Source of the DNA: Elusimicrobiota bacterium | GTDB lineage: Bacteria > Elusimicrobiota > Elusimicrobia > Elusimicrobiales > UBA9959 | Direction of reading: 5' to 3' | Assembly (NCBI GenBank): GCA_016234365.1 | Contig: JACRER010000071.1 | Location: 1-36,475, forward strand | Length of the DNA stretch: 36,475 nucleotides | Part shown: piece by piece, positions 1-36,475 of the stretch | How the letters are laid out: each line of letters opens with the position of its first letter | How positions within the stretch are numbered: the first letter of the stretch is position 1 | Notes under the pieces: model-generated | What the model saw: only the letters and a program-made list of their open reading frames with translations | Database searches by the model: none | What the model was told of the DNA's origin: nothing | Made by a program: the position numbers and the translations under genes

Positions 1-932
1 GCGAAGAGCACCAGCGCCAGCGTGGCCAGGGACGCCAGCCGCACCACCTGCCGGCGCGAAAAGCCTATCTTCTCCAGCCGCAGCGCGAAGTGGTCCTTGC
101 TGCCCAGGAACGGCGAATGGCCGCGGCGCAGGCGCATCACGGAAACGAAGACCGTGTCGTAGATGGGCACCGCCAGGATGAACAGCGGCGCGTAAACGCC
201 CAGCGGGTTCACGTCGGAATACCGCGTCCCCATGGCCAGCAGCGCCAGCACGAAACCGCAGAACAGGCTGCCGGAATCGCCCATAAAGATCTTGCGGCTT
301 TTGGAGAGGTTGTACGGCAGAAAGCCCGCCGCGGCGCCGGCCAGCGAAGCCGCCGCGAAATTCACGTAGATAGACTCGGAGGGGAATGAGATCAGCAGGA
401 AGCCGAAAGCCCCCAGCGCCGCCTGCCCGGCGGAAAGCCCGTCCATGATGTCGATGATATTGAAAGCGTTGGACACCCCAACTATCCAGATCACGCTCAA
501 GGCGAAGGCCAGGTAGTCCGGCTGGATGAAGTTGATGCGGATGCCGTACAGCGCGGTGAACCCGGCCACTATGAACTGCACCGCGAACTTGGTCTTGAAA
601 CCCAGGCCGTGCGGTTTATACATGTCGTCTATCAGGCCGAGCGTGAACATCACGCCCCCGCCCAGCAGCATGATGCGCAGGTCATGCAGCGTACCCGTAG
701 GGAAGGACGTGTAGAACCGCATCGTCAGCAGCGAGATCGTGAACGCCGCGAAAATGGCCGCCCCGCCCAACAGAGGGGTCGGCGCCTTGTGCGTCTTGAT
801 GTCCGTAGGGCTGTCCAGGTGCCCGAAGCGCAGCGCGAACGCGCGCAGCAGCGGCGTCAGGACCAGCGACAGCACCAGCGGCAGCGCGAAGGCGCCCAGG
901 TAAAGACCGGAGTTGCGCAGCAGGTCATTCAT
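1..932 (-). CDS. WecA/MraY-type undecaprenyl-phosphate sugar-1-phosphate transferase (3' end cut by window)
   Basis: This integral membrane enzyme would transfer a sugar-1-phosphate from a UDP-sugar to undecaprenyl phosphate, the first step of a lipid-linked surface glycan. About 310 codons are visible and the gene runs off the left edge. Seen in the translation: many hydrophobic segments, an LIDDMYK block (family DDxxD region), NAFNIIDIMDGLSAG (family NxxNxxDGxDGL signature), GDSGS, and a KDHFALRL block where the family has its HH motif. It starts ATGAATGA, so its start overlaps the stop of the upstream rmlD-like gene by 8 nt, implying translational coupling. The family assignment is firm. 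WecA/TagO-like rather than MraY-like is inferred from the glycan context and from the absence of other mur genes. The sugar used cannot be read from the sequence. Confidence 0.9.
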   Translation of the reverse strand, partial: MNDLLRNSGLYLGAFALPLVLSLVLTPLLRAFALRFGHLDSPTDIKTHKAPTPLLGGAAIFAAFTISLLTMRFYTSFPTGTLHDLRIMLLGGGVMFTLGLIDDMYKPHGLGFKTKFAVQFIVAGFTALYGIRINFIQPDYLAFALSVIWIVGVSNAFNIIDIMDGLSAGQAALGAFGFLLISFPSESIYVNFAAASLAGAAAGFLPYNLSKSRKIFMGDSGSLFCGFVLALLAMGTRYSDVNPLGVYAPLFILAVPIYDTVFVSVMRLRRGHSPFLGSKDHFALRLEKIGFSRRQVVRLASLATLALVLF

Positions 933-1794
933 ATTGTTTGAGTATCCCCGCTATCCGGCGCAGGCTGTCGTCCACCGGCGGCAGCCGCCGGCCCAGGGCC
1001 GCAAAAAGTTTATCGGTCTTCAGCCCCGCCGTCAGTGGGCGCGCGGCCGGCTGGCCCAGTTCGGAGGTCAGTTTAGGCTCAAGGAAGGCGGGATCGAAGC
1101 CGAACGCGCCGCAGGCCCTCAGGGCGAACTCGTAGCGGTTCAGCCAGTCGGGGCCGACCACGTTATAGACCCCGGAGGCGCCTTTCTCCGCCAGGTCCAG
1201 CACGGCGGCGCAGAGTTCGGGAGCGTAGGTGGGGTTGGAATACTGGTCGCGCGGGACGCGCATCCTGGCGCCCGCCCGGTGATTGCTGATAAGCTGCATG
1301 ATGAAATTCCTGGAGGCCGTGTCGTGGTTATAAACCACGGTAGTGCGCACGGACAGGGCGTCCTTCAGCGCCAGGCAGGCGCTCTCGCCCTCCAGCTTGG
1401 TGCGCCCATAGACGCTCAGCGGGTTCACGGGGGCGTCCTCGCCGTACGGGCCGGCTTTCCCGTCGAACACGTACTCGGTGGAGAAGTAGACCAGTTTAGC
1501 GCCCGCCTTGCGGCATTCCTCCGCCACCAGCGCGGGGCCTTCGGAATTTATCTTCTCCGCCAGCGCGGGATCTTTCTCGCAGCCGTCCACGGCGGTGAGC
1601 GCGGAGCAGAGCAGCACCAGGTCCGGCCGGGACTTTTCGAAGGCGGGCGCCAGGGTTTCCGGGCGCGCCAGGTCCAGATACAGGAACCCCTGCCCGGCCA
1701 GCGCGGTGCCGTAAACCTCTATCCTGCGCCTCACGCACAGCGAGGACAGGGCCTTGCCGACCTGCCCGTCGGCGCCTATAATAAGCGTTCGCAT
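925..1794 (-). CDS. rfbD: dTDP-4-dehydrorhamnose reductase-like SDR protein (RmlD family)
   Basis: RmlD reduces dTDP-4-keto-L-rhamnose to dTDP-L-rhamnose with NAD(P)H. The 289-residue protein has the RmlD-type nucleotide-binding loop GADGQVG (7-13), the STEYVFDG segment (105-112) and the catalytic pair Y129/K133 in YGRTK, plus the late DQYSNPTYAPEL segment typical of the RmlD substrate-binding family. Length is normal. Its start overlaps the upstream GT2 stop as TGATG, and its own stop overlaps the following transferase gene. RmlA, RmlB and RmlC are not in this window, so the rhamnose pathway must be completed elsewhere, or the enzyme acts on a related 4-keto sugar. Family certain, exact substrate inferred. 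Confidence 0.82.
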   Translation of the reverse strand: MRTLIIGADGQVGKALSSLCVRRRIEVYGTALAGQGFLYLDLARPETLAPAFEKSRPDLVLLCSALTAVDGCEKDPALAEKINSEGPALVAEECRKAGAKLVYFSTEYVFDGKAGPYGEDAPVNPLSVYGRTKLEGESACLALKDALSVRTTVVYNHDTASRNFIMQLISNHRAGARMRVPRDQYSNPTYAPELCAAVLDLAEKGASGVYNVVGPDWLNRYEFALRACGAFGFDPAFLEPKLTSELGQPAARPLTAGLKTDKLFAALGRRLPPVDDSLRRIAGILKQYE

Positions 1795-2507
1795 CAGTGG
1801 AAATCCGCCCGGCGAAGAAAAAGCCTCATCTGCAGGATCTTCAGCACGCCCTTCACGGCGTCCTTGTAATTTATCTTTTTCCCCTCCTGCCGGGAGCGGG
1901 AGGTGTAGACTATCGGCACTTCCTCGAAACGCAGCCCCAGGAAGGCCGTCTTACAGGAGATCTCGGCCTCTATCTCGAAGCCGTTGGAGACCAGGGCCAG
2001 CCGCCGCAGCAGCGGCGTCCGGAAAGCCTTGTAGCAGGTGTAGGAATCGCTCATCTTCACGCCGAAAAGCGCGCTGACCAGGAAGGAAAGGAATTTATTG
2101 CCAGCCAGGTAAAGCTGGTTATAGGTCTCGGACCTGCCTGAAAGCATGCGCGAGCCGAACACCGCGTCGGCGCGCCCCTCCGCTATCGGGCGCACCACGT
2201 CCAGGATGTATTTAGGGTCGTACTCCAGGTCGGCGTCCTGCACTATGACCATCTCCCCGGCCGCCGCGTTGAAGCCGGTTATCAGGGCGCCGCCCTTGCC
2301 CTTGTTCTTCTCGTGCTTTATGAGCTTCAGTACAAAAGGGAACTCCCCGGCGGCGATAGCTTTCTCCACCCATTCCCGGGTGCCGTCCCTGGAACCGTCA
2401 TCCACCACGATGACCTCTTTATCCAGCTGCAGCCCCGCGATGGCTTTCAGCACGGCCGGCAGCGTGCGCATCTCGTTATAAGAAGGGATGACAATGGTGG
2501 TCTTCAT
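1794..2507 (-). CDS. GT2 glycosyltransferase, polyprenyl-phosphate sugar synthase type (DPM1-like)
   Basis: A 237-residue soluble GT-A enzyme of family GT2. It begins with the family IPSYNE block (7-12), has paired aspartates D36/D37 in VVDDGS and a QDADLE block (D91, D93) that binds the metal and nucleotide sugar. The C-terminal EGKKINYKD segment is typical of DPM1/Ppm-type enzymes that load a sugar onto polyprenyl phosphate. It is clearly related to the GT2 at 5455-6144 (shared VFGSR, TCYK.FRT and GEGKKIN blocks). It is the first gene of a leftward operon with rmlD and the WecA-like gene. It lacks a Shine-Dalgarno sequence, and a TATAAT box lies only 10 nt upstream of the ATG, so the mRNA may be leaderless. 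Such enzymes usually feed GT-C membrane transferases, and two of those are encoded nearby. Confidence 0.85.
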   Translation of the reverse strand: MKTTIVIPSYNEMRTLPAVLKAIAGLQLDKEVIVVDDGSRDGTREWVEKAIAAGEFPFVLKLIKHEKNKGKGGALITGFNAAAGEMVIVQDADLEYDPKYILDVVRPIAEGRADAVFGSRMLSGRSETYNQLYLAGNKFLSFLVSALFGVKMSDSYTCYKAFRTPLLRRLALVSNGFEIEAEISCKTAFLGLRFEEVPIVYTSRSRQEGKKINYKDAVKGVLKILQMRLFLRRADFH

Positions 2508-2517
2508 CGCAGATGAA

Positions 2518-2523
2518 ATTATA
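2518..2523 (-). promoter_or_regulatory. -10 box of the leftward GT2/rmlD/wecA-like operon
   Basis: A perfect TATAAT on the minus strand, ending exactly 10 nt before the ATG at 2507. Initiation about 7 nt downstream of the box would leave a leader of only a few nucleotides, and no purine-rich ribosome site lies in the gap. The hexamer 17 nt upstream reads TTTTGG, a poor match to the consensus -35. Confidence 0.55.
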
Positions 2524-2581
2524 ACAAAAGAGGGACCCGCCCAAAAGCGCCCGCCCGTGGCTTTATCCCCCGGGCATTTAA

Positions 2582-2587
2582 TATAAT
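2582..2587 (+). promoter_or_regulatory. -10 box of the rightward glycan operon
   Basis: A perfect TATAAT 33 nt before the ATG at 2621. The transcript would carry a clear GGAGG ribosome site at 2609-2613. No good -35 is visible (TGGCTT about 18 nt upstream at best). With the box at 2518-2523 it forms a back-to-back divergent promoter region, which is all that the gap 2508-2620 appears to hold. Confidence 0.55.
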
Positions 2588-2620
2588 AAGTAAAGATAGA
2601 GACAGTCTGGAGGATAAATC

Positions 2621-3751
2621 ATGAAAGTACCTATGGTGGACATGCTGGCCGGGTATCCCCCGATACGCGAGGAAGTGGAAGCCGCGGTAAAGACCGTATT
2701 CAACAAAGCCAATTTTATCCTGGGCGAAGAAGTAGCCAAGTTCGAAAAGGAATTCGCCGCCCATAACGGCGCCAAGTACTGCGTGGGCGTGGCCAACGGC
2801 ACCGACGCGCTGCGCATGGCCTTCATAGCCAGCGGCATCAAGAAGGGCGACGAGGTGATCACCTCGCCGTTCACCTTCATCGCCACCTCCGAGACCATCT
2901 CCCAGGTCGGCGCCACCCCCGTCTTCGCCGACATCGACCCCGTAACCTACAACCTGGACCCCAAGTCGGTCGAGAAGAAGATCACCAAGAAGACCCGCGC
3001 CATCGTCCCGGTGCACCTCTACGGCTACCCCTGCGACATGGACGCCCTCATGGCGATAGCCAACAAGCACAACCTCCTAGTGGTGGAAGACACCGCGCAG
3101 GCCTTCACCGGCAAGTACAAACTGGGCGGCCGCGACTGGAAGTACCTGGGCAACATCGGCCACTGCGGCACCTACAGCTTCTTCCCGGCCAAGAACCTGG
3201 GCGCTTTCGGCGACGGCGGCGCGATAATCACCAACGACGATAAGATCTACGAGACGCTCAAACAGCTGCGCAACCACGGCAGCAAGGTGCGCTACCACCA
3301 CGAGATGGAGGGCTTCAACAGCCGCCTCGACACGGTGCAGGCCGCCATCCTCTCCATCCGCCTCAAGCACGTGGAGAAGTGGACCGAGATGCGCAACGCC
3401 GTGGCCGCCAAGTACGCCGAAGCCCTTAAGGGCGTCTGCGTGCCCCCGGTCGTGCCGGCCAACGCGCGCCATTCGTTCAACTACTACACTATCCGCTTCG
3501 ACAGCAAGGCCAAGCGCGACAACGCGCAGAAGCACCTGACCGAACTGGGGATAGCCAACCAGATCTACTACCCGATCGCCCTGCACCTGCAGGAAGCCTA
3601 CGCCCACCTGGGCGGCAAGAAGGGCGACCTGCCGGTCTGCGACGCCGTAATGGACACCGTCTTCTCGCTGCCGATGTATCCGGAGCTCTCGGACGCGCAG
3701 ATAAAGGCCGTCACCGACGCGGTGAAGGATTCCGTTAAAGTAGCGGCCTGA
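2621..3751 (+). CDS. DegT/DnrJ/EryC1/StrS-family sugar aminotransferase
   Basis: A PLP-dependent transaminase that converts a keto nucleotide sugar to an amino sugar, normally using glutamate. The 376-residue protein has the family layout: an ANGTDAL phosphate-binding block near residue 58, E156-D157 preceding the PLP ring contact, and the Schiff-base lysine K191 in FFPAKNLGAFGDGGA. Overall it resembles the WbpE/WlbC branch. It starts after a GGAGG site and is followed 11 nt later by a 4,6-dehydratase and then a nucleotidyltransferase. By context it more likely aminates the 4-keto product of that dehydratase, giving a 4-amino-4,6-dideoxy sugar. The WbpE-like sequence would also allow 3-amination. 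A second family member is at 13598-14728. Confidence 0.9.
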   Translation: MKVPMVDMLAGYPPIREEVEAAVKTVFNKANFILGEEVAKFEKEFAAHNGAKYCVGVANGTDALRMAFIASGIKKGDEVITSPFTFIATSETISQVGATPVFADIDPVTYNLDPKSVEKKITKKTRAIVPVHLYGYPCDMDALMAIANKHNLLVVEDTAQAFTGKYKLGGRDWKYLGNIGHCGTYSFFPAKNLGAFGDGGAIITNDDKIYETLKQLRNHGSKVRYHHEMEGFNSRLDTVQAAILSIRLKHVEKWTEMRNAVAAKYAEALKGVCVPPVVPANARHSFNYYTIRFDSKAKRDNAQKHLTELGIANQIYYPIALHLQEAYAHLGGKKGDLPVCDAVMDTVFSLPMYPELSDAQIKAVTDAVKDSVKVAA

Positions 3752-3762
3752 ACGGAGGCACC

Positions 3763-4752
3763 ATGAACTGGCGCGGCAGAAAAGTCTTCATAACCGGCGG
3801 CAGCGGCTTCATAGGCAGCCACCTGACCGAAAAACTCGTGACCAGCGGGGCCAAAGTCACGGCCCTGCTGGAATACACGCCGTACAACGACCTCGGCTGC
3901 CTGCGCCACGCGCCCAAACACGTCCTCTCCCAGATAGAGCTGGTAGCGGGCGACCTGCGCGACCCGGAAATGATCAGGAAGATGCTGCGCGGCAAGGACG
4001 TGGTGTTCCACCTCGGAGCCCTCGTCGGGATCCCGTATTCCTACGTGAACCCGCGCGAGGTCTTCGAGGTGAACGCCGTAGGCACGCTCAACCTGCTGCT
4101 CGCCGCCCGCGACGGCGGGGCCAGCAAGGTGGTCACCACCTCCACTTCGGAAGTCTACGGCACCGCGCTGTACACCCCCATAGACGAGAACCACCCCCTG
4201 CAGGCCCAGTCGCCTTATTCCGCCAGCAAGATAGCCGCGGACAAGATCGCCGAGTCCTTCCACAAGACTTATGGCGTACCGGTGGCGACGCTGCGGCCGT
4301 TCAACACCTACGGCCCGCGCCAGTCGGACCGGGCCATCATCCCGACCATAATCATCCAGGCCCTCAAGAAAAAGGAGATCAGGCTTGGGTCCCTCACGCC
4401 GCGCCGCGACATGAACTACGTGCTGGACACGGTCGACGGCTTCATAAAGACCGCGGAGTCCCCCCGCGCGGTAGGGCAGTTCATAAACATCGGCACCGGG
4501 CGCGACATCTCCGTGGGCGAAATGGCCGCGGCGATACTGAAGGTCATGGGTAAAAAGAAGCGCATAGTAACGACCAGCGACCGCAAGCGCCCGAAAGCCA
4601 GCGAAGTGATGCAGCTGCTCTGCGACAATACCAAGGCCAGGGAACTCATCGGCTGGGAGCCGAAAACCTCGCTGGAGGCCGGTTTAAAGCACACCATAGA
4701 CTGGATAAAGAGCCATACCGAGGGTTATGACGCGGATAAATACCAGATCTGA
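3763..4752 (+). CDS. LegB-like NAD-dependent nucleotide-sugar 4,6-dehydratase
   Basis: An extended SDR enzyme of 329 residues. It has a Rossmann loop GGSGFIG (12-18), the active-site T-S-E triplet (128-130) that replaces the T-D-E seen in many 4,6-dehydratases, and Y152/K156 in PYSASK. The block layout, including RPFNTYGPRQS, LGSLTPRRDMNYV, and a C-terminal Y-x-A-D-x-Y-x-I ending, matches my recollection of LegB, the GDP-GlcNAc 4,6-dehydratase of the legionaminic acid pathway. It has a good GGAGG ribosome site, sits 11 nt after the aminotransferase and 10 nt before a nucleotidyltransferase that resembles the catalytic domain of PtmE. No sialic-acid-type synthase, hydrolase or CMP-transferase is nearby, so the product is probably a 4-amino-4,6-dideoxyhexosamine used directly. 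Dehydratase role likely, GDP versus UDP substrate uncertain. Confidence 0.85.
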   Translation: MNWRGRKVFITGGSGFIGSHLTEKLVTSGAKVTALLEYTPYNDLGCLRHAPKHVLSQIELVAGDLRDPEMIRKMLRGKDVVFHLGALVGIPYSYVNPREVFEVNAVGTLNLLLAARDGGASKVVTTSTSEVYGTALYTPIDENHPLQAQSPYSASKIAADKIAESFHKTYGVPVATLRPFNTYGPRQSDRAIIPTIIIQALKKKEIRLGSLTPRRDMNYVLDTVDGFIKTAESPRAVGQFINIGTGRDISVGEMAAAILKVMGKKKRIVTTSDRKRPKASEVMQLLCDNTKARELIGWEPKTSLEAGLKHTIDWIKSHTEGYDADKYQI

Positions 4753-4762
4753 CCGCCGGCCC

Positions 4763-5458
4763 ATGCACGCCGTGATAATCGCCGGCGGCGCGGGCACGCG
4801 CCTGCGCCCGTTCACCTTTTCCATCCCCAAGCCGCTGCTGCCGGTCGGGGAAAAACCGATACTCGAATACACCATCCGCCGCCTGCGCACGCTGGGCATC
4901 ACCAACATCACGCTGACGCTCGGCTACGGCGCCGAACTCATAGAGGCCTACTTCGGGGACGGCCGCCGCTTCGGCGTGGACATTAAATACACCCGGGAAA
5001 AGAAACCCCTCGGCACCGCGGGGCCGCTGCGCCTGATACGCGGCCTCAAGGGCCCCGTGCTGGTAATGAACGGCGATATCATTACCCGCCTGGATTTCAA
5101 CCGGCTTCGCAAATTCCACACCTCCAACGGCGCGGACATGACCATCGCCGTCCGCAAATACGCCGACAGGCTGCCCTTCGGCACCGTGGAGTTCTCCGGG
5201 GACTCGGTCACGGGCATCACCGAGAAACCCGCCACGCAATACCTGATCTCCACCGGCATCTACATGCTGGGCAAGGGCGCGCTGGAGGCGATCCCGCGTA
5301 ACGCTTTTTTCACCATGCCCGACCTGATCAAGACCCTGCTCAAGCGCGGGCGCCGCGTGGTGAAATTCGAGTTCAAGGATTACTGGCTCGGCATCGAACA
5401 GGTCTCCCAGCTCGAAGAAGCCACGCAGACAGCCAAGGCCTGGACCGACCGCGCATGA
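4763..5458 (+). CDS. sugar-1-phosphate nucleotidyltransferase (PtmE/HddC-like, no CBS domains)
   Basis: This enzyme would activate a hexose(amine)-1-phosphate with a nucleoside triphosphate. I place the start at the ATG at 4763, where the GGAGTRLRP signature falls at residues 8-16, as in the family. An in-frame ATG at 4727 would add 12 residues with no homology and overlap the dehydratase. The 231-residue protein has a PLLPVG.KPI block and an NGDI metal-binding segment. Its second half (TEKPAT, STGIYM, FFTMPDL, DYWLGI) recalls PtmE, the guanylyltransferase of GDP-sugar legionaminate synthesis, but without the CBS pair that PtmE carries. With the LegB-like gene before it, a GDP-amino-sugar pathway is the best guess. 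It overlaps the next gene by ATGA. Confidence 0.82.
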   Translation: MHAVIIAGGAGTRLRPFTFSIPKPLLPVGEKPILEYTIRRLRTLGITNITLTLGYGAELIEAYFGDGRRFGVDIKYTREKKPLGTAGPLRLIRGLKGPVLVMNGDIITRLDFNRLRKFHTSNGADMTIAVRKYADRLPFGTVEFSGDSVTGITEKPATQYLISTGIYMLGKGALEAIPRNAFFTMPDLIKTLLKRGRRVVKFEFKDYWLGIEQVSQLEEATQTAKAWTDRA

Positions 5459-6144
5459 AGCTTTCCGTTATCATCCCCGTCTATAACGAAGCGAACACGA
5501 TCCTGGAGATAATCTCCAGGGTCCGAAACGTGCAGGTGGGGATGGAAAAAGAGATAATAGTGGTGGACGGCGCCTCCTCCGACGGCACCCGCGACCGGCT
5601 GAAGCGGGAAGAAGGCAGCCCGGACACGAAGATAATCTACGAAGACCGGCGCGAAGGCAAGGGCGCCGCGGTCCGCAAAGGCCTGGCGGCGGCCACCGGG
5701 GACATTTCCCTGATCCAGGACGCGGACCTGGAAGTAAGCCCCGAGGAATACCCCGACCTGCTCAAGCATATCGTCTCGGGCGAGACCGACGTGGTCTTTG
5801 GCTCGCGCTTCCTGGGCGGGGCAAAGTTCAGGGCCGCCAGCCTCTTCGCCAACAAGGTCATCCTTTTCCTCGCGAACCTGCTCTACGGCACGCGCCTCAC
5901 CGATATCCTCACCTGCTACAAGGTCTTCCGGACCTCGCTGGTCAAGGACATGCGTTTCGAATGCCGCGGCTTCGATTTCGACTCCGAGCTGGCGGTAAAA
6001 CTGCTTAAGCGCGGCATCAGGATCATGGAGATCCCCATCAGCTACGTCCCCCGCACCTACGGCGAGGGCAAGAAGATAAACTGGAAGGACGGCTTCCGCT
6101 CCGTCCACGTGGTGATACGCAACAGGTTCAACGGCGCCCTATGA
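5455..6144 (+). CDS. GT2 glycosyltransferase, polyprenyl-phosphate sugar synthase type (DPM1-like)
   Basis: A 229-residue GT-A enzyme with the IPVYNE start, D38 in VVDGAS, the QDADLE metal site (D89, D91) and a GEGKKINWKD C-terminal block. It has no C-terminal membrane helices, so it is the short, DPM1-like kind that makes polyprenyl-phosphate-linked sugars at the inner face of the membrane. It is coupled on both sides by 4-nt ATGA overlaps, with the nucleotidyltransferase before and a radical SAM gene after. It is a paralogue of the GT2 at 1794-2507. Two such donors next to each other suggest two different lipid-linked sugars. Sugar identity unknown. Confidence 0.85.
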   Translation: MKLSVIIPVYNEANTILEIISRVRNVQVGMEKEIIVVDGASSDGTRDRLKREEGSPDTKIIYEDRREGKGAAVRKGLAAATGDISLIQDADLEVSPEEYPDLLKHIVSGETDVVFGSRFLGGAKFRAASLFANKVILFLANLLYGTRLTDILTCYKVFRTSLVKDMRFECRGFDFDSELAVKLLKRGIRIMEIPISYVPRTYGEGKKINWKDGFRSVHVVIRNRFNGAL

Positions 6145-7547
6145 AAGCCCTCCTCATCTATCCCCCTCAGCGGGACATGGTAAAAACCTCCATCCCCGGC
6201 TTCATCAACGAAAAGCTGGGTTACTACCCTCCGCTCGGGGTGCTGTATGTGGCCGCCTACGCCGAAAAGAATTCCTCTCACACCGTGGAAGTTTTGGACA
6301 CGCAGGTGGAGGAACTGGACTACGAGGCCATAAAAGCCGAGGTGGCCCGCCGCAAACCCGACGTGGTAGGCCTCTACACCGTCAGTTTCGCGCTGGTGGA
6401 CGCGCTGCGGGTGGCCAAAGCGGTCAAGGAAGCCGCCCCCGGCGTGCCGGTGGTCGCGGGCGGGCCGCACCCCACCATCTACCCCGATGAGACGCTGGCC
6501 CAGCCCAACATCGATTTTGTCATCTCCGGTGAAGGCGAGGTGCCGTTCCTGAAACTGCTGGAAGCGCTTTCCGGCAAAGGCCCGCTGAAGGACGTTCCCA
6601 ACCTCACTTACCGCGATAACGGCGCCGTGGTCCGCACGCCGCAGCAGCTCCCGATACAGGACCTGAACGCCATCCCTTACCCCGACAGGAAGAAGATCCC
6701 TCATTCAAAGTATTACTCCGTCATCGCCAAGACCGCGCCGGTAACCACCATAGTCTCCAGCCGGGGCTGCCCGTTCGGCTGCTTCTTCTGCGCCACCAGC
6801 GGGCGCAAGTGGCGGCCGCGCTCCGTTGAGAATATCATGGGCGAACTGGAGGAGTGCGTAGCGCTGGGTATCCGGGAATTCTTTTTCTTCGACGACACTT
6901 TCTCCATAGACAAGAAGCGCGTACACGACCTCTGCGACGCCATCCTGGCGCGCAAACTGGATATCCTCTTCGACATCCGCACCCGGGTGGACACCGTGGA
7001 CGAAGCCATGCTGGCCAAGCTCCGCAAGGCCGGCTGCGAGCGCGTGCAATACGGCGTGGAGGCCGGCACCGCGGAGATCCTCAAGGTGCTCAAGAAGGGC
7101 ATAGACATAGACCGCATCAAGCACGTTTTCAAGCTGACCAAGTCCCTGGGCCTCACCTCCTTCGCCGATTTCATGATCGGCTCCCCGGGAGAAACGCGGG
7201 AACACATCAGGCAGACCGTGGCGTTGGCCCTGGAACTTAATCCCGATTTCGTGCAGTTCAGCATTACCACGCCGTTCCCGGCCACCGAAATGTACCAGGA
7301 AGCCCTTAACCGCAAGATCTTTACGGCGGACTACTGGAAAGAGTACGCGCTTTCCCCGAAAGAGGGCTTTGTCCCCCAGCTCTGGAACGAGCACCTCAGC
7401 CGCACGGAGCTGGAAGAACTCACGAAAGCGGCCTACAAGAGTTTTTACCTGCGGCCGGCCTACGTGCTTAAAAAACTGCTGCGGTTGCGCTCTCCCGGGG
7501 AACTGATGCACCACATCTCCGCCGGGCTGCACCTGCTGCGCGCCTGA
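6141..7547 (+). CDS. B12-binding-domain radical SAM protein
   Basis: A 468-residue class B radical SAM enzyme. Residues 1 to about 150 form a cobalamin-binding Rossmann domain (YPP..PLGVLYVAAY, then VVAGGPHPTIYPDE and VISGEGE). The radical SAM barrel follows, with C210, C214 and C217 (CxxxCxxC) for the 4Fe-4S cluster that cleaves SAM. The tail KKLLRLRSPGEL resembles other members. Known members methylate or rearrange unactivated carbons in lipids, hopanoids, tetrapyrroles and antibiotics. Inside this operon it overlaps a GT2 by ATGA and is followed 4 nt later by a methyltransferase, so a modification of the glycan or its lipid carrier is the likeliest role. No specific substrate can be assigned. 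Confidence 0.88.
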   Translation: MKALLIYPPQRDMVKTSIPGFINEKLGYYPPLGVLYVAAYAEKNSSHTVEVLDTQVEELDYEAIKAEVARRKPDVVGLYTVSFALVDALRVAKAVKEAAPGVPVVAGGPHPTIYPDETLAQPNIDFVISGEGEVPFLKLLEALSGKGPLKDVPNLTYRDNGAVVRTPQQLPIQDLNAIPYPDRKKIPHSKYYSVIAKTAPVTTIVSSRGCPFGCFFCATSGRKWRPRSVENIMGELEECVALGIREFFFFDDTFSIDKKRVHDLCDAILARKLDILFDIRTRVDTVDEAMLAKLRKAGCERVQYGVEAGTAEILKVLKKGIDIDRIKHVFKLTKSLGLTSFADFMIGSPGETREHIRQTVALALELNPDFVQFSITTPFPATEMYQEALNRKIFTADYWKEYALSPKEGFVPQLWNEHLSRTELEELTKAAYKSFYLRPAYVLKKLLRLRSPGELMHHISAGLHLLRA

Positions 7548-7551
7548 GACC

Positions 7552-8445
7552 ATGCCAGAAAACGTAAACTGCGCCGTCTGCGGCGGCTCCTCCGGAAAGC
7601 TCCGCTACACCGTGGAAGGGTTTAACCTTGTGGAATGCCGGTCCTGCGGCCTGCTGTACGTCAACCCGCGCCTTACCAAGGAAGAGCTGGCCGGCATCTA
7701 TTCCTCCTCCGACTATTACCGCAGTAAAGACCCCATGACCTGCGGCTACACCGACTACATCTCGGACAGGGCCAACATAACCCTGACCTTCGAACGCCGC
7801 CTGCGGACGATGGAAAAAATGCAGCAGAAAGGCCGCATACTGGACTTCGGCTGCGCCAGCGGCTTCTTCCTGGACGCGGCGCGCGCGCGAGGCTGGGAGG
7901 CCCGCGGCGTGGAGATCTCCGGGTTCGCCTCCGCCTACGCCAGGGAGAAACTCGGGCTGGACGTACACACCGGCAGGCTGGCCGAGCTGAAGCTGCCCGA
8001 CGGCCATTTCGACGCCGTCACGATGTGGGACGTGATAGAACACATGACGGACCTCGGGGCCGATTTTGCGGAGATAACCCGCGTACTTAAACCCGGGGGC
8101 TTGCTGGCCGTGCAGACGCCCAACGCCGGCAGCCTGATAGCCAGGCTCACCGGCGCCAACTGGGCCTGCCTGCGGCGTCCGTCGGAACATATTTTTTTCT
8201 TTTCCCCCCGCACCATCAAGGCTTTCCTGGAAAGCGCCGGCTACGAGGACGTCCGGGTGACGGGCGCCGACGCCGGCAAGGTCTGCGACGTGGATTTTGT
8301 ACTCAACCGCCTGCGCGCCTACGGCGACACTTTCTTTTCCGCGGCCGCCAGGCTGGCAAAGTGGTCGGGCCTCGGCCGCAAGTCCGTCTACGTGAGCATC
8401 GGCGACAATATGATAGCCTACGCCAGAAAGAAGCGCGCGGCCTGA
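7552..8445 (+). CDS. SAM-dependent methyltransferase with N-terminal zinc ribbon
   Basis: A 297-residue class I methyltransferase. The N-terminus holds a four-cysteine zinc ribbon (C7, C10, C29, C32). The SAM-binding motif ILDFGCASG covers residues 96-104, followed by the acidic GVEISG strand and the AVTMWDVIEHM motif. A late hydrophobic HIFFFSP segment is common in sugar methyltransferases of this Methyltransf_12/13-plus-zinc-ribbon group. It starts 4 nt after the radical SAM gene and is followed 18 nt later by a GT-C transferase. O- or C-methylation of a sugar in the glycan is the probable function. Related enzymes act on NDP-sugars or finished glycans, and which applies here cannot be told. 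Confidence 0.82.
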   Translation: MPENVNCAVCGGSSGKLRYTVEGFNLVECRSCGLLYVNPRLTKEELAGIYSSSDYYRSKDPMTCGYTDYISDRANITLTFERRLRTMEKMQQKGRILDFGCASGFFLDAARARGWEARGVEISGFASAYAREKLGLDVHTGRLAELKLPDGHFDAVTMWDVIEHMTDLGADFAEITRVLKPGGLLAVQTPNAGSLIARLTGANWACLRRPSEHIFFFSPRTIKAFLESAGYEDVRVTGADAGKVCDVDFVLNRLRAYGDTFFSAAARLAKWSGLGRKSVYVSIGDNMIAYARKKRAA

Positions 8446-8463
8446 CGCGCCGGGCAGGGTAAC

Positions 8464-10071
8464 ATGGAAAGAGTAAAAAAAGCCGTTCCCTTGGCGTTGA
8501 TCCTGGCCCTGGCGGCCGGGCTGCGCATCGCCTGCCTGGGTTGGGGCCTGCCCAACCAGTACCACGTCACCACCTACAACTGCGACGAATACACCGCCCT
8601 TTCCTCCCTCGAGGGGATGCAGCCCTCCAAGCTCGATTTCAACCCGGTCAACAAGAACCGCCCCTACGCCCTCAATGAAGGCACCTTCAACCTTTACACC
8701 TACGGGGCCCTGCTCAAGGCGCTCTCGCTCCCGGGGATCATAAAACTCACGCCGGATAAGAACTTCTACTACGAGAACATCGGGGAATGGCGCAAATTTT
8801 TCCTGGCCGGCCGGGGGCTGTCGCTGGCCTACGGGCTCCTGGGCGTGTGGATGCTGTACGTCCTGGCCGCGCGGGCTTACGGCCGCAGGACGGCCCTGCT
8901 GGCGGCCCTGTTCCTGGCGCTGGTCCCCACGCACGTCGTGCATTCGGCCTTCCTGATAATGAACGTGCCGGGCGTGTTCTGGATAATCCTGGCCTTTTAT
9001 TTCCTGCTCAAGATCTCCGAGGAGGGGCGCACCGGGGACTACGCGCTCGCCGGCGCGGCCATTGGCCTGGCGGCCTCCACCCGCCTCTCCGCCGGACCGC
9101 TGCTCCTGCTGCTCCCGCTGGCGCACCTGCTGCGAAAGGCTCCGGCCTCCGAACTGCGTAAACCGGCCCTGGGGCTGCTGCTCGTAGGAGTTTTCTTCCT
9201 CGCGGGCACCCCGTACGCGCTGCTGGATTATCCGGATTTCCTGAAGGGCCTGCAGTCCGTGCGCGATACCGTCGCCGGCGGCGGCCTCGGCCCGGCGGCC
9301 CGCGCGGCCGCGGTGCTCGCCGCCTTCAACGAAGCGCTGGGACCTCTGCTGCTGCTGCTCTCGCTGGCCGGAGCCGCTTTCGCGGCGCGCAAGCGCGAAA
9401 AGGCCGACATCCTCCAGCTGGCCTGGATCCTCCTGCTCTGGGCGGCCTTCTTTAAAGCCGGCCAGGGAGCCACGGCCGGCCGCATACTGCCGGCCGTGCC
9501 TTTTATGCTGCTGCTGGGCGCCCGCGCGCTGGACGCGCTGTGGACTTCCCGCCCCGCGGCCGCCAAAACCGCGCTATCCCTTACGGCGGGGCTGTTCCTG
9601 CTCTTTTACTGCGCCCAGTTCCGGCTGGTGCTCGGGCTTGACCTGCGCGACGAGGCCTCCGCCTGGATGATAGCCGCCATAAAACCCGGCGCCTCCGTCG
9701 GACTCGTTAAGGAGCCTTCCTGGTTCAGCCCGGGCCTGATAGACCGCAAGTACCGCCATCCGGACCACAGATCCCTGCCGGACTACCGGTACGTGCCGCT
9801 CACGGCCGGCAAGTGGGAAACCTACCCCGGCTATGAACTGCTCGCGGCGAAAAGACCCGATTTCGTGGTGATAAGCAGCATCGAGTCCGGTTTGCTGCCG
9901 GGCCCCGGCCTGCGCAACTCGCTGGACGCGGCCGGCTATGTCCCGGTGAAGGAATTCCGCAGGGAATTCTCCGCCTTCGGCCTGAGGCTTGCCCGGTCCG
10001 TGCCGGGAATGCTCTACATCCCGGACCTGATAACCGTGTACGGGCGGACGGCGCCCGCCAAAGGCTCCTGA
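8464..10071 (+). CDS. GT-C membrane glycosyltransferase (ArnT/PMT-like, GT39/GT83 type)
   Basis: A 535-residue polytopic membrane protein with many hydrophobic segments across its first 400 residues and a soluble C-terminal part. After the first helix there is an acidic pair (D41, E42) in a CDEY context, where GT-C enzymes hold the catalytic acidic residue of the first periplasmic loop. Such enzymes move a sugar from a polyprenyl-phosphate donor onto lipids or glycans on the outer side of the membrane. The two DPM1-like GT2 genes in this locus would supply the donor. A GC-rich gap of 18 nt with CAGGG precedes the ATG. The acceptor is unknown. A role in protein O-glycosylation cannot be excluded. 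Confidence 0.78.
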   Translation: MERVKKAVPLALILALAAGLRIACLGWGLPNQYHVTTYNCDEYTALSSLEGMQPSKLDFNPVNKNRPYALNEGTFNLYTYGALLKALSLPGIIKLTPDKNFYYENIGEWRKFFLAGRGLSLAYGLLGVWMLYVLAARAYGRRTALLAALFLALVPTHVVHSAFLIMNVPGVFWIILAFYFLLKISEEGRTGDYALAGAAIGLAASTRLSAGPLLLLLPLAHLLRKAPASELRKPALGLLLVGVFFLAGTPYALLDYPDFLKGLQSVRDTVAGGGLGPAARAAAVLAAFNEALGPLLLLLSLAGAAFAARKREKADILQLAWILLLWAAFFKAGQGATAGRILPAVPFMLLLGARALDALWTSRPAAAKTALSLTAGLFLLFYCAQFRLVLGLDLRDEASAWMIAAIKPGASVGLVKEPSWFSPGLIDRKYRHPDHRSLPDYRYVPLTAGKWETYPGYELLAAKRPDFVVISSIESGLLPGPGLRNSLDAAGYVPVKEFRREFSAFGLRLARSVPGMLYIPDLITVYGRTAPAKGS

Positions 10072-10072
10072 T

Positions 10073-11932
10073 ATGTGCGGAATACTCGGCAAGATCAACT
10101 ACTCCTCCGGCGCGCCGGTGCGCGAAGCGGAGCTCAAGCGGCCGCTCTTCGAGATGCTGCACCGCGGCCCCGACGACGAAGGCGTGCTGGCGGACCGCAA
10201 CTGCGGCCTGGCCATGCGGCGCCTCAAGATCATAGACCTGGAAGGCGGCCACCAGCCGGTCTTCAACGAGGACCGCACGCTGGCCCTGGTGCTCAACGGC
10301 GAGATCTACAATTACCGGGAACTGCGCCGCGAGCTGGAGCCGCGCCACCGCTTCACCACCAACTCCGACACGGAGGTGCTGGTGCACCTTTACGAGGAGC
10401 TGGGCGAAAAATGTCTCGAGAAATTGAACGGCATGTTCGCCTTCGCCGTCTGGGACGCGAAAAAGCAGGAGCTTTTTATCGCCCGCGACCGCGCCGGGGT
10501 TAAACCGCTTTTCTACGCGGACCTGGGCGGCACGCTGTACTTCGCGTCCGAACTTAAATCGCTGCTGGCCTTCAACGGCATGCCGCGCGATATTGACTCT
10601 CAGGCGCTCGTCGACTACCTTTCTTTCTACTACATCTCCTCCCCCCGCTCCATCTTCAAACACATCCGCCGCCTGCCGCAGGGGCACTGTATAAAGGTGA
10701 CCGGCAAAAAAACCGAGGTGCGGCAGTACTGGCATTACCGTTTCCGCCCGGCCAAGATGACCGAGGACGAGGCCGCCGAGCGCCTGGAGGCGGCACTGCT
10801 CTCCTCCGTGAAGCGCCAGCTGGTCAGCGACGTGCCTCTGGGCGTGTTCCTTTCCAGCGGCCTGGATTCCACGGCGATAGTGGCCATGATGGCCAAGCTG
10901 GGCGTCACCCCGAAGACCTACACCGTGGGCTACGAGGGCGGCGGCACCTACAACGAACTGCCGGAGGCGCGGCTGGTGGCGCAGAAATACGGGACCGACC
11001 ACCACGACTGCCTGCTGGGCCCCGCAGATATCCGCGAGCAGCTGCCCAAAGCCGTGCGCGGTTTCGCCGAGCCGCACGGCGACTGGACCTACCTGGCCAT
11101 GGGCCACGTCTCCGCCCAGTCGCGCCGGGATATTACCGTGGCGCTTACCGGCGCCGGCGGCGACGAACTTTTTGCCGGTTATCCCACGCTGACCGCGGCC
11201 AAGGTGGGCCGCATTTACCAGTACCTGCCCGGCCCCGTGAAAGCCGCAATAAAAGCCGCGGCCGACCGCCTGCCGGTCTCCACGCGGCGGCTTAGCCTGG
11301 ACTTCAAGATAAAATCTTTCGCGCGCGGCGCCGCCTTCAAACCCGAAGTGGCGCACATGAAGTACAAGGAGATCCTTACCCCGGAGGACATCCGGGCGCT
11401 GCTGCCCGGGCATAAGCACGCGGACCCGTTCGAGGTATTCGCGCAGCACCTGCCCGCCGTGGCTTCCGACCGGCTGCTCAACCGCCTGCTTTACCTGGAC
11501 CTGAACGTCTTCCTGCCGTACTGCTCGCTGCATTCCACGGACCTGGTCACCATGTTCAACTCGCAGGAAGCGCGCGTGCCGTTCCTGGACAACGAAATGA
11601 TAGCGCTCTCCGAGGAGATGCCGCTGGAACTGAAGATGAAAGGCTTCACCACCAAGCACATCGTCCGCAAGGCGCTGCGGCGCTACCTGCCGGAAGAGAT
11701 CCTGAAGATGCCCAAGAAGGGTTTCAACATGCCCACCGCGGAATGGCTCAAAGGCGACCTGAAGGACTTCGCGCTGGACGCCCTGCATGCCGCAAGGAAG
11801 AAAAACCCTGACTTCTGCGACTACTCTTACGCCGAGAAACTTATGAAAGAGCACCTGGAAGGCCGGCGGGACAACAGCCGCAAACTGACCTGCCTGGTCT
11901 CCCTCTTCCTCTGGCAGGCGGAATATCTGTAA
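10073..11932 (+). CDS. asnB: AsnB-type glutamine-dependent amidotransferase
   Basis: A 619-residue class II glutamine amidotransferase of the asparagine synthase family. Cysteine 2 is the N-terminal glutaminase nucleophile (MCGILG), followed by RGPDDEG (31-37) and NGEIYN (75-80). The ATP-pyrophosphatase loop is SSGLDS (261-266), a slight variant of the usual SGGxDS. The C-terminal KKGFNMP block is standard. It starts one base after the previous stop and ends the operon. It may simply make asparagine, but AsnB homologues inside O-antigen loci (for example WbpS in Pseudomonas) are thought to amidate uronic-acid sugars, and a uronic-acid pathway lies at 13598-16268. Family certain, substrate open. 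Confidence 0.88.
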   Translation: MCGILGKINYSSGAPVREAELKRPLFEMLHRGPDDEGVLADRNCGLAMRRLKIIDLEGGHQPVFNEDRTLALVLNGEIYNYRELRRELEPRHRFTTNSDTEVLVHLYEELGEKCLEKLNGMFAFAVWDAKKQELFIARDRAGVKPLFYADLGGTLYFASELKSLLAFNGMPRDIDSQALVDYLSFYYISSPRSIFKHIRRLPQGHCIKVTGKKTEVRQYWHYRFRPAKMTEDEAAERLEAALLSSVKRQLVSDVPLGVFLSSGLDSTAIVAMMAKLGVTPKTYTVGYEGGGTYNELPEARLVAQKYGTDHHDCLLGPADIREQLPKAVRGFAEPHGDWTYLAMGHVSAQSRRDITVALTGAGGDELFAGYPTLTAAKVGRIYQYLPGPVKAAIKAAADRLPVSTRRLSLDFKIKSFARGAAFKPEVAHMKYKEILTPEDIRALLPGHKHADPFEVFAQHLPAVASDRLLNRLLYLDLNVFLPYCSLHSTDLVTMFNSQEARVPFLDNEMIALSEEMPLELKMKGFTTKHIVRKALRRYLPEEILKMPKKGFNMPTAEWLKGDLKDFALDALHAARKKNPDFCDYSYAEKLMKEHLEGRRDNSRKLTCLVSLFLWQAEYL

Positions 11933-11949
11933 ACGTAAGCGCGCAAAAC

Positions 11950-11987
11950 AAGAAGGGCCGGCTGAAGCCGGCCCTTCTTATTTTATC
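11950..11987 (+). terminator. Rho-independent terminator, probably bidirectional
   Basis: A 13-bp perfect stem (11950-11962 with 11967-11979), a TGAA loop, then TATTTTAT. It sits between the convergent ends of asnB and the L,D-transpeptidase gene. Read leftward the stem is followed by TGTTTTG, so it can serve both genes. Confidence 0.85.
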
Positions 11988-11998
11988 GGCGGGAGTCG

Positions 11999-12685
11999 TT
12001 ACTTTACGGGAGTCTTGCCGGTAACGCAGATGCTGGCGTTGGCCTTGCCGTGCGCCTTTACCACTTCGTACACGGTCTTGGCGTCGGCCTTGGACAGGCG
12101 CACACAGCCGTGCGAGGCCGGCTGGCCCAGCAGGGCTTCGGCGTTGGTGGCGTGCATGGCTATGTTGCCGTTGAAGAAGATGGAGTTGGGCATGGGCGCT
12201 TTATTGTAAAGGCTGGAGTAATGCATCTCCTCCATAAAATCCGGAGCGAAGCAGCGGCCGCTGCCGGGGGTGCCGTGCTCCGGCGCCAGGCCGGTGGAGG
12301 TCTTGAAGACCTTGTTGAGTTCCGGGGATTCCAGGGTAACTCGCTGGGCGCCCAGGTCCACGGTCAGGCGGACCACGGCCTTCTTGGCGGCCTCGTTGTT
12401 TATCATGAACCGCCCCGGGATAGCGTCCCCCACGGAAGGCGGCAGGCCGTAAACCATGCTCAACTCGGCGGGGGTGTGTTCGTCCACGAATTTATCGGGA
12501 TCGGCCTGGGCCTCGGCGCGCAGCGCGGCCAGGCGCTGTTGCGTGGCGGCATCATCGGCGCTGGGCGCGCTTACCGCGGGCAGCCCCTTCAGCTCGGCGT
12601 CCTTGCTGAGCCCGGGCAGGTCGAAAGCCATGGCGCCGCCGGAGAATAGCAGGATGAGGGCAGCGGTGGAATTAATGGTCTTCAT
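11999..12685 (-). CDS. secreted L,D-transpeptidase (YkuD domain)
   Basis: L,D-transpeptidases form 3-3 cross-links in peptidoglycan or attach proteins to it, working in the periplasm. The 228-residue protein starts with a signal peptide (residues 1-20, ending AMA). The YkuD core is in the C-terminal half. H178 in NIAMHAT and the signature SHGCVRL (191-197) with nucleophile C194 give the catalytic pair. The ATG is preceded by a good AAGGAG site (12693-12698) and a possible -10 TAGTAT (12709-12714). It is divergent from a second L,D-transpeptidase of a different family. Residues 21 to about 90 match nothing I recognise. Function is well supported; whether it cross-links or anchors proteins is not. 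Confidence 0.9.
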   Translation of the reverse strand: MKTINSTAALILLFSGGAMAFDLPGLSKDAELKGLPAVSAPSADDAATQQRLAALRAEAQADPDKFVDEHTPAELSMVYGLPPSVGDAIPGRFMINNEAAKKAVVRLTVDLGAQRVTLESPELNKVFKTSTGLAPEHGTPGSGRCFAPDFMEEMHYSSLYNKAPMPNSIFFNGNIAMHATNAEALLGQPASHGCVRLSKADAKTVYEVVKAHGKANASICVTGKTPVK

Positions 12686-12708
12686 TAAAAGTCTCCTTAA
12701 ATCTTCTG

Positions 12709-12714
12709 ATACTA
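12709..12714 (-). promoter_or_regulatory. possible -10 box of the YkuD gene
   Basis: TAGTAT on the minus strand, 23 nt before the ATG at 12685, leaving room for the AAGGAG ribosome site. No convincing -35. Confidence 0.35.
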
Positions 12715-12775
12715 TTCAACCAAAAAATCGTCTGACGCCGTATGAGCCGAAAGCCCCCGTAAAAAGCCTCTTTTA

Positions 12776-12795
12776 GGCCCACCCGCGCGTGGGTC
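12776..12795. promoter_or_regulatory. inverted repeat upstream of the second L,D-transpeptidase
   Basis: Arms 12776-12782 and 12789-12795 pair over 7 bp with one G-T, around a CCGCGC loop. It lies just upstream of the -10 box at 12809 inside the 139-nt divergent gap, so it could be an operator. It lacks a T-run, so it is not a terminator. Confidence 0.3.
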
Positions 12796-12808
12796 CTTTG
12801 ACTTTTTG

Positions 12809-12814
12809 TATTAT
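12809..12814 (+). promoter_or_regulatory. -10 box of the second L,D-transpeptidase gene
   Basis: TATTAT ending exactly 10 nt before the ATG at 12825, with no ribosome site in between. This is the same geometry as at 2518-2523 and 16279-16284 and points to a nearly leaderless mRNA. Confidence 0.45.
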
Positions 12815-12824
12815 ATCCGTAGTT

Positions 12825-13523
12825 ATGCTGCGCGCCCTCAAAAATGTTTTTTTTGCCGGTTGCCTGCTGGCCTGCCTCTGCGCGCAGGCCCCGGCGGGAC
12901 CGGCGCTTTCGGAATTGATAACAGGACTCCCCCTCGCGGCCCGCAGCGTTCCCCCCGCCCCTATTCCGTTCCCCGTGCGCGCCGGTTACGAATACCTGGA
13001 CCCCGGCCACCTGGTCCCCGCCCAGGCGTTGGCCGCGGCGCTCAACTACTACCGGGCCAACCTGGCCTCCCTGGGCAATCCCCGCTACCTTTCCGTGATA
13101 GACTACACCCGCCACGCCAACGAGAAAAGATTTTTCGTGGTGAACATGAACACCGGCGCCGTGGAGAGCTTTCTGGCGGCGCACGGCAGGGGCTCTGACC
13201 CTGACCATACCGGCTACGCCGCTTCTTTCTCAAACGTCCCCGGCTCCCAGGCCACCTCGCTGGGAATTTTCCTGACCGGCGACACCTATAGCGGGGACAA
13301 CGGTTATTCCCTGCGACTTTACGGCATGAGCCCCGCCAACAGCAACGCTTTCACCCGCGCCATAGTCATACACGGCGCGCCGTACGTTAATCCCGCCAAC
13401 GTCCCGCTCGGCCGCAGCCAGGGCTGCCCCGCCGTGGAAATGGGCGTGCGGACCCGCCTTATAAACATGCTCAAGGGCGGCTCCGTTATCTATTCCTGGC
13501 ACGAGCGCTTTTCAGCCGAATAA
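12825..13523 (+). CDS. secreted murein L,D-transpeptidase catalytic domain protein (YkuD_2 family)
   Basis: A 232-residue exported protein. I start it at the ATG at 12825 because a signal peptide (residues 1 to about 24, ending near AQAPAG) begins there; an in-frame GTG at 12789 adds residues that break this pattern. The catalytic region has H183 in VIHGA and the GRSQGCPAV block with nucleophile C201, the arrangement of the YkuD_2 group rather than the SHGCVRL of classic YkuD. Cysteines 13, 17 and 19 lie in the signal region, but no clear lipobox is visible. It is divergent from a classic YkuD gene and ends at a hairpin terminator. Likely a peptidoglycan L,D-transpeptidase in the periplasm. 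Confidence 0.85.
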   Translation: MLRALKNVFFAGCLLACLCAQAPAGPALSELITGLPLAARSVPPAPIPFPVRAGYEYLDPGHLVPAQALAAALNYYRANLASLGNPRYLSVIDYTRHANEKRFFVVNMNTGAVESFLAAHGRGSDPDHTGYAASFSNVPGSQATSLGIFLTGDTYSGDNGYSLRLYGMSPANSNAFTRAIVIHGAPYVNPANVPLGRSQGCPAVEMGVRTRLINMLKGGSVIYSWHERFSAE

Positions 13524-13546
13524 AAGCGGCGGCGCCATAAATAGAG

Positions 13547-13577
13547 GAAGGGCCGGAATTTCCGGCCCTTCTCATTT
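13547..13577 (+). terminator. hairpin terminator between convergent genes
   Basis: An 11-bp perfect stem (13547-13557 with 13561-13571) and a 3-nt loop, followed by TCATTT, a weak T-tract. It separates the L,D-transpeptidase from the leftward aminotransferase. Its arms share GAAGGGCCGG and CCGGCCCTTCT with the terminator at 11950. Confidence 0.7.
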
Positions 13578-13597
13578 CCCTGGTTATCCCTTAAGAA

Positions 13598-14728
13598 TTA
13601 GCGTCCAGTATGCGCAAAAGAAAAGGCCCTGACCGCCTCTATAACGGCGGCCTGCTGGGCCTCGGTCATTTCCGGAAACAACGGCAGCGACAGCACCGAG
13701 GACTGGTGCCGGTAGGCGTTAGGGAAGTCTTCCGGCCTGGCGCCCAGCCGGGCGTAGGCCGGCAGGAACGGCAGCGCTGCGGGATAATTTATCACCGTCT
13801 CGATGCCGCGCTCGGCCAGGAATTTTTTCAGCTCGTCGCGGCGGGCGTGGCGCACCACGTAAAGGTGGTAAACATGCTCGCGCCCGCCGGCGGTTATGGG
13901 GATATCCAGCCCCTCTATACCGGACAACTCGCGGTCATATACCCCGGCCAGGCGGCGCCGCATAGCGGTCCAGGCTTTGAGCTGCTTCATCTTAACTGAC
14001 AGGACCGCGGCCTGCAGGCCGTCCATGCGGCTGTTGACGCCTTCTATGCGGTGTTCGTTCTTCACCAACCCGCCGTGGCGGGCCAGCATGGCCATGCGCT
14101 CGGCCAGCGCGCCGTCGGCCGTGACCAGCGCCCCGGCGTCGCCCATGGCGCCCAGGTTCTTGCCGGGATAAAAAGAGAAGGACCCGGCCGCGCCGAAAGT
14201 GCCTACGGTCCGGCCGTTGCAGGTAGCTAGGTGCGCCTGCGCGCAATCCTCCAGTACCCAGAGCCGGTGCCGCCGGGAAATATCCATTATCCGGCCCATC
14301 TCGGCCGCCTGGCCGTACAGGTGGACCGGGATGATGCCTACGGTGCGCGGAGTGATCCTGGCTTCGATCAGCGCCGGGTCCAGGGTAAAGGTGTCCTCGT
14401 CGGTGTCGCAGAACACCACCGTCCCGCCGGCCTGCGTCACGGTCTCGCTGGTGGCTATCCAGGAATGGGCCGGGATTATAACTTCGTCGCCGGGCTTCAC
14501 GCCCAGCGCGCGCATGGCGATATAGAGCGAGTCCGTGCCGTTGCCGCAGGAAACGCAGTGCGGCGCGCCTATGAGCGCGGCGAATTCTTTTTCAAAAGCG
14601 TCCACGTAGGGCCCGCGGATAAACGCGGAAGAGCCGATGACGCCGGCGATGGCCGCGTCCATTTCCTTCTTTATAGAGAGGTACTGGGCGTGCAGGTCGG
14701 CGAACGGGACCTTGGCTTGCTTGCTCAC
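13598..14728 (-). CDS. WlbC/WbpE-like nucleotide-sugar aminotransferase (DegT family)
   Basis: A PLP-dependent aminotransferase of 376 residues. It has the GNGTDSL block near residue 62, E160-D161, and the PLP lysine K190 in FYPGKNLGAMGDAGA. It is the third gene of a tight module with a Gfo/Idh dehydrogenase and a hexapeptide acetyltransferase. In the Wlb/Wbp pathway the dehydrogenase makes the 3-keto form of UDP-GlcNAcA, this enzyme adds the 3-amino group from glutamate, and the acetyltransferase finishes UDP-GlcNAc3NAcA. It starts with GTG, overlapping the upstream stop by four bases (GTGA). It is only moderately like the DegT protein at 2621-3751, so the two probably serve different sugars. 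Confidence 0.87.
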   Translation of the reverse strand: MSKQAKVPFADLHAQYLSIKKEMDAAIAGVIGSSAFIRGPYVDAFEKEFAALIGAPHCVSCGNGTDSLYIAMRALGVKPGDEVIIPAHSWIATSETVTQAGGTVVFCDTDEDTFTLDPALIEARITPRTVGIIPVHLYGQAAEMGRIMDISRRHRLWVLEDCAQAHLATCNGRTVGTFGAAGSFSFYPGKNLGAMGDAGALVTADGALAERMAMLARHGGLVKNEHRIEGVNSRMDGLQAAVLSVKMKQLKAWTAMRRRLAGVYDRELSGIEGLDIPITAGGREHVYHLYVVRHARRDELKKFLAERGIETVINYPAALPFLPAYARLGARPEDFPNAYRHQSSVLSLPLFPEMTEAQQAAVIEAVRAFSFAHTGR

Positions 14729-15192
14729 GGCAGGTCCTTTATGCGGCGCGCCGGGTTGCCGGCGTAGACGCCCGGCTTGGTTATGTCCTTGGTGACCACG
14801 GCGCCGGCGCCTATCACCGCGCCGCCGCAGATCGTCACCGGCAATATGGTGGCGTTAGAACCGATGGAAACTCTATCGCCTATCTTAGTGGCGCCCCAGA
14901 GGCTCTTGTCCCCGCCGGCCGGGCGGCCTTTAACGAACTTGTCGTTGACGAACATTACGCCGTGGCTGATGAAGCAGTCGTCGCCTATGGTGACAAGCTC
15001 GCAGACGAAAGCGTGAGACTGGACCTTGCAGCGTTTGCCTATTGTGGCGCCCTTCTGTATCTCCACGAAAGGACCGATGCGGGTGTCGTCGCCTATTTCG
15101 CAGCCATACAGGTTGGAAGGGCCGGTAACTTTTACGCCCTCGCCGAACTTCACGTCGGCTATGCCGGCCAGTTTTATTTCGGGCTTTCCCAT
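14725..15192 (-). CDS. WlbB/WbpD-like sugar N-acetyltransferase (left-handed beta-helix)
   Basis: A 155-residue acyltransferase built almost wholly of hexapeptide repeats (for example IGPFVE, IGKRCK, IGDDCF, IGDRVS, IGSNAT), which fold as a left-handed beta-helix and trimerise. It ends with the family YAGNPARRI tail. Such enzymes transfer acetyl from acetyl-CoA to the amino group of a UDP-sugar. In this module it would acetylate the 3-amino group of UDP-GlcNAc3NA. Its start overlaps the dehydrogenase stop by one base (TAATG). The alternative, a dTDP-amino-sugar acetyltransferase of the FdtC type, is less likely given its neighbours. Confidence 0.85.
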   Translation of the reverse strand: MGKPEIKLAGIADVKFGEGVKVTGPSNLYGCEIGDDTRIGPFVEIQKGATIGKRCKVQSHAFVCELVTIGDDCFISHGVMFVNDKFVKGRPAGGDKSLWGATKIGDRVSIGSNATILPVTICGGAVIGAGAVVTKDITKPGVYAGNPARRIKDLP

Positions 15193-16268
15193 TATTTCCC
15201 CCCCAGGCGGGTCTTTTTCGGGCGCGAGCGCAGGCTCACCTCGCGCTTGGTCTCAATGGATTCGTAAATGCCGGCTATCAGCTCCAGGCTGCGGCGGCCC
15301 TCGGCCCCGTCCACCAGCTGCTTGGCGTGGTTGTTGACGCAGTCCACCACGTGCTCGTAGTAGGCCTTGTGGCCGAAACCGTACACGTCGGGCGGGTTGA
15401 CGGAATATTTAGCCATTACTTCCGCGTCGTCCGGCCCGGCTTCTTTAAAATTCCAGGTCTTCATCTGGTTCACGGCGAAGCCGCCTATCTCCACGGCGCC
15501 GTTCTCTCCCAGTATGGAGATGGACCCTTCCAGGTCCTTGGGGCGGGCGGCGGTGGTAGCCTCTATCACGCCCAGCGCCCCGTTCTGAAAGCGCAGGCTC
15601 ACCACGGCGGTATCCTCGGTCTCTATCTTGACCAGCGCGGTGGCGCTCATGGCGTAAACGCCTTCCACGTCGCCCATCATCCATTCCAGCAGGTCCACGT
15701 GGTGGCTGGCCTGGTTGGCCAGCACGCCGCCGTCCAGCGCCCAGGTGCCGCGCCACTTGTCCTGGTCGTAATAGGCCTGTTCGCGGCACCAGCGCACGCG
15801 CACCGTGCCCAGCACCAGTTTGCCAAAGCGCCCCGCCTCGAGCGCCTGGCGCAGTTTGACCACCGGCACGTTAAAGCGGTTCTGTTTGACGACAAAAAGC
15901 TTCACGCCCGCGTCCGCGCAGGCCTTTATCATGGCGTCCGCGTCGTCGAGCGTGAGCGCCATGGGTTTTTCCACGATGATATGTTTCTTGAATCCGGCAA
16001 GGGCCACTACGTGCCTGGCGTGGTTGCCGCTCTCGGTGAGCACGGAGACGGCGTCCACCGGTGTTTTGGCCATCATCTCCAGCATGTCCGTATAGTACGG
16101 CACGCCGTATTTCTCGCCCAGCGCCTTCGCTTTGGCCGGCACGATGTCGCAGACCGCGGCGAGCCCGGCCCCCGCTATCTGACCGCGTCCCAGCAACTCG
16201 GCGTGCCGCTGCGCAATGCGCCCGCAGCCCACCAGCGCTATCTTCAGATCGGGTTTTCCGGAAGCCAT
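15192..16268 (-). CDS. WlbA/WbpB-like Gfo/Idh/MocA dehydrogenase
   Basis: An NAD-dependent oxidoreductase of 358 residues, with the Rossmann loop GCGRIA (14-19) and the family EKP motif (E100-K101-P102). The blocks NRFNVPVVKLRQALE, YYDQDKWRGTWALDGG, NQASHHVDLLEWM and EATTAARPKDLEG match what I recall of WlbA/WbpB, which oxidises C3 of UDP-N-acetylglucosaminuronic acid. I start it at the ATG at 16268; an in-frame TTG at 16319 adds 17 residues upstream of the fold and has no ribosome site. No Shine-Dalgarno lies before 16268 either, but a TAGAAT box is 10 nt upstream. WbpA, the UDP-GlcNAc 6-dehydrogenase that would supply the substrate, is not in the window. Confidence 0.88.
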   Translation of the reverse strand: MASGKPDLKIALVGCGRIAQRHAELLGRGQIAGAGLAAVCDIVPAKAKALGEKYGVPYYTDMLEMMAKTPVDAVSVLTESGNHARHVVALAGFKKHIIVEKPMALTLDDADAMIKACADAGVKLFVVKQNRFNVPVVKLRQALEAGRFGKLVLGTVRVRWCREQAYYDQDKWRGTWALDGGVLANQASHHVDLLEWMMGDVEGVYAMSATALVKIETEDTAVVSLRFQNGALGVIEATTAARPKDLEGSISILGENGAVEIGGFAVNQMKTWNFKEAGPDDAEVMAKYSVNPPDVYGFGHKAYYEHVVDCVNNHAKQLVDGAEGRRSLELIAGIYESIETKREVSLRSRPKKTRLGGK

Positions 16269-16278
16269 AACAGGACTT

Positions 16279-16284
16279 ATTCTA
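16279..16284 (-). promoter_or_regulatory. -10 box of the WlbA/B/C-like operon
   Basis: TAGAAT on the minus strand, ending exactly 10 nt before the ATG at 16268, with no ribosome site between. An overlapping GATAAT lies 8 nt further upstream. No -35 match. Confidence 0.45.
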
Positions 16285-16326
16285 TCATTATCCGGAGCGC
16301 ATTTGCCTAACGGGGCCAAAAGAGGA

Positions 16327-16332
16327 TATCAT
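16327..16332 (+). promoter_or_regulatory. possible -10 box of the second rightward glycan operon
   Basis: TATCAT, 23 nt before the ATG at 16356, with an AAGGGGA ribosome site at 16345-16351. The 87-nt gap 16269-16355 therefore looks like a divergent promoter pair. Confidence 0.35.
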
Positions 16333-16355
16333 ATAGACATCTATAAGGGGACCCA

Positions 16356-17315
16356 ATGTATCGGGAAAAAAAGATCTCGCTGGTAATACCCGCCTATAAC
16401 GAGGAAAAGCTCATCCTCCACACCCTCCAGGGCGTGCCGCCGCTGATAGACAAGGTCTACGTGGTGGACGACGTGAGCCCCGACCGGCAGGCGGACGTGG
16501 TGCTGGAATACGCCAAGAAGGACCCCCGCGTAACGCTGCTGCGCCACAAAGTGAACCAGGGTCCCGGCGGCGGCATCATTACCGGCTACTTACAGTCGGC
16601 CGCGGACGGTTACGACATAGCCATGGTGGTGGGCGGCGACAACCAGATGCAGCTGACCGAAGCCGCTAACTTCCTCGACCCGCTCATCGACGGGAAGGCC
16701 GACTACGCCAAGGGCAACCGCTTCCTGGACTCCAAACTGGAGGATACCCTCGCGAAAATGCCGAAGATCCGCCTGTTCGGCAACTGGCTCATCACCGCGC
16801 TCACCAAGATCTCTTCGGGCTACTACAAGACCATGGACGTGGTGGACGGCTACACCGCCATCACCAAAAAGGCCATAGAGACCGTTAACTGGAACCGCGC
16901 CTGGAAAGGCTACGGCTACCCTATGGACTTCCTGGTGCGGCTCAACGCCTACGGCCAGCGGCTGGTGGATATCCCCCGCACGGCCGTCTACCTGCCCGGC
17001 GAGCGGCAGAGCCAGATAAAAGGTTTTAATTACGCCATGAAGGTCTCGCCCATGCTGGTGCGCGACTTCTTCTGGCGGCTCAACTTCAAGTACATGTACC
17101 GGGACTTCCACCCGCTGGTCTTCTTCTACTACCTCGCGCTGCTGCTGCTGCCGCTCGGACTGCTCGACGGGGCCTGGCTGGTCTACGACAAGCTGTTCTG
17201 CGGCGGCTTCGCCGTCACGGCGCCGCGCTCCATACTGGTGGCGCTTATGCTGATCTCCGGCACGCAGTTCCTGCTGTTCGCCATGCTCTTCGACATGGAG
17301 CAGGCAAATAAATGA
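16356..17315 (+). CDS. membrane-anchored GT2 glycosyltransferase (DPM1/GtrB-like)
   Basis: A 319-residue GT2 enzyme with the IPAYNE start, D38-D39 in VVDDVS and a GGDNQMQ block in place of the usual QDAD, so the metal site is a variant. After residue 240 there are two hydrophobic helices, as in GtrB-type polyprenyl-phosphate glucose or sugar synthases. It has a good ribosome site and opens the second rightward operon. It overlaps the following GT-C gene by ATGA, which suggests that it makes the lipid-linked sugar that the GT-C protein uses. Longer than and distinct from the two short GT2 proteins in the left locus. Confidence 0.83.
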   Translation: MYREKKISLVIPAYNEEKLILHTLQGVPPLIDKVYVVDDVSPDRQADVVLEYAKKDPRVTLLRHKVNQGPGGGIITGYLQSAADGYDIAMVVGGDNQMQLTEAANFLDPLIDGKADYAKGNRFLDSKLEDTLAKMPKIRLFGNWLITALTKISSGYYKTMDVVDGYTAITKKAIETVNWNRAWKGYGYPMDFLVRLNAYGQRLVDIPRTAVYLPGERQSQIKGFNYAMKVSPMLVRDFFWRLNFKYMYRDFHPLVFFYYLALLLLPLGLLDGAWLVYDKLFCGGFAVTAPRSILVALMLISGTQFLLFAMLFDMEQANK

Positions 17316-18553
17316 TCCGCAAGCTGGCGGCCTGGTTCGAGCCTGAACGAAACTTCCTCGCCGCCTGGCTGGGGCTGGCTTTCCTGCTGCGCCTGGCTTT
17401 CGCGCTGAAGACCGGCGCCGCCGGCCTCTCCCCCGACGCGTACGACTGGGTGAACACGGCCTGGTCCGTGGCTACAGGGCAGGGTTTCGGCGGTTCATGG
17501 CGGCCGCCGGGCTACGCTTTTTACCTGGCGGGGATCTTCCTCGTTTTCGGCAAGTCGGTAATGATAGCCAAGGCGGCCAACGCGGCGCTCGGAGCGGCCA
17601 CGGTCTGGGCCGTCTACCTCGCCGCCAGGGACCTCTTCACCCCGCGCTCCGCGCGCATAGCGGCGGCGCTGCTGAGCTTCTACCCGTACCTTATCGCCTA
17701 CTCCGGCGACCTGCTGAGCGAGACTTTCCTCACCTTCATCCTGGCGGTCTCGGTGCTGGCCATAGTCAGGGCCGGCCTGCGCCCGTCGTGGAAGACCGCG
17801 GCCGCGGCCGGCGCCGCCATGGGCCTCACCGCCCTCACCAAGTCCACCGTCCTGCCGTTCTTCCTGCTGGCCTGCGCCTGGATCTGGTGGCGCTCCGGCA
17901 GTTTCAGAGCCGGCTTCCTGGCCGGCGTCTTCACGCTGCTCACCATAGCCCCGTGGACGCTGCGCAACTACTACCATTACGACAAGTCCTACGTCATGCC
18001 GGTGAACACTCCCTGGTACAGCCTCTACGGCGGCGCCTGCGACGAGGCGATGGTGCCGGAGTCCCTGCCGGAACTGGATTCCCCCCCTACCGACGCGATG
18101 TTCGCGCCGGCCATCCCGAAGGACTGGGACTATGTTTCCAAACTGCCCCTGCCCGAACGCGACAAGTACTGCAAGGAGAAAGCGCTCTCCTGGATAAAGA
18201 ACAACCCGGAGAAGTTCCGCACGCTGCTCTGGGGGCGCTTTAAACATTTCTGGCACCTCTACCCCGTCATGGCCTGGCCCTGGCAAAAGCGGGCCGCCCT
18301 GTTCACTTCCGGAGTGTACATACCGTTGTGCGCGCTCGGTTTCGTGGCCGGCTGGCGCCGCTGGCGCGACACTTCGCTGCTGCTGGCGCTGCTGGCCTCC
18401 TACACCGCCGTCCACCTTTTCTTCACGGTCACGCTGCGCTACCGCGTGCCCATAGACCCCTACGTCATCATCATGGCCGCCTTAGCGCTGGACCTGGCCA
18501 TGAATAAACTCCGCCCCGCGCCCGGCGCGGCGGCAAAGGACCAGAAATCATGA
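17312..18553 (+). CDS. GT-C membrane glycosyltransferase (GT39/PMT_2-like)
   Basis: A 413-residue polytopic protein with a run of hydrophobic helices. An acidic loop after the first helix (SPDAYDW, D42 and D45) and a following RPPGYAFYL block are typical of PMT_2-type enzymes that use polyprenyl-phosphate sugars on the periplasmic side. It lies between a GtrB-like GT2 (4-nt overlap) and an epimerase (4-nt overlap), so all three are probably translated together. The acceptor, lipid, glycan or protein, is unknown. It shows no close similarity to the other GT-C protein at 8464-10071 beyond the general architecture. Confidence 0.78.
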   Translation: MIRKLAAWFEPERNFLAAWLGLAFLLRLAFALKTGAAGLSPDAYDWVNTAWSVATGQGFGGSWRPPGYAFYLAGIFLVFGKSVMIAKAANAALGAATVWAVYLAARDLFTPRSARIAAALLSFYPYLIAYSGDLLSETFLTFILAVSVLAIVRAGLRPSWKTAAAAGAAMGLTALTKSTVLPFFLLACAWIWWRSGSFRAGFLAGVFTLLTIAPWTLRNYYHYDKSYVMPVNTPWYSLYGGACDEAMVPESLPELDSPPTDAMFAPAIPKDWDYVSKLPLPERDKYCKEKALSWIKNNPEKFRTLLWGRFKHFWHLYPVMAWPWQKRAALFTSGVYIPLCALGFVAGWRRWRDTSLLLALLASYTAVHLFFTVTLRYRVPIDPYVIIMAALALDLAMNKLRPAPGAAAKDQKS

Positions 18554-19581
18554 AAGTACTCGTCACCGGCGGCTGCGGCTTCCTCGGTTCCCACCTCTGC
18601 GAATTCTACGCGAAGAAAGGCGCCCAGGTCATAGCCTACGACAACATGACCAAGCACGAGCTGGCCCGCACCGGCTTCGCGGCCGAAGAGGCCCGCGTGC
18701 ACAACTGGAACTACCTCAACAAGCTCGGCGTAAAACTGGTAAAGGCCGACGTGCGCAACCTGGAGGAGCTGCAAGACCACGCCTCCGGCTGCGACTACAT
18801 CGCGCACACCGCGGCCCAGCCGGCCATGACCATCAGCTGGGAAGACCCGCTGCTGGACGCCACCACCAACGTGATGGGCACTTTCAACGTGCTGGAGACG
18901 GCGCGCAAGCTTAAGATCCCGGCCGCCTGCTGCGCCACCATCCACATCTACGGCAACAAGATCAACTCAGAGCTGACCGAAGCGGCAGACCGCTACGTCC
19001 GCAAGCCGGCCGCCATCGCCGAGAGCTACGAGCTGCTGCAGGGCGTGCTGACCCCGCTGCACGCCTCCAAGGCCGCCGGCGACGTCTACATCCGCGCCTA
19101 TATCGACACCTACAAGCTGCAGGCCGCCAGCTTCCGCCTGACCGGCATCTACGGCACGCGCCAGTTCGGCGGCGAGGACCACGGCTGGGTGGCCAACTTC
19201 GCCATCCGCGCGGTGACCGGCCTGCCCATCACCATCTTCGGCACCGGCAAGCAGGTGCGCGACATCGTCTACGCCACGGACGTCTGCGAGGCCTTCGACG
19301 CGTTCTACCGCACCCGCAAGCCCGGCGTCTACAATATCGGCGGCGGCGAGCGCACCGCCATCTCGCTGCTCAACTGCGTGGATATCATCGCCAAACTGGA
19401 AGGCCGCAAGCCCAGGGTGGACCTGGCCGCGGACCGGCACGGCGACCTGCGCTATTTCATCTGCGACGCGTCCAAGGCGGAAAAAGACCTGGGCTGGAAG
19501 GCCAAAGTGCTGCCCGAAGAGGGCATAGGCCGCCTGCTGGGCTGGATCCGGGACAACAAGACCGTTTTCGCGGGGAACTGA
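18550..19581 (+). CDS. NAD-dependent nucleotide-sugar epimerase-like protein lacking the usual catalytic tyrosine
   Basis: An extended SDR protein of 343 residues with the loop GGCGFLG (7-13) and clear resemblance to CDP-paratose/tyvelose 2-epimerases (AHTAAQPAMT, YGTRQFGGEDHGWVANF, TIFGTGKQVRDIVY). The active-site motif, normally YxxxK, reads L-H-A-S-K at 170-174: the lysine is present but the tyrosine is leucine, confirmed in the DNA (CTG CAC GCC TCC AAG). The S-T-N segment of the family is also changed (ATIHIYG). It could be a subfamily that uses another residue, or a non-epimerising binder. It overlaps the GT-C gene by ATGA and is followed 3 nt later by a nucleotidyltransferase, so it likely works on that enzyme's product. 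Confidence 0.8.
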   Translation: MKVLVTGGCGFLGSHLCEFYAKKGAQVIAYDNMTKHELARTGFAAEEARVHNWNYLNKLGVKLVKADVRNLEELQDHASGCDYIAHTAAQPAMTISWEDPLLDATTNVMGTFNVLETARKLKIPAACCATIHIYGNKINSELTEAADRYVRKPAAIAESYELLQGVLTPLHASKAAGDVYIRAYIDTYKLQAASFRLTGIYGTRQFGGEDHGWVANFAIRAVTGLPITIFGTGKQVRDIVYATDVCEAFDAFYRTRKPGVYNIGGGERTAISLLNCVDIIAKLEGRKPRVDLAADRHGDLRYFICDASKAEKDLGWKAKVLPEEGIGRLLGWIRDNKTVFAGN

Positions 19582-19584
19582 CGC

Positions 19585-20295
19585 ATGAAAGCTCTTATAC
19601 TGGCTGGCGGCAGGGGTAAACGGCTGGGCGACCTGTCGGAGAACAGCAACAAGTGCATGCTGAAGGTGAACGGCCGGCACGTTATAGAATTCAGCCTCGA
19701 CCACGCCGTCTCCGCCGGGGTGGACGAGGTAGTGGTAGTGGTGGGCTACCGGGCCGAAGAGATAATCAACCATTTCGGCATCGCCTACAAAGGCAAAAAG
19801 CTCAAGTACGTCATCCAGACCGAACAGCGCGGCCTGGTGCACGCCATAGAATGCGCGGCCGGCGCGCTGGCCGGTGACGATTTCATGCTGCTGCTCGGCG
19901 ACGAGATCATGAAAGCCCCGCGCCACCGGGAAATGATCGAATACTTCAAAAAGACCGGCGCTTTCACGGTCTGCGGCATCCTGAAGGTACAGGACCGCTC
20001 CCTGATCAGCAAGACCTACACGCTGGTCAAGGACGACAAGGACGTGATCTCCCGGCTGGTGGAGAAGCCGCGCAACCCTCTCAACGACCTGATGGGCACC
20101 GGCGACTGCGTCTTCCGCAACGCCATCCTGAAATACATCGAGTTCACGCCCATCCACCACGAGCGCAACGAGAAGGAGCTGCCCGACCTAATCCAGAGCG
20201 CCATCGACGCCGGAGAGACCGTACGCGCCTTCATGATCTGCGAGAAGTACGCCAATATAAATTCCGTAGAGGATATAAGCCACGACCTGGCCTGA
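19585..20295 (+). CDS. sugar-phosphate nucleotidyltransferase
   Basis: A 236-residue NTP_transferase-fold protein with the nucleotide-binding loop GGRGKRL (8-14), a KCMLKVNG block in place of the usual KPxLPVxG, and an LLLGDEI metal segment. It would activate a sugar-1-phosphate (or a similar phosphorylated headgroup) with a nucleoside triphosphate. It follows the atypical epimerase by 3 nt and precedes a radical SAM gene by 27 nt. It differs clearly from the PtmE-like protein at 4763-5458, so the locus appears to activate at least two different substrates. Neither the nucleotide nor the sugar can be read from the sequence. Confidence 0.8.
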   Translation: MKALILAGGRGKRLGDLSENSNKCMLKVNGRHVIEFSLDHAVSAGVDEVVVVVGYRAEEIINHFGIAYKGKKLKYVIQTEQRGLVHAIECAAGALAGDDFMLLLGDEIMKAPRHREMIEYFKKTGAFTVCGILKVQDRSLISKTYTLVKDDKDVISRLVEKPRNPLNDLMGTGDCVFRNAILKYIEFTPIHHERNEKELPDLIQSAIDAGETVRAFMICEKYANINSVEDISHDLA

Positions 20296-20322
20296 ACTTC
20301 ACCGCGCAGCCGCCCATACCGC

Positions 20323-21789
20323 ATGCCCGCAAATAAAGACATCCTGCTCATAGTGCCGCCCTCGCGGACCTACACCCAGTGGCTGCCGTTCGGCCTCATG
20401 CACATTTCCTCCTACCTGACGGCGCAGGGCGAAGATAACGATATAATCGACCACAAGGCCATCGGGGAGCGCGAGGCCTTCGACCGCATCCGCGCCCGGG
20501 TCGCGGCGGAAAAACCGCGTTTTATCGGCGTGACCTGCATGGTTTCCGAGATCGCCATGGTAAAGGAACTCTGCCTGGCCATACGGCAGGCCTCGCCGGA
20601 GTCCGTGATCGTTATAGGCGGGCCGCAGCCCAGCAGCAGCCCGAAACATTTTATCGAGTTCGGGGTCCCGTTCGATTACCTGGTTCTCGGCGAGGGCGAG
20701 CGCACCTTCCACGAACTGGTCCTGGCGCTGCGCGCCGGGCGGCCGCCGGAAGGCGTGAACGGCCTGGGCTACGTGCGCGGCGGCGAACTTAAACTTACCA
20801 CCGCCCGCGCCCACATAGAGGACCTGGACACCCTCCCGTTCCCCGCCTACGACAAGGTGGATATGGCTTACTACTGCCGCCCCAACGTCTGGACCATCCG
20901 GCCGGTCTACATCTCCAGCTTCAACATCTTCACCGTGCGCGGCTGCTGCTTCCAGTGCAATTTCTGCGTGGAGCACACCGTCTTCGGCCGCAAGGTCCGC
21001 AAGATGAGCCCGGCCCGCGCGGCGGCCCATATAGAGCACGTGATCGCCAGATACAAAGTAGACGCCATCTATTTCATGGACGAGCTGTTCACGCTGGACG
21101 GCGCGCGCATCCGCGAACTGTTCCGCCTGCTCGACGAGCGCGGCGTGCGAATAGTCTTCGGCTGCCAGACGCGCGTGGACCTGGTGGACGAGGACCTGGC
21201 CCGTTTCATGCGGGCGCACGGCTGCCTGCAGATAGATTTCGGCATAGAGTCCGGCTCGCCCAAAATGCTGGAAGGCATGAACAAGCGCACCACGCTGGAA
21301 CGCATCATAAAGACCGGCGAGATCTGCAACCGCACAGGCATCCGCCACCTGGCCAACATGATGCTGAACCTGCCCGGCGAGGAGATGGCCGACATAGAGG
21401 CCTCGCTGCAACTGGCCAAGCGCATGCGCTACAACCTGGTGCTCTGGAACGTCTACATGCCTTTCCCCGGCTCGGGTTTCGGCCGCACGCTGGAGCTGGA
21501 AGATTTCGAGACCATCATGCGCTACCCGGCCAAGCCGGCCATAGACCTGCTGGAACGCAAATACAAGTTCGGTTCTTACAGCATGCGCCTCGAGGACCTG
21601 CTGGATTACCTGCACCGCTACACCTTCCACCCTAAGTATTTCAAGTTCGTTCTCAACGGCGCCTATTGGCGTTCCATGTTCCAGGTGATGCGCTTTCTGA
21701 TAGACCCGCTGTACCTCGGGGCCCTGCTGCGCAGCCGCCGCAAACTGGAATACATCACCAACGTTTTCAAACAAGTCACCACCATGTAA
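20323..21789 (+). CDS. second B12-binding-domain radical SAM protein
   Basis: A 488-residue enzyme with an N-terminal cobalamin-binding domain (VPPSRTYTQWLPFG, IGGPQPSSSPKHF, VLGEGERTFHELV, residues 1 to about 145) and a radical SAM barrel with C208, C212 and C215 (CxxxCxxC, with an extra cysteine at 209). The fold continues through FGIESGSP and NLPGEE segments. It is only distantly like the first copy at 6141-7547. Placed between a nucleotidyltransferase and a GT4 glycosyltransferase (2-nt gap), it probably alters a sugar or lipid in the glycan pathway, for instance by C-methylation or carbon-skeleton chemistry. Substrate unknown. Confidence 0.87.
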   Translation: MPANKDILLIVPPSRTYTQWLPFGLMHISSYLTAQGEDNDIIDHKAIGEREAFDRIRARVAAEKPRFIGVTCMVSEIAMVKELCLAIRQASPESVIVIGGPQPSSSPKHFIEFGVPFDYLVLGEGERTFHELVLALRAGRPPEGVNGLGYVRGGELKLTTARAHIEDLDTLPFPAYDKVDMAYYCRPNVWTIRPVYISSFNIFTVRGCCFQCNFCVEHTVFGRKVRKMSPARAAAHIEHVIARYKVDAIYFMDELFTLDGARIRELFRLLDERGVRIVFGCQTRVDLVDEDLARFMRAHGCLQIDFGIESGSPKMLEGMNKRTTLERIIKTGEICNRTGIRHLANMMLNLPGEEMADIEASLQLAKRMRYNLVLWNVYMPFPGSGFGRTLELEDFETIMRYPAKPAIDLLERKYKFGSYSMRLEDLLDYLHRYTFHPKYFKFVLNGAYWRSMFQVMRFLIDPLYLGALLRSRRKLEYITNVFKQVTTM

Positions 21790-21791
21790 CA

Positions 21792-22991
21792 ATGAAGATC
21801 TGCTTCGTCTCCTCCTCCTTCCCCCGCAAGTATCCGGACCACATAGCGCCATGGTTCAGGCCCATCACGCAGGAATTCCTGAAGCGCGGCCACTCCCTGT
21901 CCGTCTTTGTGCCCGCCTACCGCGGCAACGCGCAGACGGAGTACGAGGGGGCCGAGGTTTGCCGCTTCCGCTACGCCCCCGAGCGCTGGGAGCGCCTTAC
22001 GCACGAGGATTCCTCCCCCGCCATGCTGCACAGCCCGCTGTGGAAGCTGGTGCTGCTCTCCTACGTGGTCTGCGGTTCGCTGCGCGCGGCCATCTATTTC
22101 TCGCGGCGGCGCTTCGACGTGATAGACGTGCACTGGCCCTTCCCGCAGGCCGTGTTCGGCATCATCGGCAAGCTGCTGACCGGCGCAAAGCTCGTCTACC
22201 ATTTTTACGCCTCCGAGATCCTGCTCATCCAGCGCAGCTTCCTGCTGCGCAAGCTCTTCGCCCTCATGATGCCGTTCGCCGACGAAGTCATAGCCATCTC
22301 CGGCCCCACCAAAGACTGGGTGGAGACCATGATAAAGCCGAAACTGCCGGTGAAAGTGGTCTACCTGGGCAACACGCTGCCCTACCCGGACAAACCCTCG
22401 CCCCACAACCCGGATTTCACAAAAGAACCGCTGCGCCTGTTCTACGCCGGCAAGCTCATAGAACGCCTGGGGCCCCAGTACCTGCTGGAAGCCGCCCGCA
22501 TCCTGAAGGAAAAGGGCACGGACTTCCGGCTGGCCGTGGCCGGCACCGGCTACCTGCACGATGAGATCGCGGCAAAGATAAAGGCTTACGGCCTGGAAAA
22601 GAACGTGGAGCTGCTGGGGTTCATCTACAAGGAACGCCTGGCCGAGGAATACCTGAAGTGCCACATCTTTATTTTCCCGTCGGTGGTGGACTCCCGCGGC
22701 GACACCACGGGCCTGGGCATGGTAGCCATGGACGCCCTCTTCTACGCCCGCCCGGTGATAGCCTCTGAAGTTGGCGGCGTGGTGGACATAGTCATAGACG
22801 GCAAGACCGGCTACCGGGTTGCGCAGAAGGATACCGCGGCGCTGGCGGCCAAGATACTGCAGGTCCGGGACAATTACGCGCAGGCCGCGGCGCTGGCCCT
22901 GAAAGGCCGCCGCTACGCCGAGGAGAATTTCTCCTGGGACGCGGTCACCTCCCGCATGCTCTCGGTCTTCTCCGGTGGTGCCAATGCTTAA
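21792..22991 (+). CDS. GT4-family glycosyltransferase
   Basis: A 399-residue GT-B enzyme. The start at 21792 follows the previous stop by two bases and begins with the family N-terminal strand (KICFVSSSFPRKYPDHIAPW). The C-terminal half carries the donor-binding YAGKLIERLGPQYLL and LAVAGTGYL blocks, then GDTTGLGMVAMDAL. In that last block the second glutamate of the canonical EX7E motif appears as aspartate, so donor binding may differ slightly. It would act in the cytoplasm, adding a sugar to the lipid-linked glycan. It overlaps the following flavoprotein gene by 8 nt. Confidence 0.85.
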   Translation: MKICFVSSSFPRKYPDHIAPWFRPITQEFLKRGHSLSVFVPAYRGNAQTEYEGAEVCRFRYAPERWERLTHEDSSPAMLHSPLWKLVLLSYVVCGSLRAAIYFSRRRFDVIDVHWPFPQAVFGIIGKLLTGAKLVYHFYASEILLIQRSFLLRKLFALMMPFADEVIAISGPTKDWVETMIKPKLPVKVVYLGNTLPYPDKPSPHNPDFTKEPLRLFYAGKLIERLGPQYLLEAARILKEKGTDFRLAVAGTGYLHDEIAAKIKAYGLEKNVELLGFIYKERLAEEYLKCHIFIFPSVVDSRGDTTGLGMVAMDALFYARPVIASEVGGVVDIVIDGKTGYRVAQKDTAALAAKILQVRDNYAQAAALALKGRRYAEENFSWDAVTSRMLSVFSGGANA

Positions 22992-24282
22992 GACGGACGT
23001 ACTGATAATAGGCGGCGGCCTCGCCGGCCTTTCGGCGGCCAAGGCGCTGGAAGGCAAAAAAAGCTATATCGTGGCCGAGCGCGAGAACCGCCCTGGCGGC
23101 CTTTCCTCCACGGTCAAAAAAGGCGGCTTCCACTTCGACTATTCCGGCCACCTGCTGCACCTGCGCTGGCCAAAAACTTCCAAATTCATCCTGGACGCCC
23201 TGGGCTCCAACCGCAGGCGCCTCCGGCGCGACGCGCGCGTTTTTGCGCACGGCCGCTGGACCGGGTTCCCTTTCCAGGCAAATCTCGCCCCCATGCCGCA
23301 GAAGGTTAAAGCGGAATGCGTCAGCGCTTTCCTCAAGGCCTGGCGCGCGGGCGCCGGCCCCGGCGACGGTTCCGAGGTCTTCAGCCGCTGGACGCGCCGC
23401 GTCCTGGGCGAGGGCATCTCCCGGCATTTCATGCTGCCCTACAACGCCAAACTCTGGCAGTACCCGCTGGAGCGCCTGACCACCGAATGGTGCGCGCCGT
23501 TCGTGCCGATGCCGCGCCCCGAAGAAGTCATCGAGGGCGCCTACGGCGGGCGCACCGAAGGCCTGGGCTACAACACTTTCTTCCATTACCCGAAGCGCGG
23601 CGGCATAGGCGCGCTCTCCAACGCGCTTGCGGCCGGCTCTTCCGGCCTGCGCCTGGGGCTGGAAGTGGAAAGCGTCGACTTACGCAAGGGCGTGGCGCAG
23701 GTCCGCCATTTCGGGCCCGTACATTTCAAGCGCCTCATCAACACCTCGCCGCTGAACAGCTTTACCGCCATGTGTTCGGACGCCCCAGCCGCCGTGAAAC
23801 GCGCCGGGGCAGCACTCCGCCACAACACGGTCTACGTGCTCAACCTCGGGGCTCGCGGCGTACGCCAGGAACTGCACTGGGGCTATTTCCCGGGTGAAGG
23901 CTTCCCGTTCTACCGCGCCGGGCTCGCCAGCAACTTCTCGGCGGAGCTGGCCCCCCGCGGTTGCGCGTCTTTCTATGTAGAATTCGCCACGGCCGGAGAA
24001 GCGCTGGACCTGGCCGCCGCCGAAGCCGCCGCCGTGAAAGGCCTTCGCCGCTGCGGCCTGCTGGGCCCCGGCTCCAAAATAGTGGAAAAGCTCTGGCTCA
24101 AGATTCCCTGCGCTTACGTCGTTTACAACAGGGAGCGCGCCGCCGCCCTGCCCGTAATAAACTCCTGGCTCAAGGCCAAAAAGGCGCAAAGCATTGGCCG
24201 CTACGGCGCCTGGAAGTATTCCTTCATGGAAGAAAGCGTGAAAGAAGGGCTCGAGGCCGCAGGTTCGCTGCTCGCGCGCTGA
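22984..24282 (+). CDS. FAD-dependent oxidoreductase (protoporphyrinogen oxidase / UDP-galactopyranose mutase-like)
   Basis: A 432-residue flavoprotein with a dinucleotide loop GGGLAG (10-15) and the ERENRPGG block that binds the FAD ribose. The rest (FDYSGHLLH, LPYNAKLWQYPLERL, YPKRGGIGALSNAL) places it in the amine-oxidase/protoporphyrinogen-oxidase superfamily, in a group often found in polysaccharide loci. I start it at the ATG at 22984; the in-frame GTG at 22975 adds three residues. The heme role is unlikely here since no heme genes are near. A mutase-like or desaturase-like action on a sugar or polyprenyl group is possible. The next gene follows after 3 nt. Confidence 0.8.
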   Translation: MLKTDVLIIGGGLAGLSAAKALEGKKSYIVAERENRPGGLSSTVKKGGFHFDYSGHLLHLRWPKTSKFILDALGSNRRRLRRDARVFAHGRWTGFPFQANLAPMPQKVKAECVSAFLKAWRAGAGPGDGSEVFSRWTRRVLGEGISRHFMLPYNAKLWQYPLERLTTEWCAPFVPMPRPEEVIEGAYGGRTEGLGYNTFFHYPKRGGIGALSNALAAGSSGLRLGLEVESVDLRKGVAQVRHFGPVHFKRLINTSPLNSFTAMCSDAPAAVKRAGAALRHNTVYVLNLGARGVRQELHWGYFPGEGFPFYRAGLASNFSAELAPRGCASFYVEFATAGEALDLAAAEAAAVKGLRRCGLLGPGSKIVEKLWLKIPCAYVVYNRERAAALPVINSWLKAKKAQSIGRYGAWKYSFMEESVKEGLEAAGSLLAR

Positions 24283-24285
24283 CCC

Positions 24286-25119
24286 ATGGCTTACCGCTAC
24301 CCGCTGGCAGGAAAAGAACTGCGTGTCCTGGCCGCCCTGCCGGTACTCCTCGTCGCTTTGTCCGCCGGTTACGTGCTGTGGCTGCCCGACGTAAAAGAAT
24401 TCAAGGTCAAAAACCCATCGGCGACCTCCTTCATGCGCATTAAAGAGGGCCAGGCGCGCGCGCAGGGCCGCAGGCTGGGCCGGGAGATGATCTGGACGCC
24501 GTGGGACCGGATCTCGGAGAACCTAAAGCACGCCGTGCTGGTGGCCGAGGACGACGGGTTCTACCTGCACAAGGGCGTGGACTGGGAGAGCACCCGCAGG
24601 GCCATGGCCGAGGACCTGAAGAAAGGCCGCTTCGCCAAGGGCGGCAGTACCATCACGCAGCAGCTGGCCCGCAACCTCTACCTTTCCCCCTCCAAGAACC
24701 CGCTGCGCAAGATAAAAGAGATCCTGATAGCGCGCCGCCTGGAGAAGGACCTGGGCAAGCGGCGCATCTTCGAGCTTTACCTGAACGTGGCTGAATGGGG
24801 CAAGGGCGTATACGGCTGCGGCGCGGCGGCGCAGGCATATTTCGGCAAGTCCGCCGCGGACCTGACCCCGGAGGAAGCCGCGGCGCTGGCGGCGGCGCTG
24901 CCCAGTCCCCGGCGCTACAACCCGGCCGGCGGCACGCGCTTCATGGAGCGCCAGAAGAGCCGCATTGTCGCGCGCATGCGCGCCTCCGGCTACCTGCCCG
25001 ACGAGGCGGAAGACGAAGACCTGCAGGATTCGCTTGAAGTTATCACCTCGACCGAGGTGACCGTAACAGTGGCGCCGGCTCCCGCCGACGTTATCCCTAG
25101 TCCAGTATCCCGGCCTTGA
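24286..25119 (+). CDS. mtgA: monofunctional peptidoglycan glycosyltransferase (GT51)
   Basis: MtgA polymerises lipid II into glycan strands at the outer face of the inner membrane. The 277-residue protein has one N-terminal membrane helix (about 11-33) and a GT51 domain with the catalytic AEDDGFYLHKG block (E88), GGSTITQQLARN (119-130), an RKIKEILIARRLE stretch and ELYLNVAEWG. No transpeptidase domain follows. The last 40 residues are an unusual acidic and then Pro/Val/Thr-rich tail. It is the last gene of the second glycan operon, 3 nt after the flavoprotein, and its final 23 nt overlap the 3' end of dapA on the other strand. Confidence 0.9.
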   Translation: MAYRYPLAGKELRVLAALPVLLVALSAGYVLWLPDVKEFKVKNPSATSFMRIKEGQARAQGRRLGREMIWTPWDRISENLKHAVLVAEDDGFYLHKGVDWESTRRAMAEDLKKGRFAKGGSTITQQLARNLYLSPSKNPLRKIKEILIARRLEKDLGKRRIFELYLNVAEWGKGVYGCGAAAQAYFGKSAADLTPEEAAALAAALPSPRRYNPAGGTRFMERQKSRIVARMRASGYLPDEAEDEDLQDSLEVITSTEVTVTVAPAPADVIPSPVSRP

Positions 25120-25981
25120 TCATGGCCGCTTTCAGGGGCGCGCGGCGCGCGGCGCAGAGCGGCGTGAGCGGCAGGCGCGGCTCGGGCGAACACAGCCCCA
25201 TGAGCGACGCCGCGTATTTCACGGGGATCGGGTTGGTTTCGGAGAACAGCGCTTTTACCAGCGGAAAAAGGTTGTGGTGAATGGCCGCGGCGCCCGCCAG
25301 GTCGCCTTCCAGGAACAGCCCGCACATTTTCACCATTTCCCCGGGCGCCACATTGGAGACCACGGAGATAACGCCCTTCGCCCCCACGGCCATCATGGGC
25401 AGCGTCAGCGCGTCGTCCCCGCTCATCACCGCAAAATCCTCGTCGGCGCCGTTGATTATTTCGCTCACCTGGTCCAGGCTGCCCGCGGCTTCCTTGATAC
25501 CGATGATATTGGAGAACTTCCGCCGCAGCGCCAGCGCCGTGGCCGGCAGCATGTTAACGCCGGTGCGCCCGGGAATATTGTAAAGCACCACCGGCAGGCG
25601 CGTGGCCCCGGCCAGTTCCGAGAAATGAGCCAGCATCCCCTCCTGCGTCGGTTTGTTGTAATAGGGCACTATGGCCAGCAGGCCGTCCACCCCGAGCGCC
25701 GAAACTTTCCTGACCATCTCCACGGACTTCTCCGTGGAATTGGTCCCTACTCCCGGAACCACGTAGGCTTTGCCCTTGGCGGCCGAAACCACCGTCTTTA
25801 TCACGGCCAGGTATTCCTCCGGGGTCAGCGTGGCCGCCTCGCCGGTGGAACCGCACGGCACAAGCCCGGTGACGCCGGCTTCCACCTGAAAAGCGACTAT
25901 CTTTTTCAGCGCGGCCAGGTCGGGTTTGCCGCCCTTGAACGGGGTGACTATCGCGGTAAAAACACCTTTAAGTTTCAGCAT
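25097..25981 (-). CDS. dapA: 4-hydroxy-tetrahydrodipicolinate synthase
   Basis: DapA condenses pyruvate with aspartate semialdehyde, the first step committed to diaminopimelate and lysine. The 294-residue protein has Schiff-base lysine K163 in GIKEAAG, Y134 and R139 in LYNIPGRTG, and the CGSTGE block (43-48), where serine stands in place of the first threonine of the usual TT pair. The C-terminal AGILD is standard. Its start overlaps the end of dapF by 7 nt, so the two are coupled. It is the last gene of the long leftward run, and it meets mtgA tail to tail with a 23-nt overlap and no terminator. Confidence 0.95.
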   Translation of the reverse strand: MLKLKGVFTAIVTPFKGGKPDLAALKKIVAFQVEAGVTGLVPCGSTGEAATLTPEEYLAVIKTVVSAAKGKAYVVPGVGTNSTEKSVEMVRKVSALGVDGLLAIVPYYNKPTQEGMLAHFSELAGATRLPVVLYNIPGRTGVNMLPATALALRRKFSNIIGIKEAAGSLDQVSEIINGADEDFAVMSGDDALTLPMMAVGAKGVISVVSNVAPGEMVKMCGLFLEGDLAGAAAIHHNLFPLVKALFSETNPIPVKYAASLMGLCSPEPRLPLTPLCAARRAPLKAAMIKAGILD

Positions 25982-26778
25982 TCCGTCTCTCCTTCAAAAA
26001 CTATCCTGGCCGGGCCTTGTATAAAGACCTTTGCCGCGCCCCGCCCCCGGGGCTCTAACCACACCTTGAATTCGTCGCCGCTGCGCGCCGTAAGCCGCAC
26101 CGGCAGCCGCACGTCGCCCGCCAGCGCCAGCGCCACGGCGGCGGCCGTTATGCCGGTGCCGCAGGCCAGCGTCTCGTCTTCCACGCCGCGCTCGTAGGTG
26201 CGCACGTTCACGCGCCCTTTCTTAAGCTCCACAAAATCCACGTTGGCCCCGGCCCGGCCGAAGGCCTTGTTGAACCTGAGCAGGCGCCCGAGGGTACGCA
26301 CATGGAATCCTTCCAGCCCCCTCACCGGCGCCACCGCGTGCGGCACGCCGGTATCCAGAAAATGCACCCGTTCAACGTCGGGAGGATATTTCCCCTTATG
26401 GCCCAGGGAAACGGCACTGACGTCCGGCATGCGCATCCTCACGGTTTCCGTGCCCTTTATCTCCGCCTCCAGTTCCCCCGCGCCGGTGCGCAGCGTGAAC
26501 CTGCGCGCCGCCAGGCCGCGGGAATGCGCCCACCAGGCCGCGCAGCGCGACCCGTTGCCGCAGAACGCTTCGGAACCGTCTGAGTTGAAGTAGCGCACGC
26601 TCACGGCGCTACGCCCGGCGCGGTTCACGTAGAGCAGGCCGTCGGCGCCAATCCCGAGCCGCCTGCGGCAGAGCCGCAGGGCAAGCCGCTTCAGCGCGGC
26701 GGTGCCGCGGCGGCCGCCGGTAAGCAGCACAAAGTCGTTGCCCGCGCCGGACATCTTCCAGAATTTTATTTTTTGCAT
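25975..26778 (-). CDS. dapF: diaminopimelate epimerase
   Basis: DapF converts LL-DAP to meso-DAP, the amino acid that L,D-transpeptidases cross-link in Gram-negative walls. The 267-residue protein has SGAGNDF (10-16), the first catalytic cysteine C73 in FCGNGSRC and the second, C216, in LACGTG. Both active-site cysteines are intact and length is normal. It overlaps the TPR gene upstream by 13 nt and dapA downstream by 7 nt. The other DAP genes (dapB, argD/dapC or dapL) are not in the window. Confidence 0.95.
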   Translation of the reverse strand: MQKIKFWKMSGAGNDFVLLTGGRRGTAALKRLALRLCRRRLGIGADGLLYVNRAGRSAVSVRYFNSDGSEAFCGNGSRCAAWWAHSRGLAARRFTLRTGAGELEAEIKGTETVRMRMPDVSAVSLGHKGKYPPDVERVHFLDTGVPHAVAPVRGLEGFHVRTLGRLLRFNKAFGRAGANVDFVELKKGRVNVRTYERGVEDETLACGTGITAAAVALALAGDVRLPVRLTARSGDEFKVWLEPRGRGAAKVFIQGPARIVFEGETEC

Positions 26779-27734
26779 GCGTCCCCGCCCGTGTCCTTCT
26801 CTCCGCCGAGGAAAGCGCCGGCGACCTTGGCCGTGAATTGTCCGCCGGCGCGCGCCGCCATAAAATAAGGTTCGGCCGCCGCCTTTTCCCCCAGCCGGTA
26901 AAGAGCCATGCCCTTAACGATGGAGGCCAGCGGGTCTTTAGGGTCGGCGGCCAGTTCAGGCTCGGCGGCCTCTATGGCCCTGCGCGGCAGCCCGCCCATC
27001 AAGAGGTAAAGCGCCCGTTCCAGCCGCAGCGGCCGGGAAGGTTCCAGGTTTATGGCGGCCTCCAGCTCCGGCAGCGCCTTATAGTAATCCCCGCGGCCGG
27101 CCCAGACGCGCGCGCGGGTGAACCGCCAGTAGGCGGACCGCGGCGCCAGCGCGGCCCCTTTAGCCGCGATATAGAGGGCTTCGTCCCAATCCCGTTTCTT
27201 CAGCATGCAGGCCGAATATTCCCGCAGCACGGCCGCGTCGGAAAAATCCTGCAGGATCACGGCCCGAGAATAGTATTCCTTGGCCCTGCCGTAGAACCCC
27301 AGCGCGGCATAAGCGCGGGCCAGGCCGAGGCTGGCCTCTATGTCGTCCGATCTCAGCGTAAGGACTTTCAGGAACAGCGGCACGGCGTTGGCGCTGAAGC
27401 CGGCCGCGTTGTAGATGGCGGCCAGCCGCCCCGCGAACAGGGCGTTATCGGGATAAAGCCCGATGGCAAGTTTGTAAAGGCTTATGGCTTTGTCCGTAAG
27501 GCCTGAGCGCTCATAGCAGCCGCCCACATAAACGTAGGCCTCCTCACGCAGCCCGGCTGGCGGCTTCTCCCGCAGGAAGACCTCGGACCCCTGCGTTACC
27601 GTTTGGCAGTCGCCTTTGGCGTAAGCGGCGCGCATCTCCGTAAGCAGGGCCGCGGCCCGGCGGTCGGAAGCCCCGCCGAACAGGAAGGCGTTTGCGGGCG
27701 CGGCCGCGAGCAGGATAAGGAGCAGCGCCCTCAT
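26766..27734 (-). CDS. exported TPR-repeat protein
   Basis: A 322-residue protein with a signal peptide (residues 1-16, ending ANA) followed by about seven tetratricopeptide repeats (for example YVYVGGCYERSGLTDKAISL, LGLARAYAALGFYGRAKEY). Such solenoids bind partner proteins, here in the periplasm. Two cysteines early in the mature part (about 43 and 73) could form a disulfide. It is coupled to a patatin gene upstream by ATGA and to dapF downstream by a 13-nt overlap. No enzyme function is visible; a scaffold or envelope-assembly role is a guess from the neighbours. Confidence 0.75.
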   Translation of the reverse strand: MRALLLILLAAAPANAFLFGGASDRRAAALLTEMRAAYAKGDCQTVTQGSEVFLREKPPAGLREEAYVYVGGCYERSGLTDKAISLYKLAIGLYPDNALFAGRLAAIYNAAGFSANAVPLFLKVLTLRSDDIEASLGLARAYAALGFYGRAKEYYSRAVILQDFSDAAVLREYSACMLKKRDWDEALYIAAKGAALAPRSAYWRFTRARVWAGRGDYYKALPELEAAINLEPSRPLRLERALYLLMGGLPRRAIEAAEPELAADPKDPLASIVKGMALYRLGEKAAAEPYFMAARAGGQFTAKVAGAFLGGEKDTGGDACKK

Positions 27735-28669
27735 AATTTTTCCACCAGCCGCGGCGCGGCGTAGATAAGGAAATTTTCCCGGGCGGCGTCCATTTCTGCG
27801 GAGGCGGACGCAAGGCCCGCTTCCCCGGCTTCGGTGCAGCGGTCGAAATCAGCCACGCTCATATCGCCCACCTGCGCGCGCATCACAAAATTGGAAGCTT
27901 TCTCCGACTCCTTGGCCAGCAGCGAACCCCGGATATCTATGACCTGCAGCAGCGTGGTAAGCACGCTCTCCGGGTTCTTGTTGATGGAATTTTCCATCAC
28001 GCTGGCCAGCACCCAGTCCGCGCCCAGGTCCCGAGCCGCGTCCACCGGCACATTGTCCACCACGCCGCCGTCCACCAGGTAGCGGTGGCGGTACTGCACC
28101 GGGGCGAAGACCCCCGGGAGGTTGACGCTGGCCCGCACGGCTATGTCCAGCGGGCCTTCCGTAAAGACCACTTTCTCCCCGGTGCGGATGTCCATGGCCG
28201 TACAGGCGAAAGGTTTTTTGAGTTTTTCGAAAGTGAGACCGCCCATGCGGCTTTCTATGAAGCGCGTGATATATTTGGGCGTGATCAGTTTATCCGCTAT
28301 GAGCAGCGGCAGCATCTTGATGCCCGTAAAATCCTTACCCACCTTCAGCCTGGCCGCGTCCCGGCCGAAAGTCCAGAGTTCCTCTATGGGCTGGCCGGAA
28401 GAATATATGGCGCCTATCAGCGCCCCCATCGAGGTGCCGGCCACGTAATCCACGGGGAAGCCGGCGTAGCCGAGCGCTTCCAGCACGCCGGTATGGGCAA
28501 AGCCGCGCGCTCCTCCGCCCGACAGCGCAAGGCCTACGGCCGGTCTGGCCGGCGGGCGCGCCGTGGCCGCTCGGGTCCACAGGGCCTCGCGCAGGATCTC
28601 GTCGTCGCCCACCTGCGCGCGCGCCGGGGCGGCCAGGAGGAGGAAAAGCGGCAGAAGTAGAAGTTTCAT
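27731..28669 (-). CDS. secreted patatin-like phospholipase
   Basis: A 312-residue protein with a signal peptide (1-18, ending ARA) and a patatin domain: oxyanion loop GGGARG (51-56), nucleophile S80 in GTSMG and the aspartate of the DGG motif at D200. These form the Ser-Asp dyad of RssA/PlpD-type lipases. I start at the ATG at 28669; earlier in-frame starts precede the signal peptide and lack support. Unlike PlpD it has no C-terminal POTRA or barrel, and ends near residue 312. It lies 38 nt after the TolC-like gene and overlaps the TPR gene by ATGA. Likely a periplasmic or exported lipid acyl hydrolase. Confidence 0.85.
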   Translation of the reverse strand: MKLLLLPLFLLLAAPARAQVGDDEILREALWTRAATARPPARPAVGLALSGGGARGFAHTGVLEALGYAGFPVDYVAGTSMGALIGAIYSSGQPIEELWTFGRDAARLKVGKDFTGIKMLPLLIADKLITPKYITRFIESRMGGLTFEKLKKPFACTAMDIRTGEKVVFTEGPLDIAVRASVNLPGVFAPVQYRHRYLVDGGVVDNVPVDAARDLGADWVLASVMENSINKNPESVLTTLLQVIDIRGSLLAKESEKASNFVMRAQVGDMSVADFDRCTEAGEAGLASASAEMDAARENFLIYAAPRLVEKL

Positions 28670-28677
28670 TATACAGC

Positions 28678-28694
28678 GCCGGGCCGTGCCCGGC
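28678..28694. other. GC-rich inverted repeat between the TolC-like and patatin genes
   Basis: A perfect 7-bp stem (28678-28684 with 28688-28694) and 3-nt loop in the 38-nt gap. On the minus strand the T-run lies before rather than after the stem, so it is not a terminator; it may affect mRNA processing. Confidence 0.35.
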
Positions 28695-28707
28695 AAAATC
28701 GGATGCG

Positions 28708-29991
28708 TCAGCGCGGCAGGTCTCGGCCGCGGGCCCACTCCAGCCGGATGCGCGCCATCAACTGGCGGTAAACGGCTTCGCCCGAACGCCGCTCCAGGTC
28801 GCACAGCGCGCAAAGGGCCCGCAGGGCCGCCATGGACGGGCGCGCGGTTCTGGACGCGGCCTCGTACCCGGCCTTCATGCGGCGCACTTCCTCGGAAAAC
28901 CTGGCCGCCTCGGCCTGCCAGGCGGCCGCCTCACGGTGCGCTGAAATTATCTCGAAGCGGATCTTATCCTGCAGTTCGGAGCGTTTCAGCTCGCCCTGGC
29001 GCTGCTGCGCTCGGCGCTGCTGCACCTGGGTCCACACGTCGTAGGAAAGCGGGAACCGGACGGCCAGCGAAGCCAGCCAGTTGCCGTAGCGGCGGTCCGA
29101 GTTGGACAGGTCCTGCAGCCGGTAGGCGTTCACGTCGTACGCGGCGCCCAGATAGATGGTAGGGTAGCGGCGCACCATGGCCATATTCACCGCTATATCG
29201 TCCATCTGCGCTTTGTAGAGCTCGCTCTTAAGTTCGGAGCGCAGCTCCATGGCCGTCACCAGGCTGCGCGTCGGGTCGGCCTCCACCGGCAGCGTCTCAA
29301 AAGCTCCCTCCAGCCGGGGTCGGCTGCCGGGTTCCAGGTTGAGCGCGCGCTGGAACTCCGCCATGGCGGCTTCCTCATCCGCCGCGGCGCGCTGCGCGCG
29401 GTCCGCGAGGCCCGAGACCAGCATGGCGGCCTCCAGGTCTTCGTAGGCGTCCTTGCGCAAAGCTGCGTCCAGCGCGCGGGCCCGCTTAAGCCAGTCCTGC
29501 GCGTCGGAGTTGAGGCGCTGCTGATACAACAGCGTGTAAAAAGATTTTTTAGCCTCGAGCGCGGCGTCGGCCTTGGCCGTTTCGTAATTGACCTTGGCCT
29601 GGTTATGCGCCGTCTTGGCCAGTTTGAGGGTATTGGTGTTCTTGCCGCCGGTATACAGCGGCTGCAGCGCCTGGGCACGCAGGGTATAGAAAGAATTGTC
29701 TATCGCGGGGGAAAGGTAGCTCTCTCCGAGTTCGGACCCCAGCACGGCCGGGTATTCAAGGCTGGCGCGGCTGGCTATGCCCGACAGGGTGAACTGCGGC
29801 AGCGCCATGAAGCGGGCTTCGCTGACGCGCTGGCGGGCTATGATGATATCCTGCTCGGCGGCCAGCGCCGCCGGGCTGTTGCGGACGGCGATCTCCACCG
29901 CGCCGTCCACGGACAGGGCCTCCGAGCCCCCCTGCGCCGCGGCCGCGCCGGCCAGGGCCAGCAGCGCCGCGGTTAATCCTGCGAGTCGCAT
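28708..29991 (-). CDS. TolC-family outer-membrane protein
   Basis: A 427-residue protein with a signal peptide (about 1-19, ending AAA) and the two-fold TolC layout: a long helical hairpin with coiled-coil character, then strand regions (YLSPAIDNSFYTLRAQALQP; IYLGAAYDVNAY), repeated once. TolC-like channels span the outer membrane and the periplasm for efflux or type I secretion. No adaptor or inner-membrane pump is next to it, so it either works with components encoded elsewhere or serves the patatin/TPR genes downstream. Residues near 230 to 290 link the two halves. It follows the HAMP protein by a single base. Confidence 0.82.
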   Translation of the reverse strand: MRLAGLTAALLALAGAAAAQGGSEALSVDGAVEIAVRNSPAALAAEQDIIIARQRVSEARFMALPQFTLSGIASRASLEYPAVLGSELGESYLSPAIDNSFYTLRAQALQPLYTGGKNTNTLKLAKTAHNQAKVNYETAKADAALEAKKSFYTLLYQQRLNSDAQDWLKRARALDAALRKDAYEDLEAAMLVSGLADRAQRAAADEEAAMAEFQRALNLEPGSRPRLEGAFETLPVEADPTRSLVTAMELRSELKSELYKAQMDDIAVNMAMVRRYPTIYLGAAYDVNAYRLQDLSNSDRRYGNWLASLAVRFPLSYDVWTQVQQRRAQQRQGELKRSELQDKIRFEIISAHREAAAWQAEAARFSEEVRRMKAGYEAASRTARPSMAALRALCALCDLERRSGEAVYRQLMARIRLEWARGRDLPR

Positions 29992-29992
29992 C

Positions 29993-30535
29993 TTACACCT
30001 TGAACTTCGGCATTATCTCGGAAACTTTATTCTTAAGTTCCTCGGCCTTTTGCTGCAGGCCGTGGCCGGCCGCTTCGGCGCGGAAAGCCTCGTACTCTTT
30101 AACCACTTCGTTCACGGCGCCGGTCAGGTTGTTGAACTGGTCCTGCAGCTCGGTCAGCTGGTCGCCTTTGCGCAGGTATACGCGGTGCGTCAGGTCGCCT
30201 TCCGCCACGGTAGCGCAGCTTTTCTCGAACTTGAAGATGGGCCCGGCCATGCGGTGCGACACCACGGCCGACACGATCAGCACCATCACCAGGTACATCA
30301 CTATTTTGATGCCGAACAGCGGCATCATGGCGGACATCTCCTCGAGCAGCGGCTGCATCATGGGGTGTTCGTTAACCACTTTGGAAACGGTCCACAGGAT
30401 ATCCAGCCCCACCACGATGAACGCCAGCAGGACGCTCGCGAAGATGAGCGCCATATAGCGGTACTGCAGGTGTTTCTTGATAAGTATCGTCTTGCGCTGG
30501 AACTGTTGGACCGGTTTGTTTTGAGTGTTTTCCAT
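29993..30535 (-). CDS. small two-helix HAMP-domain membrane protein
   Basis: A 180-residue protein with two membrane helices (about 28-50 and 72-94), a very short periplasmic loop, and a HAMP domain (about 95-147; GPIFKFEK and GDLTHRVYLRKGDQLTEL mark its two helices), then a short coiled coil. No kinase, cyclase or methyl-accepting output domain follows. I start at the ATG at 30535, which has an AGAGGGAA ribosome site 8 nt after the pfkA stop; an earlier in-frame start would overlap pfkA. An orphan HAMP protein could relay or modulate signals through a partner, such as the receiver at 32392-32763 in the same run. Confidence 0.75.
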   Translation of the reverse strand: MENTQNKPVQQFQRKTILIKKHLQYRYMALIFASVLLAFIVVGLDILWTVSKVVNEHPMMQPLLEEMSAMMPLFGIKIVMYLVMVLIVSAVVSHRMAGPIFKFEKSCATVAEGDLTHRVYLRKGDQLTELQDQFNNLTGAVNEVVKEYEAFRAEAAGHGLQQKAEELKNKVSEIMPKFKV

Positions 30536-30543
30536 AGTTCCCT

Positions 30544-31578
30544 CTAGAACAGCACTTCCATCAAATCGAACCACTCTTTGGAAACGGTCTTGAGCTCGCC
30601 GGTGGCTTTTTCCAGCGGCACGCCCATCACGTTGTTGCCCACGAGGGCGCTCATTTTTCCGAAGTCCCCGTCGCGCACCAGTTCCGCGGCCTTTATGCCC
30701 ACGCGGGTGCCCAGGATGCGGTCGAACAGAGTGGGCGCGCCGCCGCGCTGCATGTGGCCTATCACGGCCGAGCGCGTCTCGAAGCCGGTCTGCTTCTCGA
30801 TGAAATGCGCGATGTGCTCGCCCATGCCACGGTCCTTGAGGATGTGGTGCCCGAACTGGTCCAGTTCATGTTTGCTCTCGTCGGCCTTCTCGGCAGGCAG
30901 CACCGCCGCCTCGCTGGTGACTATCAGCGCGAAGCGCTTGCGCGCGTAGGCGGCCTTCACCTTCTCTATCATCTCCAGGGTGTTGATCTTGCGCTCGGGC
31001 AGGCAGACGTAGTCCGCGGCGGAGGCTATGCCGGTGAACAACGCCACCCAGCCGGCGTGGCGGCCCATCACTTCCATCACCATCACGCGGCGGTGGCTGC
31101 GGCCGGTGTCCATCAGGGCCTCGGCGGCCTCCATGGCCTTGGTCACGGAGGTATCGAAGCCGAAGGTGTAGTCGGTGGCGTTGAGGTCGTTGTCCATGGT
31201 CTTGGGCACGCCTACCACGTTGAGCTTATGCTCGCCGTAAAGGCGCGTGGCCACGCCCAGCGTGTCCTCGCCGCCCATCGCCACCAGCGCGTGCAGGCCG
31301 AGCTTCTTGAAATTGGCCAGGCACTTCTTCACGTTCTCTTCGCTCTTGAACGGGTTGGTGCGGGAGGTGCCGAGCATGGTGCCGCCCTTCATGATGGCGT
31401 ACTCCACGATTTCGCGGTCGAGCGGCATCGTGACGCCGTCCACCAGGCCTTTCCAGCCGTCCTGCAGGCCCACGCACTGGAAGCCAAACTTCTCGGCAGC
31501 GTACACGCAGCCGCGGATGGCGGGGTTAAGCCCGGGGCAGTCTCCGCCGCCGGTGAGTATGCCTATTTTCTTTTTCAT
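30544..31578 (-). CDS. pfkA: 6-phosphofructokinase, with pyrophosphate-type active-site residues
   Basis: Phosphorylates fructose-6-phosphate to fructose-1,6-bisphosphate. The 344-residue protein has the GGGDCPGLN start (10-18), PKTMDND (125-131) and MGRHAGW. At the two positions that decide the phosphoryl donor, which are both glycine in ATP-dependent E. coli PfkA (104 and 124), this protein has D105 (in GGEDT) and K126 (in PKTMDND). Known PPi-dependent enzymes carry this Asp/Lys pair, so a reversible pyrophosphate enzyme is likely. The first residue of the loop is Glu instead of the usual Asp. It lies 27 nt after the barrel gene. Confidence 0.92.
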   Translation of the reverse strand: MKKKIGILTGGGDCPGLNPAIRGCVYAAEKFGFQCVGLQDGWKGLVDGVTMPLDREIVEYAIMKGGTMLGTSRTNPFKSEENVKKCLANFKKLGLHALVAMGGEDTLGVATRLYGEHKLNVVGVPKTMDNDLNATDYTFGFDTSVTKAMEAAEALMDTGRSHRRVMVMEVMGRHAGWVALFTGIASAADYVCLPERKINTLEMIEKVKAAYARKRFALIVTSEAAVLPAEKADESKHELDQFGHHILKDRGMGEHIAHFIEKQTGFETRSAVIGHMQRGGAPTLFDRILGTRVGIKAAELVRDGDFGKMSALVGNNVMGVPLEKATGELKTVSKEWFDLMEVLF

Positions 31579-31605
31579 ATGGTCGTTGTCTCCGTTTGGT
31601 GTGTT

Positions 31606-32355
31606 TTAGAAACTGGTATTGTAGCGCAGCTGCACTATGCGCTCCGATTTGCGCGGGAAGCCGTTATCGAACTTGCCGTTGCGGCCTATCTCGCGCAGCG
31701 CGAAGTCCAGCTGGAAGTACGGCGTCACGTAAATGCGCGTACCGGCGTTGAAGCGGCCCGGGTCGTCGGAGTGGAACATGCTGTCGTATTCCAGCATGAA
31801 GGATACCTTGTCCTCCAGCGTGTAGTTCATGCCGAGGAAGCCGAACAGGTAGTTATTATCGAAGTCCGGCACGTTAAGGCCGCCGTGCAGGCCCAGCCCG
31901 GGGATGCCTATCTCCTTGGAGCCTACCAGGTAGAGCCCCTTGCCTTTCTCCAGGTACTTCTTCTTGTCCGGGTTGTAAAAGTAGCCCTGCCCGTCGTAGC
32001 CTATGGCCGCCGCCGGGATATAGTACCCGCCGTCGTAAAAGCGGAACTTCACCTGGATCTCCGGCTTGCGCATCTTTATGCCGGAATCGGAACCGATGAA
32101 CTTATCCACCGTCATCGCGGCGCCCATGTTCAGGCGCTCCAGCACGCCGAAATTCAGGCCGGTCAGCACGCCGCCGCCGGAATAGGCGCGGGTCTTCACC
32201 ATGAAGCCGTAATAATCCAGGATGCCGGCCGTAGGAACGTCTATCAATTCCACGTCGGGCAGCACCACGGCCTCGCCTTTATCCTTGTCCTTGGCGGCGG
32301 AGGCCGGGATGGCGGCCAGCAGCAGCAGGGTCAGAACGATGTTGAACTTTTTCAT
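31606..32355 (-). CDS. predicted outer-membrane beta-barrel protein, function unknown
   Basis: A 249-residue exported protein with a signal peptide (about 1-19, ending ASA) and, through the rest, short alternating strands ending in an aromatic-rich C-terminus (final residues RYNTSF, a terminal phenylalanine as in many outer-membrane proteins). Repeated glycine/tyrosine strands suggest a 10-12-stranded barrel. The N-terminal part (DVPTAGILDYYGFMVKTRAY) vaguely recalls YjbH/exopolysaccharide barrels. I start at the ATG at 32355, behind a GGAAGG site; an in-frame GTG at 32385 adds ten residues that break the signal peptide. Specific function not recognised. Confidence 0.6.
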   Translation of the reverse strand: MKKFNIVLTLLLLAAIPASAAKDKDKGEAVVLPDVELIDVPTAGILDYYGFMVKTRAYSGGGVLTGLNFGVLERLNMGAAMTVDKFIGSDSGIKMRKPEIQVKFRFYDGGYYIPAAAIGYDGQGYFYNPDKKKYLEKGKGLYLVGSKEIGIPGLGLHGGLNVPDFDNNYLFGFLGMNYTLEDKVSFMLEYDSMFHSDDPGRFNAGTRIYVTPYFQLDFALREIGRNGKFDNGFPRKSERIVQLRYNTSF

Positions 32356-32391
32356 TTGTACCTTCCTTGAGTTTTTACGTTTCACCGCTAT

Positions 32392-32763
32392 CTAGCCGAG
32401 CACGGCCCTGACTTTGGCCTCGAGCTCTTCCAGGGAGAACGGCTTCTGCACCGCGTCGTTGGCCCCGCTGAGCATGGCTATGCCTTTTTCAGCCGCCACG
32501 TCCCGCGAGGTCATAATTATGATCTTGGGCCCTTCCGAGCCAAAGCGCGAAGAGATCTCACTGGCCACGTGGTAGCCGTCTATATAGGGCATCATCACGT
32601 CCAGCAGCACCAGGTCGAACTTCTCCGTCTCGGCGGCCTGCAGGGCCTCTTTGCCGTTGACCTTGGCGGTGACTATGTAACCGGCCCGCTTGAAGTAAGC
32701 CTCCAGCAGGTCTATTATATCCGGGTCGTCGTCGGCTATCAGGATCCGCTTTCCACTTTCCAT
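32392..32763 (-). CDS. stand-alone response-regulator receiver domain (CheY-like)
   Basis: A 123-residue receiver with the acidic cluster D11-D13, phospho-acceptor D55 in LLLD, T85 in IIMTS and K107 in VQKPF, so all conserved residues are present. It has no DNA-binding or enzymatic output domain, hence it must act by binding a partner, as CheY and Spo0F do. Its first 25 nt overlap the 3' end of dnaE, an unusual place for a signalling gene, and no histidine kinase is nearby. A HAMP membrane protein is encoded two genes further down. Confidence 0.9.
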   Translation of the reverse strand: MESGKRILIADDDPDIIDLLEAYFKRAGYIVTAKVNGKEALQAAETEKFDLVLLDVMMPYIDGYHVASEISSRFGSEGPKIIIMTSRDVAAEKGIAMLSGANDAVQKPFSLEELEAKVRAVLG

Positions 32764-35700
32764 GTCTTGTCCCCCAGCAGTTTCTCTATATCGTGCAGCA
32801 GGTGCTCGTTAAGCCCCACCCGCTCGGTGGTCTCTATCATGTAGGTGCCGCGCCCTTTGGCGTTCACCTGAAAATAGACCGGGCACTCGCCGTGGCTGCG
32901 CCCCAGCGCGCTCTTGAGCTCGTGCAGTTGTTTCTCGTCGAAAAGGATGCCCTCCGGCAGGTTCACCACCAGGCCGCGAGCCCATTTGTTCATGGCGTCA
33001 AAGAGGCCGTAAGCCTCCTCCGCTATCAGCTCGTAATTCTGCTCGCCAAAATCCGATTTCTGTACCTTGCCCACCACCACCACCACTTTGTTGGGGCCCA
33101 GCTGCGAGCCGTAGATCTTGTATTTCTTGGGGAACAGGCAGACGCCCAGGTTGCCGGTCAGGTCCTCCACCTCGAATTTGGCCATGGCCTCGCCGGTCTT
33201 CTTGGTCTGCATGTTCTTGAACTGCGTCACTATGCCGGCCACGCGCACCACAGCGCCTTCCTCGAAGCCGCCGGCCAGCACCTTGTCGGCCTGCGCGTTA
33301 GAGACCATGCCCAGGTGGCGGCGGTAGCTGTTCAGGGGGTGGCCCGAAAAATAGAAGCCCAGCACTTCGTGCTCGTTCTTGAGCAGGGCGTGCTCGCTCA
33401 TGACCGGCGCGGCTTTCTTTTCCTCGCCGAAGAGCATGGCCTGGTTCACGTCGCGGGCCTTGCCGCCGCAGAAAAGCTCCACGGCCTCCATGGCCTTGGT
33501 CCTGGAAATTTCCGCCTTTTCCGCCGGGTAGAAGCAGTCGAAGCAGCCGCCCTTGCCCAGGGACTCTATCACGCGCTTGTTGAGCTGTTTGGAGTCCGCG
33601 CGCAGGGTGAACTCCTCGAAGGAACGGAACGCGCCGTTCTTGGCGCGCTCGGCCACCATGGCCTCCACCACGCCCTCTCCCACGTTCTTCACGGCCGTCA
33701 GCGCAAAGCGGATGGCCGGCTTGCCGTGCGGGTGTTCTATCGAGAATTTCTTGAACGAGTGGTTCACGCTGGGCCCCAGGATCTGGATGTCCATGTCCTG
33801 CGCCTCGCCGATGTAGGTGACCAGCTTGTTCTCTTTATCCTCGGAGCCGATGGGGCTGTGGCCTATCTCGCTGGTCAGCAGGGCGGCCATGAACTCCACC
33901 GGGTAGTTGGCCTTGAGCCACGCGGTCTGGTAAGCCACCAGGGCGTACGCCACCGAGTGCGACTTGTTGAAGCCGTAGCCGGCGAACTTGGCCATATCGT
34001 CGAAGATCTTGGTGGAAAGTTTGTTGGAGATGTCGTGGTGCTGCTTGGACTGCTCCACGAACTTCACGCGGAGCTTCTCCATCACGTCCATCTTCTTTTT
34101 ACCCATCGCCTTGCGGAAGTCGTCGGCTTCGCTGGGCGTGAACTTGGCCAGGCTCTTGGAGATCTCCATGACCTGTTCCTGGTACACCATGGTGCCGTAA
34201 GTGTCCTTCAGGATGGGTTCGAGCAGCGGGTGGTCGTAAACTATCTTTTTGCGCCCGTGCTTGCGCTCTACGAACATCTCCAGCATGCCGCTCTCTATGG
34301 GGCCGGGCCGGTACAGGGCCACCAGGGCCGCGATGTCGCTGAAGGCGGAGGGCTTAAGGCCCTTCACCAGCTTCTTCATGCCTTCGCTTTCCAGCTGGAA
34401 CACCCCGGTGGTCCGGCCTTCGCACAGCAGGTCGAAGGCGGCCTTGTCGTCCATCGGGATGGAGTAGATGTCGAAATCTTTCTTATCCGGCAGCGCGCGG
34501 ATGAATTCGGAGGCGGTCTCTATGATGGTAAGCGTGCGCAGCCCCAGGAAGTCCACCTTGAGCATGCCGAGGCTGCCCAGCATGTTGCCGTCGTACTGCG
34601 TGGTAACGATCTCCTTGGTGTTGCGGTTGGAGAGCGGCACATAGTTAGTGACGTCGTCCTTGGAAATAACCACGCCGGCCGCGTGCACGCCGGTGTGGCG
34701 GCGCAGGCCCTCCACTTTAAGCGCGATGTCGAACATCTTTTTTAGCTTGGGGTCGCGCATGAACTCTTTAAGTTCCCCCACCTCGCTGATCGCCTTGAAA
34801 AGGGTGGCCTTGGGGTCGCCGGGGATGAGCTTGGCGATGGCGTTGACCTCGGTGAGCGGGATGTTCATCACGCGGCCCACGTCGCGGATGGCGCTCTTGG
34901 CCTTGATGGTGCCGTAGGTGATGATGTTGGCCACGCGGCCGGCGCCGTACTTTTCGCGCACGTACTGCACCACCTTCTCGCGCCCGTCGTCGGAAAAGTC
35001 GATGTCCAGGTCCGGCATGCTTTTGCGGCCAGGGTTGAGGAACCGCTCGAACAGCAGGGCGTTGGGCAGCGGATCCACGCGGGTGATGTCCAGCGTGTAG
35101 GCCACCAGCGCGCCGGCGCCGGAGCCGCGGCCGGGCCCCACCGGCACGCCGTTGTCGCGGCCGTACTTTATAAAATCCATGACTATCAGGAAGTAACTGG
35201 AGAAACCCATCTTCTTGATGGTGTCCAGCTCGAACTCCAGGCGCTTGCGGTATTCCTCCCCGGCGTTGGGGACCTTCTTCTTCAGGCCGGCCTCGCAGAG
35301 GTCGCGCAGATAATAAAAATCCCCGTCCTCGGTGTGTTTGGCCTTATACTCGGCCGGGATGTCGAAAGCGGGCAGATAAAGCTTGCTGGTGTCTATCTTG
35401 ACGTTGCACATCTCGGCGATGGCCAACGTGTTCTTGATGGACTCCGGCGAGTGCGAGAAGAGCTTTATCATCTCGTCGGGAGATTTGTAGTAGAGCTCGT
35501 GCGTTGTCATGCGCATGCGGTTCGGGTCGTCCATCAGCGAACCGGTGGAAATGCAGATGTGCGCGTCGTGAGCTTCCCAGTCGTCTTTTTTGGGATAGTG
35601 ACAGTCGTTGGTGGCCACCAGCGGGATGCCGGTGCGCTTGGCCACTTCCAGCAGGCCCGCCATGGCCGCGGTCTCCTCGGGGATATTGTGGTCCATCAGC

Positions 35701-36248
35701 TCCAGGTAAAAATTGCCCTTACCCAGGATGTCGTTGTATTCCGAGGCTATCTTTACAGCCTCGTCCAGCTTGCCCTCGGCGCAGTTGCGCGCCACGTGGG
35801 ACTTAAGGCAGCCGGACAGGCAGACCAGGCCTTCGGCGTGCTTGGCCAGGAGTTCGGAATCTATGCGGGGATCGTGGTAGAAGCCTTCCAGGTACGAGGC
35901 GGAGACCAGCTTCATCAGGTTGCGGTAGCCTACGTCGTTCTTGGCCAGCACGGTCATGTGGCCGTTGTCGCGGCGGCTGGTGCTCTTGTCGCGCTCTTTG
36001 CGCGAGCCGCGGGTGACGTAGCACTCGCAGCCTATGATCGGCTTTAGGCCCACCTGGCTGGCCATGAAGTAGAACTCCATGGCGCCGTACATATTGCCGT
36101 GGTCGGTGATGGCCAGCGCGTTGCCGGGGTGGGCGCCCAGGCCCTTGAGGAATTCGGAGGGGCCGCCGTGCCCGTCGGAAAGGCGCAACATGCCGTCGAG
36201 CAGCGAGTACTCGGAGTGGTTATGCAGGTGGACGAACTTGGTTTGCAT
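32739..36248 (-). CDS. dnaE: DNA polymerase III subunit alpha
   Basis: The replicative polymerase catalytic subunit, 1169 residues, full length. The N-terminal PHP domain begins with HLHNHSEYS (8-16) and keeps the metal-ligand blocks (ITDHG, LSGC, NDCHY), so it may retain a metal-dependent activity. The palm holds GPGRGSGAG (381-389) and the catalytic aspartates in PDLDIDF (412-418) with D566 in KVDFLG. A clamp-binding motif QAMLF lies at 936-940, and an OB fold near 1000-1070. It is the first gene of the leftward run, with a TATAAT box 52 nt upstream. It ends 25 nt inside the receiver gene. Confidence 0.97.
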   Translation of the reverse strand: MQTKFVHLHNHSEYSLLDGMLRLSDGHGGPSEFLKGLGAHPGNALAITDHGNMYGAMEFYFMASQVGLKPIIGCECYVTRGSRKERDKSTSRRDNGHMTVLAKNDVGYRNLMKLVSASYLEGFYHDPRIDSELLAKHAEGLVCLSGCLKSHVARNCAEGKLDEAVKIASEYNDILGKGNFYLELMDHNIPEETAAMAGLLEVAKRTGIPLVATNDCHYPKKDDWEAHDAHICISTGSLMDDPNRMRMTTHELYYKSPDEMIKLFSHSPESIKNTLAIAEMCNVKIDTSKLYLPAFDIPAEYKAKHTEDGDFYYLRDLCEAGLKKKVPNAGEEYRKRLEFELDTIKKMGFSSYFLIVMDFIKYGRDNGVPVGPGRGSGAGALVAYTLDITRVDPLPNALLFERFLNPGRKSMPDLDIDFSDDGREKVVQYVREKYGAGRVANIITYGTIKAKSAIRDVGRVMNIPLTEVNAIAKLIPGDPKATLFKAISEVGELKEFMRDPKLKKMFDIALKVEGLRRHTGVHAAGVVISKDDVTNYVPLSNRNTKEIVTTQYDGNMLGSLGMLKVDFLGLRTLTIIETASEFIRALPDKKDFDIYSIPMDDKAAFDLLCEGRTTGVFQLESEGMKKLVKGLKPSAFSDIAALVALYRPGPIESGMLEMFVERKHGRKKIVYDHPLLEPILKDTYGTMVYQEQVMEISKSLAKFTPSEADDFRKAMGKKKMDVMEKLRVKFVEQSKQHHDISNKLSTKIFDDMAKFAGYGFNKSHSVAYALVAYQTAWLKANYPVEFMAALLTSEIGHSPIGSEDKENKLVTYIGEAQDMDIQILGPSVNHSFKKFSIEHPHGKPAIRFALTAVKNVGEGVVEAMVAERAKNGAFRSFEEFTLRADSKQLNKRVIESLGKGGCFDCFYPAEKAEISRTKAMEAVELFCGGKARDVNQAMLFGEEKKAAPVMSEHALLKNEHEVLGFYFSGHPLNSYRRHLGMVSNAQADKVLAGGFEEGAVVRVAGIVTQFKNMQTKKTGEAMAKFEVEDLTGNLGVCLFPKKYKIYGSQLGPNKVVVVVGKVQKSDFGEQNYELIAEEAYGLFDAMNKWARGLVVNLPEGILFDEKQLHELKSALGRSHGECPVYFQVNAKGRGTYMIETTERVGLNEHLLHDIEKLLGDKTWKVESGS

Positions 36249-36300
36249 TATCCCTGAAAAAGCGAAATCTTCCGCGGCCCCGACTCACCCGCGTCCTTTA

Positions 36301-36306
36301 ATTATA
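36301..36306 (-). promoter_or_regulatory. -10 box of dnaE
   Basis: TATAAT on the minus strand, in an AT-rich patch, 52 nt before the dnaE ATG. The leader ends with AGGGA very close to the start codon. The insertion-sequence end begins within about 35 nt upstream, where a -35 element would lie. Confidence 0.5.
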
Positions 36307-36339
36307 TAAATAAATAGCGCAGCAAGGGGAGTCTCCGCT

Positions 36340-36361
36340 TCAACTCACGTAAAATGTTCCC
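36340..36361 (+). repeat. IS subterminal direct repeat, copy 1
   Basis: 22 nt, TCAACTCACGTAAAATGTTC followed by CC. It is identical to copy 2 at 20 of 22 positions; the copies start 35 nt apart. Confidence 0.85.
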
Positions 36362-36374
36362 CAACGGGGGTCCG

Positions 36375-36396
36375 TCAACTCATCTAAAATGTTCCC
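36375..36396 (+). repeat. IS subterminal direct repeat, copy 2
   Basis: 22 nt, TCAACTCATCTAAAATGTTC followed by CC. Differs from copy 1 only at two adjacent bases in the middle. Repeated transposase-binding sites of this kind are known at the ends of IS21-like elements, though the family here is not proven. Confidence 0.85.
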
Positions 36397-36399
36397 GTA

Positions 36400-36419
36400 C
36401 GGTTTTAGCTAAAAAACCG
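36400..36419. other. hairpin between the IS end and the transposase gene
   Basis: A 7-bp stem (36400-36406 with 36413-36419) around AGCTAA. Such hairpins can limit transcription or translation entering an IS from outside; that role is inferred. Confidence 0.4.
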
Positions 36420-36435
36420 CAGTTCGGGAGACATT

Positions 36436-36475
36436 ATGATGACCCTGTCCGCAAGGAGGGAATACGTGAGACAAC
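36436..36475 (+). CDS. transposase, N-terminal fragment (cut by window)
   Basis: Only 13 residues are visible, reading M-M-T-L-S-A-R-R-E-Y-V-R-Q. The RREY start recalls integrase-core (DDE) transposases with an N-terminal helix-turn-helix whose genes sit directly behind repeats like those at 36340-36396. A second in-frame ATG follows at once (36439). GGGAG at 36426-36430 is a plausible ribosome site. The rest lies outside the window, so the family is not certain. Confidence 0.6.
   Translation, partial: MMTLSARREYVRQ

Follow-up and report, generated by a model that had tools for sequence, protein, structure and literature searches.

The seven co-directional genes between positions 16356 and 24282 of a 36,475 nucleotide stretch of DNA from an Elusimicrobiota bacterium (contig JACRER010000071.1 of assembly GCA_016234365.1; the whole stretch is hereafter termed the window) constitute a patchwork within a surface-polysaccharide locus, and not one pathway. 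An insert within this patchwork carries a genuine functional unit of two genes, which encode an extended SDR of the CDP-tyvelose 2-epimerase (TyvE) type (EPI) and a nucleotidyltransferase (NT). The EPI-NT pair most likely makes a dedicated NDP-sugar, and a patchwork locus with EPI-NT as its sugar-donor unit is the best explanation of the data as a whole, and a probable one. The NDP-sugar SDRs are textbook enzymes, of which the YxxxK tyrosine is regarded as the catalytic base. A family in which this tyrosine and the substrate-contact residues are replaced, which has its own NT and which occurs in many bacterial and archaeal phyla, may thus point to a sugar donor that is absent from current glycan maps.

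Organisation of the gene block

All seven open reading frames are intact, are encoded on the forward strand and have family matches above the Pfam cut-off values. The first two code for a GT2 glycosyltransferase with hydrophobic C-terminal segments (16356–17315; PF00535, E 1.8e-17) and a GT-C membrane glycosyltransferase of the PMT_2 type (17312–18553; PF13231, E 1.4e-12). The former shows a weak AglJ-like match (TIGR04182) below the cut-off, and may represent the polyprenyl-phosphate sugar synthase type. They are followed by EPI (18550–19581), with a Pfam match to the NAD epimerases, NT (19585–20295; PF00483, E 3.4e-27), a B12-binding radical SAM protein (rSAM; 20323–21789; PF04055 and PF02310) in which both the CX3CX2C motif (GCCFQCNFC) and the B12-binding domain are present, a GT4 glycosyltransferase (21792–22991; PF00534) and a flavoprotein (22984–24282, with a GTG start at 22975 also possible) matching the FAD/NAD-binding oxidoreductases in Pfam. 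Overlaps of 4 nt are found at both the GT2/GT-C and GT-C/EPI junctions, gaps of 3, 27 and 2 nt separate EPI from NT, NT from rSAM and rSAM from GT4, respectively, and the GT4 and flavoprotein genes overlap by 8 nt with the ATG start at 22984 or by 17 nt with the GTG start at 22975. The preliminary description of seven tightly spaced open reading frames is confirmed in its coordinates and junctions, with an eighth gene to be added, as the block runs past 24282. The mtgA gene (24286–25119, forward strand; TIGR02070 above cut-off), encoding a monofunctional peptidoglycan glycosyltransferase, starts 3 nt after the flavoprotein gene and ends the co-directional block. While MtgA passes one NCBIfam cut-off, none of the seven preceding proteins reaches any. 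What had been termed simply a flavoprotein can be named more closely, its nearest solved relatives being eukaryotic UDP-galactopyranose mutases (UGM; 3uka, E 2.9e-43), and UGM-like core enzyme is the most fitting name for it.

Further sugar-related genes are located upstream in the window. A divergent DegT aminotransferase, hexapeptide acyltransferase and Gfo/Idh/MocA dehydrogenase are encoded at 13598–16319 on the reverse strand, a trio which we take to resemble the WbpB/D/E (Wlb) diacetamido-sugar route. Both this trio and the GT2 gene are present in three congeners (L177, L181 and L183), and neither is found at that place in the other nine examined. A second polysaccharide block on the forward strand (2621–11932) has its own DegT, epimerase, nucleotidyltransferase, DPM-like GT2, methyltransferase, GT-C and AsnB, as well as a B12 radical SAM protein (6141–7547), and its makeup parallels that of the 16356–24282 cassette. 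Two different, divergent genes of the L,D-transpeptidase type (YkuD and YkuD_2) are situated midway through the sugar locus, at 11999–12685 on the reverse and 12789–13523 on the forward strand.

Composite structure of the block

Among 341 genomes of the home phylum Elusimicrobiota, the seven genes and mtgA occur in identical order in one congener (G231), while a relative in another class (G012) carries GT2-GT-C-EPI-NT-rSAM-GT4 with the flavoprotein absent there. Twelve other congeners encode the flavoprotein and mtgA without EPI. At the same place, seven of these twelve encode GT-C (54–64 % identical) and three encode GT2 adjoining GT-C (86–93 % identical), and in those seven the slot between GT-C and the flavoprotein holds other genes, such as one for a GT9-looking protein (judged by its N-terminus). 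As the flanking genes recur in congeners without it and the slot is otherwise filled, the insert can be delimited to EPI-NT-rSAM-GT4 (18550–22991). The arrangement is one of an exchangeable slot holding these four genes, flanked by GT2-GT-C on the left and the UGM-like flavoprotein and mtgA on the right, both common to congeners. Within the phylum GT4 travels with EPI-NT-rSAM (80 % identity in G231 and 71 % in G012), and rSAM orthologs were found only in G000, G231 and G012. In these three genomes rSAM would be a passenger of EPI-NT. No signal of recent acquisition was observed in base composition, the GC and GC3 values of the insert being in line with those of its flanks, so that by this measure the insert is not recent.

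The flavoprotein is encoded in 267/341 Elusimicrobiota genomes and adjoins mtgA across the genus, and is thus a core gene of the phylum which lies outside the insert. The same adjacency ties a peptidoglycan enzyme to the surface-sugar locus. How the flavoprotein, GT2 and GT-C are distributed bears directly on the reading in the preliminary description, that the seven genes form one dedicated pathway towards a new nucleotide- or lipid-linked sugar. The tight spacing and the seven-gene order kept in G231 are in keeping with such a pathway, but the flavoprotein belongs to the core genes of the phylum and goes with mtgA, congeners have GT2 and GT-C without EPI-NT, and in G012 the first six genes are kept while the flavoprotein is missing. 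This reading is largely refuted and was rejected as highly improbable. What stands of the suggested new activated-sugar route concerns two genes, EPI and NT. Likewise, of the co-occurrence proposed for epimerase, nucleotidyltransferase, radical SAM protein and flavoprotein, that of EPI and NT is borne out very strongly and that of rSAM only in three Elusimicrobiota genomes, while the near-universal, mtgA-linked flavoprotein does not take part in it.

Pairing and distribution of EPI and NT

A collection search with EPI alone recovered relatives, 56–76 % identical, from numerous phyla of bacteria and archaea, and EPI-NT-like pairs are likewise present across many phyla of both domains. An orthologous NT (at least 45 % identity) is encoded within 4 kb of EPI in 56 of 84 EPI loci, and directly downstream (at most 100 nt) in 47. 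A more distant NT-family match is located nearby in twelve further loci, while no NT was found in eleven loci away from a contig edge and in five near one. A fairer test of pairing than these EPI-seeded loci is provided by the survey of a second phylum (that of G342; 198 genomes), where EPI and NT were counted independently. EPI was found in seven genomes, two of them seeds found through EPI and five not, and NT in the same seven, with the two genes adjacent in all seven (17–36 nt apart). Similarly, NT orthologs (at least 54 % identity) occur in 5/341 Elusimicrobiota genomes, all five with EPI alongside (split over two contig ends in G070), with two further weak NT matches at 34 % identity. 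The EPI and NT distance matrices are correlated with r 0.68, the highest value among 2000 permutations being 0.26; part of this correlation may stem from shared descent.

The pairing is not absolute. In seven EPI genomes (G550–G555 and G559; mostly spirochaetes) NT had no match at E 1e-20 anywhere in the genome, and several Leptospirales-type spirochaetes encode EPI without this NT. NT may thus be dispensable to EPI, or be substituted by another nucleotidyltransferase, and it is possible that NT-GT2 fusions serve as replacements in some of the spirochaetes. Such fusions (about 490 aa) are encoded directly upstream of EPI in the Leptospirales-type loci L087, L093, L102, L104 and L106, and in the one fusion read (L087) the NT domain has the usual P-K-P loop. 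No EPI-family member was found in the plasmid and phage collections, where the best identities were 38 % and 30 %, respectively. Two contigs which are viral by collection label only (L189:6001–7720 and L190:6001–7674) contain an EPI-family gene (49–53 % identity) with an NT match just downstream.

Immediately downstream of NT or immediately upstream of EPI, most genes code for glycosyltransferases of the GT4 and GT2 types, and radical SAM proteins are the next most frequent. DPM-like GT2 enzymes account for 11 % of genes up to 2 kb from EPI and for 2–5 % at greater distances. No universal third partner was observed, as the enriched DPM-like GT2 occurs within 2.5 kb in only 28/80 loci. This pattern fits a donor-making pair feeding locally varying transferases.

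The active site of EPI

By both sequence and fold, the nearest solved relatives of EPI are the CDP-tyvelose 2-epimerases (1orr and 9rl0), and its predicted model (pLDDT 91) gave a TM of about 0.9 against TyvE. The catalytic triad of TyvE consists of Thr124/Tyr164/Lys168, and in TaTyvE the N125A and K126A substitutions render activity undetectable, while Q205A results in an about 12-fold loss (PMC13098431). The equivalent positions in EPI are occupied by Thr/Ser130, Ile/Val131, His132, Leu170, Lys174 and His211, with His171 next to Leu170. The Thr/Ser and Lys of the triad are retained and the Tyr is lost, the YxxxK position reading L-H-A-S-K, with Leu at the Tyr164 position in 84/84 distinct family members. 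The epithet tyrosine-less given to this epimerase earlier is thus right, and extends to the whole family. The TNK…YG…Q residues of TyvE are replaced as a set by (T/S)(I/V)H…LH…H across the EPI family (Ala131 in one member). All matches of at least 49 % identity carry (T/S)(I/V)H-LH-K-H, the one Ala131 apart, while those of at most 43 %, if long enough, mostly carry TNK-YG-K-Q. All 84 sequences with Leu-His group together as a single clade, which has a long stem and a support of 0.885. H132, H171, H211 and K174 are invariant in the family, as are R237 and R296, aligned with the pyrophosphate arginines of TyvE, and D210, aligned with the TyvE residue closing over cytosine. The NAD glycine motif is also kept.

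These features allow several readings. With TyvE as the closest solved relative and the NAD motif, Lys and pyrophosphate arginines kept, EPI could be an ordinary TyvE-like CDP-sugar C-2 epimerase in which the residue changes are tolerated. This appears unlikely, given that Tyr164, Asn125 and Lys126 are all replaced, that the corresponding N125A and K126A enzymes are without measurable activity and Q205A is about 12-fold impaired (PMC13098431), and that the replacement set is invariant and defines the clade. The loss of the catalytic Tyr could also indicate that EPI only binds NDP-sugars, without catalysis, in partnership with NT or a glycosyltransferase, but Thr/Ser130, Lys174, the glycine motif and the three new histidines are invariant or nearly so across bacteria and archaea, and there is little probability in this reading. 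Moreover, the NDP-sugar SDRs WbpM and PglF are active without the catalytic Tyr, with Thr and Asp taking over its work, and show that Tyr-less members of the superfamily can be catalysts (PMC8987622). EPI does not carry their UDP-GlcNAc 4,6-dehydratase signature of TDK and Mx3K (PMC8987622), having TIH and Lx3K. As the TyvE-like fold, R237, R296 and D210 are kept and the Tyr set is replaced, EPI is most economically interpreted as an NDP-sugar SDR whose catalytic centre has been altered, although the loss of its Tyr might also mean that it is no redox enzyme. No earlier description of the EPI family was found in the open-access literature searched.

The nucleotidyltransferase

NT comprises a PF00483 domain, and its predicted model (pLDDT 93) folds like GalU and RmlA. 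The usual loop of sugar-1-phosphate nucleotidyltransferases is P-K-P, which is replaced by N-K-C in 52–55 of the 55 paired copies of NT, and the atypical KCM loop noted in the preliminary description is thus a feature of the paired enzymes at large. Segments including T144-Y145, G171-T172-G173 and N224 are invariant in the paired copies. The N-K-C loop and a weak match to the CTP:phosphocholine cytidylyltransferase 1jyk (E 2.4e-08) could suggest that NT activates a non-sugar phosphate, such as a polyol or amino-alcohol phosphate, with EPI oxidising or isomerising the CDP-alcohol. However, the best matches of NT by both sequence and fold are the sugar-1-phosphate enzymes GalU and RmlA, and the pair has glycosyltransferase neighbours, and this alternative is quite unlikely.

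Proposed route

The patchwork make-up of the block, the pairing of EPI with NT and the replacement of the active site throughout the family are shown by the data. As regards reaction, base, nucleotide and sugar, we infer a route in which NT would most likely convert an NTP and a sugar 1-phosphate to an NDP-sugar. EPI would bind the NDP-sugar with NAD and remodel the sugar via transient oxidation, most likely by epimerisation. With the tyrosine gone, the catalytic base is probably a histidine, one of H132, H171 and H211. The product would pass to whichever glycosyltransferase adjoins the pair, which is GT4 in the window, while about one locus in three has a DPM-like GT2. With its tyrosine lost and three histidines gained, EPI may make an activated sugar not known to date. 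A further-reaching proposal is that EPI is the founder of a class of NDP-sugar SDRs with His in place of the catalytic Tyr and an undescribed transformation, and that EPI-NT represents an unrecognised activated-sugar pathway which has spread horizontally across bacteria and archaea; this we put forward tentatively, as somewhat short of an even chance. As EPI and NT are two small, probably soluble enzymes, the presumed sugar donor is directly open to testing.

Comparison with known systems

EPI resembles TyvE/RfbE (1orr and 9rl0) in retaining the NAD motif, Thr/Ser, Lys, R237, R296 and D210, but differs in the family-wide changes of Tyr164 to Leu, Gly165 to His, Asn125-Lys126 to Ile/Val-His and Gln205 to His. 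It shares with WbpM and PglF the status of an NDP-sugar SDR without a catalytic Tyr, whereas these enzymes have T-D-K and Met where EPI has T/S-I/V-H and Leu-His, without an Asp/Lys acid-base pair. NT belongs to the same family and fold (PF00483) as GalU, RmlA and AglF and keeps Lys23 and the EKP segment, but has the N-K-C loop, scores far below every NCBIfam cut-off and is only 20–24 % identical to its best solved fold matches. The flavoprotein shows strong homology to the eukaryotic-type UDP-galactopyranose mutases and keeps most of the residues which we take to contact substrate or flavin (equivalents of His63, Asn207, Trp315, Tyr317, Arg327, Tyr419, Arg447 and Tyr453), but differs from them at the equivalents of Arg182 and Tyr334, both of which are Phe in 56/57 of the homologues examined.
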